From: Carettochelys insculpta
Lineage: Eukaryota > Chordata > Testudines > Carettochelyidae
NCBI RefSeq assembly: GCF_033958435.1
Contig: NC_134158.1
Span: 10,904,277-10,968,276, forward strand
DNA: 64,000 nucleotides
Reading direction: 5' to 3'
The notes beneath the pieces are model-generated. The model was not told the DNA's origin. It saw only the letters and a list, made by a program, of their open reading frames with translations, and did no database searches. The translations under genes and the position numbers were made by a program. Below are positions 1 to 64,000 of this stretch, in pieces (within the stretch, counting starts at the first letter, position 1; each line of letters begins with the position of its first letter).

Positions 1-782
1 CGCCCCATCCCGGTGCCCCCACCCACCCCCGCCCCCTCTGCCTCCCAGCGCCCCATCCCGGTGCCCCCACCCACCCCCGCCCCCTCTGCCTCCCATCCCG
101 GTGCCCCCACCCACCCCCGCCCCCTCTGCCTCCCATCCCGGTGCCCCCACCCACCCCCAACCCCTCTGCCTGCCAGCGCCCCCATCCCGGTGCCCCCACC
201 CACCCCCGCCCCCTCTGCCTCCCAGCGCCCCATCCGGGTGCCCCCACCCACCCCCGCCCCCTCTGCCTGCCAGCGCCCCATCCCAGTGCCCCCACCCACC
301 CCACCCCCTCTGCCTCCCATCGCCCCATCCCGGTGCCCCCACCCCCCCCACCCCCTCTGCCTGCCAGCGCCCCCATCCCGGTGCCCCCACCCACCCCCGC
401 CCCCTCTGCCTCCCAGCGCCCCCTCCCGGTGCCCCCACCCACCCCCGCCCCCTCTGCCTCCCAGCGCCCCATCCCGGTGCCCCTACCCACCCCCGCCCCC
501 TCTGCCTCCCTGTGCCCCCCTCCCGGTGCCCCCACCCACCCCCGCCCCCTCTGCCTCCCTGTGCCCCCCTCCCGGTGCCCCCACCCACCCCCGCCCCCTC
601 TGCCTCCCTGTGCCCCCCTCCCGGTGCCCCCACCCACCCCCGCCCCCTCTGCCTCCCTGTGCCCCCCTCCCAGTGCCCGCACCCACCCCCGCCCCCTCTG
701 CCTCCCAGCGCCCCATCCTGGTGCCCCCACCCACCCCCGCCCCCTCTGCCTCCCAGCGCCCCATCCCTGTGCTCTGCCCACC
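1..782. repeat. 48-bp minisatellite in CD1-A intron 4
   Basis: About 16 tandem copies of a roughly 48-bp C-rich unit (G-rich on the coding minus strand), with variants such as 'cagcgccccatcccggtg' and 'ctgtgcccccctcccggtg'. It lies just downstream of the alpha3 exon of CD1 gene A and runs off the left edge. The same array occurs at the same place in CD1 gene B (12010-12840). Long open frames across it arise because the unit lacks stop codons; they are not genes. Confidence 0.93.
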
Positions 783-805
783 CCTGCCCAGGGCCATGCA
801 CCTAC

Positions 806-3800
806 CCCAGGGGATCAGGAGGCCGCGGGGCCCCAGGCTGCTGTGCTCCACCCGGCAGGCGTAGCGGTGCCCGGCGCCCGGCCCCACGGCCAGGGAGCTG
901 CGCAGCTGGTAGGTCTGGTCGGCGTTGGGCAGGATCCCGCTGGAGTCCAGCCGCCGGCCCGGCCCCACCTCCTCCCCGTCCTGCAGCCAGGCCACGCGGA
1001 TGGGCCGGGGGTAGAACCCGCTGACCCGGCAAACCAGCAGGAACAGCACCAGGGGATCGGCGGGGGGAGGCGCTCGGGCGAACACCACGGCCACCGGCCG
1101 CTCTGAGACGGGGAGAGGGGCCGGCTCAGCCTGAGCCTCAGGGGCTCCCTAGCCCAGCCCAGCTCCACTGCCGGGGGCAGGCCTGGCCTCTGCTGCCCTG
1201 GCCGGAGCCCGGTTCTACCCCCTGCGCACCGACAGCCAGGGGATCCCCCTTCGCTCCCTGTGCTGTGCTGTATGGCTGGGAACGGCTGCCGCGCGCCACC
1301 CCAGCCACAGCTGCATTTGCACAGCTACCCTGGGGTCCTGTACCCATCGTCCCCACCCCCAGAGGGGCTCAGCACCGGGGGAGGGATCCCTGCACTGACA
1401 GGCCCCTGCCCCACCCCAGAGGTGGCTGCTCTCAGCAGGGGGTGATGGATCCCTGCACTGACATGCCCCTGCCCCACCCCAGAGGTGGCTGCTCTCAGCA
1501 GGGGGTGATGGATTCCTGCTCTGACAGGACCCTGCCCCACCCCAGAGGTGGCTGCTCTCAGCAGGGGGTGAAGCATCCCTGGACTGACAGGACCCTGCTC
1601 CCCCCCAGAGGTGGCTGCATTTCCGCTCTGGTGAGGGATTCTGAAACTAACAGCTGCCGTGTCTCACCCCAGAGGTAGCTGCAGCTCAGTCCCAGGTTAG
1701 GAACCCCTGTGCCCACATCCGCTGGCACCCCGTAGAGGTGGCTAGATCCCAGCAAGGAGGAAGTGAGGTCTGTAAGGACAAGGCCTTTCTCTCTAGCCAT
1801 GTGGTAAGGCCTAACTGAGAGAGCAGCTGCTGTTAGCTGCAAAGCTGGCAGGGTCATCCTCCCACTCCATCTAAAGGCCACGAAAGCGTTGCAACCCTGC
1901 GGTCAGGAGACCCTATCCCACCAGTCCCCCTCGCCACTGCCGACAGCTCCTGCTGGGCCAAGAGTCCTCCCCTAGCCAGAGGCCTGGTGCAGACACATCT
2001 GGGTGGTAACGAGTCTCTGACTGGCGTCTTTAACTATTGCCTCAAGCCATTTGCTGTGGGGCTGCGCTCAGCCCTGCCCCACAGACACGGAGGTCTGGCT
2101 TGTAGCACAGGCCCTGGGGGCAGGTCAGGTAAAGAAAAGCCTCCGGTGCCCTTCCTTCTGGATTGCTCCCTTGCTGGCCCAGTGGCGTGAATGAGGCGTG
2201 AATGGGAAGGCGGGAGACCAGGGCCTCGGGGTGTGGAGCAGGTGGGACCCAGCCCGGTGAGAAGAACAATGGAGCCGGGGCAGGGGCCCCTTGAAAGAAG
2301 ACTGGACACATGGAGGCCTTGGGAGTCACCAGCGAGGGCCGCCTGTGGAAGCACCACCCAGGAGAAGGTGCTCAATGCATATTCATAAGACTGCTCTCCC
2401 CGGCTATGCATATGCATGAGCCGGCTAGCTGGGGGCCTGCATCTGGCACGGGGACCTGGGGCTTTCTCCTGTCAGCCCTGGAGCACCGAGCCCTTCCCCC
2501 CCCAGCTCACCTGGCGGGTCGGGGAGCAGCGACTGTCACAGCAAGAAGACAGGAGTGTGCATGTGTGTTAGTGAGTGTGTGTGTTAGTGTTTGTGTGTAT
2601 GTGTTAGTGAGTGTGAGAATGCGTGCTAGTGAATGTGAATGAGTGTGCATGTGTGTTGGAGAGCGTGTGTTTGTGTGTTAGTGAGTGTGTGACAGTGCAT
2701 GTGTGTGAGTGAGTGTGAATGAGTGCGTGTGTTGGTGAGTGTCTGCTTGTGTGTTAGTGTGAGAGTGAGTGTGTGTGAGTGACTGTGAATGAGTGCGTGT
2801 GTTGGTGAGCGTGTGTGTTTGTGTGTTAGTGTGTGTGAGAGAGTGCGTGTGTGTGTGTGAGTGTGAATGAGTGCGTGTGTTGGTGAGCGTGCATGTGTTT
2901 GTGTGTTAGTGAGTGTGTGAGTGCATGTGTGTGAGTGAGTGTGAATGAGTGCGTGTGTTGGTGAGCGTGCGTGTGTTTGTGTGTTAGTGAGTGTGTGAGA
3001 GTGCATGTGTGTGAATGAGTGCGTGTTGGTGAGCGTGCGTGTGTTTGTGTGTTAGTGAGCGTGCGCGAGCACGTGTGTGTTGGGGGGGGACGACAGCGTT
3101 CTGGGCCCCTCACCTTGCCTCCCCAGCACCATCGCCCCGGCCTGCATGAAGCTCTTAATCTCGCCCACGCAGGTGCCTCGCAGCAGGAACTGGACGGCCG
3201 CCAGGATGCTCTTTTCGCCGTTGAGGATGTCCCGGGCGCGGAGCACCACCGGGTCCCGCTGCCGAGCGACCCAAGTGCCGGTGGCCACCTCGAGGCCCAT
3301 GGCCGGCCGCCCGTCCAGCGCAGCCTCGCAGAACCCCCGGGCGGTGCCGTTGGGCTGCAGCTCGCAGCCGATGGAGGCCTGGACGACAAAGGGGTCTGGG
3401 AAGAGAGGCAGGGGGTGAGGCCGGGCGGCCGGCCCCAGGGCTGGGCCTGGCTGGCTCCAGGGCAGGGGCCTGTTCCCTCTGCGTCCCACAGAGCCCCCGA
3501 GTTGTGGTCCCAGCTCAGTGCGGTGGGAATCGGAATCCCCCTCTGGGGGAAGCTGGTACCAGTCAGCCCAAGGGCCAGGACTGTCTCCCCGGCCCCCACC
3601 CGCTCGGCCAGTGTGGTGAGCGTGTCAGGTCTCAGCTCCCGGCTGGCTGGGAGGATTGTTCCCTGCCAGGGACTTGCCGGAGTGGCCGCAGGCTGCCGAT
3701 TTTGCCACGTACCAGAGCTCGGGGGAGCTGCGCCGGCCACAGAGATGGAGCAGCAGGGACAGGCTGCCCAAGCCCGGCCCCCAAACAGCCACCCGCCAAC

Positions 3801-4923
3801 CGGCCCAGCCCCAGCCGGCTGCGGGGGTGTCCGGCCCCCATGCTCTGCGTGCCTGGCAGCCGGGCCCAGCCCCTGGGGCTGCTGTGGGGAGTCCTGTCTC
3901 CTCCCAGTAGCCACAGAGCAGCTTCCTTCACCCCAAACTGGCCCCACCCCCTGACCCCGACCCCCAGCCAGAGTCCCCACACTCCTGCGCCCCACCCCTC
4001 TGCGCCAGCCTGGAGCCTCCCACACTATGAACCCCTTAACCCCCCCCGTGAATGTTCTTGTGGGCACCAATAGGGCGGTGACATGTCGCACGGCATCTCC
4101 GTGTCGCACGGCATCTCCATGTCACACATCATCCCCATGTCGCACAGCCTCTCCGTGTCACACATCATCCCCGTGTCGCACGGCCTCTCCGTGTCACACA
4201 CCATCCCTGTGTCACACGGCCTCTCCGTGTCACACATCATCCCCGTGTCGCACGGCATCTCTGTGTCACACATCATCCCCGTGTCGCACGGCCTCTCCGT
4301 GTCACACATCATCCCCGTGTCGCATGGCCTTTCCGTGTCACACATCATCCCCGTGTCGCACAGCATCTCCGTGTCACACACCATCCCCGTGTCGCACGGC
4401 ATCTCCAGGGGGCCCGGGCCAGCTCCGTCCAACAGCTGCGTACTCACAGCGCTCTGGTGTCTCCTTCATCACTATGTTCGCCAGCCTCATGAAGTTGGCC
4501 AGGTAACGATGGAGCAGGGCCTCCAAGTCCTGCCACTGCTTGGGGGTCAGCCCCTCGCGGGCCCAGGGCTGCAGGAAGCGGATGGGGCAGGTGCTGCAGC
4601 TCATGGTGTGGGTCTCCAGGTCGCCCAGCAGGGCCAGCCCCTCCATGGTCATGGTGCTGGCGTTGTGGAAGACAATGGTCGGGAGAAGCCGCAGGGAGAC
4701 AGACCCTGGGGAGAGGAGGGGAGGCTGCAGGCGGGGCAGGACACAGGCAGCGAATCTCTGCTGGCATCCCCTGCCAACCACCACCGGGCCTCCCCTCCCC
4801 TCCGCGTACGCCCCCAGCCCCAGCATGGGGCTGCCCCCCCAGCACACATGGCAGCCACAGGGGTCCCCACTTACCCACCAGGGCCCCCCACGCCCAGGGC
4901 AGGAGCAGCAGCAGGAGCAGCAT
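806..4923 (-). CDS. CD1-like antigen-presenting molecule, gene A (partial: signal, alpha1, alpha2, alpha3)
   Basis: MHC class I-like, beta2-microglobulin-associated glycoprotein expected to present lipids. Exons on the minus strand: signal 4875-4923, alpha1 4448-4705, alpha2 3114-3395, alpha3 806-1102. All are joined by GT-AG introns in phase 1 and give 295 residues; TM and tail exons would lie left of position 1. The start gives a leader MLLLLLLLPWAWGALV. Alpha1 has an N-glycosylation site (NAS) and the LQPW..GLT..QWQDLE stretch typical of CD1 alpha1. Alpha2 has the GCELQP...GTCVGE cysteine pair. Alpha3 is Ig-type with CRVSGFYPRPIRVAW and YACRVEHSSL, closer to CD1 than to class I or II. Intron 1 is only 169 bp. 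Oddities are extra cysteines in alpha1 (SCSTCP) and alpha2 (GFCEA), and an alpha3 exon encoding the same protein as gene B although alpha1 and alpha2 differ strongly. Family call is firm; functionality is untested. Confidence 0.9.
1375..1615. repeat. Approximately 60-bp minisatellite in CD1-A intron 3
   Basis: About four tandem copies of a unit containing 'ctgcactgacaggcccctg' and 'agaggtggctgctctcagca'. The homologous array in CD1-B (13440-13945) has about eight or nine copies, so copy number differs between the two genes. Confidence 0.88.
1640..2550. other. CD1-A intron 3, no further feature recognised
   Basis: Moderately GC-rich intronic sequence between the 60-bp array and the TG-rich array. 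Unlike the flanking alpha3 block it has no obvious counterpart in CD1-B. No exon, RNA gene or mobile element was recognised. Confidence 0.5.
2555..3085. repeat. TG-rich (gtgtgagtgaatgagtgcg) tandem array
   Basis: About 530 bp of purine/pyrimidine-alternating TG-rich repeats such as 'gtgttggtgagcgtgcgtg' and 'tttgtgtgttagtgagtg', ending about 30 bp from the 3' edge of the alpha2 exon of CD1-A. Both a dinucleotide texture and a longer higher-order period of roughly 60-90 bp are visible. Confidence 0.9.
4083..4410. repeat. 36-bp (2 x 18) tandem array in CD1-A intron 2
   Basis: About nine copies of a roughly 36-bp unit made of two related 18-mers (cgcacggcatctccgtgt and cacacatcatccccgtgt). It lies between the alpha2 and alpha1 exons, about 40 bp from the alpha1 donor. 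It is open in several frames on both strands, but there is no coding support. Confidence 0.9.
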
Positions 4924-5051
4924 CTGGCAGGGGAAGGGGCGCAGGTCAGTGGGGCGAGGGACCCGGGCTCACCCACAGGCTGTAGGTTCCTCACCAGGCT
5001 GGGAACCGCTGCCCACTTCTGCTTTCCTCTGCCTTGTGCGGCTCTGCGCCC

Positions 5052-5076
5052 ACGGCTGCCAGCCCAGCCAATCAGG
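5052..5076 (-). promoter_or_regulatory. Conserved CD1 promoter block with CCAAT/Y-box (gene A)
   Basis: An inverted CCAAT motif (CCAATCAG at 5068-5075; CTGATTGG on the coding strand) lies about 145 bp upstream of the CD1-A start codon. The surrounding 24-bp block is identical to the one at 24031-24056 upstream of CD1-B. CTGATTGG matches the NF-Y-binding Y-box consensus of MHC promoters. No clear X-box was recognised next to it. Confidence 0.6.
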
Positions 5077-5334
5077 CTGCGGGAGTCGGGGCACGGAGGC
5101 GGCGCGGGGGGTGGCTCCCTGCTCAGGGTGGCACCTGGCTGGCGTGGGAGCGCTGTGGAGACAGCGCGTCCCCGGGGCTGCAGCGGGGGGCCAGAGCTCC
5201 TGCACCCAGGCCCCCATCCCCTTCCCAGGTGCACATGGCCGAGCGGGGAGCATGAGAGCCCAGAGCCCAGTGGGGCCGGGGCCACACTCCTCCTGACCCA
5301 GCCACACAGACCCCCAGGTACAACTCGTCCAGCC

Positions 5335-6545
5335 CCAGGGCCCAGCCCGGTGTTGGGCCCCAGAAGTGGTGAGAGGCGATCGCTCCGCCACAGCCCCCCG
5401 CCCGGGCTCCCAGCCCCCGCCCGGTGCCCCCCGTCTCGGCTCGGCTCGGCAGTGCTGCTGGGAGACAGCGGTCGCCGGTCGGCAGTGAGGGTTGAAACCT
5501 GCCACCAGCCCGGTGTTGGGCCCCAGAAGTGGTGAGAGGCGATCTCTCCACCACAGCCCCCCACCCGGTGCCCCCCTGCGGGGTGCCCCCCGCCTCGGCT
5601 ACCAGCCCCCGCCCGGTGCCCCCCGTCTGGGCTCCCAGCCCCCGCCCGGTGCCCCCCACCTGTGCTCCCAGCCCCCGCCTGGTGCCCCCCGTCTGGGCTC
5701 GGCTCGGCTCGGCAGTGCTGCTGGGAGACAGCGGTCGCCGGTCGGCAGTGAGGGTTGAAACCTGCCACCAGCCCGGTGTTGGGCCCCAGAAGTGGTGAGA
5801 GGCGATCTCTCCGCCACAGCCCCCCACCCGGTGCCCCCCTGCGGGGTGCCCCCCGCCTCGGCTCCCAGCCCCCGCCCGGTGCCCCCCGTCTGGGCTGGGC
5901 TCGGCTCGGCTCGGCAGTGCTGCTGGGAGACAGCGGTCGCCGGTCGGCAGTGAGGGTTGAAACCTGCCACCAGCCCGGTGTTGGGCCCCAGAAGTGGTGA
6001 GAGGCGATCTCTCCGCCACAGCCCCCCACCCGGTGCCCCCCTGCGGGGTGCCCCCCGCCTCGGCTCCCAGCCCCCGCCCGGTGCCCCCCGTCTGGGCTCG
6101 GCTCGGCTCGGCTCGGCAGTGCTGCTGGGAGACAGCGGTCGCCGGTCGGCAGTGGGGGTTGAAATCTGCCGCCAGCCCAGTGTTGGGCCCCAGAAGTGGT
6201 GAGAGGCGATCTCTCCGCCACAGCCCCCCACCCGGTGCCCCCCGCCCGGTGCCCCCCGCCTGGGCTCCCAGCCCCCGCCCGGTGCCCCCCGTCTGGGCTC
6301 GGCTCGGCTCGGCAGTGCTGCTGGGAGACAGCGGTCGCCGGTCGGCAGTGAGGGTTGAAACCTGCCACCAGCCCGGTGTTGGGCCCCAGAAGTGGTGAGA
6401 GGCGATCTCTCCACCACAGCCCCCCACCCGGTGCCCCCCGCCCGGTGCCCCCCACCTGGGCTCGGCTCGGCTCGGCTTGGCAGTGCTGCTGGGAGACAGC
6501 GGTCGCCGGTCAGCAGTGGGGGTTGAAACCTGCTGCCAGCCCCCG
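5335..6545. repeat. Approximately 200-bp tandem array upstream of CD1-A
   Basis: Six copies of a roughly 200-bp unit, recognised by 'gggttgaaacctgccacc', 'ggtgttgggccccagaagtg' and 'gctgctgggagacagcggtc'. Within each unit the short C-rich segment (cccggtgccccc) varies in number, so the period ranges from about 196 to 263 bp. It begins about 260 bp upstream of the CD1-A CCAAT block. The long open frames on both strands across it are by-products of a repeat lacking stops. Confidence 0.93.
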
Positions 6546-7227
6546 GCCGTCCACCCATTTGTGAGCAGCCCTGGGGGTCCTAGTGAGGGAAGCTCAGGGC
6601 GAAGGTGATAATACTGCTCACGTCTGTCAAGAGCACACGGGAGTGTGCATCTGAATGGGTGTGTAAGAGAGATGGGCCTCACACACGCCGCGTTTTGATG
6701 GGCAAATTATCCTGTGGGTCGTTACCGCCAGCCCCCACTCGAACCACTGTGACGCATCAGGAAAGACCTCCCGCCCACCCCAAATCAGGCTGCCACCCTC
6801 CAGCAAGGCCTCGGTGACAGGCCTGTTCTCTCCGCCAGACAACCTCCCAACCTCCCGAGGAGCCTCACTACCAGCCTCAGGCTACGCCCCAAAAATACCA
6901 GCCCTGGAACTGCTCCTTGCAACAAGCCCCCTGCCAGCGCGGTCAGTGTGTCTCTTCTGGAGAGCCCATCGCTGGAGCTAACCAGGGTAATTACAGAATC
7001 GGGCACATTCTCCTGTTCCTCAGCTAACGCCGAGAGATACCAGCAACGCCCGCGCCCCACGTGTATGGGGCAGCCTGCACCCACTCGTGGCCAGAGAATG
7101 ACTGGACCCGAAATGCTCCAGAGACACAAACCTGCCAGCCAGGGCTTTACGGGCGTGGGCTGTGCTGGTGAGGACCTCAGCGTTTGTGCGCCGAAGGAAA
7201 GAGAGGAACAGCCTGTGATGGGGGGGG
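6546..7227. other. Unassigned intergenic sequence
   Basis: Lower-GC sequence without an array. I recognise no gene, RNA or complete mobile element. Some of it resembles decayed interspersed repeat, but I cannot assign a family. Confidence 0.4.
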
Positions 7228-7328
7228 CAGTGCATGGGTGAGACCCAGGCTGGATGTGGGAGACAAGCAGAGCAGCTCCCAGCGGCTAAGGATGACCCTG
7301 GGGCTACAACCTAGGCTGGCAGGTAACA
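7228..7328 (+). mobile_element. LTR fragment, plus orientation
   Basis: Contains 'gtgggagacaagcagagcag' and 'ctaaggatgaccctggggct', the same sequence as near the 5' part of the plus-strand solo LTR at 46330-46729. It abuts the oppositely oriented LTR at 7329, so the site is a nested or inverted pair. Confidence 0.6.
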
Positions 7329-7726
7329 TGTGATGGGGTTCCAGGGTCCCCCAGGCTCTGCACCCTGTCCGCAGGCAGGAGAGTCTCTCACTGGCAGGAG
7401 AACAGCGGGTTTATTAGCCGACAGGACACAGCATCGTACAGAGGAGTCAGTGCAGCAGGCAGAGACAGCCAGTCCAATTCATGTTGGGGAGAGGAGGCCC
7501 CAAGGGGCCCCCAGAGCCGGGGCCTGGCCCCCTCCTTTGTCTCTCTCTCCCTCAGCCCAGACTCACTGCTTCCAACTCCCCGTTCCAATTCAAACCCCTC
7601 AGGCTCCACCTCCTCCTTTGTTTGCAGTACAAAGGTGTTAGCTGGTCATTAAGGTTACCCTTAGCAGGAGCCCCACACCCTCTGTGAGCCACTCACACAC
7701 ACACAGGTATCCCCCACTCCATCACA
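7329..7726 (-). mobile_element. Solo LTR (TGTGATGG...CCATCACA family), copy 1
   Basis: About 400 bp bounded by TGTGATGG and CCATCACA, which form a short terminal inverted repeat with TG...CA ends as in retroviral LTRs. The motif 'gggtttattag' is the reverse complement of an AATAAA signal, so the sense strand is minus. Six related copies lie in this window. The clearest target duplications are at copies 40251-40649 and 46330-46729; none is clear here. Confidence 0.75.
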
Positions 7727-8036
7727 CCCCATCACACAGCCGGCTGCGGAGGGCGTGCTCAGCACTCACATTCGTGTTCAAGTTGGACACATTAACACCA
7801 GGTCTGAGCAGGGACAGTGATTACCTGGCCCTTTACAAGGGCTCCGTCACCCCCTTAGATGTTTGGCCGACCACTCACTGCCCCCCACCCCCAGCCCTGC
7901 TCGCTGATTTCCCAGTGACGGGAACCGTTCTGCTCCTTTGTCAAGCTTGAGAACGGTTTCTGGAGCGCTGCGCTTCACGGCTGGCGTCGGTGCTGGCCGG
8001 GCTGGAGAGCTGGGTCTGCCCACCAAAGCTCACAGA

Positions 8037-8245
8037 ATCATAGAATCATAGAACACTAGGACCGGAAGGGGCCTCGAGAGGCCGTCGAGTCCAGTCCCCT
8101 GCCCCGACAGCAGGACCGACCACTCTCCACACCACCCCTGATAGGCATCTGTCTAATCTGTTCTTAAATATCTCCAGCGAGGGAGATTCCACAACCTCCC
8201 ATGGCAACTTATTCCAGTCCTTGACTTGACTCATCACCTTGTCAG
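8037..8245 (-). mobile_element. CR1 LINE 3' fragment
   Basis: Begins with the tandem 'atcatagaatcatagaac', the reverse complement of a CR1 3' terminus. It continues with 'ggaaggggcctcgagaggcc', 'gagtccagtcccctgcc' and 'gagattccacaacctccc', recognisable as the 3' untranslated end of sauropsid CR1 elements. It is 5'-truncated as usual for CR1. Confidence 0.8.
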
Positions 8246-8335
8246 TTCTTTCCTTAGCCTTTGACGTGCCGCACGACTGCTGCCTCGTTCTGATAGAAAA
8301 CAGACTAACACGGCCACCTCTCTGCTACTACGTGG
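8246..8335. mobile_element. Interspersed-repeat remnant (acagactaacacggc type)
   Basis: The stretch 'cttagcctttgacgtgcc...acagactaacacggccacc' matches a short interspersed sequence I recall as common in turtle and crocodilian genomes. I cannot name the family with certainty. Confidence 0.4.
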
Positions 8336-8389
8336 GTGTGCGTACGGGCCGGCCAAGCTTGAACTGACATGGGTGTGAGCAGGGGCAGC

Positions 8390-9020
8390 TGACCTCAGAT
8401 TACAGGTGGGTGTGAGTACGGGGCAGCTGATCTCCGGTTGCCTGTGGGTGTGAGTATGGGGCAGCTGACCTCGGATTGCAGGTGGGTGTAAATAAGGGCG
8501 GCTGACCTCGGGTTGCACATGGGTGTGAATACAGGGTGGGCTGACCTCGGGTTGCACATGGGGGTGAATAAGGGCGGCTGATCTCGGGTTGCACGTGGGT
8601 GTGAATACAGGGCAGCTGAGCTTGGGTGGCACGTGGACGTGAGTATGGGGTGGCTGAGCTCGGGTTGCACGTGGGTGTGAATAAGGGTGGCTGAGCTCGG
8701 GTTGCACGTGGGTGCGAACAAGGGCGGCTGAGCTTGGGTTGCACGTGGGTGCAAATACAGGGCAGCTGAGCTTGGGTGGCACGTGGACGTGAGTATGGGG
8801 TGGCTGAGCTCGGGTTGCACGTGGGTGTGAATAAGGGTGGCTGAGCTCGGGTTGCACGTGGGTGTGAACAAGGGCGGCTGAGCTCGGGTTGCACGTGGGT
8901 GTGAATACAGGGCAGCTGAGCTGGGGTGGCATGTGGACGTGAGTATGGGGTGGCTGAGCTCGTGTTGCACTTGGGTGTGAATAAGGGCGGTTGAGCTCAG
9001 GTTGCACATGGGTGTGAGTC
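8390..9020. repeat. 37-bp minisatellite
   Basis: About 16 copies of a unit such as 'gctgagctcgggttgcacgt' followed by 'gggtgtgaataagggtg'. A higher-order period of four to five units is visible, because the 'gtggacgtgagtatgggg' variant recurs at intervals. Confidence 0.92.
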
Positions 9021-9990
9021 GGGGGTGGCCGACCTGGCCGTGACTCCCACCACCACCCGCTCAGCTGTGGCAGAGGCGCAGGCCCGGCTCAGCCGGAGTG
9101 GCTGGCGGCCCGAGGGAGGAAGGAGGGCTCCCCGCCGGCCGCAGGTGGAGAACGGGCCCCCGGGGGCAGCTCTCCGGGCTCCGTGCAGGGGCGCGTCCTG
9201 CCCCAGCTCAGCGCCTGCGGGCAGCTGGTACGTGCCCCGGTGCGGAGCGCCCTTCCCCCCAGGCCGCAGGCTGGCACAGGCGGCTCCCTCACCCCACCAC
9301 AGGGCGGGAGCCGGGCCCCGAGCAGGCGGCGCTCAGGAAGTGCCGCGGTTCCCGCAGGAAACAGCTGCAGCGGTTGGTTCCCTGCAGCCGCCCCGGAGGG
9401 GACCCCCCTGCCCTGAGTGGGAGTCACCGGGGGGGGCAAGGGCTGACACCGGCCCCAGCCGCAGGCAACGAGCGGCCGTCCCCCCCCGGCTGCCTGCCCC
9501 GAGCGCCCCTGAAAATAGCCACCCCCTCCTGCCCTGGGGTGATCACAGGGCTCACAGCCCCACGGCGCCCCTCAGCCCCACTGCTCCGCCGGGTCGGCAC
9601 CCCACCCAGCCCCACGGCGACCCTCAGCCCCACTGCTGCGCAGGGCCGGCGCCCCACCCAGCCCCACGGCGCCCCTCAGCCCCACTGCTGCGCAGGGCCG
9701 GCGCCCCACCCAGCCCCACAGCACTTAGACGTGATGAGCAGGAAAACGCACGCGTGTTTATTGGCCGAAGGTGAGCGATGGGAGAAGGGAGAAGCGCAAC
9801 GCCAGGGCGAAGGCTGCGCATGAAATCAGGCCCAGGCCGCGGGAACCTGGCCACACTTGGGAGGACAGGCGTCCCCTGAGCTCGGCCCCAACCCGGGCCA
9901 GCCAGGCCGGGAGTCCCTCCTGCGGGGACCAGCCGCACTCGGGTTTGTCCCCGCCAGGACGGGCGCTGGCAGGGCTGGAGGGGCACCGCT
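9021..9990. other. GC/CpG-rich sequence with a possible CD1-B polyadenylation signal
   Basis: CpG-rich unassigned sequence. About four copies of a roughly 52-bp repeat (cagccccactgctgcgcagg) lie at 9550-9720. On the minus strand an AATAAA (tttatt at 9757-9762) is the first polyadenylation signal I find downstream of CD1-B, so the CD1-B transcript may end near 9730. No exon was recognised. Confidence 0.4.
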
Positions 9991-10150
9991 CAGGGCTGAT
10001 CCCAGGGGTGCGGGGGGGCACCGCTCAGGCCTGATCCCGGGAGGCGCCGGGGGGGCACCGCTCAGGCCTGATCCCGGGGGGCGTGTGGGGGGCACCGCTC
10101 AGGGCTGATCCCGGGGGGCGCCGGGGGGCACCGCTCAGGCCTGATCCCAG
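9985..10150. repeat. Approximately 37-bp array
   Basis: Five copies of a unit with 'ggggcaccgctcaggcctga' and 'tcccggggggcg'. No coding content. Confidence 0.85.
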
Positions 10151-10499
10151 GGGCCCCAGGCAGCGCACTCAGCAGTTGGCCCCACGGTGGCCGTACGCGC
10201 TGGCCCACGCGGGGGGAAGGGGAAGCTGCTGGGGTCCCCGGGGTCAGGCCGCCAGGGCGGGAGCTCAGGCCCGGCTGCAAGTTCCCCAGTGCGGTTAGGC
10301 CGCGATGGGGAAGTGGCTGATTCTGAGCTGCAGCCACCGCACAGGGCTGGGGAGGGACCCGGGCACAGAACCGGTGGGTTGGCGGGGAGCCAGGGGCTGC
10401 GGCACTTCCTGGTCCCAGGCTGGGAGGGGGCAGGACGGTCCCTGTTCCCAGGAGATGGGACTGGATCCTGATGGGGAAAGTGGCTCCAAATTCCAGCAA

Positions 10500-10805
10500 C
10501 AGTCGCTGGTGCCAGGGCCCCGCAGGACCTTCCCCAGAGCCAGTCGCCCGGCTGGTGCCCAGGCAGAGGTGCGGTGACGGGGCCCTGGCAGGGACCTTCC
10601 CCAGAGCCAGTCGCCCGGCTGGTGCCCAGGCAGAGGTGCGGTGACGGGGCCCTGGCAGGGACCTTCCCCAGAGCCGGTCGCCTGGCTGGTGCCCAGCAGA
10701 GGTGCGGTGCCGGGGCGCCGGCAGGGACCTTCCCCAGAGCCGGTCGCCTGGCTGGTGCCCAGCAGAGGTGCGGTGCCGGGGCGCCGGCAGGGACCTTCCC
10801 CAGGG
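10500..10805. repeat. Approximately 67-bp array
   Basis: Four to five copies of a unit containing 'ttccccagagccagtcgcc' and 'cggctggtgcccaggcagag'. It lies within the possible 3' region of CD1-B. Confidence 0.88.
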
Positions 10806-11068
10806 CAAGACCCAGCGACACGCAGAGCCCTGCGCCCACCAGCCGGATGTGGCAGGGACGCCGGGTGCGGAGGGCACCAGGGGAGCTGCGGCAGCGCCTC
10901 CGAGCGGCTGTTACGGTCGCCTGGTGGCTCAGGGGGCTGCGGCAGGCTCCCTACACGCTCCACAGCCCGCCCAGGCCCTGCGCCAGCTCGGCAGCTGCCA
11001 TTGGCTGGGGACTGCAGCCAGTGGGAGGAGTCCTACGCGGCCCAGCGCCTGCACCCCAGGGGGCGTCC
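10806..11068. other. Unassigned GC-rich sequence downstream of CD1-B
   Basis: No repeat or gene recognised. It may be CD1-B 3' untranslated or intronic sequence. Confidence 0.3.
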
Positions 11069-14000
11069 TCAGGTTTGAAGCTGTTGTGGCCACTCCCAGG
11101 CCTGCAAAGATGCAGGGACCTCAGGGCCGGCGGGGGTCCCCTTGTCCGCCCCGGCTGGGAGCAGAGGCCAGAGGGGGCCCGTCCGAGCGGCCACCGGCAC
11201 ACGGCCTTCTTGGACCACCAGCCATGGCCTGTCTGCTGGGCCACACGGCTCAGCCAGAGCCCTGCGACGTGGACTGGACTCCGGTACGGCCACTTCTCTG
11301 CCTCCCTGGGCAGCTGCCGCACCCCCCACCGCAGCCTCCCGCAGCCAGCGCTGGCACAACGCACGTAGAGACACCGACGCCGGAGCAGCGCGGCCAGACT
11401 CAGCCGCTCGCCGGCCCCAGCAGGAGCCTCCCTGCGCCCACTCGGCCCCAGAGCTGGTCGCAGTAAAACTCCAAGAGGGCCCCGGGGCCTTTCCCTGCCG
11501 CACGAAGGGGGCCTGGGGCTGCCCCAGGCCCCACCGCCGACAGTCACACCCCGCAGCCAAGGCCCCACCCCCAGCCCCAGCCCTGAGCTCTATGTCCCCA
11601 GGAGAGGGGCCGTGCCCCATGTCCGGGCTGGGGCCGGGGCTCTCCCCTGCGGCTCTGGACTGCCCCTGTCCGACGTCCCGGTAGCCCCTGCAAGCAGAGA
11701 GCAGCGGGGTCAGTTATGGGGGGCTGCAGCCCCACCCCCACCCCCGGCGGGGAGAGACTCACCTGCGTCTGCGCCACACGAGCACCGCGGCCAGGGCGGC
11801 TACGGCCAGAGCCCCCAGGGTGATGCCCACGGCCAGGCCGGGGCCCCAGCGCCTGCTGTGCTCTGCAACGCACGGGGGGGGGAAGGGACCCTGGGAACGG
11901 GCACCCGGCTCCCACCACCCCCTGCCAGTGCCACTCCCATCGCCCCCCAGCCCGGTCCACCCCCCGGCCCTGTCCTGTCCCCCTCTGCCCCTCCCTCCGG
12001 CCCATCCCCCATCGCCCCACCCACCCCCGCCCCCTCTGCCTCCCAGCGCCCCATCCCGGTGCCCCCACCCACCCCCGCCCCCTCTGCCTCCCTGAGCCCC
12101 ATCCCGGTGCCCCCACCCCCCCCACCCCCTCTGCCTCCCAGCGCCCCCTCCCGGTGCCCCCACCCACCCCACCCCCTCTGCCTCCCATCGCCCCATCCCG
12201 GTGCCCCCACCCCCGCCACCCCCTCTGCCTCCCAGCGCCCCCTCCCGGTGCCCCCACCCACCCCCGCCCCCTCTGCCTCCCTGAGCCCCATCCCGGTGCC
12301 CCCACCCACCCCCGCCCCCTCTGCCTCCCAGCGCCCCCTCCCGGTGCCCCCACCCACCCCCGCCCCCTCTGCCTCCCAGCGCCCCATCCTGGTGCCCCCA
12401 CCCACCCCCGCCCCCTCTGCCTGCCAGCGCCCCATCCCGGTGCCCCCACCCACCCCCGCCCCCTCTGCCTCCCTGTGCCCCCCTCCCAGTGCCCCCACCC
12501 ACCCCCGCCCCCTCTGCCTCCCAGCGCCCCATCCCGGTGCCCCCACCCACCCCCGCCCCCTCTGCCTCCCAGCGCCCCATCCGGGTGCCCCCACCCACCC
12601 CCGCCCCCTCTGCCTGCCAGCGCCCCCATCCCGGTGCCCCCACCCCCCCCACCCCCTCTGCCTCCCTGAGCCCCATCCCGGTGCCCCCACCCACCCCCGC
12701 CCCCTCTGCCTCCCTGTGCCCCCATCCCGGTGCCCCCACCCACCCCCGCCCCCTCTGCCTCCCAGCGCCCCCATCCCGGTGCCCCCACCCACCCCCGCCC
12801 CCTCTGCCTCCCAGCGCCCCCATCCCGGTGCTCTGCCCACCCCTGCCCAGGGCCATGCACCTACCCCAGGGGATCAGGAGGCCGCGGGGCCCCAGGCTGC
12901 TGTGCTCCACCCGGCAGGCGTAGCGGTGCCCGGCGCCCGGCCCCACGGCCAGGGAGCTGCGCAGCTGGTAGGTCTGGTCGGCGTTGGGCAGGATCCCGCT
13001 GGAGTCCAGCCGCCGGCCCGGCCCCACCTCCTCCCCGTCCTGCAGCCAGGCCACGCGGATGGGCCGGGGGTAGAACCCGCTGACCCGGCAAACCAGCAGG
13101 AACAGCACCAGGGGATCGGCGGGGGGAGGCGCTCGGGCGAACACCACGGCCACCGGCCGCTCTGAGACGGGGAGAGGGGCCGGCTCAGCCTGAGCCTCAG
13201 GGGCTCCCTAGCCCAGCCCAGCTCCACTGCCGGGGGCAGGCCTGGCCTCTGCTGCCCTGGCCGGAGCCCGGTTCTACCCCCTGGGCACCGACAGCCAGGG
13301 GATCCCCCTTCGCTCCCTGTGCTGTGCTGTATGGCTGGGAACGGCTGCCGCGCTCCACCCCAGCCACAGCTGCATTTGCACAGCTACCCTGGGGTCCTGT
13401 ACCCATCGTCCCCACCCCCAGAGGGGCTCAGCACCGGGGGAGGGATCCCTGCACTGACAGGCCCCTGCCCCACCCCAGAGGCGGCTGCTCTCAGCAGGGG
13501 GTGATGGATCCCTGCACTGACAGGCCCCTGCCCCACCCCAGAGGTGGCTGCTCTCAGCAGGGGGTGATGGATCCCTGCACTGACAGGCCCCCGTGTCCCA
13601 CCCCAGAGGTGGCTGCTCTCAGCAGGGGCGCAGGATCCCTGCACTGACAGGCCCCCGTGTCCCACCCCAGAGGTGGCTGCTCTCAGCAGGGGGTGATGGA
13701 TCCCTGCACTGACAGGCCCCTGCCCCACCCCAGAGGTGGCTGCTCTCAGCAGGGGGTGATGGATCCCTGCACTGACAGGCCCCTGCCCCACCCCAGAGGC
13801 GGCTGCTCTCAGCAGGGGGTGATGGATCCCTGCACTGACAGGCCCCTGCCCCACCCCAGAGGCAGCTGCTCTCAGCAGGGGTGCAGGATCCCTGCACTGA
13901 CAGGCCCCTGCCCCACCCCAGAGGCAGCTGCTCTCAGCACGCAGGGCGGGTGCCCAGCCTCACCTCGCCTCTGCAGGGACTCGTTTCCGCGCTGGGCGAA

Positions 14001-17000
14001 GGCCCGGAGCACATAGGCGCAGGTTATGCGGAAGAAGTACTGCAGCCGGGCGGCCGCGTCCCGATCCCAGCTGAGGAAGCCGCGGGCGTAGAGCGCCAGC
14101 TTGTCCTCCGAGTGCGCCACCCAGGCGCCGGCAGCCACGTCGAAGCTGACAATGGCCTGGCCGTTCCCCGCGGTGTCGTAGAACCCCCGGGCGGCGCCGC
14201 TCGGCTGCAGCTCGCAGCCGAGGGAGGCCTGGACGACAAAGGGGTCTGGGAGGGGAGGCAGGGGGTGAGGCTGGGCGGCAGGGGCTGCGGGGCGCTGGGC
14301 TGCTGGGGGTGGAAGGACCATGGGGGCCCTGGCTGGTGTTCCGGGTGTGGCGCAATGTCTCATTGAAGCTGCTGTAATGGGGCTCAGGGGTCCCCAAGCT
14401 CTGCCCCCACCCCCCCCGCAGGCAGGAGTGACTCTCGCCCAGCAGGTAGCACAGAAGGGTCAGTGCAGCCGACAGAGACGGTCATTGCAACCCGTCCTGG
14501 GGAGAGGAGCCCGAGGGGGGCCCCTCTGGGGTGCAGCTTCCCCCTCGCCAGGCTGGCGCCTTCCAGCTCCCTCTCCCCCAGCCTCCAACTGCCGCCCCCG
14601 ATTCCAACCCAGCTCGGCTCCTCCCTGCTCTGTGCTCAGGGCAGAGGTGTTACCTGCCAGCCCAGGGGTCGTCCTTAGCCCTGGCAGCTGCTCTGCCCCT
14701 CACACACACCCAGTGTGAGTCTCACACACGCACCCCCCACTCCATCACAGCTGATTGTAACAAGGGCTCTGGGCTCCTCCCGCACCCCGGACTGGCCGGG
14801 AAATGGTGGTGGGAGATTGTGGGGCGCAGGTGGGTGCCTCGGTCGTGGGGCTGCAGAGCTACAGACCCCGCCCCATGGCCTGTCACACAAGGGGTCAGGA
14901 TCAGGGCCACGCCAGGCCCAGGGAGTGCGGCTGGGGTGTTACACAGGCTCCTGTCACCCTCGGAGCTGTCCTGCCCCCAGCGAGGCTCCCACCACTGCAG
15001 TGAGCCTGTCAGTTCTCAGCACCCCGAGGCTGCCCCGGGGGCCTCCGCTGGCGCCGTACTCACAGCCCACGCCCTGCGGCTCAGCGATCTGCCTCGCGGT
15101 AGACATGAAGTCGGCCAGGGAGAAGTCGGCCACCCGCTCCAGGTCCTGCCACTGCCGGGGGCTCAGCCCCTGCTCCACCCAGGGCTGCAGGAAGCGGATG
15201 GCCCTGGTGCGGCTGTCCAAGGAGAAGGTCCGGAGGTCGCCCAGCAGGGCCGTGGCCTCTGTGGCTGCGGAGCTGGCGTTGGGGAACAGGGAGGTCAGCA
15301 GCAGCCGGAGGGCCAGGGGCTCTGTGGGGAGGGGAGGGGAGGCTGGGGGTCGGGGGAGCAAAGGGTCACATTCGGGTTCAGGTCTGGCTCTGGTCTCCCT
15401 GCACAGCCTCTGCTCCCACACGCCCAGCCAGGGGTGCTGCCCCCCGGCCCAGGCACTACGCCAAGCCCGACCCCCCCTTACCAGCCAGTGCCCCCCGGCC
15501 CAGGCACTACGCCAAGCCCGACCCCCCCTTACCAGCCAGTGCCCCCCACGCCCAGGCACTACGCCAAGCCCGACCCCCCCTTACCAGCCAGTGCCCCCCG
15601 GCCCAGGCACTACGCCAAGCCCGACCCCCCCATTACCAGCCAGTGCCCCCCACGCCCAGGCACTACGCCAAGCCCGACCCCCCCTTACCAGCCAGTGCCC
15701 CCCACGCCCAGGCACTACGCCAAGCCCGACCCCCCCTTACCAGCCAGTGCCCCCCGGCCCAGGCACTACACCAAGCCCGACCCCCCCTTACCAGCCAGTG
15801 CCCCCCGGCCCAGGCACTACGCCAAGCCCGACCCCCCCTTACCAGCCAGTGCCCCCCAGCCCAGGCACTACGCCAAGCCCGACCCCCCCTTACCAGCCAG
15901 TGCCCCCCAGCCCAGGCACTACGCCAAGCCCGATCCCACCTTACCAGCCAGTGCCCCCCAGCCCAGGCACTACGCCAAGCCCGACCCCCCCATTACCAGC
16001 CAGTGCCCCCCACGCCCAGGCACTACGCCAAGCCCGACCCCCCCTTACCAGCCAGTGCCCCCCACGCCCAGGCACTACGCCAAGCCCGACCCCCCCATTA
16101 CCAGCCAGTGCCCCCCACGCCCAGGCACTACGCCAAGCCCGACCCCCCCTTACCAGCCAGTGCCCCCCGGCCCAGGCACTACGCCAAGCCCGACCCCCCC
16201 TTACCAGCCAGTGCCCCCCACGCCCAGGCACTACGCCAAGCCCGACCCCCCCTTACCAGCCAGTGCCCCCCGGCCCAGGCACTACGCCAAGCCCGACCCC
16301 CCCTTACCAGCCAGTGCCCCCCGGCCCAGGCACTACGCCAAGCCCGACCCCCCCTTACCAGCCAGTGCCCCCCACGCCCAGGCACTACGCCAAGCCCGAC
16401 CCCCCCTTACCAGCCAGTGCCCCCCACGCCCAGGCACTACGCCAAGCCCGACCCCCCCCTTACCAGCCAGTGCCCCCCGGCCCAGGCACTACGCCAAGCC
16501 CGACCCCCCCTTACCAGCCAGTGCCCCCCGGCCCAGGCACTACGCCAAGCCCGACCCCCCCCTTACCAGCCAGTGCCCCCCACGCCCAGGCACTACGCCA
16601 AGCCCGACCCCCCCTTACCAGCCAGTGCCCCCCACGCCCAGGCACTACGCTAAGCCCGACCCCCCCATTACCAGCCAGTGCCCCCCACGCCCAGGCACTA
16701 CGCCAAGCCCGACCCCCCCTTACCAGCCAGTGCCCCCCACGCCCAGGCACTACGCCAAGCCCGACCCCCCCTTACCAGCCAGTGCCCCCCACGCCCAGGC
16801 ACTACGCCAAGCCCGACCCCCCCTTACCAGCCAGTGCCCCCCAGCCCAGGCACTACGCCAAGCCCGACCCCCCCTTACCAGCCAGTGCCCCCCACGCCCA
16901 GGCACTACGCCAAGCCCGACCCCCCCCTTACCAGCCAGTGCCCCCCAGCCCAGGCACTACGCCAAGCCCGACCCCCCCTTACCAGCCAGTGCCCCCCGGC

Positions 17001-20000
17001 CCAGGCACTACGCCAAGCCCGACCCCCCCCTTACCAGCCAGTGCCCCCCACGCCCAGGCACTACGCCAAGCCCGACCCCCCCATTACCAGCCAGTGCCCC
17101 CCACGCCCAGGCACTACGCCAAGCCCGACCCCCCCCTTACCAGCCAGTGCCCCCCACGCCCAGGCACTACGCCAAGCCCGACCCCCCCTTACCAGCCAGT
17201 GCCCCCCACGCCCAGGCACTACGCCAAGCCCGACCCCCCCTTACCAGCCAGTGCCCCCCACGCCCAGGCACTACGCCAAGCCCGACCCCCCCTTACCAGC
17301 CAGTGCCCCCCACGCCCAGGCACTACGCCAAGCCCGACCCCCCCTTACCAGCCAGTGCCCCCCACGCCCAGGCACTACGCCAAGCCCGACCCCCCCTTAC
17401 CAGCCAGTGCCCCCCACGCCCAGGCACTACGCCAAGCCCGACCCCCCCTTACCAGCCAGTGCCCCCCGGCCCAGGCACTACGCCAAGCCCGACCCCCCCT
17501 TACCAGCCAGTGCCCCCCACGCCCAGGCACTACGCCAAGCCCGACCCCCCCCTTACCAGCCAGTGCCCCCCAGCCCAGGCACTACGCCAAGCCCGACCCC
17601 CCCCTTACCAGCCAGTGCCCCCCACGCCCAGGCACTACGCCAAGCCCGACCCCCCCTTACCAGCCAGTGCCCCCCAGCCCAGGCACTACGCCAAGCCCGA
17701 CCCCCCCTTACCAGCCAGTGCCCCCCACGCCCAGGCACTACGCCAAGCCCGACCCCCCCTTACCAGCCAGTGCCCCCCACGCCCAGGCACTACGCCAAGC
17801 CCGACCCCCCCTTACCAGCCAGTGCCCCCCAGCCCAGGCACTACGCCAAGCCCGACCCCCCCTTACCAGCCAGTGCCCCCCACGCCCAGGCACTACGCCA
17901 AGCCCGACCCCCCCTTACCAGCCAGTGCCCCCCACGCCCAGGCACTACGCCAAGCCCGACCCCCCCTTACCAGCCAGTGCCCCCCACGCCCAGGCACTAC
18001 GCCAAGCCCGACCCCCCCTTACCAGCCAGTGCCCCCCGGCCCAGGCACTACGCCAAGCCCGACCCCCCCTTACCAGCCAGTGCCCCCCGGCCCAGGCACT
18101 ACGCCAAGCCCGACCCCCCCTTACCAGCCAGTGCCCCCCGGCCCAGGCACTACGCCAAGCCCGACCCCCCCCTTACCAGCCAGTGCCCCCCACGCCCAGG
18201 CACTACGCCAAGCCCGACCCCCCCTTACCAGCCAGTGCCCCCCAGCCCAGGCACTACGCCAAGCCCGACCCCCCCTTACCAGCCAGTGCCCCCCAGCCCA
18301 GGCACTACGCCAAGCCCGACCCCCCCTTACCAGCCAGTGCCCCCCAGCCCAGGCACTACGCCAAGCCCGACCCCCCCTTACCAGCCAGTGCCCCCCACGC
18401 CCAGGCACTACGCCAAGCCCGACCCCCCTTACCAGCCAGTGCCCCCCACGCCCAGGCACTACGCCAAGCCCGACCCCCCCCTTACCAGCCAGTGCCCCCC
18501 ACGCCCAGGCACTACGCCAAGCCCGACCCCCCCCTTACCAGCCAGTGCCCCCCACGCCCAGGCACTACGCCAAGCCCGACCCCCCCTTACCAGCCAGTGC
18601 CCCCCAGCCCAGGCACTACGCCAAGCCCGACCCCCCCCTTACCAGCCAGTGCCCCCCAGCCCAGGCACTACGCCAAGCCCGACCCCCCCTTACCAGCCAG
18701 TGCCCCCCAGCCCAGGCACTACGCCAAGCCCGACCCCCCCTTACCAGCCAGTGCCCCCCAGCCCAGGCACTACGCCAAGCCCGACCCCCCCCTTACCAGC
18801 CAGTGCCCCCCACGCCCAGGCACTACGCCAAGCCCGACCCCCCCCTTACCAGCCAGTGCCCCCCACGCCCAGGCACTACGCCAAGCCCGACCCCCCCCTT
18901 ACCAGCCAGTGCCCCCCACGCCCAGGCACTACGCCAAGCCCGACCCCCCCTTACCAGCCAGTGCCCCCCACGCCCAGGCACTACGCCAAGCCCGACCCCA
19001 CCTTACCAGCCAGTGCCCCCCACGCCCAGGCACTACGCCAAGCCCGACCCCCCCTTACCAGCCAGTGCCCCCCACGCCCATGCACTACGCCAAGCCCGAC
19101 CCCCCCTTACCAGCCAGTGCCCCCCACGCCCAGGCACTACGCCAAGCCCGACCCCCCCTTACCAGCCAGTGCCCCCCACGCCCAGGCACTACGCCAAGCC
19201 CGACCCCCCCCTTACCAGCCAGTGCCCCCCACGCCCAGGCACTACGCCAAGCCCGACCCCCCCTTACCAGCCAGTGCCCCCCGCGCCCAGGCACTACGCC
19301 AAGCCCGACCCCCCCTTACCAGCCAGTGCCCCCCAGCCCAGGCACTACGCCAAGCCCGACCCCACCTTACCAGCCAGTGCCCCCCACGCCCAGGCACTAC
19401 GCCAAGCCCGACCCCCCCTTACCAGCCAGTGCCCCCCAGCCCAGGCACTACGCCAAGCCCGACCCCCCCATTACCAGCCAGTGCCCCCCACGCCCAGGCA
19501 CTACGCCAAGCCCGACCCCCCCTTACCAGCCAGTGCCCCCCACGCCCAGGCACTACGCCAAGCCCGACCCCCCCTTACCAGCCAGTGCCCCCCACGCCCA
19601 GGCACTACGCCAAGCCCGACCCCCCCTTACCAGCCAGTGCCCCCCAGCCCAGGCACTACGCCAAGCCCGACCCCCCCCTTACCAGCCAGTGCCCCCCACG
19701 CCCAGGCACTACGCCAAGCCCGACCCCCCCCTTACCAGCCAGTGCCCCCCACGCCCAGGCACTACGCCAAGCCCGACCCCCCCCTTACCAGCCAGTGCCC
19801 CCCACGCCCAGGCACTACGCCAAGCCCGACCCCCCCTTACCAGCCAGTGCCCCCCACGCCCAGGCACTACGCCAAGCCCGACCCCACCTTACCAGCCAGT
19901 GCCCCCCACGCCCAGGCACTACGCCAAGCCCGACCCCCCCCTTACCAGCCAGTGCCCCCCACGCCCATGCACTACGCCAAGCCCGACCCCCCCTTACCAG

Positions 20001-23000
20001 CCAGTGCCCCCCACGCCCAGGCACTACGCCAAGCCCGACCCCCCCTTACCAGCCAGTGCCCCCCACGCCCAGGCACTACGCCAAGCCCGACCCCCCCCTT
20101 ACCAGCCAGTGCCCCCCACGCCCAGGCACTACGCCAAGCCCGACCCCCCCTTACCAGCCAGTGCCCCCCACGCCCAGGCACTACGCCAAGCCCGACCCCC
20201 CCTTACCAGCCAGTGCCCCCCAGCCCAGGCACTACGCCAAGCCCGACCCCCCCTTACCAGCCAGTGCCCCCCACGCCCAGGCACTACGCCAAGCCCGACC
20301 CCCCCTTACCAGCCAGTGCCCCCCAGCCCAGGCACTACGCCAAGCCCGACCCCCCATTACCAGCCAGTGCCCCCCACGCCCAGGCACTACGCCAAGCCCG
20401 ACCCCCCCTTACCAGCCAGTGCCCCCCACGCCCAGGCACTACGCCAAGCCCGACCCCCCCTTACCAGCCAGTGCCCCCCAGCCCAGGCACTACGCCAAGC
20501 CCGACCCCCCCTTACCAGCCAGTGCCCCCCAGCCCAGGCACTACGCCAAGCCCGACCCCCCCTTACCAGCCAGTGCCCCCCACGCCCAGGCACTACGCCA
20601 AGCCCGACCCCCCCTTACCAGCCAGTGCCCCCCAGCCCAGGCACTACGCCAAGCCCGACCCCCCCTTACCAGCCAGTGCCCCCCAGCCCAGGCACTACGC
20701 CAAGCCCGACCCCCCCTTACCAGCCAGTGCCCCCCAGCCCAGGCACTACGCCAAGCCCGACCCCCCCATTACCAGCCAGTGCCCCCCACGCCCAGGCACT
20801 ACGCCAAGCCCGACCCCCCCTTACCAGCCAGTGCCCCCCACGCCCAGGCACTACGCCAAGCCCGACCCCCCCTTACCAGCCAGTGCCTCCCAGCCCAGGC
20901 ACTACGCCAAGCCCGACCCCCCCATTACCAGCCAGTGCCCCCCACGCCCAGGCACTACGCCAAGCCCGACCCCCCCATTACCAGCCAGTGCCCCCCACGC
21001 CCAGGCACTACGCCAAGCCCGACCCCCCCCTTACCAGCCAGTGCCCCCCACGCCCAGGCACTACGCCAAGCCCGACCCCCCCCTTACCAGCCAGTGCCCC
21101 CCACGCCCAGGCACTACGCCAAGCCCGACCCCCCCTTACCAGCCAGTGCCCCCCACGCCCAGGCACTACGCCAAGCCCGACCCCCCCTTACCAGCCAGTG
21201 CCCCCCACGCCCAGGCACTACGCCAAGCCCGACCCCCCCTTACCAGCCAGTGCCCCCCACGCCCAGGCACTACGCCAAGCCCGACCCCCCCTTACCAGCC
21301 AGTGCCCCCCCCGGCCCAGGCACTACGCCAAGCCCGACCCCCCCTTACCAGCCAGTGCCCCCCCCGGCCCAGGCACTACGCCAAGCCCGACCCCCCCCTT
21401 ACCAGCCAGTGCCCCCCACGCCCAGGCACTACGCCAAGCCCGACCCCCCCTTACCAGCCAGTGCCCCCCACGCCCAGGCACTACGCCAAGCCCGACCCCC
21501 CCTTACCAGCCAGTGCCCCCCAGCCCAGGCACTACGCCAAGCCCGACCCCCCCATTACCAGCCAGTGCCCCCCACGCCCAGGCACTACGCCAAGCCCGAC
21601 CCCCCTTACCAGCCAGTGCCCCCCACGCCCAGGCACTACGCCAAGCCCGACCCCCCCTTACCAGCCAGTGCCCCCCACGCCCAGGCACTACGCCAAGCCC
21701 GACCCCCCCCTTACCAGCCAGTGCCCCCCACGCCCAGGCACTACGCCAAGCCCGACCCCCCCCTTACCAGCCAGTGCCCCCCACGCCCAGGCACTACGCC
21801 AAGCCCGACCCCCCCTTACCAGCCAGTGCCCCCCACGCCCAGGCACTACGCCAAGCCCGACCCCCCCCTTACCAGCCAGTGCCCCCCACGCCCAGGCACT
21901 ACGCCAAGCCCGACCCCCCCTTACCAGCCAGTGCCCCCCACGCCCAGGCACTACGCCAAGCCCGACCCCCCCTTACCAGCCAGTGCCCCCCACGCCCAGG
22001 CACTACGCCAAGCCCGACCCCACCTTACCAGCCAGTGCCCCCCACGCCCAGGCACTACGCCAAGCCCGACCCCACCTTACCAGCCAGTGCCCCCCACGCC
22101 CAGGCACTACGCCAAGCACGACCCCCCCTTACCAGCCAGTGCCCCCCACGCCCAGGCACTACGCCAAGCCCGACCCCCCTTACCAGCCAGTGCCCCCCAC
22201 GCCCAGGCACTACGCCAAGCCCGACCCCCCCTTACCAGCCAGTGCCCCCCACGCCCAGGCACTACGCCAAGCCCGACCCCCCCTTACCAGCCAGTGCCCC
22301 CCACGCCCAGGCACTACGCCAAGCCCGACCCCCCGCTTACCAGCCAGTGCCCCCCACGCCCAGGCACTACGCCAAGCCCGACCCCCCCTTACCAGCCAGT
22401 GCCCCCCACGCCCAGGCACTACGCCAAGCCCGACCCCCCCTTACCAGCCAGTGCCCCCCACGCCCAGGCACTACGCCAAGCCCGACCCCCCCTTACCAGC
22501 CAGTGCCCCCCACGCCCAGGCACTACGCCAAGCCCGACCCCCCGCTTACCAGCCAGTGCCCCCCACGCCCAGGCACTACGCCAAGCCCGACCCCCCCCTT
22601 ACCAGCCAGTGCCCCCCACGCCCAGGCACTACGCCAAGCCCGACCCCCCCTTACCAGCCAGTGCCCCCCACGCCCAGGCACTACGCCAAGCCCGACCCCC
22701 CCCTTACCAGCCAGTGCCCCCCACGCCCAGGCACTACGCCAAGCCCGACCCCCCCTTACCAGCCAGTGCCCCCCACGCCCAGGCACTACGCCAAGCCCGA
22801 CCCCCCCCTTACCAGCCAGTGCCCCCCACGCCCAGGCACTACGCCAAGCCCGACCCCCCCCTTACCAGCCAGTGCCCCCCACGCCCAGGCACTACGCCAA
22901 GCCCGACCCCCCTTACCAGCCAGTGCCCCCCACGCCCAGGCACTACGCCAAGCCCGACCCCCCTTACCAGCCAGTGCCCCCCACGCCCAGGCACTACGCC

Positions 23001-23909
23001 AAGCCCGACCCCCCCTTACCAGCCAGTGCCCCCCACGCCCAGGCACTACGCCAAGCCCGACCCCCCCCTTACCAGCCAGTGCCCCCCACGCCCAGGCACT
23101 ACGCCAAGCCCGACCCCCCGCTTACCAGCCAGTGCCCCCCACGCCCAGGCACTACGCCAAGCCCGACCCCCCCCTTACCAGCCAGTGCCCCCCACGCCCA
23201 GGCACTACGCCAAGCCCGACCCCCCCTTACCAGCCAGTGCCCCCCACGCCCAGGCACTACGCCAAGCCCGACCCCCCCCTTACCAGCCAGTGCCCCCCAC
23301 GCCCAGGCACTACGCCAAGCCCGACCCCACCTTACCAGCCAGTGCCCCCCACGCCCAGGCACTACGCCAAGCCCGACCCCCCCCTTACCAGCCAGTGCCC
23401 CCCACGCCCAGGCACTACGCCAAGCCCGACCCCCCCCTTACCAGCCAGTGCCCCCCACGCCCAGGCACTACGCCAAGCCCGACCCCCCCCTTACCAGCCA
23501 GTGCCCCCCACGCCCAGGCACTACGCCAAGCCCGACCCCCCCCTTACCAGCCAGTGCCCCCCACGCCCAGGCACTACGCCAAGCCCGACCCCCCCTTACC
23601 AGCCAGTGCCCCCCACGCCCAGGCACTACGCCAAGCCCGACCTCCCCCTTACCAGCCAGTGCCCCCCACGCCCAGGCACTACGCCAAGCCCGACCCCCCC
23701 CTTACCAGCCAGTGCCCCCCACGCCCAGGCACTACGCCAAGCCCGACCTCCCCCTTACCAGCCAGTGCCCCCCACGCCCAGGCACTACGCCAAGCCCGAC
23801 CCCCCCCTTACCAGCCAGTGCCCCCCACGCCCAGGCACTACGCCAAGCCCGACCCCCCCTTACCAGCCAGTGCCCCCCACGCCCAGGGCAGCAGCAGACA
23901 GAGCAGCAT
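11069..23909 (-). CDS. CD1-like antigen-presenting molecule, gene B
   Basis: Beta2m-associated class I-like molecule expected to present lipids at the cell surface and in endosomes. Minus-strand exons: signal 23864-23909 (MLLCLLLPWAWGALAG), alpha1 15064-15321, alpha2 13964-14245, alpha3 12865-13161, TM 11763-11862, tail exon starting at 11687. All junctions are GT-AG and in phase through the TM. Alpha1 carries NAS and LQPWVEQGLS..QWQDLE; alpha2 has the GCELQP...ITCAYV cysteine pair; alpha3 has VCRVSGFYPRPI and YACRVEHSSL. The TM helix (GLAVGITLGALAVAALAAVL) ends in a WRRRR stop-transfer, followed by GYRDV, a YxxPhi endosomal sorting motif. The tail end is unresolved: the exon stays open to a stop at 11069, so a further splice is likely. 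Intron 1 is 8.5 kb against 169 bp in gene A, because of a minisatellite. Confidence 0.9.
12010..12840. repeat. 48-bp minisatellite in CD1-B intron 4
   Basis: About 17 copies of the same C-rich unit as at 1-782, between the alpha3 and TM exons. Flanks next to alpha3 are nearly identical in the two genes, so the array belongs to the block shared by genes A and B. Confidence 0.93.
13440..13945. repeat. Approximately 62-bp minisatellite in CD1-B intron 3
   Basis: Eight or nine copies of the unit with 'ggatccctgcactgacagg' and 'agaggtggctgctctcagca', reaching to within about 20 bp of the alpha2 exon. It is homologous to 1375-1615 in gene A. Confidence 0.92.
14373..14749 (-). mobile_element. Solo LTR, copy 2 (CD1-B intron 2)
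   Basis: Degenerate member of the TGTGATGG...CCATCACA family (left end tgtaatgg), without the AATAAA-containing segment. Flanks gctgc and gctga match at four of five positions, consistent with a 5-bp target duplication. It lies between the alpha1 and alpha2 exons of CD1-B. Confidence 0.65.
15433..23863. repeat. Giant ~52-bp minisatellite derived from the CD1-B signal-exon edge
   Basis: About 8.4 kb and roughly 160 tandem copies of a 51-54-bp unit fill intron 1 of CD1-B. Read on the coding (minus) strand, each unit contains CTGGGCGTGGGGGGCACTGG followed by CTG|GTAAGG. That is the last ~25 nt of the signal exon plus its splice donor (compare 23858-23890). Units vary in C-run length (5-8), in the 'cttaccag'/'cattaccag' junction and in cacgccc/cagccc/cggccc at one site. 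The cacgccc form, identical to the exon, predominates next to the exon (21-23.9 kb); cggccc and cagccc forms are commoner at the far end. The 3497-aa and similar plus-strand frames across it are artefacts of a stop-free repeat. Confidence 0.95.
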
Positions 23910-24030
23910 CCTGGCAGGGGAAGGGGAGCCGGGCTCGGCGGGCGTCACCCGTGAGTCCCAACTGCCCTGCCCCTGCCCCAGCCCCGGGGCCCAGCCCTCT
24001 CCAGGAACGCCTCTGCCCAGACCTGTCCGG

Positions 24031-24056
24031 CGGCTGCCAGCCCAGCCAATCAGGCC
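24031..24056 (-). promoter_or_regulatory. Conserved CD1 promoter block with CCAAT/Y-box (gene B)
   Basis: CCAATCAG at 24046-24053 (CTGATTGG on the coding strand) lies about 137 bp upstream of the CD1-B start codon, inside a 24-bp block identical to that of gene A. The conservation between otherwise diverged upstream regions suggests a shared core promoter. Confidence 0.6.
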
Positions 24057-24254
24057 GAGGGCGATACCACCGCATTTCTGGGCACGGCTCAGGGGGTGAA
24101 ACCAGGGTGACTTGCCAAGAGCCAGGGCTACGTGCGGCCCCAGCCTGGTGTCTCTCCTGGTGCGCCAGGAGACCCGTCACGTGGAGCCCGGCCTGGCCCG
24201 GCCAGCAGTCCCGCCAGCCATTCCCGCGCACTCTGGCTCCCGCATGCCAGGCCT

Positions 24255-24950
24255 GTCCCCGCCGCACGGGCAGGGGTGAAAACCCATCGCACCAAATCCG
24301 CACCGGTTCTTCCCGCCCCGGGGCGGCTCTTAGCACAGACCGAGCACGCTGCTGGCCTCGACCAGCCGAAACCTCCTGTCCCCGCTGCACGGGCAGGGGT
24401 GAAAACCCATCGCACCAAATCCGCACCGGTTCTTCCCGCCCCGGGGCGGCTCTTAGCACAGACCGAGCACGCTGCCGGCCTCGACCAGCCGAAACCTCCT
24501 GTCCCCACCGCACGGGCAGGGGTGAAAACCCATCGCACCAAATCTGCACCGGTTCTTCCCGCCCCGGGGCGGCTCTTAGCACAGACCGAGCACGCTGCTG
24601 GCCTCGACCAGCCGAAACCTCCTGTCCCCGCCGCACGGGCAGGGGTGAAAACCCATCGCACCAAATCCGCACCGGTTCTTCCCGCCCCGGGGCGGCTCTT
24701 AGCACAGACCGAGCACGCTGCTGGCCTCGACCAGCCGAAACCTCCTGTCCCCGCCGCACGGGCAGGGGTGAAAACCCATCGCACCAAATCCGCACCGGTT
24801 CTTCCCGCCCCCGGGCGGCTCTTAGCACAGACCGAGCACGCTGCTGGCCTCGACCAGCCGAAACCTCCTGTCCCCACCGCACGGGCAGGGGTGAAAACCC
24901 ATCGCACCAAATCCGCACCGGTTCTTCCCGCCCCGGGGCGGCGGTACCTC
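24255..24950. repeat. 122-bp tandem array upstream of CD1-B
   Basis: Six near-identical copies of a 122-bp unit with 'gcacgggcaggggtgaaaac', 'catcgcaccaaatccgcacc' and 'agcacagaccgagcacgctg', followed by a partial seventh ending near 25020. It starts about 200 bp upstream of the CD1-B CCAAT block. Copies differ by only a few substitutions, so the array is young or homogenised. No reading frame is supported. Confidence 0.95.
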
Positions 24951-25024
24951 AGCCCCAACCCCCCGGGCAGCTCTTAGCACAGGCCGAGCACGCCGGCCTC
25001 GACCAGCCGAAACCTCCTGTGTGA

Positions 25025-26085
25025 GGCCGGGTCCTCGGCCTCCAGCCAGCTCGCAGCAGCGCCGGGGACGGAGCTGGAGGGACCCGAAAGGGAGCCTGTC
25101 TCGGGAGCAGGGCACCGGCCGCGGCCTCGTCAGGCTGCTGGGCTGACCATACCCAGCACCGTCTCTCGGATGTGGCTCAGCACCTGCCCAGGCCTTGTCT
25201 GGCTCCTCCGGCCTGGCCTGGCGCCCCCAGCGGGCTGCCCACCCACCCCCCGAGCTCCCAGAGGCAACATCTCAAACCCGCGCCGAGGCGATGCTCAGCC
25301 CTTGCAACGCAGACTGGGGACTGGGGAGCCGGCGCGATTCCCCGCTCTGGGCTCTGGCCGCACGGTCCCCCTACCGTCCCAGCTGGGCTCTGGCAGCCTT
25401 CAGGGGACCCCGCACTAGGCCGGGGCCCTATGGCCTCTGCTGTTGCTGTGGGACTTCCCTGGCCCCCCCAGGCCAGCAGCTGGCCACCCCCAGGCAGCTT
25501 GTGCTGCAGGAACACCAGGGACAACAGCCCCCATGCACAGGCTGAGGGGGAGCTGAGCAGAGATTAAACGACATGCCCCAGGGCGGGCAGCTGGTCAGTG
25601 GCAGAGGCGGGGACAGGCCCCTGCAGCGCCCTTCTGCCCACCGCCAGCTGCGGGTCCCCCCGCAGGCCCTGCTGTGGCATCTGGCGAGGGGCTGCGGGTG
25701 CCCAGGGGCCTGGTTTCCTGTCTCCGGAAGGAAGTGGGGTGTGGGGACAGCTGGGTGACATGTGGCATCAGGGGCTGGGCCCTGCACCCGGGGGCTATTC
25801 GGGGCTTTCCTGCCACTTGGTCTCCCGGCCCCAGAGCCCTCTGGCGGGGGCGGAGTCACACCAGAATTGCTCGTTAGGGGTTTCTTGGTGACACCGCGTC
25901 ACCGCTTGCTCCTGTGACCCCGGCAGCCTGGGGGTGGCTGTGCTTGGCACCCCCCCACTGCCCCCAGCCCCCTGCGTAAGGGCCCGCGGTGAAGTCAGAG
26001 GGTCTCTGTGTTTTACGGAGCCACGTTTCTTCACGTCGGTGTTACTCTCCCACCCCGCCAGAGTCAGTGTTTCTCAATGACAGGA
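25025..26085. other. Unassigned sequence
   Basis: GC-rich, non-repetitive. I recognise no exon, RNA gene or mobile element. Confidence 0.4.
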
Positions 26086-26089
26086 AAAA

Positions 26090-27075
26090 AGCACACACGC
26101 TTGTGCACGTCCCCTCCTGTGCACACCCACACTCGTGCACGCTCACCCCCCACGCACATGTAGGCATGCCCCCCACTTGTGCACATATCCTTGTGCACAC
26201 AGACTTGTGCATGCTCACCCCCGCTCATGCACAGGTAGGCATGCCCATGCACACACACTTGTGCACGTACCCTTGTCCACACACACTCGTGCACACACAG
26301 ACTTGTGCACGCTCACTCCCGCTCATGCACAGGTAGGCATGCCCACGCACACACACTCGTGCACATACCCTTGTGCACACACTCATGCACACACAGACTT
26401 GTGCATGCTCACCCCCGCTCATGCACAGGTAGGCATGCCCATGCACACACACTTGTGCACACACAGACTTGTGCATGCTCTTCCCCGCTCATGCACAGGT
26501 AGGCATGCCCACACACACACACTTGTGCACACAGACTTGTGCACACTCACCCCTGCTCATGCACAGGTAGGCATGCCCACACACACACACTCGTGCACGT
26601 ACCCTTGTGCACACACAGATTTGTGCATGCTCACTCTTGCTCATGCACAGGTAGGCATGCCCACACACACACACTTGTGCACACACAGACTTGTGCACAC
26701 TCACCCCTGCTCATGCACAGGTAGGCATGCCCACACACACACACTTGTGCACGTACCCTTGTGCACACAAAGACTTGTGCATGCTCACTCTCGCTCATGC
26801 ACAGGTAGGCATGCTCATGCACACACGTGTGCATGTACCCTTGTGCACACACACATGCACACACAGACTTGTGCACGCTCACTCTCGCTCACGCACAGGT
26901 AGGCTTGCCCACGCGCGCACACTCGTGCACACACACTCGTGCACACACAGACTTGTGCATGCTCACCGCTGCTCATGCACAGGTAGGCATGCCCACGCAC
27001 ACACACGTGTGCATATACCCTCGTGTACACAGACGTGCACGCACAGCCCCGCCCACGCGCAGGCCCGTGCACACA
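26090..27075. repeat. CA-rich composite minisatellite
   Basis: About ten copies of a 75-110-bp unit with 'cttgtgcacacacagacttg', 'gctcatgcacaggtaggcat' and 'gcccacacacacac'. The unit contains CAG|GTAGGC, a donor-like string, on the plus strand, but no exon is known here. Confidence 0.92.
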
Positions 27076-27079
27076 CGCA

Positions 27080-27775
27080 GCCCTGCCGCGCTGTTTCCCT
27101 CGGGAGAGCCGGGCTCAGGGACTGCGCAGCCGGGGTCTCCGCGGGGGTCACTGACGGGGCCGGGGCGGGGGAACCGGCCCTAGCGCGTCTCACCCCAGGC
27201 CCGGCTGCGAGGCCCGGGACGCGGGGCCGAAACTCCGCCCGGCAGGGGCGGGCCCGGGGGCGGGATCGGGGCCTGGGTTTGCCCTTCCTGGGTCAGCGCC
27301 GCCCGCAGCCGCGCCCGTGGGGCCGGCGGGGGAGCCGCCGAGCCAGGGCCGCAGGTGCGGGGGGGGCGGGACGAGCCGAGCCGGGCCGGGCCGGGCGCCG
27401 CGAGGCAGCGTCAGGCGGGGGGGGGGTGACTAAGGTCTGGGGGTTCCCCCTTCCCAGAGCCCCCTGCCCCTCCGCCCTGGTACCCCCGGGGGTGTCCTGC
27501 CCCCCGGCTCAGCCTCCCTGCCCCCCAGGCCAGCCGCCCTGCTTCGCTCCTTCCACCCCCCACTTTCAGCCCCACTGCTCCCCAGGGCCGCGTTAAAGCC
27601 TCTGCTGCGGTACCCCCCTGACCCCACCTGTCCCTTCCCCCTGCAAGTTCCTCACCCCGTCCCGCCGCTCTCCGGGATGGAGCCAGGGGCGGAGCCATGT
27701 GGGTCAGACCTCCGGGGCCAGGGGAAGGCCCCACCGGACACCTGCCCAGGTGAGGGTCGAGGACACTGAGTTGTA
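27080..27775. other. CpG-rich island, gene unknown
   Basis: CpG-dense sequence, particularly 27120-27420 (cgggcgccgcgaggcagcg and similar), looking like a CpG island or promoter. No exon was recognised on either strand next to it. Confidence 0.4.
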
Positions 27776-27779
27776 GGAA

Positions 27780-29140
27780 CACAGCCCTGCCCCACAGCGC
27801 CCCCTGGCTGTGTCCGGCGCTGTACAAACACACAGCCCTGCCCCACAGCGCCCCCTGGCTGTGTCTGGCGCTGTACGAACACACAGGCCTGCCCCAGGGC
27901 GCTTTCTGGCTGTGTCCGGCGCTGTACGAACACACAGCCCTGCCCCACAGCGCCCCCTGGCTGTGTCCGCCGCTGTACGAACACACAGCCCTGCCCCACG
28001 GTGCCTCCTGGCTGTGTCCGGCGCTGTACGAACACACAGCCCTGCCCCACGGCGCCTCCTGGCTGTGTCTGGCGCTGTATGAACACACAGCCCTGCCCCA
28101 CAGCGCCCCCTGGCTGTGTCTGGTGCTGTACGAACACACAGCCCTGCCCCACATGCCCCCTGGCTGTGTCTGGTGCTGTACGAACACACAGCCCTGCCCC
28201 ACAGCGCCCCCTGGCTGTGTCCAGCGCTGTACAAACACACAGGCCTGCCCCACATGCCCCCTGGCTGTGTCCGGCGCTGTACAAACACACAGCCCTGCTC
28301 CACATGCCCCCTGGCTGTGTCCAGCGCTGTACAAACACACAGCCCTGCCCCACATGCCCCCTGGCTGTGTCTGGTGCTGTACGAACACACAGCCCTGCCC
28401 CACAGCGCCCCCTGGCTGTGTCCGGCGCTGTATGAACACACAGCCCTGCCCCACAGCGCCCCCTGGCTGTGTCCGGCGCTGTATGAACACACAGCCCTGC
28501 CCCACAGCGCCCCCTGGCTGTGTCTGGTGCTGTACGAACACACAGCCCTGCCCCACATGCCCCCTGGCTGTGTCTGGTCCTGTACGAACACACAGCCCTG
28601 CCCCACAGCGCCCCCTGGCTGTGTCCAGCGCTGTACAAACACACAGGCCTGCCCCACATGCCCCCTGGCTGTGTCCGGCGCTGTACAAACACACAGCCCT
28701 GCTCCACATGCCCCCTGGCTGTGTCCAGCGCTGTACAAACACACAGCCCTGCCCCACATGCCCCCTGGCTGTGTCCAGCGCTGTAGGAACACACAGCCCT
28801 GCCCCACATGCCCCCTGGCTGTGTCCGGCGCTGTACGAACACACAGCCCTGCCCCACAGCGCCCCCGGCTGTGTCTGGCGCTGTACGAACACACAGCTCT
28901 GCCCCACATGCACCCTGGCTGTGTCCGGCGCTGTACGAACACACAGCCCTGCCCCACATGCCCCCTGGCTGTGTCTGGCGCTGTACGAACACACAGCCCT
29001 GCCCCACATGCCCCCTGGCTGTGTCTGGCTCTGTACGAACACACAGCCCTGCCCCACGGCGCCCCCTGGCTGTGTCCAGCGCTGTACGAACACACAGCCC
29101 TGCCCCACATGCCCCCTGGCTGTGTCCGGCGCTGACTAGG
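27780..29140. repeat. 51-bp minisatellite
   Basis: About 27 copies of a unit containing 'cacagccctgccccacagcg' and 'ccccctggctgtgtccggcg', with a 49-bp variant (cacatgccccc). The two variants occur in mixed order. Long open frames on both strands (468-576 aa on the minus strand) are artefacts of the array. Confidence 0.95.
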
Positions 29141-30459
29141 CCGGATGGACTCGGTGGGTGGGAGAAATGGGCCCAGGGAGGGGACGCGGCTGGCACAGGG
29201 TCACCCTGCAGCGAAGTGTTAATTTCCCAACATCTGTGGAAAGCTGCGCAGTGGGGGCCATGGGGCGGGGAAGGGCAGTAACACCCAATGGTGCCAGTGC
29301 CCGGCGCAGGGCCAGCAATGCCAGACGACGGGGGTGAGCTCTGGCTGGGGGTGCTCACAGAAGCAGCAGAACGTGGTACCACGGTTGCAGCCCATGGGGC
29401 GCAGGGCCGCAGCCTGACCCGTGGGGCGAAGGCTCCTCCCTCCCGTGGGTCGTTCCCAGCCCCGGCAGAGGCTGTGGGGCCAGACGGGACCCATCAGAGC
29501 ACAGGCTGTCCGTGTGAATTCCCGGCGCCATCTGGCAGGAAACCCGCCGGCGGCGGCACCAGCCGTGCGGGTGGGAAATCGGCCCGGCCGTTGGCGCGGC
29601 CGCCGCTGTGGCACAAGCGTAGGCCGCTTCCCACGCTGACTCCCGGGGGGCTCGGCTGCGGGGGGAGGCCTGGGGCTGGGGCTCGGGCTGGGGGTTCGCG
29701 CCTGGCTCCAGGTCCCGCAAGCGTCGGGCTGTCCGGGGAGGGAAGAGCCCACCCCCGTGTGTGACTCGAAGGGCTCAGACCTTCGTGGGGTCCCGCTTGG
29801 GGCTCAGGGCACTGGGTGGTGTCGCCTGTGCCCCCAGGAGCACAAGCCCTCTGCGGGCCGGCGCCGGTCACGCGCTAATTCTCACGTCTGTCGCACGCGC
29901 TTGTGCAAGGCTGGCGCCGCCCCCCGTGCACACACCGAGGCCGGGGCACCGTACCCGACTAACACGGTTACCTCGGCCGCGGCCTTGCTGGGCTGGGCCC
30001 CCGCGCCAGAGAAGTGCCCGGCTGTGCGGTGCCCCGGGGCACCGTGGGGTTTGCTGAACCGGCCTCGCCGGTTCCCCAGTGAAACGTGCCCCGGCAGCGG
30101 GGGTGGGTGGGGGGCCCTGCCGCTGCAGTGCCTCAGTTTCCCCTCCCGCGCTTGCTGGCCTGCCTGGCTCCTTGGGGCCGGCGCCGACGTAACGGACACG
30201 AGGGGAGACGGTCGGGAACAGCCGCGTTCCCGGCGGCGAGGACCTGCCGAGAGGCCGGGTTTGTACCCCGAGAATAAAGGCTTGTCTGTCGCGGCGGCTC
30301 GTGGTTATTCAAACACCTCGTCCCCTGGGCCTAATCCTGCAGCTGGTCGCCCCCAGAGCTCCGAGGTCTTTGGGCGCTGTCTGGAGAAGGGAGCGAGCAG
30401 GGAGGTTTGCAGCTGTCGGAACTGTTCGGACGGACACACCCAGGCAGTGCGCAGAGAGC
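29141..30459. other. Unassigned intergenic sequence with an AATAAA
   Basis: GC-rich sequence without a recognised gene. AATAAA at 30273-30278 on the plus strand followed by a GT-rich stretch could be a polyadenylation signal of an unrecognised gene or an old LTR. Confidence 0.35.
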
Positions 30460-31184
30460 GGCCAAAGGCAAACAGCGTGTTAGGAAGTATCAACGAAGGG
30501 CTGGAAAGTGAGACAAGGGGCATCTTCCTGCCCCCGGAGCAATCTGTGGGACGCCCCATCTCGAGCTCTGTGCACGAGGGGGTTTCCTCGCCCCAGAGCA
30601 CGTCCTGGCGCTGGAGAAGGTTCAGACCAGGGCCGAGCGGGGGCTTGGAACGGGTCCCCTGGGAGGAGAGGCTGAGAAGAGTGGGACTTTTCAGCTGAGA
30701 AAAGAGGAGGCCGAGGGGGGACGTGATAGAGGGGTAGAAAATGACGACAGGTGTGGAGAGGGTGAATCAGCAGACGTGATTTACTTGTGCCCAGAACACG
30801 AGGACTAGAGGGCACCCAATGAAATTAACGGGCAGTAGGATTAAAGCTAATCAAAGGGAGTTTTTCTTCCTGCAGCGCGCAGTTAACCTGCGGAACTCCT
30901 GGCCGCAGGCGGCTGTGAAGGGCGGCACTCGAGCAGAACGGGAGAAAGCGCGGGGTACATTCCTGGAGGTGAGGAACAGCCATCGGTGGCTGTGAGCCGG
31001 GGGTAGGACGGGTGTCCCTGGGCTCTGTTTGTCAGAGGCTGGAGGTGGACGGCAGGAGACAAATGGCTTGATCGTCGTCTTTGGTCCCGTCCCCCCCGGG
31101 ACACCTGGCATTGGCCACTGTCGGCGGACGGGACGCTGGGCTGGATGGGCCTTTGGTCTGGCCCAGTGCAGCCGTTCTTATGTT
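30460..31184 (+). mobile_element. CR1 LINE 3' fragment
   Basis: Plus-strand CR1 3' end of about 720 bp. Landmarks in order are 'ggcaaacagcgtgttaggaa', 'tgggacttttcagctgagaa', 'atgaaattaacgggcagtag', 'acctggcattggccactgtc' and the tail 'gccgttcttatgtt'. These are characteristic of turtle/sauropsid CR1 reverse-transcriptase 3' ends. Stops and indels make it non-functional. Confidence 0.85.
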
Positions 31185-31821
31185 GTGCTCCTCACGTGGG
31201 GGAAACTGAGGCACCGGGCGGGGCTAGCCCAGCTCCCTGGTGCAGGCGCCTCTCCCCGAGCTCTGGCAAGGCTGTTTATGTGGCTCCCCCGCTCTGCCCC
31301 CCAGCTTGCACGAGCCGGCCCCGCTAGGCTGCCTGCAGACATGGGGATGGGGCTGGGGTGTCCCAGTGGGAGGGACGACCCCGCCCTCGGCTGGTCCCTA
31401 CGGGGGAGCCCCTGAAATACTTGCGGGTCTCTAGGGCTCAGGAGCTGCTGTGAGGGGTCTTCCCTCCACGGGTGTGCAGGGAGCTTGGGGGTGAGGACTG
31501 GGGCCCAGCAGGGAAGGTGCCCAGGGCCCCCTCCCTTTGGTGGGTCGGGGGCCAGGGAGCCGGAACCAGCTCTGCCCATTGGCCCCCACACTCCTGCAGC
31601 TGGGGAAAGAACCCAGGAGTCCTGGCTGCAGCCCCTCCCCCTCCCAGCCAGGTGTTTGCCCCCGGGGGGGGGTGCCAACCTCTGCTCTGCGTTCACTTTC
31701 CCGCTGGCGGGCGGCGCCAGTGCCGGGTGTGGGGCAGCCGCTCCCCGTGGGTGTCTCCGCCTGCGCCACCGGGAGCAAAGTCCCAGGGCAGCGCCCAGAG
31801 AGCAGGGCCCCGAGGGGCCTG
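31185..31821 (+). promoter_or_regulatory. Class I 5' flanking region with ISRE-like motif
   Basis: The ~640 bp upstream of the class I start. TTCACTTTCCC at 31692-31702 resembles the interferon-stimulated response element of class I promoters, 120 bp upstream of the ATG. An ATTGG (inverted CCAAT) lies at 31578-31582. 'acccaggagtcctggctgca' near 31612 belongs to the interspersed 66-bp family also found in PSMB9 and TAP1 introns. No enhancer A site was recognised. Confidence 0.45.
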
Positions 31822-34800
31822 ATGCGGCTGACGAAGGGGGCGACCACGGGGCTCCGCATGGCTGTGCCCGTCCCCCTCCCCCTGCTCCTGCTGGGGGTCT
31901 TCGCCGGCTGCTGCGGTGAGTATCGGGGGAGGGGCAGGATCGGGCCCCTTCGGGGCAGGGTGACCCATGGTGGGGCTGGGCTGGCTGAGGGGCTTTGAAG
32001 CTGGAATCCAGACCCACCCCCCCCACTGGGCCCGATTCTGCCCTCAGCTGCCTGGTGAGGATCAGGCTGGGACGAGGGGACGTCGAGCTAGAGGGAGCCC
32101 AGAATCGGGCCCTGGCTGGACTGGCACCCCCTGTCCGCCACAGCCCGGTGCGTCTCCTGGGGCAGGCGGGGGGCGGGGAGCCCTGCTGGGCGTTAATGGG
32201 GGAGGAGGCGGAGGGCAGAGTCAGCCATTCAGGGTCAGCTCTGCCCCACGGCACTGGGCAGGGTCCGCCCTTGGTCTGCACCCCACAAAAGCCAGGCTGG
32301 GGCCCCGGTCACACCCAGTGCTGCACAGACCCCTGACCCCAGAGAGACTGAGCCCCATAAGCCCTGCAGTATGGGGTGGAGGGCTGGGGTGGACCCAAGG
32401 GGCGGCTGGCTGGTGGTGGGGGTGTCTCTCCCCTGCAGCGTTCATGGGGTCCTCGCCCCCCTGTGGCAGGGGCTGGGCGGAGGGGGGTGCTGGCTGATTT
32501 GGTGTCTCCCTTGGGGCTGGGGGTGGGCCTGGGGGGTGGCTGGCTGGTGGGGGGGTCTCTCCCCTGCAGTGTTGGGGGGGGTGGGCGTGGAGGGGTGGCT
32601 GATGGGGGGGGTCTCCCCCGGGGGGTGGCTGGCTAATGGGGGGGGTCACCCTGATGGGGGGGTGGTTGGCTGATGGGGGCATCTCCCCTGGACGGTGGGC
32701 ACAGGGGTGGCTGGCTGACAGGGGGTCTCCCCTGGGCACGGGGGTGGCTGGCTGACGGGTGGTTTCCCCCGGGCACAGGGGTGGCTGGCTGACGGGGGTC
32801 TCCCCGGGCATGGGGGTACAGGGGCACCTGACGGGGTCTCCCCCCCAGGCTCGCACTCGCTGCGCTACTTCTACACGGCGGTGTCGGAGCCGGGCCCGGG
32901 GCTGCCCCGGTTCTCTGTGGCGGGGTACCTGGACGAGCAGCTCTTCCTGCAGTACGACAGTGGGGGGCAGACGGCCCAGCCCCGCGCCCCCTGGATCCGC
33001 AAAGAGGACCCTGAGTACTGGCAGCGCCAGACCTGGATCGCCCGGGGCTGGCAGGAGGCCTTCGGCGGCAACGTGCGCATCGCCATGGAGCGCCACAACC
33101 AGAGTGCGGGTGAGCGGGGGGGGACCCCGGCCCCGGGCACAGCGGGGTCACAGCGCTAGGCTGAGCAGCCGGGGGGGGCCTGGCTGGGCGGGGGGACCCC
33201 ACCCCCATGGGAACCCCAGCCCTGGGCACAGCAGGGTCACAGGTCTCAGCTGAGCAGCTGGGGGGGGCCTGGCTGGGCAGGGGGACCCCACACCCATGGG
33301 GACCCCGGCCCCGGGACCCTGACCCCTAACCCCAGCACTGACTCCTAATCCTGGCACTGAGTTGTGACCCCAGCCCTGACCCCTAACCCCAGTGCTCAGC
33401 TGTGACCCCGGCATGGCTGTAACCCCAACCTTGACCCCTAACCCCGGCACTGAGCTGTGACCCCAGCACGGCCCTAACCCCGACCCTGCCCTGGCCCACT
33501 GAGACCCACCCCCCCGGAGTCCCATGCTACAGCGCCACAGGCAGCTGGCCTGGCGGTACCTGTGCCAGACAGGCCACGGGGGGTGGGGGTGGGGTCAGGG
33601 ACACGGCCCAGCCAGGGCGAGGGGGTGGCCGCCAAGCCAGGTCTAATGAGTGGTGCTGGAGGGCTCAGGCGCCCCTGTTCCATCGGCGCCCCAGGCCTGC
33701 ACACCCTCCGGTACAGTGCAGTGCAGTGCAGTGCAGTACAGTGCAGTACGCCTATGCCTGTGCGCGGGGGGCGGCTGCGGTGGCTGGGCTGTGGGGGGCC
33801 GTGGGGGGCCATGGGGGGGCCGTGGCTCAGGCGCCCGTTCCCCAGGCCTGCACACCTTCCAGTACGCCTACGGCTGCGCGCGGGGGGCGGCTGCGGTGGC
33901 TGGGCTGTGGGGGGCTGTGGGGGGGCCATGGGGGGCCGTGGCTCAGGCGCCCGTTCCCCAGGCCTGCACACCTTCCAGTACGCCTACGGCTGCGCGCGGG
34001 GGGCGGCTGCGGCGGCTGGGCTGTGGGGGGCCATGGGGGGCCGTGGCTCAGGCGCCCGTTCCCCAGGCCTGCACACCTTCCAGTACGCCTACGGCTGCGC
34101 GCGGGGGGCGGACGGCAGCGCCGAGGGCTTCCGGCGGTACGGCTACGACGGGCGCGACTTCCTCTCCTACGACACCCGCACCCACACCTGGGTGGCCCCC
34201 AGCCCAGCCGCCGCCCTCACCAGGGCCAAGATGGAGAGCGACTCCCACCTGCGCCGGCAGCAGAGCGACTACCTGGAGCACAAGTGTCTCCAGTGGCTGC
34301 ACAAGTACCTGGGCTACAGGCAGGACGAGCCGCCGAGGACAGGTGTGGGGTGGGGCCCCGGGGGGGGCACCTGAGTGCCGAGGGGAGGTGTGGGGCGGGG
34401 CCCTGGGGGGAGCACCTCACTGCTGAGGACAGGTGTGGGGCAGGGCCCTGGGGGGGCACCTGAGTGCTGAGGGGAGGTGTGGGGCGGGGCCCTGGGGGGA
34501 GCACCTCACTGCTGAGGACAGGTGTGGGGCGGGGCCCAGTGGGGCAGGCAGCCCACTGCCAAGGGGAGGTGCGGGGCGGGGCCCCGGGGGGATGGGACAC
34601 CCCACTGCAGGGTCACCCCCGGCCTGTGGGAGACACTCCCCTGCAGGTGTGGGGCAGGGCCCCGGGGGGGGGTCACCCCACTGGAAAGACCCCCCTGCAG
34701 AGGAGAGGTGCAGGAGTGGGGGTGGGGGGCCGGGATAGCCCCCTGCAAAGTCACCCCCTCCTGGAGAGTCACCCCCGGCCACCGACTCCATTGTCCCAGG

Positions 34801-37800
34801 CCCGGCTCCCGACGTTAGCGCCCCAGAGATCTCCTGAGCCGTCTGGGGGGCCCGGCTGTGCCATGAACCCCCAGCCGGGGCCCATCCCCACGGCCTCTGG
34901 GCGCCTGGGGGGCTGTGCTCTGGTCTCTCGCTCTCCGAGCCCTGACCCCGCAGCTCCCCTCTGCCCCCAGAGCGCCCCGCGGTGCGGGTCACCAGCAGAG
35001 ACACCCCCGGCGGCCCCTCCACCCTCTGGTGCCGGGCCCACGGCTTCTACCCCCGGCACATCACCCTGAGCTGGCTGCCCAAGGGGGACACCGGGCAAGG
35101 GGGGGTCCTGCCCAACGGGGACGGGACCTACTACGCCTGGGCCACGGTGCAGGTCGACCCCCAGGAGAGAGGCCGGTACCGGTGCCGTGTGGAGCATGAC
35201 AGCCTGGAGCAGCCGCTGGAGGCCGCGTGGGGTAAGGGGCTGGAACTGGGGCAGGGCCGGGGGTCGCGGGCGGCTGGTCCCAGGGTGGAGGAAGGGGCTT
35301 GGGCCCTGGCGCGGCCGGGAGTTCCCTGGCGTGGTGGGGTCCTTAACGCAGCCTCGGGGCGTCTCTCTCCTGCTCCCTTGCAGAGCCCCCGGCCTCCGCT
35401 GCCCTGGTGGGGACCCTGGCCACGCTGGGCACCGTCCTGCTGGCTGCCGTCGCTGGGGCCGTGCTGTGGTGGAGACGGCGTGCAGGTAACGGGGGCCCCC
35501 GATGCTGATTCCCCCTGAGCTCGGGTCTGCTCGGTGCTGAGACCGGGGCCCAGAGCCGGCCCCTGCCCCAGGCCGCTCACTGCAACCTGCCCTCTCTCCG
35601 CAGGGAGACCTGACTACGCGAAAGCTCAGGGTGAGTGGAGCCCCTCGGGCGTGGGGGGCACGGCCCAGCCTGGGGGCCTCCCTGGGGCCGAGTACCCCCA
35701 GTGCCTCCGATTGTGGGGTACAGCCCCCGGCTCTGAGCCGGGCCTGGCAGGGCCCAGCGCTGGCTGTGCCTGGGGCCGGTCCGGGGGTGCTGTTCCCAGG
35801 CCGGGTGGGCAGGGGGTGAGGGCGGCTCGGTTCCTAGGGGTGTCCGGCTGGTTTCGGAGACACTAACCCCCTTCTCCCCCCAACAGCCAGTGACGGGAGC
35901 TCCAGCGCCACACTGCCAGGTGAGGGGTTAATGCAGCCGCCCGTCAGCCCCTGCTCTGCCCCAGAGCCCCTGCGGGGACGGGACGCTGGGTGGTGGTGGG
36001 GGCTCTCCTGGGGGGGGGCTGTGCCGGGGGCTGGCAATTCACCCCACACGCTCCAGGGGTCACCTGTGAGCGGAGCCGGTACCTGGGCCCTGTTCTCCCT
36101 ACACCAGGGTCTGGACCCCCTGGCAGAGCTGCCGCCTCGGCCCCCTCACGCAGCCAGGGGGTCAGAGCCCCCAGCCGTGGCCCGACTCCCAGGGCGCCCC
36201 CGGGCAAGGGCAGGTCTGTCGGGCCGGGTGGGTGGAACCCCTCCCTGGGGGGTGGGACCCCCGGAGCACACGGACCCCCCCGGGGCTCAGAGACGGTGAC
36301 CCCCTCCCCTTCTCCCCCCACAGGCAGCGACAGCGACAAAGGATCCAGCTCTACGCTGCCAGGTGAGGGGTTAATGGAGCCGCCCCTCAGCCCCTGCCCT
36401 GCCCCAGAGCCCCTGCGGGGACAGGATGCCGGGTGGTGGGAGGGGCTCTCCTGGGGGGGTTGTGATGGGGTTCGGGGTCCCCAGGCTCTGCCCCTGTCCC
36501 CAGGCAGGAGAGTCTCTCACTCAGCAGGAGAACAGCGGGTTTATGAGCCGACAGGACACAGCGTCGTACAGAGGAGTCAGTACAGCCGGCAGAGACAGCC
36601 AGTCCCATCCATGCTGGGGAGAGGAGGCCCCGAGGGGCCCCCAGAGCTGGGGCCTGGCCCCCTCCTTTGTCTCTCTCCCACCCAGCCCAGACTAACTGCT
36701 CCCAACTCCCAGTTCCAGTTCAAACCCCTCCGGTACCTGGGCCCTGTTCTCCCCACGCGAGGGTCTGGACACCCCCCGGCAGAGCTGGGCGTGAGGGTCC
36801 CTTTGGGGACCTCCCACCTGGGCCCCCTCACCCAGCCTCGGGATCTGTCGGGCTGGGTGGGTGGAACCCCTCCCCGGGGGGTGGGACCCCCGGGGGGTGG
36901 GACCCCCGGAGCACATGGACCCCCTGGTCTCAGAGACGCTGACCCCCTCCCCTTCTCCCCCCACAGGCAGCAACAAAGGATCCAGCGAGAGTAAGTGCGG
37001 GGGGGCGACCAGCCCTGGGGCGTGGCTGTGGTCACAGAGACCTCAGCAGTGAGACCCCTGCTCCCCAGGCCCTGCCCTGGGAATGCTGCAGCTCCCCCCA
37101 GGGCAGGGGGTCCCAGGGCGCAGGGTTGTGGGTCCTGGGGCGCAGGGCTGGGGCTCCCTTCCGAGGGGCGCAGGGTTGTGGATCCCAGGAGCGCAGGGCT
37201 GGGGCTCCCTTCCGAGGGGCGCAGGGTTGTGGGTCCTGGGGCGCAGGGCCGGGGCTCCCTTCCGAGGGCGGCTCCAGGCAGTGGGACACTAGGTGTGTGG
37301 GGGGGGCAGGGTCTGTGTGGTATTTTGAGGGCTGTACAAACTGGGGGGGGCTGCATAGGACCCTCTAACCCCCCATATCTCAGCCTCCCCCTCCCCATAG
37401 CTGGGCCAGGACCCTGAGATCCCAGCCCCTCCCGCCCCATGGAGCCCTGAGCCCTGTAGCCCTGGGGGGGGTCATGGGGATTATCCCCCCGGAGCTGGTT
37501 CTGCCTGGCCCCACCCCGGCCCCCTCCGACTGGTCCCTGCCTGGGCTGGGCTGGGCCGTTTCTGGGCCTCCCGGCTGTTCCGCTCGGCCTGGTCTGAGCC
37601 CGGCTGCGGGTGGGGGTCGGCCCGGCTGCGGGTGGGGGTCGGCCCCGGCCCGGCACTAACCCCCCTGTCCCCGCAGGCAGCGACCCCGGCTACGACAGCG
37701 TCTCCCAAGGTAAGTGCGCCGTGTGCACTCAGGGCGGGGGGTCCCCGGGCCATGGACCCCGAGTCCCCCAGGCGCTGCCCCCCTGGCAGGCCGCCCTGGG

Positions 37801-38148
37801 GCAGTCTGAGCACCCAGGGGCCGGGGGTTCAGTGAACCAGCCGGGGGGCTCCCTCCTGTGCCCCCGACCCTGCCCCAGGCACCGCTGGGAGCCACCCTGT
37901 GGGATGGGGCGTCTCCCCTGGCTGCGGGAGGGGCTGGAGAAAGGCCTGGGGTGGGGGGAGCCCCCTCCGGTGTCGGCCCCGATCCCTGCGCACGTGCGAG
38001 GCCCTGACCCACCTGACTCCCCCCTTCCTCTCCCGCAGAGTCGGAGACCGGGCAGCTGCCGGCAGAGGAGGCAGAGACCGGCCACAACCCAGCAGCTGAG
38101 CAGCTCCTGCCGCAGCCCCCTGGGGACACCCGCCCGGAGGCCGTCTAG
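31822..38148 (+). CDS. MHC class I heavy chain, probably non-classical
   Basis: Beta2m-associated membrane glycoprotein presenting peptides to T cells or NK receptors. Exons: signal 31822-31915, alpha1 32849-33109, alpha2 34067-34342, alpha3 34971-35231, TM 35384-35485, tail 35604-35630, 35887-35919, 36324-36362, 36967-36990, 37677-37709, 38039-38148. They sum to 1260 nt (419 aa), all phase 1, no stops. A second in-frame ATG lies at 31858. Alpha1 starts GSHSLRY (Tyr7) and has PEYW (Tyr59) and NQS glycosylation after Arg84. Alpha2 has the YGC/HKC cysteine pair, Tyr159, Trp167 and Tyr171. Alpha3 has CRAHGFYPR and YRCRVEH. TM is followed by WWRRR. Oddities: the usual T143/K146/W147 cluster is not conserved, the alpha3 CD8-binding loop is about five residues short, and there are six tail exons. 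Partial copies of the alpha2 acceptor precede exon 3. Class I identity is certain; classical or not is inference. Confidence 0.93.
32380..32840. repeat. G-rich imperfect repeats in class I intron 1
   Basis: Tandem 30-50-bp variants of 'ggggtggctggctgacgggg' fill the second half of intron 1 up to the alpha1 acceptor. Confidence 0.75.
33684..34066. repeat. Partial tandem copies of the class I exon 3 acceptor
   Basis: Three partial copies precede the true alpha2 exon, at 33691, about 33846 and about 33962, with a period near 116 bp. Each contains the acceptor CCCCAG and the first ~14 codons of the exon (GLHTFQYAYGCARGA), then diverges into G-rich intron sequence. The first has an internal (cagtg)n stutter near 33716-33748. 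The fourth copy (34067) is the complete exon. Confidence 0.93.
35887..36430 (+). repeat. Duplicated tail-exon segment (exons 7 and 8)
   Basis: Exon 7 with its 3' intron and exon 8 with its 3' intron are tandem duplicates. Both encode a GSSS(A/S)TLP ending and share 'gtgaggggttaatg' and 'cagagcccctgcggggac' downstream, about 440 bp apart. Exons 9 and 10 are more remote relatives (GSNKGSSE, SDPGYDSVSQ). Confidence 0.85.
36461..36730 (-). mobile_element. Truncated solo LTR, copy 3 (class I intron 8)
   Basis: Left end TGTGATGG present and right part missing. At 36731 the sequence returns to intron sequence resembling 36078-36130. It lies between tail exons 8 and 9 of the class I gene; its 'gggtttatgag' segment has lost the AATAAA. 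Confidence 0.75.
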
Positions 38149-38305
38149 TCCGGAGGCCCTGCTGGGAGCTCGGCGGCTCCTGGCCCGAGTCCGCCCCGTC
38201 CCTCTGCCGCAGCCCCCTGGGGACACCCGCCCGGAGGCCCTGCTGGGAGCTCGGCGGCTCCTGGCCCGAGTCCGCCCCGTCCCTCTGCCGCAGCCCCTGG
38301 CCTGG
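38108..38305 (+). repeat. Tandem duplication spanning the class I stop codon
   Basis: 'ccgcagccccctggggacac' and about 95 bp downstream occur twice (from 38110 and 38208). The first copy has an extra 16 bp (gtctagtccggaggcc) that contains the TAG stop. The second copy lacks it and lies in the 3' UTR. Confidence 0.85.
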
Positions 38306-38856
38306 GCTCCGGCGGGTGCGGTGCCTCTGCTCAGGTCGGCGCCGTGCGTCCTGTAGCGCCGTAGCTTGTCGTGTGGCCGCAGCTGGGTCCGTGGGGCGGC
38401 TTCGCCGTCGGCAGGACGTTCTCCGGAGCAGCAGGTCCCAAACTTCGGCACGACGCCCCCTTCCGATTTCTGAGAAACCCTCACGGCCCCACCTGCTCTT
38501 CGCCCTCACCCAGCCCCTTCCGCAAATCAACTGCTCGGTGCAAACCCCCATAAACCTTCTCTGGAACTGAAAACCAGCACAAAGAGCTTTTCTGGGCCCC
38601 TTGCGGGTGCCGGCTCCAGCCCCAGCTGCCTCAGACCTGCCCGCACCAGCTGCCCGTCTGCCTGAGCCCTGCGCCAGCCTCAGAGCTGCTCACACCAGCA
38701 CCCTCCTGAGACTGGTGTCGCCAGAGCCACCCGCTCAAGCCCTGTGCCGCCAGGGCAGCCGCCCGAACCACCCCCCCTATCCCCCATGCTGCTGGGGCCA
38801 GCTGCCCGCCCACCATCCCCAGCCGCCTGAGCCCTGCGCTGCTGGGGCCAGACACC
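38149..38856 (+). other. Class I 3' untranslated region (presumed)
   Basis: No canonical AATAAA was found. 'ccccataaacctt' near 38548 and the A-rich 'gaactgaaaaccagcac' after it could act as a variant signal. No other feature beyond the duplication at its start. Confidence 0.45.
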
Positions 38857-39282
38857 TGTGATGGGGTCTGGGGGTCCCCAAGCACAGCATCCCCCCCCCA
38901 CAGGCAGGAGTGACTCTCACCCAGCAGGTAGCACAGGAGGTTGATGAGGCGACAGAGCCCAGCTCAGCACAGAGGGGTCAGTGCAGCCGGCAGAGACAGT
39001 CATTGCAACCCGTCCTGGGGAGAGGAGCCCGAGGGGGGCCCCTCTGGGGTGCAGCTTCCCCCCTCGCCAGGCTGGCTCCTTCCAGCTCCCTCTCCCCCCA
39101 GCTTCCAACTGCCGCCCCCGATTGCAACCCAGCTCGGCTCCTCCCTGCTCTGTGCTCAGGGCAGAGGTGTTACCTGCCAGCCCAGGTACAGCCCAGGGGT
39201 CATCCTTAGCCCTGGGAGCTGCTCTGCCCGTCACACACACCCAGCCTGAGTCTCACACGTGCACCCCCCTCGCTCCATCACA
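38857..39282 (-). mobile_element. Solo LTR, copy 4
   Basis: TGTGATGG...CCATCACA element of about 425 bp, flanked by acacc and ccacc (four of five match). It is closest to copy 2 internally (no tttatta segment; shared 'gctgctctgcc'). Confidence 0.75.
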
Positions 39283-39848
39283 CCACCCCCCTGAGCGCTG
39301 CGCTGCTGGGGCCAGCCACCCAAGCCCCATGAGTCCCACAAGCCAGCCGGCCGCCTGAGCCCCACAAGCTGGGCGAGCAGCCCCCTGAGCTCCTTCTCTC
39401 CCACAAACCCAGGCGCCCCAGCCCCACTTCTATCCCCATCCTCCCCCCTACTCACTCCCCTTCGCAGGAGGCAGCCAGCTCGGCTGCCTCCTTTTTACAG
39501 CAGCTGCAGCGGGTCGCCCAGTAAAAGGGCCGGGCTGAGAGCTGGAAGCGAGGGTCGGCTTTCCTGGGGTGGGGGAATCACGGGGGGCTGGGTCGCCTCG
39601 CGCCCCCCCTGGAATTTCTTCACGCCCCTCCAGAGGGGCCCGCCCCCGGGTTGGGAACCCGCCGGCGACCCGTCTGCCCCACCGTGGGAGGAATGGCTCG
39701 CCCCGGGGCGCCCCGTCTGCGTGGGAAGGGTGACTGGGCGTGGGTGCGTTGGAATCAGCCCTGCAGCCGGCCTAGCTGGGTGACCAGCTGCCGGCAGCGC
39801 CTGGGTGGCTGGAGAATAACGAGCTGAGCCCTGCAAAAGAACCCACCC

Positions 39849-39895
<47 letters not shown>

Positions 39896-40245
39896 CCCCG
39901 CGGAGATCAGAACCCCACCTGCTGGCAGCTGATGACTGCCGGGCCGCGGGACAGGCCCAGAGCTACGGCCTGGCGCGGGAAACGGGGGCCGAGCTACAGG
40001 GGTCGAGCCCTTGCCATCCCCACACTCGGCTCGGCCCCGGGGGTCGTGCGCTCAGCTCCCGGCCCGCAGCGGTGACTGCAGCCAGACCCCCGGGGTTCCC
40101 CCCGTCCCGGTGCAGCGTGAGCCCGTCTGTGCGTGGGCGAGCGCAGGCGGGTGTACGCTCGGAGGCCAGTGCCCCCCGGCGCTGGGGGCAGTCCCCCGGT
40201 GTACGTCGATGTCCGTGGGACAGGCCGGGCAGCGCCGAGGGCCGT
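39283..40245. other. Unassigned sequence with a (GCCGGA)n microsatellite
   Basis: The hexanucleotide gccgga is repeated about eight times at 39850-39897. The rest is GC-rich without a recognised gene. Confidence 0.6.
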
Positions 40246-40250
40246 CGGGG

Positions 40251-40649
40251 TGTGATGGGGTTCTGGGGTCCCCCAAGCTCTGCACCCTGTCCGCAGGCAG
40301 GAGAGGCTCTCACTCAGCAGGAAAATAGCAGGTTTATTAGCCGACAGGACACATCATCGTACAGAGGAGTCAGTGCAGCCGGCAGAGACAGCCAGTCCCA
40401 TCCATGTCGGGGAGAGGAGGCCCCGAGGGGCCCCCAGAGCTGGGGCCTGGCCCCCTCCTTTGTCTCGCTCTCCCTCAGCCCAGACTCACTGCTTCCAACT
40501 CCCAGTTCCAATTCAAACCCCTCAGGCTCCACCTCCTCCTTTGTCTGCAGTACAAAGGTGTTACCTGGTCGTCAGGGTTACCCTCAGCAGGAGCCCCACA
40601 CCCTCTGTGAGCCCCTCACACACACACAGGTATTCCCCACTTCATCACA
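40251..40649 (-). mobile_element. Solo LTR, copy 5, with 5-bp target duplication
   Basis: Intact TGTGATGG...CATCACA element of 399 bp. It is flanked by a perfect 5-bp duplication CGGGG (40246-40250 and 40650-40654), which shows integration by a retroviral-type integrase. Reverse-complement AATAAA in 'ggtttattag' gives minus-strand sense. Confidence 0.85.
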
Positions 40650-40654
40650 CGGGG

Positions 40655-42060
40655 TCAGCGCACATGGGCGGGGGGAACTAGTCACCGCCCTGTGCGGCGA
40701 GCGACGGGCCCGAAAGGCGCCGTTCTGCTGCAGGGGGTCTTACCCCACCGGGGAGACGGCTCAGCCGCGCTTCCTTTGCCGTTTCACATCTCTGCTCTGG
40801 CCTGAGCCTCGGGGGTCGTAAGGGTCCATCTGCCGCCTGCGCCAGCCGCTGCGAGCCGGCACCCCGCAGTGCCAGGTGCGCCCGAGGCAGCAGGGCTTTG
40901 CCCACCAACGCTCATGCCCCAAAACCCCCGGGGGCCCAGACGGTCCGAGTTCCCCCAGCCGGGCTCCCGCCCACCCGCCACGGCTCCCACTTGCGTTCTC
41001 CAGCCACGCACGGAATAAATGTCCTGCACCTCGGGGGCTGAGCCGTGTGCACCACCAGCCTGCGGCCCTGGGCGCTCTGCCAGCCAGCTGGGCGGCGTTT
41101 GGCTCTGCCCTGGCCGGCCGCCCAGGAGCCCAGCCTAGAGGGAACACAGCCCCCCGGTGGTGCCGCTCTGTCTCTGGCTGTGTGGCACAGGCCCAGCATC
41201 CAGCCCCCCAGGTTCCAGCCAGGTGTGGACCTCACCCGCCAGCGAGCACAGCCCCCCGGCTTGGAACGCACCCACTCAGCATTGGGGGGACCCCTGGAGT
41301 GCAATGGGCTGGGCTGGCCATGTTGCACCCACGGGCTGGATTCCAGCTCCCCGCCCCGCCCCGCCCCGCCCTGCCCCCCACATCTGCACCCCCAACTTCC
41401 GCCAGCCACAGCGGCTGGGCCTCCCAGCACCCGGACAGGTGAGCCCAGGCCTGCAGGAGGGGGCAAAGCCCTTTCTGGCCAAGGGGCAGAGCTGCCCCCC
41501 CACCCCACAGCCCATGACAGCACCTCCAGCACTCTGCAGCCAGCCTAGCGCCTGCTGGGGGACTGGGGGTCAGACCAGGGCAGGGCAGGGCAGGGCTGCC
41601 CCCCTCCCCGCCCATGGCAGCGCTCTGCAGCCAGCCTAGCGCCTGCTGGGGCCAGGGGCACTGGGGGTCAGACCAGGGCAGGGCAGGGGAGAGCTGGGTG
41701 CACGCGCTGCTCCGAATCGCTCTGCACCCCGCATGCAGCTAATCCAGATCAGCGCCGCGTTCACACCTGGCTCGTGGTCGTCACCCGGCTCCAGGGTGGC
41801 TCGGCCCAGCCGCTGGCACAGCCCTAGCCAGCCTGGGGGGCGGGGGCAAGGGGGTCAGTGGGTCTGGCCAGCCTGGGCCAGGCCGCAGGTCCTTGTGGCC
41901 TCAGCCCGAGGGTGCGTTCCCCTGCCAGGGCCCAGGCCAGCTGCGCAGACACCTGCCGGCCGGGCAGCGAGGGCAGCTGTGGGCCTTGGGTGCCTGCCAG
42001 GGGAATTCACCACCCGTGGCCCCAGCAAACGCCCCGCCCTGCGGAGCCGGAACAGTCGCC
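40655..42060. other. Unassigned GC-rich intergenic sequence
   Basis: No exon recognised on either strand. A short local duplication (gcctgctgggg...cagaccagggcagggcag) lies near 41550-41690. Confidence 0.4.
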
Positions 42061-42063
42061 ACT

Positions 42064-43195
42064 TCTCGGGAGTCAGGCGGGTTCCGGGAAACCACCGGGC
42101 AGGGGCGATCCCCGCGCCCGGCTGCAGAGGGGGCTGGTGACGCGCCGAGCCCGGCCCGGGCACTCGGCCAGCGGGAGGGAGGGAGCTGGGCGCTGGCAGA
42201 GCTGCCCTGTGCTGGGCACGGCCCATGGGACCCGCCTGGGCCCCTCCGCCCCCTGCGGCCCTGTGCCGTGAGCCCTGGCAGCCTGGGGGGCACAGCCAGG
42301 CCTGGCACTCGCTGGGCACAGCCCGTGCAACCCGCCTGGGCCTCCTCCTCCTCTACCCCTGCGGCCCTGTGCCGTGAGCCCTGGCAGCCTGGGGGGCACA
42401 GCCAGGCCTGGCACTCGCTGGGCACAGCCCGTGCAACCCGCCTGGGCCTCCTCCTCCTCTACCCCTGCGGCCCTGTGCCGTGAGCCCTGGCAGCCCTGGG
42501 GGCACAGCCAGGCCTGGCACTTGCTGGGCACAGCCCGTGCAACCCGCCTGGGCCCCTCCGCCCCCTGCAGCCCTGTGCCGTGAGCCCTGGCAGCCTGGGG
42601 GGCACAGCCAGGCCTGGCACTTGCTGGGCACAGCCCGTGCAACCCGGCTGGGCCTCCTCCTCCTCTACCCCTGCGGCCCTGTGCCGTGAGCCCTGGCAGC
42701 CTGGGGGGCACAGCCAGGCCTGGCATTCGCTGGGCACAGCCCGTGCAACCCGCCTGGGCCTCCTCCTCCTCTACCCCTGCGGCCCTGTGCCGTGAGCCCT
42801 GGCAGCCTGGGGGGCACAGCCAGGCCTGGCATTCGCTGGGCACGGCCCCTGGGACCCGCCTGGGCCTCCTCCTCCTCTACCCCTGCGGCCCTGTGCCGTG
42901 AGCCCTGGCAGCGCTGGGGGCACAGCCAGGCCTGGCACTCGCTGGGCACGGCCCCTGGGACCCGCCTGGGCCTCCTCCTCCTCTACCCCTGCGGCCCTGT
43001 GCCGTGAGCCCTGGCAGCGCTGGGGGCACAGCCAGGCCTGGCACTTGCTGGGCACAGCCCCTGGGACCTGCCTGGGCCCCTCTGCCCCCTGCAGCCCTGT
43101 GCCGTGAGCCCTGGCAGCGCTGGGGGCACAGCCAGGCCTGGCACTCGCTGGGCACGGCCCCTGCGACCCGCCTGGGCCCCTCCGCCCCCTGCGGC
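42064..43195. repeat. 106-bp minisatellite with unique leader
   Basis: About nine copies of a 106-bp unit with 'ccctgtgccgtgagccctgg', 'ggcacagccaggcctggcac' and 'gggcctcctcctcctctacc', preceded by a ~180-bp leader (from 42064, tctcgggagtcaggcgggtt). Leader and array recur at 44072-44710. Confidence 0.93.
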
Positions 43196-43469
43196 CCCGG
43201 GAGACAGGCCTGGCTGGACGGTGCCGGCTGCGCTGACGCCTCCGCGCTGTGCCCCTAACCCCGTTGGCGCTGCTGAGTCGGGTCTGGGGCCGGGCCAGGG
43301 ACCCCCACTGCCTGCCGGGGAAGGGGCAGGAACCGACCAGCTCCCGCCCGGGGCAAACGCTGCTGAAGGGCCGGGGTCGATGGGCTCTAACGGGCCCCGG
43401 GCAGGGGAGCCCCGCAGCCTGGGACCGCCGGGGGAGGTCGGCCCGGCTGGGCCTGTTCAGGGGGAGGAG
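43196..43469. other. Unassigned spacer between arrays
   Basis: GC-rich, no feature recognised. Confidence 0.3.
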
Positions 43470-43830
43470 CTGCGGGGGGGCGGCGGGGGCCGAGACAGGG
43501 GGCGGGGGAGCAGCGGCGGCGGGGGGGGGCCGAGACAGGGAGCGGGGGAGAAGCGGCGGCGGGGGGGGGGGCCGAGACAGGGAGCGGGGGAGCAGCGGCG
43601 GCGGGGGGGGGCCCGAGACGGGGGGGCCCGAGACAGGGAGCGGGGGAGAAGCGGCGGCGGGGGGGGGGGCCCGAGACAGGGAGCGGGGGAGAAGCGGCGG
43701 CGGGGGGGGGGGCCCGAGACGGGGGGGCCCGAGACAGGGAGCGGGGGAGAGGCGGCGGCGGGGGGGGGGGCCCGAGACGGGGGGGCCCGAGACAGGGAGC
43801 GGGGGAGAAGCGGCGGGGGGGGGCCCGACT
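43470..43830. repeat. Poly-G-rich minisatellite, G4-prone
   Basis: About eight copies of a 39-60-bp unit 'gagacagggagcgggggag' plus 'cggcggcgggggggg', with G runs of seven to ten. G-quadruplex potential on the plus strand is obvious. CpG-rich sequence continues to 44060. Confidence 0.92.
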
Positions 43831-44071
43831 GCGGCAGACGCGCTCAGTGGTTGGATCTGGGCCCAGCGCCGGGCCCGGCGGGGGGGTGGGGGGCCCCAGG
43901 CACGGCCGGGGGGGCGGTAACTCCCCGCGCGGCTGGAGGCGCTTTGCCGGCGGGGCGGGGGGTGCCGGGGCCGGAGCTGCGGGGGGAGGTGCTGGGGGCC
44001 GGGCCGGGCCGGGCCGGGGGGGGCGCAGCTGTTAGTTCCTCGCCCCGCCCCGCCCGAGCCGCCGCCGCTTC

Positions 44072-44712
44072 TCGGGAGTCAGGCGGGTTCCGGGAAATCA
44101 CCGGCCGGGGCGATCCCCGCGCCCGGCTGCAGAGGGGGCTGGTGCCGCGGCGAGCCCGGCCCGGGCGCTCGGCCAGCGGGAGGGAGGGAGCTGGGCGCTG
44201 GCGGAGCTGCCCTGTGCTGGGCACGGCCCGTGGGACCCGCCTGGGCCCCTCCGCCCCCTGCAGCCCTGTGCCGTGAGCCCTGCGGGCACAGCCCTGGCAC
44301 TGGCTGGGCACAGCCCGTGGGACCCGCCTGGGCCCCTCCGCCCCCTGCCGTGAGCCCTGGCAGCGCTGCGGGCACAGCCCTGGCACTCGCTGGGCACAGC
44401 CCGTGGGACCCGCCTGGGCCCCTCCGCCCCCTGCCGTGAGCCCTGGCAGCGCTGGGCACAGCCCTGGCACTCGCTGGGCACATCCTGTGGGACCCGCCTG
44501 GGCCCCTCCGCCCCCTGCAGCCCTGTGCCGTGAGCCCTGCGGGCACAGCCCTGGCACTCGCTGGGCACGGCCCGTGGGACCCGCCTGGGCCTCTCCGCCC
44601 CCTGCCATGAGCCCTGGCAGCGCTGCGGGCACAGCCCTGGCACTCGCTGGGCACAGCCCGTGGGACCCGCCTGGGCCTCTCCGCCCCCTGCCGTGAGCCC
44701 TGGCAGCGCTGG
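44072..44712. repeat. Second copy of the 42-kb leader plus shortened array
   Basis: Repeats the 42064 leader with few changes (tctcgggagtcaggcgggtt onward), then about six shorter variants (70-105 bp) of the same minisatellite unit. It is a segmental duplication about 2 kb apart. Confidence 0.9.
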
Positions 44713-45915
44713 GCACGGCCCGGCCGGGAGCAGGACACGGGCTGAGCTGGGCCCGTGGGGAGCCTCCACGGGTGTCGGGAAAAAGCCCCTCCGGAAGCCG
44801 CGTGAGCCCGGCGAGGGGGGCTGAGCTTCCCCCAGCTGACACAGGGTCTCGCTGACCTCAGGGGCTCCCGGGGACAGGGGCAGAGCTGGGCAGAGCAGCC
44901 CCTGGCCCAGCAGCCGAGCTCCCAGCCTGGCGGAGAGGAGGGCTGCTCGGACGGGGCTGGACCCAGGCAGCCCAGGCTGGTTGCTTTCACCACCCACAGC
45001 CCCTCCCGAGGCTGCCCCCCAGCTCGGTGTGGGGGTCCCTGGACGGGACCTGGCCTGGATCTTACAGGCCCCGGCGGGGGCTTTCTGCAGGAGCAGGGCT
45101 GGGCCCCTGTCCGTGGCCAGGGGCTGCCTGGCTGCTGAGCTCCTCCCCAGAGGTGGCCGCATCTCCCCAGGGCGGCGTGCGCTGTTTTCCTGCAGGGCCC
45201 TTTGGGACGTGAGAGGCGCTGGGAACGTGAGCGACCGCTGCTCCTCTGAGCCCCACGGGGCGTTACCCCAAAAGGGCAGAGCCCCGTGCAGGGCCGGGGG
45301 CTGGACACAGGCCCAGGTGGGAGCTGGCAGCCCAGCCCTGCGAGCTGCACGCTGAGGGGGAGCAGCAGAGGAAATGCAGCCCTGGGTCACGCCGTTAGCA
45401 CAAGTCTGGTGCCATGTGGGGGTTGTGGAAAGCCCCAGCTCCCGGAGTCCCGGGATTACAGGAGAACGTCCGTCTTTTCTTAAAAGGCGCATCCTCCCTT
45501 ACGTGCAGCTGGTGATTTTTCAGCCCGTCTGGTGCTGTTAGGGGTCCCAGCCACCAGCGTTCAACCCTGGGCCTGGGCTCCAGGGCAGCACCTGCCCACC
45601 CAGGCAGCTGGTGCGGAGGGGCCTGTCGCAGATGTGGGGTTCTGGGGAAGGGCGGATAAAGGGCAGGATTTTCCCATGGCCGGGAGCTCCCTGCTGGAAC
45701 ACCGGCTGCCCCACAGGCTGTGCCTGGGCCCCACATGGAGCAGGGCGGCCACCTGGCGGCGCAGGGACTGAGCCGATCTCGGCGGGTCACTGACCTAGAG
45801 CCTGATGTGGGGCAGTGTCCGGAGGAGCCCCTGCGGGCTCTGCCCAGCTGGTCCTGGTCCCTGGAACAGAGGGGAGGTGCTGAATGCCAGCCCCTCCCCA
45901 TTGCCCTCTCAGCTG
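44713..45915. other. Unassigned sequence
   Basis: GC-rich, non-repetitive. No exon, RNA gene or mobile element recognised. Confidence 0.4.
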
Positions 45916-45924
45916 GAGCCAAGA

Positions 45925-46325
45925 GCTGGGCTGTGTATGGGGGGCGGTACCTGGACTGGGCTCTGGGGCCAGGCTGGGGTCACAGACACAGGCGGGGGCT
46001 GGGCTGGGCTGTGCAGGGTGGGGTACCTGGACCAGGCTCTGGGGCCAGGCTGGGATCACAGACGCAGGCGGGGACTGGGCTGTGTATGGGGTGCGGGACC
46101 TGGACCGGGCTCTGGGGCCAGGCTGGCGTCACAGACGCAGGCGGGGGCTGGGCTGTGTATCGGGGGGCGGGGGGGACCTGGACCAGGCTCTGAGGCCAGG
46201 CTGGGGTCACAGGCGCAGGCAGGGGCTGGGCTGTGTATTGGTGCGGGGGGGGGGGGGGAGGGACCTGGACCGGGCTCTGGGGCCAGGCTGGGGTCACAGA
46301 CGGGGGTGGAGCTGGGCTGTGTATG
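45925..46325. repeat. Approximately 73-bp minisatellite
   Basis: Five to six copies of a unit with 'gggctgtgtatgggg', 'acctggaccgggctctgggg' and 'ccaggctggggtcacagacg'. It ends next to the LTR at 46330. Confidence 0.9.
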
Positions 46326-46329
46326 GGAG

Positions 46330-46729
46330 TGTGATGGGGGCGGGGGGGTTGCATGTGGGAGACAAGCAGAGCAGCTCCCAGTGGCTAAGGATGACCCTGG
46401 GGCTACAACTGGCAGGTAACACCTCTGCCTGAACAAAGAGGAGGGAGGAGCCGAGCTGGGTTTGAATCGGGGGCGGCAGTTAGAGGCTAGGGGAAGAGGG
46501 AGCTGGAAGGAGCCAGCCGGAGGAGGGGGAAGCTGCACCCCAGAGGGGCCCCCCTCGGGCTCCTCTCCCCAGGACGGGTTGGAAGGACTGTCTCTGGCTG
46601 CTGCACTGTCGCTTCTGTGAGAAACTGGGCATCTGTTGCCTAATAAACCTCCTGTTGTACCTGCTGAGTGAGAGTCACTCCTGCCAGCGGACGGGGTGCA
46701 GTGCAGGGGGACCCCTGAACCCCATCACA
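46330..46729 (+). mobile_element. Solo LTR, copy 6, plus orientation, with 5-bp target duplication
   Basis: TGTGATGG...CCATCACA element flanked by a perfect GGGAG duplication (46325-46329 and 46730-46734). AATAAA at 46642-46647 lies in sense orientation. It sits about 110 bp from the PSMB9 stop codon, convergent with that gene. Confidence 0.85.
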
Positions 46730-46805
46730 GGGAGAAGTCGGGACAGCCGGGGCCGGCCAGGGAAGCACCAGGGACTCGGGCGGGCGGCTGTGCCGCAGGG
46801 GACGG

Positions 46806-46811
46806 TTTATT
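46806..46811 (-). terminator. PSMB9 polyadenylation signal
   Basis: AATAAA on the minus strand (tttatt), about 30 bp after the PSMB9 stop codon, so the 3' UTR is very short. Confidence 0.75.
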
Positions 46812-46839
46812 GGTACCACGAGGGGCCGGCGGGCGACCG

Positions 46840-53506
<6,667 letters not shown>

Positions 53507-54197
53507 CCTGGACCCACCGCACCGCAGCACTAGCGCCCAGGACAGCTCCGGCCCCGCCCGCCTCCCTGCAGCGCCGCCCACCGCCGCCAGGGGCCGCGCC
53601 GCGGGCAACCTGCCCGGCCCCGCTCTGCCTGGCAACAGGTGACGCGCCCGCGTCCCAAGCCGCGTCCCCTGTCCCTCAGGGCTGGGGGGCAGCTGCGGGA
53701 CCCCAGAAACGCTGTGAGCCCCGCGGGGGGCGGAGTGAACAGACCCCCTAGAGCAGGCGGGGCTCGGGCGCGTCCACCGGGGGATAAGAGCGCCCCAGGG
53801 GTGGCCGGGGGCTGCGGCCCCTCATATCCGTGAGCCGCGTCCCGCCACACCCCCGCCCGCAGCCCCATTGCAAACGGGGGGGGGCTCCCGAATTTGTTGC
53901 ATGTGCAGAACCCCGGGAACGCGCCCTCGGGGGGCTCCGCCCACCAGCCGGGGGGCGCCGGCACCGCCTGGAGCCCGGGGAGGGCCGGTTCGCGCCGCTC
54001 TAACGCCCCCCCCCCCAGGGCAGGTGGGGAGAGGTGCGGGGGGGAGGGGGCTCGGACCCCCAGCCCAGCTGTCGGGGAGCAGAGTCGGGAGATTATTTGC
54101 ATCCCCCCCGCGCCAGTCTATGGGGCGCGTCCCCTCCCCCCCAGCAGGGCGGGGCTCCCCCGCGGAGCAGCCCCCTCCCCCCCGCGCTGCGCATCCC

Positions 54198-54214
54198 GTT
54201 TCGCTTTCGCTTTC
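54198..54214. promoter_or_regulatory. Perfect triple-half-site ISRE
   Basis: GTTTCGCTTTCGCTTTC (reverse complement GAAAGCGAAAGCGAAAC) has three GAAA half-sites with 2-bp spacing, a strong IRF/ISGF3 site. It is 256 bp upstream of the TAP1 ATG. Confidence 0.8.
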
Positions 54215-54261
54215 GGGCCGCCGCCTTTCCCGGAAGCGGAGCTGCCCGGCGCGGAGCGGCC

Positions 54262-54271
54262 GGGACTTCCC
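54262..54271. promoter_or_regulatory. NF-kB site
   Basis: GGGACTTCCC fits the consensus GGGRNNYYCC exactly and is next to a GC box (ggggcggg). An NF-kB site is also known in the human TAP1/LMP2 promoter. Confidence 0.7.
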
Positions 54272-54469
54272 GGGGCGGGCGGCGAACCCGCGGCTGGTCC
54301 CGCCCCGCCCGAGCCGCCTCCAGCCGCCGGCGCAGGGCCCGAGCCGCAGCGGAGCGGCGCCGCGTTCACACGGCCACTCCGGCGCCGGGAGCCGGGCGCT
54401 GCCAGAGGGCGCCCCCTGCGGGGGGACTCGGAGCCGGAGGCCGGGCTGGGAGCAGCCCCCGCCGGCGGG

Positions 54470-57400
54470 ATGAAGCTGCCCCTGGCCTGGGGGTACCTGC
54501 CCCTGGCGGCGCTGCTCGACCTGCTGACCCTGCGCCTGGCCCAGCTGCTCTGCCCCCTGCTGCAGCCCTGGCCCCCCCTGGCCCTGGCCTGGGCGCTGGC
54601 CCTGCCGCGCTGGGCCCTGCTGAGCCTCGGCGCCCAGGCTGCCCGTGCCCAGGGCCTCCCCGGGGGGCTGCGGGACGCGCTGCTGCCCCTGGCCGCCCTG
54701 CTTGGCCTGCTGCTGCCCTGCTGTGGGACCCTGCAGGCGCTGGCCCGGCCCCGGGGCCCCCCCTGGGAGCTGCTGCTGGCCTGGGGACGCTGGGACGTCT
54801 GGGGCCTGACCTATGGCACAGCGGGGCTGGCGGCCGTGCTCTGGCACCAGCTGTGGCCCGGCGGCACGGGGGAGCCGGGGTCCTCGGCCGCGCTGGGCCG
54901 GCTGCTGGCCTGCGTGTGGCCCGACCGGCTGCGCTTCGGGGCCGTGGCTGTGTTCCTGGTGCTGTCCTCGCTCGGTGAGTGGGGGGCTGCGGGCGCGAGG
55001 GGGAGGGACCTGGGTCCTGCTGGCAGCTCCCCGAGCCAGCCCATCCCACCCCTGGGGTCTGATCACACAGAAACCCGCCTGTGCCCGCGTATAAACTCAC
55101 TTCCGGTTTGTGCAGCACCCGGCGCGGCAGGGTCTTGAGCTCAGCCAGGCTCTGGGCAGCGCCTGTCACGACAGGGCCCTGAGCTTGCCTGGGGCAGTCA
55201 CAGAAGGGAGGCTGCACAAGTGTAGGCAGTGACTGGTGATGGCTCGGAGGCATGAGACAGTCTCTGGATCCTAACCGCTAGGTGCCACTGCCCTCCCAGC
55301 GCCACGGAGAGAACCCAGGAGTCCGGGCTCCCAGCCCTGCTCTAACCACCAGCCCCCACTGCCCTCCCAGCGCCAGGGAGAGAACCCAGGAGTCCGGGCT
55401 CCCAGCCCCTGCTCTAACCACCAGCCCCCACTGCCCTCCCTGAGCCAGGGAGAACCCAGGAGTCCGGGCTCCCAGCCCTGCTCTAACCACCAGCCCCCAC
55501 TGCCTTCCCAGCGCTGGGGAGAACCCAGGAGTCCTGGCTCCCAGCCCTCCTCTAACCACCAGCCCCCACTGCCCTCCCAGTGCTGGGGAGAACCCAGGAG
55601 TCCTGGCTCCCAGCCCTGCTCTAACCACCAGCCCCTACTGCCCTCCTGGGGAGCCCCACAGTCCTGACCCCCTGTGCTGTCGGCTGCAGGGGAGATGGCG
55701 ATCCCCTACTACACGGGGCGCATGACTGACTGGATTGTGAGCGAGGACGACCCCTCGGCCTTTAGCCGGGCCATCTGGGCCATGTCACTCATCACCATCG
55801 GCAGGTAGGGCTGGGGGGCCGGGCGCATGGGCTGGGATCAGTGGGCACTGGGGGCGGGCCGGGAGCATGGGCTGGGATCAGTGGGCACTGGGGGCGGAGC
55901 TGGGGCCGTGGGGTGGAGGGTCAGTGGGCACTGGGGGGGGGAGCTGGGGCTGTGGGGTGAAGAGTTGGTGCAGGAAGGTCTCTGAGGGAATTTAGGGGCA
56001 GTTGTGGGGAGATTGCGGCTGGGGGTGAGTGGGTTTGGGGCAGGATGGGGGGGGTACAGCCGTGCTGGGGGAAGGAGCGTGACTGCGTTTGGGGGCTCAG
56101 GGGAGGTCGGGGGGGCTATGGCCGTGCTGGGGGAAGGAGCGTGGCTGCATTTGGGGGTTTGGGGCAGGTCGGGGGGGCTATGGCCATGCTGGAGGTAGGT
56201 CTGGAAGGAGCGTGGCTGCGTTTGGGGTAGGTCGGGGGGGCTATGGCCGCGCTGGGGGAAGGAGCGTAGCTGCGTTTGGGGGCTCAGGGCAGGTTGGGGG
56301 GGGCTACGGCCATGCTGGGGGAAGGTCTGGGAGGAGCGTGGCTGTGTTTGGGGGCTCAGAGCAGGTCGGGGGGGGCTACGGCTGTGCTGGGGGAAGGTCT
56401 GGGAGGAGCATGGCTGCATTGGGGCTCAGAGCAGTTCGGGGGGGCTATGGCCGTGCTGGGGGAAGGAGTGTGGCTGCGTTTGGGGGTTCGGGGCAGGTTG
56501 GGGGGCTACGTCCGTGCTGGAGAAAGGAGCGTGGCTGTGTTTGGGGGCTCAGGGCAGGTCGGGGGGGGGCTACGGCTGTGCTGGGGGAAGGTCTGGGAGG
56601 AGCATGGCTGCATTGGGGCTCAGAGCAGTTCGGGGGGGCTACATCCGTGCTGGAGAAAGGAGCGTGGCTGTGTTTGGGGGCTCAGGGCAGGTCGGGGGGG
56701 CTATGGCCGCGCTGGAGAAAGGAGCGTGGCTGTGTTTGGGGGCTCAGAGCAGGTCGGGGGATACGGCCGCGCTGGGGGAAGGAACGTGGCTGTGTTTGGG
56801 GGCTCGGGGCAGGTTGGGGGGCTACGTCCGCGCTGGAGAAAGGAGCGTGGCTGTGTTTGGGGGCTCAGAGCAGGTCGGGGGGGGCTACGGCCGTGCTGGG
56901 GGAAGGTCTGGGAGGAGCGTGGCTGCGTTTGGGGGTTCGGGGCAGGCGGGAGCCCCAGCACTGACCCTGCGCCTCCCCCACGGCCGGCAGCGCCGTGACC
57001 GAGTTTGTGAGCGACTGTGTCTATAACGGCACCATGAACCGGATCCACACCCGTCTGCAGAGCCAGGTGTTCGGCTCCGTCCTGCGCCAGGAGATCGCCT
57101 TCTTCCACACCAACCGCACCGGTGCGCACAGCCCGCCCCACAGGGGCCCGGGGGTCGCGGAAGGGCGGGGGAAGCTGGACGCGTGGAGGGGGCGTGGGTG
57201 GGTGGGAGGGAGGGAGCCCGGGGATGGGGGATGGGCGGGGGAAGCTGGGGGTGTGGATAGGGCGTGAGTGGGGGGCAGGGAGGGAGCCCGGGGGTGGGGG
57301 CTGGGCGGGGGAAGCTGGGGGTGTGGAGGGGGCGTGAGTGGGGGGCAGGGAGGGAGCCCGGGGATGGGGGATGGGCGGGGGAAGCTGGGGGTGTGGAGGG

Positions 57401-59448
57401 GGCGTGGGTGGGTGGGGAGGAGGGAGCCCGGGGATGGGGGATGGGCGGGGGAAGCTGGGGGTGTGGAGGGGGCGTGGCGGGGGGCAGGGAGGGAGCCCGG
57501 GGGTGGGGGATGGGCGGGGGAAGCTGGGGGTGTGGAGGGGGCGTGGCGGGGGGCAGAGTGGGGTGCCGTGGAATCCATGCAGGACCCCCCCCACCGCCCA
57601 CACTAACCCCTCCTCCCGCAGGGGACATCACCTCGCGGGTGACGGCCGACACGGAGGCCATGAGCGAGGCGCTGAGCGAGAGGCTGAACCTGCTGCTGTG
57701 GTACGGGGTGCGGGGACTCTTCCTCTTCGGCCTCATGGTGCGGGTGTCGCTGCGCCTGGTGCTCTTCACCGCCGTGGGGCTGCCCCTCATCCTGCTGGTG
57801 CCCAAGCTCTCCGGGAGGTTCCACCAGGTACCGCGCCCCCTTCCCGCCCCACAGCCTGTCCCCAGGCCCCCTCACAGCCTGCCCCCGCCCTGCTCAGACC
57901 CCTTCCTGCCCCACAACTTGCCCTGCCCCACACCCTGACCCCTGTTGACTCCCCGCAGCGCCTAGCACAGCAGGTGCAGGAGTCCCTGGCCAAGGCCAGC
58001 GAGGTGGCGGTGGAGACCTTCCAGGCCATGCCCACGGTGCGCAGCTTCGCCAACGAGGAGGGGGCGGCCCGGCGCTACGGCCAGCGCCTGCAGGAGACCT
58101 ACCAGCTCAACAAGCGGGAGGCAGCCACCTACGCCGCCTCCATGTGGACCAACAGCGTAAGGGGGTGCTGCAGCAACGGAGGGGGGCGTCATGGCAACCA
58201 GGCGGGACGTATTGTGGCAACAGAGAAGGGGCGCAGTGGCAAAGGGGGACTGTGGTGGGTTGAATCACAGGAGTCCCCTTAGAGTTGTTCCCCGGAGGGG
58301 TGATCACTCTGTGACACTTGTCTTCCTCCCCTCTGGGGCTCCCCACCCCCTTGTCTTGCTCCACCAGATCTTCTGGTCACCCCCCAGGCCAGGACACAGA
58401 GATGGGGTAACCCCCCCAGCAGAGCAGCGCAGACACTGAGATCAGATCAGCTCCAAGACGGCTCAGCTCTAAGGGCTCAGCACCCCCCAAAAGGGACCAA
58501 ATCCCCCCAAATCTGCCATACCCTGTGGAAAAGTGTTACACAGAGAGCGCTCACAAGGTCAGCTCCCTTTATCAATGAGCAAGAGATACACACCATGGTC
58601 GCTACCTCCCCTCTCCTGTCCCGGAACAATTGTTTACACCAGGCCAGATAGTGAACAGAAGCGCAAGCAGGAGGGTGTCAGTGGCTGCAAGTGTGAACAG
58701 GCCAAGCAAAGCAAGGTACTAAGTTAAAATAAACAAAAAACTCTCCGTGGGTTCTAATCCACGAAGAAGCTTATTATGTGCACATTCATACCCTAAGCCA
58801 GTGTTCCTCGACCTTTCCTTAGAAAGTGCCCTTTAAAAGAAATAAAAGTACCCCCCAGTCCCTTCAGTTTTCAGATGCAGTTTTTTTATAACCATGGCAA
58901 CACATTCATTTAAAGTGAATCGTAACTGGTGGCTTGGAAGAAGTGGCCTGTTGGCCATAAACTTGCTGTTGTACGTACGATAGTGTAAAAAGGATAAAAA
59001 AAAATTAGATGACCATAAAATAAGTTCAGTTTTTTTATTCATAAAAGGTTGAGGAACCTGGAGTTAATGAACCCTCTGGAGACCTCGATGTGCCCCCTGC
59101 CTCCCCCTCCCCGGGCTACAGGGACCCCTGGATGAGAACCACTGCTCTAAACAGCTCCAGTCAAAGCTTCCAGTCAGAAAAAAGACTGGTTGCTTCCCTT
59201 TGCTTAAACAGCCTTTTCCCAGGGCGGGAATCTGCTGTTCTGCACCCCCATCCCCAGGGAGAAATACAAGGTGGGAGATGGTTCCCCTTCCAGGTAGCAC
59301 AGCCAGGTGTCTTTCTAGGGCCAACCACAGTTTGGGCTTATGAGACAAACTGACCCATTCCCTGAGCCATTAGCTACCAGCAGTCTCACTTAACAGGCTC
59401 ATCAGCGCCTTCAGAATTAGGAACAGACTGACGCATTGGGCGTCTGAC

Positions 59449-59479
<31 letters not shown>

Positions 59480-61961
59480 CAATGGGATCTACAGACACAG
59501 CCGAGCGTAGCTGGAACATTGCCGGGTTACGTGACTGGTTGTGCGTACGCAGCTTTACATTACGAATGTTTATAGCTGTTAGCCAACTTCCACGAGGCAT
59601 TGGTGGAGTGGTGGGGGTGTGACAAGGACCCCAGGGCAAGGAGGGAGCAGAGCCAGGGGACAGCCTAGGGGAAGTGCTGGAAGGTTGTACCAAGGGGGCA
59701 GGGGAACGCAGTAACCCTCAGGGCAGGGGGTGGACGGGGGCTGGGACATGGTATCCCATGGGGGGTATCTCAGGGTGGGGGGAGCAGAGGGGGTGGGGCA
59801 TGGTGGGGTCCCCCAGCTGGAACCAGCTCTGAGCCCCCATCCCACTCTGTAGGGTGGGGGCCGCCAGAGTGCCCTGTGGGGGGAGCAGAGCCCCGTTAAT
59901 GCCCTGTCACCCCCCCAGCTATCGGGACTGGCACTTAAGGTGGGGATCCTGTACTACGGGGGGCAGCTGGTCACCGCAGGGGCCGTCAGCGCTGGGGACC
60001 TGGTCACCTTCGTCCTGTATGAGATGCAGTTCACCACGGCTGTGGAGGTGAGTGTGGGGAGTTCTCCGTGCTGTGGGGCTGTGGCCCAGGGGGAACTATG
60101 TGGGGGAGCACCCAGCCCTGAGCTTCTATTCCTCCCACATACAGCTCCCAAGCTGCCCCAGGAATGGAGGGGGGCCAAGGTGGGGCATCGGAGCTGTGTG
60201 CTGAGGGCTATGGGGGGCAGTGGAGCTGTGTGGTGGGTGGGGGGCTGGGGGCCATCGGAGCTGTGTGATGGGTGGGGGGCTATGGCGGGAGCTCAGCTGG
60301 CTCTGTCTCCCCCCACCCCTAGGTGCTGCTTTCCACATTCCCCAGCGTGCAGAAGGCTGTGGGCTCCTCGAAGAAGATCTTTGAGTACATGGAGCGGACG
60401 CCCCAGATCAGCCCCCCTGGGACGCTGGCTCCCCCCACGCTGCGCGGCCACCTGCAGGTGCAGGACGTCTGGTTCACCTACCCTGGCCGGGACGACGCCC
60501 CTGTGCTCAAGGTACCGTGGGGGTGGCGCTAGAGCAGGGACAAGGATTCTGTGGGGGGGGGCTGCAGGGGAGATGGGGGTGGAGCTGGGGGGCCCAGGGC
60601 TGGGGGAGGGTGTCCCGTTGTCTAACCGCTGCTTTCCCCGCTCTCCAGGGGGTGACCCTGGAGCTGCGCCCTGGGGAGGTGACGGCGCTGGTGGGCCCGT
60701 CGGGCGCAGGGAAGACGGCGCTGGTGGCCCTGCTGGAGCGCTTCTATGAGCCCCAGCGTGGGCGGCTGCTGCTGGACGGGCGTGAGCTGCGGGAGTACGA
60801 CCCCCGCTACCTGCACCGCCAGGTACCAGCTGCATCGCTTTTCTCTCTAGGGTTTAACTGCCACTTTCGAAACAAAGGCTCTTATCTCCCACTGCTTCTT
60901 TTACCTGGTTGTTATGCCAGGGTGGCGTTGATTTTTTTGTTTCTCTTCCTCTGTGTGTGTGTGTGTGTGTGTGTGTGTTAATTTGGGACATACATTTAAG
61001 TTACGTTACATGCCCCACTATTGGGCTGCTGGGGTGTTTTCCCCGCCACAGGATGTTAAATTTAATTACGTTATAGTCGTTATTACCAAGCGCTCCAGCT
61101 ACACTCACCTCTGGAACTAAAGCAAGAGCTGCCTTTCCTCCCCCACGTCACTGCTCGCACAGCTGGTAACTCTGGGGTCCCCAGGTGTCAATGTCTGGAC
61201 ACTCCTCCAGTGTGATGGGGTTCGGGGTCCCCCAGGCTCTGCCCCTGTCCCCAGGCAGGAGTGACTCTCACTGGCAGGAGAACAGCGGGTTTATTAGCCG
61301 ACAGGACGCAGCGTCGTACAGAGGGGTCAGCGCAGCCGGCAGAGACAGCCAGTCCCAGCCATGCTGGGGAGAGGAGGCCCCGAGGGGCCCCCAGAGCCGG
61401 GGCCTGGCCCCCTCCTTTGTCTCTCTCCCCCCCAGCCCAGACTCACTGCTCCCAACTCCCAGTTCCAATTCAAACTGCTCAGGCTCCACCTGCCCCTTTG
61501 TCTGCAGCCCAGAGGTGTCACCTGGGCGTCAGGTTACCCCCAGCAGGAGCCCCCCACCCTCTGTGAGACACACGCACACACACACACGTACCCCCCACTC
61601 CATCACACCCCTGCCCTCCCTCGCCCCGCTTGGGGCAGGATTCCAGATGCTGCAGAGGGGGTGCTCCTGGCAGCACGACCTTCTTGGGGTTCTGCTCCCA
61701 CCAGCCCCACTCTGGGCCCCCCTGCACCTGTCAGGGTTCATTGGGTGCAGTGAGCTTGTGCGTTCTCAGCCCCCAATCCTCTGGCTTCACTGCACCCCCA
61801 GGTGGCGCTGGTGAGCCAGAAACCAGTGCTGTTCGCCCGCTCGCTGCACGAGAACATCGCCTACGGGCTGGGGGGGCGCAGCCGCCAGGAGGTGACAGAG
61901 GCTGCCCGGCGGGCCAACGCCCACGGCTTCATCGCCCAGCTGAGCCAGGGCTACGACACAG
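54470..61961 (+). CDS. TAP1: Antigen peptide transporter 1 (partial, exons 1-9)
   Basis: ABC half-transporter that pairs with TAP2 in the ER membrane to load peptides for class I. Exons: 54470-54974, 55690-55804, 56991-57121, 57622-57827, 57959-58156, 59919-60047, 60323-60511, 60649-60822, 61802-61961, all in phase (602 codons). Exon 1 encodes a leucine-rich, multi-helix N-terminal TMD0 of about 165 aa, the tapasin-docking region. The core TM domain starts at [14 protein letters not shown], which matches TAP1 rather than TAP2; [10 protein letters not shown] and [12 protein letters not shown] follow. The ATP-binding domain has Walker A GPSGAGKT (residues ~507-514) and the Q-loop VSQKP (~555). 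The signature LSGGQ motif, Walker B and C-terminus are in exons right of position 64000. Intron 9 exceeds 2 kb through repeat expansion of the exon 9 edge. No stops or frameshifts are seen. Confidence 0.97.
55280..55650. repeat. 66-bp family in TAP1 intron 1
   Basis: Five to six copies of 'acccaggagtccgggctccc' and 'aaccaccagcccccactgcc', same orientation as at 52725-53090. It ends about 40 bp before exon 2. Confidence 0.9.
56060..56985. repeat. Approximately 75-90-bp minisatellite in TAP1 intron 2
   Basis: About eleven copies of 'gctacggccgtgctggggga', 'aggagcgtggctgcgtttgg' and 'gggctcagggcaggtcgggg', with several unit lengths. It fills the intron up to the exon 3 acceptor. Confidence 0.92.
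57140..57565. repeat. Approximately 70-bp minisatellite in TAP1 intron 3
   Basis: Six copies of 'gagcccggggatgggggatg', 'ggcgggggaagctgggggtg' and 'tggagggggcgt', filling intron 3. Confidence 0.93.
58650..59480. other. AT-rich island in TAP1 intron 5
   Basis: Markedly lower GC than anything else in the window. It contains a possible hAT-like element (58799-59063) and a (CA)n microsatellite at 59451-59479. No exon. It probably consists of inserted mobile-element sequence. Confidence 0.6.
58799..59063. mobile_element. Possible non-autonomous hAT-type element
   Basis: Left end CAGTGTTCCTCGACCTTTC and right end AAAGGTTGAGGAACCTGG form an imperfect terminal inverted repeat of the CAGTG..TCAACC hAT type around AT-rich sequence. 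No transposase remains. The right border is uncertain; a related 'gagaaccactg' occurs at 59135. Confidence 0.45.
60951..60978. repeat. (TG)n microsatellite, TAP1 intron 8
   Basis: About 14 TG dinucleotides, 130 bp after exon 8. Confidence 0.95.
61211..61607 (-). mobile_element. Solo LTR, copy 7 (TAP1 intron 8)
   Basis: Full-length TGTGATGG...CCATCACA element with reverse-complement AATAAA (ggtttattag), antisense to TAP1. No clear target duplication. Confidence 0.75.
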
Positions 61962-63360
61962 GTACTAGCCCTGCTCCCCTGGGGTCCCTGTACCCCTCTC
62001 ACAGCGCCCCTGTACCCCTCCCCCAGCACCCCAACACCCTGACCCCCCCCCACCATTGCCCAGCTGAGCCAGGGCTACGACACAGGTACCGGCCCTGCTC
62101 CCCTGGGGTCCCTGTACCCCTCTCACAGCGCCCCTGTATCCCTCCCCCAGCACCCCTGTACCTCTTCTCCCGCACCCCTGTACCCCTCCCCCAGCACCCT
62201 GACCCCCACTCCACCATTGCCCAGCTCAGCCAGGGCTACGACACAGGTACCGGCCCTGCTCCCCTGGGGTCCCTGTACCCCTCCTCCAGCACCCCTGTAC
62301 CCCTCCCCCAGCACCCTGACCCCCACCCCACCATTGCCCAGCTCAGCCAGGGCTACGACACAGGTACTGGCCCTGCTCCCCTGGGGTCCCAGTACCCCTC
62401 TCACAGCGCCCCTGTATCCCTCCCCCAGCACCCCAACACCCTGACCCCCCCACCATTGCCCAGCTGAGCCAGGGCTACGACACAGGTACTGGCCCTGCTC
62501 CCCTGGGGTCCCTGTACCCCTTCCCCCGCACCCCTGTACCCCTCCCCCAGCACCCTGACCCCCACCCCACCATTGCCCAGCTCAGCCAGGGCTACGACAC
62601 AGGTACCAGCCCTGCTCCCCTGGGGTCCCTGTACCCCTCCTCCAGCACCCCTGTACCCCTTCCCCCGCACCCCTGTACCCCTCCCCCAGCACCCTGACCC
62701 CCACCCCACCATTGCCCAGCTCAGCCAGGGCTACGACACAGGTACCGGCCCCCTGCTCCCCTGGGGTTCCCCAACCCCCTTGGACTACTGTACCCCTCCC
62801 CCTGCACCCCAGTACCCTGACCGCCACCCCACCATTGCCTGGCTGTGCCAGGGCTATGACACAGGTACCGGCCCCCGGCTGCTGCCCTCTGACCCCTCCC
62901 CCAGTACCCCGATACTCCATCCCCACCCCATCATTGCCTGGCTGTGCCAGGGCTATGACACAGGTACCGGCCCCCCCACTGCTGCCCTCTGACCCCTCCC
63001 CCAGTACCCCGATGCTCCATCCCCACCCCAGCATTGCCTGGCTGTGCCAGGGCTGCGACACTGCTCCCTCTAGGGCTCCAACCCTCTTGGGAATCTAAAC
63101 CCCAGGGGCCCCAAACTCCCCTGAGACCCCCCAAGCCTCCTGGGGCCTTCCCACCCGCTGGGATTCTAACCCCTTGGGACCCCTGACCCCCACCCAATCA
63201 TCGCCCAGCTGAGCCAGGGCTACCGCACAGTTACTGCCCCCCCCAAGCTCCCCCGAGGGCCCCAGACTCTGCTGAGACCCCTTCCCCCCGGCACCCCGAC
63301 AGCCTGACCTGACCCCCTCCCTGTCATTGCCTCAGTGAGCCAGGGCTGTGACACAGGCGC
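61962..63360. repeat. Minisatellite carrying the TAP1 exon 9 donor
   Basis: Behind exon 9, a 100-160-bp unit repeats the last ~35 nt of that exon plus the donor: 'attgcccagctcagccaggg', then 'ctacgacacag|gtac'. Copies lie at about 62050, 62215, 62332, 62452, 62570 and 62708. Two variants with 'gctatgacacag|gtac' are at 62838 and 62930, and decayed ones near 63035, 63200 and 63325. Between them are 'ctcccctggggtccctgtac' spacers. Confidence 0.94.
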
Positions 63361-63735
63361 TGAGCCCTACACCCCCGACTGCTCCTGGTACCCCGAGCCT
63401 TCTCCCTGGGATCCCAGGACCCCCAGCTGCCAGGAACCGCTATATCCTCTCTCAGGGCTCCCGGCCGCCACAGGATGAAGCTGTAGGAGGCGGGGAGTGA
63501 TTGATCACAGGCTGAACTGCAGGGCAGCACCCCAATACCCTCCGGTCCCCCCAGGCCCAGGGAGCCATAGCCCCCCATGGCTATGGGCTGGGTGACCATC
63601 ACTGGGCTCCCAGGAACCTCCCCCGTACACACAGGAACAGCCACGCAGTGTCGCCCCTCCTGGCTCAGGTCTCCCCCCGACGGGACCTCAATATCCCACT
63701 CCCCAGGGCTACAATACAGGAATCAGCGCCTGGCC

Positions 63736-64000
63736 TCCCTTCCCTTCCCCCGACTGCAGCACACGTACCAGGCCCGGTCCCTCCCTGTGACCCCCAAGTA
63801 CCCCCAGAGCCCCCGGCCCCCTTCCCTTCCCCCGACTGCAGCTCACGTACCAGGCCCGGTCCCTCCCTGTGACCCCCAAGTACCCCCAGAGCCCCCGGCC
63901 CCCTTCCCTTCCCCCGACTGCAGCTCACGTACCTGGCCCGGTCCCTCCCTGTGACCCCCAAGTACCCCCAGAGTCCCCGGCCCCCTTCCCTTCCCCCAGC
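63736..64000. repeat. 82-bp repeat at the right edge
   Basis: Three copies (acgtacc at 63763, 63845, 63927) of a unit with 'ggcccggtccctccctgtga' and 'cttcccttcccccgactgca', continuing past the window. Inside TAP1 intron 9. The stretch 63361-63735 holds no recognised feature. Confidence 0.9.

Follow-up and report, generated by a model that had tools for sequence, protein, structure and literature searches.

Intron 1 of CD1-B, a CD1 gene of the turtle Carettochelys insculpta, was found to harbor a minisatellite of 52-bp units, each of which joins 24 nt from the edge of exon 1 to 28 nt of intron start, the latter beginning GTAAGG. The real 5' splice site (donor 1) is followed by 161 copies. It was proposed that mispairing of two short motifs duplicated the donor, that donor 1 is the one spliced, and that the 161 copies act as decoys which lower the yield; we regard this combined reading as fairly probable. 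The features are collected in Table 1, where positions refer to the window, that is, the whole stretch of 64,000 nt that was analysed (contig C22, 10904277-10968276).

Table 1. Features of the CD1-B array, the gene that carries it and the neighboring genes (positions in the window).
Feature	Position	Strand	Basis or remark
CD1-A exon 1, paralogue without array	4876..4923	(-)	intron 1 of 169 bp
CD1-B exon 6	from 11687 down	(-)	first 200 nt in open frame
CD1-B exon 5 (transmembrane)	11763..11862	(-)	
CD1-B exon 4 (alpha 3)	12865..13161	(-)	
CD1-B exon 3 (alpha 2)	13964..14245	(-)	
CD1-B exon 2 (alpha 1)	15064..15342	(-)	acceptor picked by likeness to Pelodiscus P0005
Intron copy of seed motif, CCTGGGCCGGGGGGCAG	15437..15453	(-)	far end of array
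52-bp minisatellite in CD1-B intron 1	15438..23887	(-)	162.3 copies, 97% matches, Tandem Repeats Finder
GT of first (real) intron 1 donor	23862..23863	(-)	first of 162; sole one leaving the frame open
CD1-B exon 1, coding part (MLLCLLLPWAWGALA + one base)	23864..23909	(-)	translation, junctions
Exon copy of seed motif, CCTGGGCGTGGGGGGCA	23871..23887	(-)	exon edge
CCAAT-box-like element, CCAATCAG on + strand	24046..24053	(-)	upstream of CD1-B exon 1
MHC class I gene	alpha 1 from ~32.85 kb, C1-set to ~35.2 kb	+	Pfam
Proteasome subunit	best stretch ~48.57-48.69 kb	-	Pfam
ABC transporter, probably TAP	from ~57 kb	+	Pfam

The CD1 family presents lipid antigens. CD1-B was found to have the parts expected of such a gene, namely a signal exon, MHC class I-like alpha 1 and alpha 2 exons, a C1-set alpha 3 exon and a transmembrane exon. 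When exon 1 was joined at donor 1, a single open frame ran from the start across exons 1-5 and 200 nt into exon 6, and all junctions were canonical (GT donors, AG acceptors). The acceptor at 15342 was chosen because the resulting ALAASPPLPTEPLALRLLLTSLFPNAS resembles ALAASPPLPTESLALRLLLTSLFPNAS of Pelodiscus P0005; intron 1 was 8,521 bp long to this AG and 8,542 bp to the second AG. The Pfam domains PF16497 (8e-26) and C1-set PF07654 (3e-15) both scored above the cut-off. The best eight database matches, obtained with a query of slightly different exon joins, were turtle proteins of 66-68% identity, six of them named CD1d-like and two unnamed. Among the best 120 of 275 matches (lengths 0.55-1.75 of the query), none was near-identical to CD1-B. 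Two Carettochelys insculpta CD1 entries were found among the database matches (P0040 and P0069), of which P0040 fits CD1-A; CD1-B itself may lack an annotation or be expressed at a low level. The element CCAATCAG, which resembles a CCAAT box, was likewise present upstream of exon 1 in CD1-A and CD1-C, and it was aligned for CD1-B and CD1-C. The latter is a third CD1 gene, located at lower coordinates than the window (piece L011).

The repeats of CD1-B intron 1 stand head to tail over 8.45 kb with a period of 52, as is typical of minisatellites (units of ~10-100 bp in many copies). On the coding (minus) strand, 161 complete units were delimited, which belonged to 24 types and were 51-54 nt long. 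A search for GGCTGGTAA revealed 162 donors of the form GGCTG/GTAA (the slash marks the junction), i.e., the real one and 161 copies, in good agreement with the about 160 decoys proposed by a sequence-only reading of the same DNA. As the donors were spaced by 51-54 nt throughout, none was skipped in this count. The donor 9-mer was CTG/GTAAGG in 148 of the 162 cases, CTG/GTAATG in 11 and CTG/GTAAGC in 3.

The derivation of the units from the signal-exon edge and its donor, also claimed by that reading, was borne out. Of the 161 units, 115 matched the final 24 nt of exon 1 at 24 of 24 positions without gaps, and the other 46 matched at 23 (3 units), 20 (2 units), 19 (26 units) or 18 positions (15 units). 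Most of the 41 units scoring 18-19 had a one-base gap within this stretch, for which the ungapped count penalised them. When 2,000 52-mers drawn at random from the remainder of the window were scored in the same way, the mean was 12.1 and the maximum 19. The units thus aligned to the exon edge better than random GC-rich DNA. However, the exon-derived stretch was 24 nt rather than the ~25 nt stated previously, since over 25 nt none of the 161 units matched.

The collapsed intron 1 of CD1-B measured 139 bp to the chosen AG and 160 bp to the downstream AG, and the array-free introns 1 of CD1-A and CD1-C measured 169 bp, as already reported by the sequence-only reading, and 173 bp, respectively. 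In the collapsed intron, the 17-nt motif CCTGGGCGTGGGGGGCA and its imperfect copy CCTGGGCCGGGGGGCAG start exactly 52 nt apart, and the motifs of the exon edge and the intron share the pattern CCTGGGC(GT/C)GGGGGGCA. The similarity was modest: the exon edge and the intron seed aligned with a score of 24, and 18 of 500 dinucleotide shuffles scored as high. Further, the genes were compared over the initial 80 nt of intron 1. The score of collapsed CD1-B against CD1-C was reached by 0 of 500 shuffles, that of CD1-B against CD1-A by 11 and that of CD1-A against CD1-C by 35. The aligned intron stretch begins 36 nt from the donor in CD1-B and 35 nt in CD1-A and includes GGGGGGCAGC in both; the intron motif is present in CD1-A as a single copy at a like distance from the donor. 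In CD1-C, the alignment begins 51 nt from the donor, versus 38 nt in CD1-B, and the initial half of the motif was not seen there. The exon edge was read as PWAWGALA in eight and as PWAWRALA in one of nine CD1 proteins of other turtles, which indicates that the array arose later than this edge.

It was proposed that the exon-edge motif would have mispaired with the imperfect intron copy 52 nt downstream, and that this would have duplicated the intervening 52 nt, the donor included. Later growth of the array would have proceeded by unequal exchange or slippage. A duplication between the two motifs appears to be the simplest reading of the array's origin.

The distribution of unit versions along the array was consistent with such a birth. 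All of the first 44 units from the exon side carried the exon version (GTGGGGGG), whereas 14 of the 16 units of the intron version were located in the last 53 of the 161, with two before the 109th unit. Median unit positions were 68, 98 and 140.5 for the exon version (117 units), the T version (27) and the intron version (16), respectively, and the exon and intron versions differed in position with p = 2e-5 (Mann-Whitney). The sequence-only reading had proposed that the exon form dominates near the exon and that other variants dominate far away. The former was true of the first 44 units, but the latter was worded too strongly, because the exon version was the commonest one in all six blocks (27, 24, 18, 17 and 17 of 27 units, then 14 of 26), the intron-like form being only displaced toward the far end. 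The same gradient had been taken to suggest growth from the exon side; such one-sided growth was not needed, since two parental motifs account for the gradient. It is as predicted by a birth between the exon and intron motifs, each boundary keeping its own version, and seems to fit this better than one-sided growth.

Adjacent units were slightly more alike than all pairs (97.8% versus 97.3%), and no long block copies were found in the unit order, where the longest repeated run of mixed types was 5 units, a length reached in 92 of 100 shuffles. Taken together, these data favor many small events over an assembly loop. Higher-order repeat structure was weak at most, with z = 2.15 at lag 1, 2.95 at lag 11, 2.72 at lag 31 and 2.43 at lag 34 among 79 lags.

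Each of the 162 donors was joined to exon 2 in turn, and the frame remained open for one and was truncated for 161. All 161 decoys yielded the identical 23-codon frame, MLLCLLLPWAWGALAGKGGSGLA followed by a stop, therefore any decoy would shorten the protein alike. It was proposed that donor 1, the first and cap-proximal one, would be used for splicing of CD1-B exon 1. The cap-binding complex is described to aid U1 at the cap-proximal donor (PMC4889658, citing Lewis 1996) and donor 1 ends a short first exon, hence donor 1 is predicted to be the productive one. The 161 copies would serve as decoys reducing the yield of productive mRNA, and the decoy-spliced or intron-retaining RNA would presumably be lost by nonsense-mediated decay. 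As extra donors can produce intron retention in other genes (PMC8706089, PMC12017769), some loss of CD1-B output is predicted. The VWF study also stated that cryptic donors elsewhere in the same exon caused no retention (PMC8706089). In these ways the array may affect the splicing of CD1-B exon 1, an effect that the sequence-only reading had put forward along with possible effects on transcription or recombination.

Several further readings were considered and set aside. An RNA structure hiding the decoys and exposing donor 1 was rejected, as the unpaired scores overlapped (0.367 for donor 1 versus 0.364-0.607 for ten decoys); the exon-1 fold gave z values of -2.44 in CD1-B, 0.38 in CD1-A and 1.35 in CD1-C. 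An inverted repeat across exon 1 was dismissed with 42 of 1,000 shuffles reaching it in CD1-B, 76 in CD1-A and 540 in CD1-C. Guarding by U1 against early poly(A) within the array was discarded as well, because the array contains neither AATAAA nor ATTAAA on its coding strand.

The array could instead be inert, with donor 1, being first and near the cap, nearly always winning and the copies being spliced out without effect; it would then have arisen neutrally, as a by-product of a GC-rich region that is prone to repeats. This was considered a real, though lesser, possibility. Repeats covered 42% of the window and 12-74% of nine neighboring pieces of 10 kb, one of which consists of N to one half; nine spaced pieces of C22 and five macrochromosome pieces showed 0.4-24% and 0-2%, respectively. 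The CD1-B array was the longest among the arrays of 10-100 bp units in 24 sources, followed by one of 4,295 bp (piece L013). Splice junctions were not enriched for arrays, with 3 of 36 junctions within them versus 27% of 1,997 positions across the genes concerned (CD1-B intron 1 was omitted from this background), nor were junctions with another local copy preferred (4 of 36 versus 22% of positions). These 36 junctions, to which the proteasome case does not belong, were placed by hand in CD1-A, CD1-B, CD1-C and the class I gene, the exon-2 donors of the three CD1 genes being a few nt off. As arrays are not favored at junctions, selection for the CD1-B array is unproven, and no sign of selection keeping it was found; the neighborhood gives rise to minisatellites in general. 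Exon-edge arrays apparently recur locally as a by-product of the repeat-prone region. The lack of poly(A) signals in the array is also in line with inertness. What speaks against it is the retention of the same 9 nt in 148 of the 162 donors, and also that one cryptic donor may suffice to upset splicing elsewhere (PMC8706089). A mildly harmful array and an inert by-product were judged the two likeliest outcomes.

A more elaborate role, in which the 161 stop-bearing donors by the promoter soak up U1 and divert a share of the transcripts to nuclear retention or unproductive splicing, was regarded as doubtful. The repeat number would then set the amount of CD1-B protein and vary between individuals. 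An action at the level of DNA or chromatin was thought still less probable. Here, the G-rich transcript after the promoter would form R-loops or quadruplexes and thus slow transcription or promote recombination or gene conversion among CD1 genes. The coding strand of the array has a GC skew of 0.52 over 8.45 kb and 463 CpG, and the alpha-3 exons of CD1-A and CD1-B are identical at 297 of 297 positions compared with 69-70% for the alpha 1 and alpha 2 exons, which points to gene conversion in the CD1 cluster. However, no quadruplex motifs were detected in the array when loops were limited to 7 or to 12 nt (161 appeared at a limit of 15), the CpG observed/expected ratio was only 0.56, and the stretch alike in CD1-A and CD1-B sits around exon 4 and not beside the array. 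Finally, since the repeat number rests on one assembly, the array might have been expanded or collapsed artificially and the true locus be much shorter or longer. This was held to be very unlikely: the assembly was very probably made from HiFi reads with hifiasm and has a contig N50 of 126 Mb (PMC10960847), the window is free of N, and the lack of long block copies in the unit order speaks against it too.

The sequence-only reading knew of no described case of this size at a CD1 gene, and no such array was found by us in literature titles and abstracts, mostly of non-subscription papers, in which CD1 was not searched jointly with minisatellite. The novelty is smaller than this implied, as a minisatellite with several donors is already on record in the human IFI6 gene (6-16, G1P3), with units presumably 12 bp long and in frame. 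This case is from Turri et al. 1995, as cited in PMC4526556 and PMC2572611; PMC4526556 states that two downstream units are used as donors, so that minisatellite units act as several splice donors in one gene. In CD1-B, the units likewise carry an exon-edge donor each, yet they are 52 bp long, out of frame and stop-bearing, with 162 predicted donors over 8.45 kb; instead of an in-frame extension of the protein, all of the decoys would cause truncation. Internal tandem repeats at exon-intron boundaries are also described for human genes in segmental duplications (PMC2812944). That case is similar in the expansion of a boundary minisatellite in recently duplicated paralogues of unequal copy number, but the repeats there average four 30-bp units, 160 bp in total, as opposed to 162 copies of 52 bp. 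Splicing decoys promoting intron retention are reported in PMC12017769 (the OGT decoy exon) and PMC8706089 (a cryptic donor in VWF). They resemble the proposed CD1-B decoys in that splice sites without a productive outcome would bind the spliceosome at a single intron; those are one or few sites shown experimentally, whereas the 161 donor copies of CD1-B are putative decoys. What is new against these known systems is the number of 162 copies, the length of 8.45 kb and that every decoy breaks the frame.

CD1-B intron 1 is an extreme natural experiment in 5' splice-site choice, with a real donor and 161 near copies in the same flanks. Since the flanks are the same in all donors, mainly position (first and near the cap) and the order of transcription could mark the right one. 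Additionally, both parents of the repeat (the exon and intron versions) and array-free sister genes are preserved, which makes the birth of a splice-site minisatellite readable from sequence. If the copy number affects CD1 output, an endangered turtle would have a variable immune locus here.

The neighboring genes of Table 1 were identified by a Pfam scan of 31801-37802 (+ strand only), 46501-49502 (- strand only), and 37801-46802 and 49501-63002 (both strands). Two of the three junctions located in arrays belonged to exon 3 of the class I gene, where one array copies the acceptor and one copies the donor.

The α-3 exons of CD1-A and CD1-B, the minus-strand CD1 paralogues of the window, were found to be identical at 297/297 positions, and the adjoining 263 nt of intron 3 showed 99.2% identity, whereas just 69-70% identity was recorded for α 1 and α 2. 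In both of these genes, introns 3 and 4 contain minisatellites, into which the likeness around α 3 extended. The α-3 exon of CD1-C, a third gene, which lies at lower coordinates, was 99.7% identical to those of both CD1-A and CD1-B. Judged by sequence likeness, the identity pattern across the three genes looks like gene conversion. CD1-C itself may be a pseudogene, since the match of its exon 2 to CD1-A was split over two different frames. Exons of a fourth CD1-like gene were observed at lower coordinates than CD1-C.

Coordinates of the compared exons, repeats and motifs (window positions, or internal positions of the pieces L009, L010 and L011 at lower coordinates; a slash marks the exon edge)
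Feature	Position	Unit, copies	Motif and its positions
Compared α-3 stretches	806-1365; 12865-13424; L011 935-1455		
CD1-C exon 2	L011 2432-2694		
Fourth CD1-like gene, exons	L009 8747-9974; L010 2580-2813		
Class I α-2 acceptor repeat	33744-34111	116 bp, 3.3	CCCCAG/GCCTGCACACC: 33689, 33840, 33956, 34061 (real site)
Class I α-2 donor repeat	34332-34591	45 bp, 5.8	GAGGACAG/GTGTGGGG
Proteasome-subunit repeat	48087-48371	101 bp	GGGGGGCAG/GTGAGGCTGGG: 48089, 48190, 48291, 48355
Repeat beside proteasome exons	49135-50161	61 bp, 16.8	CTGCCCCCAG, + strand

In the neighbouring class I gene, the α-2 exon was bracketed by two edge arrays, one on each side. The acceptor and exon start lay inside the first, and the real acceptor was preceded by three decoys, because its motif also occurred at three earlier positions. 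The second held the 3' edge of the exon together with the donor, a loose form of whose pattern was counted seven times between 34342 and 34646, the real donor being the first.

A further repeat adjoined an exon of the minus-strand proteasome-subunit gene and carried an exon-edge motif, the last listed copy of which is apparently the real donor. The units of the 61-bp repeat held an acceptor-like stretch on the strand opposite to the proteasome exons that it adjoins, and this resemblance is probably due to chance. Outside the window, the piece L013 contained an array of 4,295 bp with 46/94-bp units, the second longest among the arrays listed.
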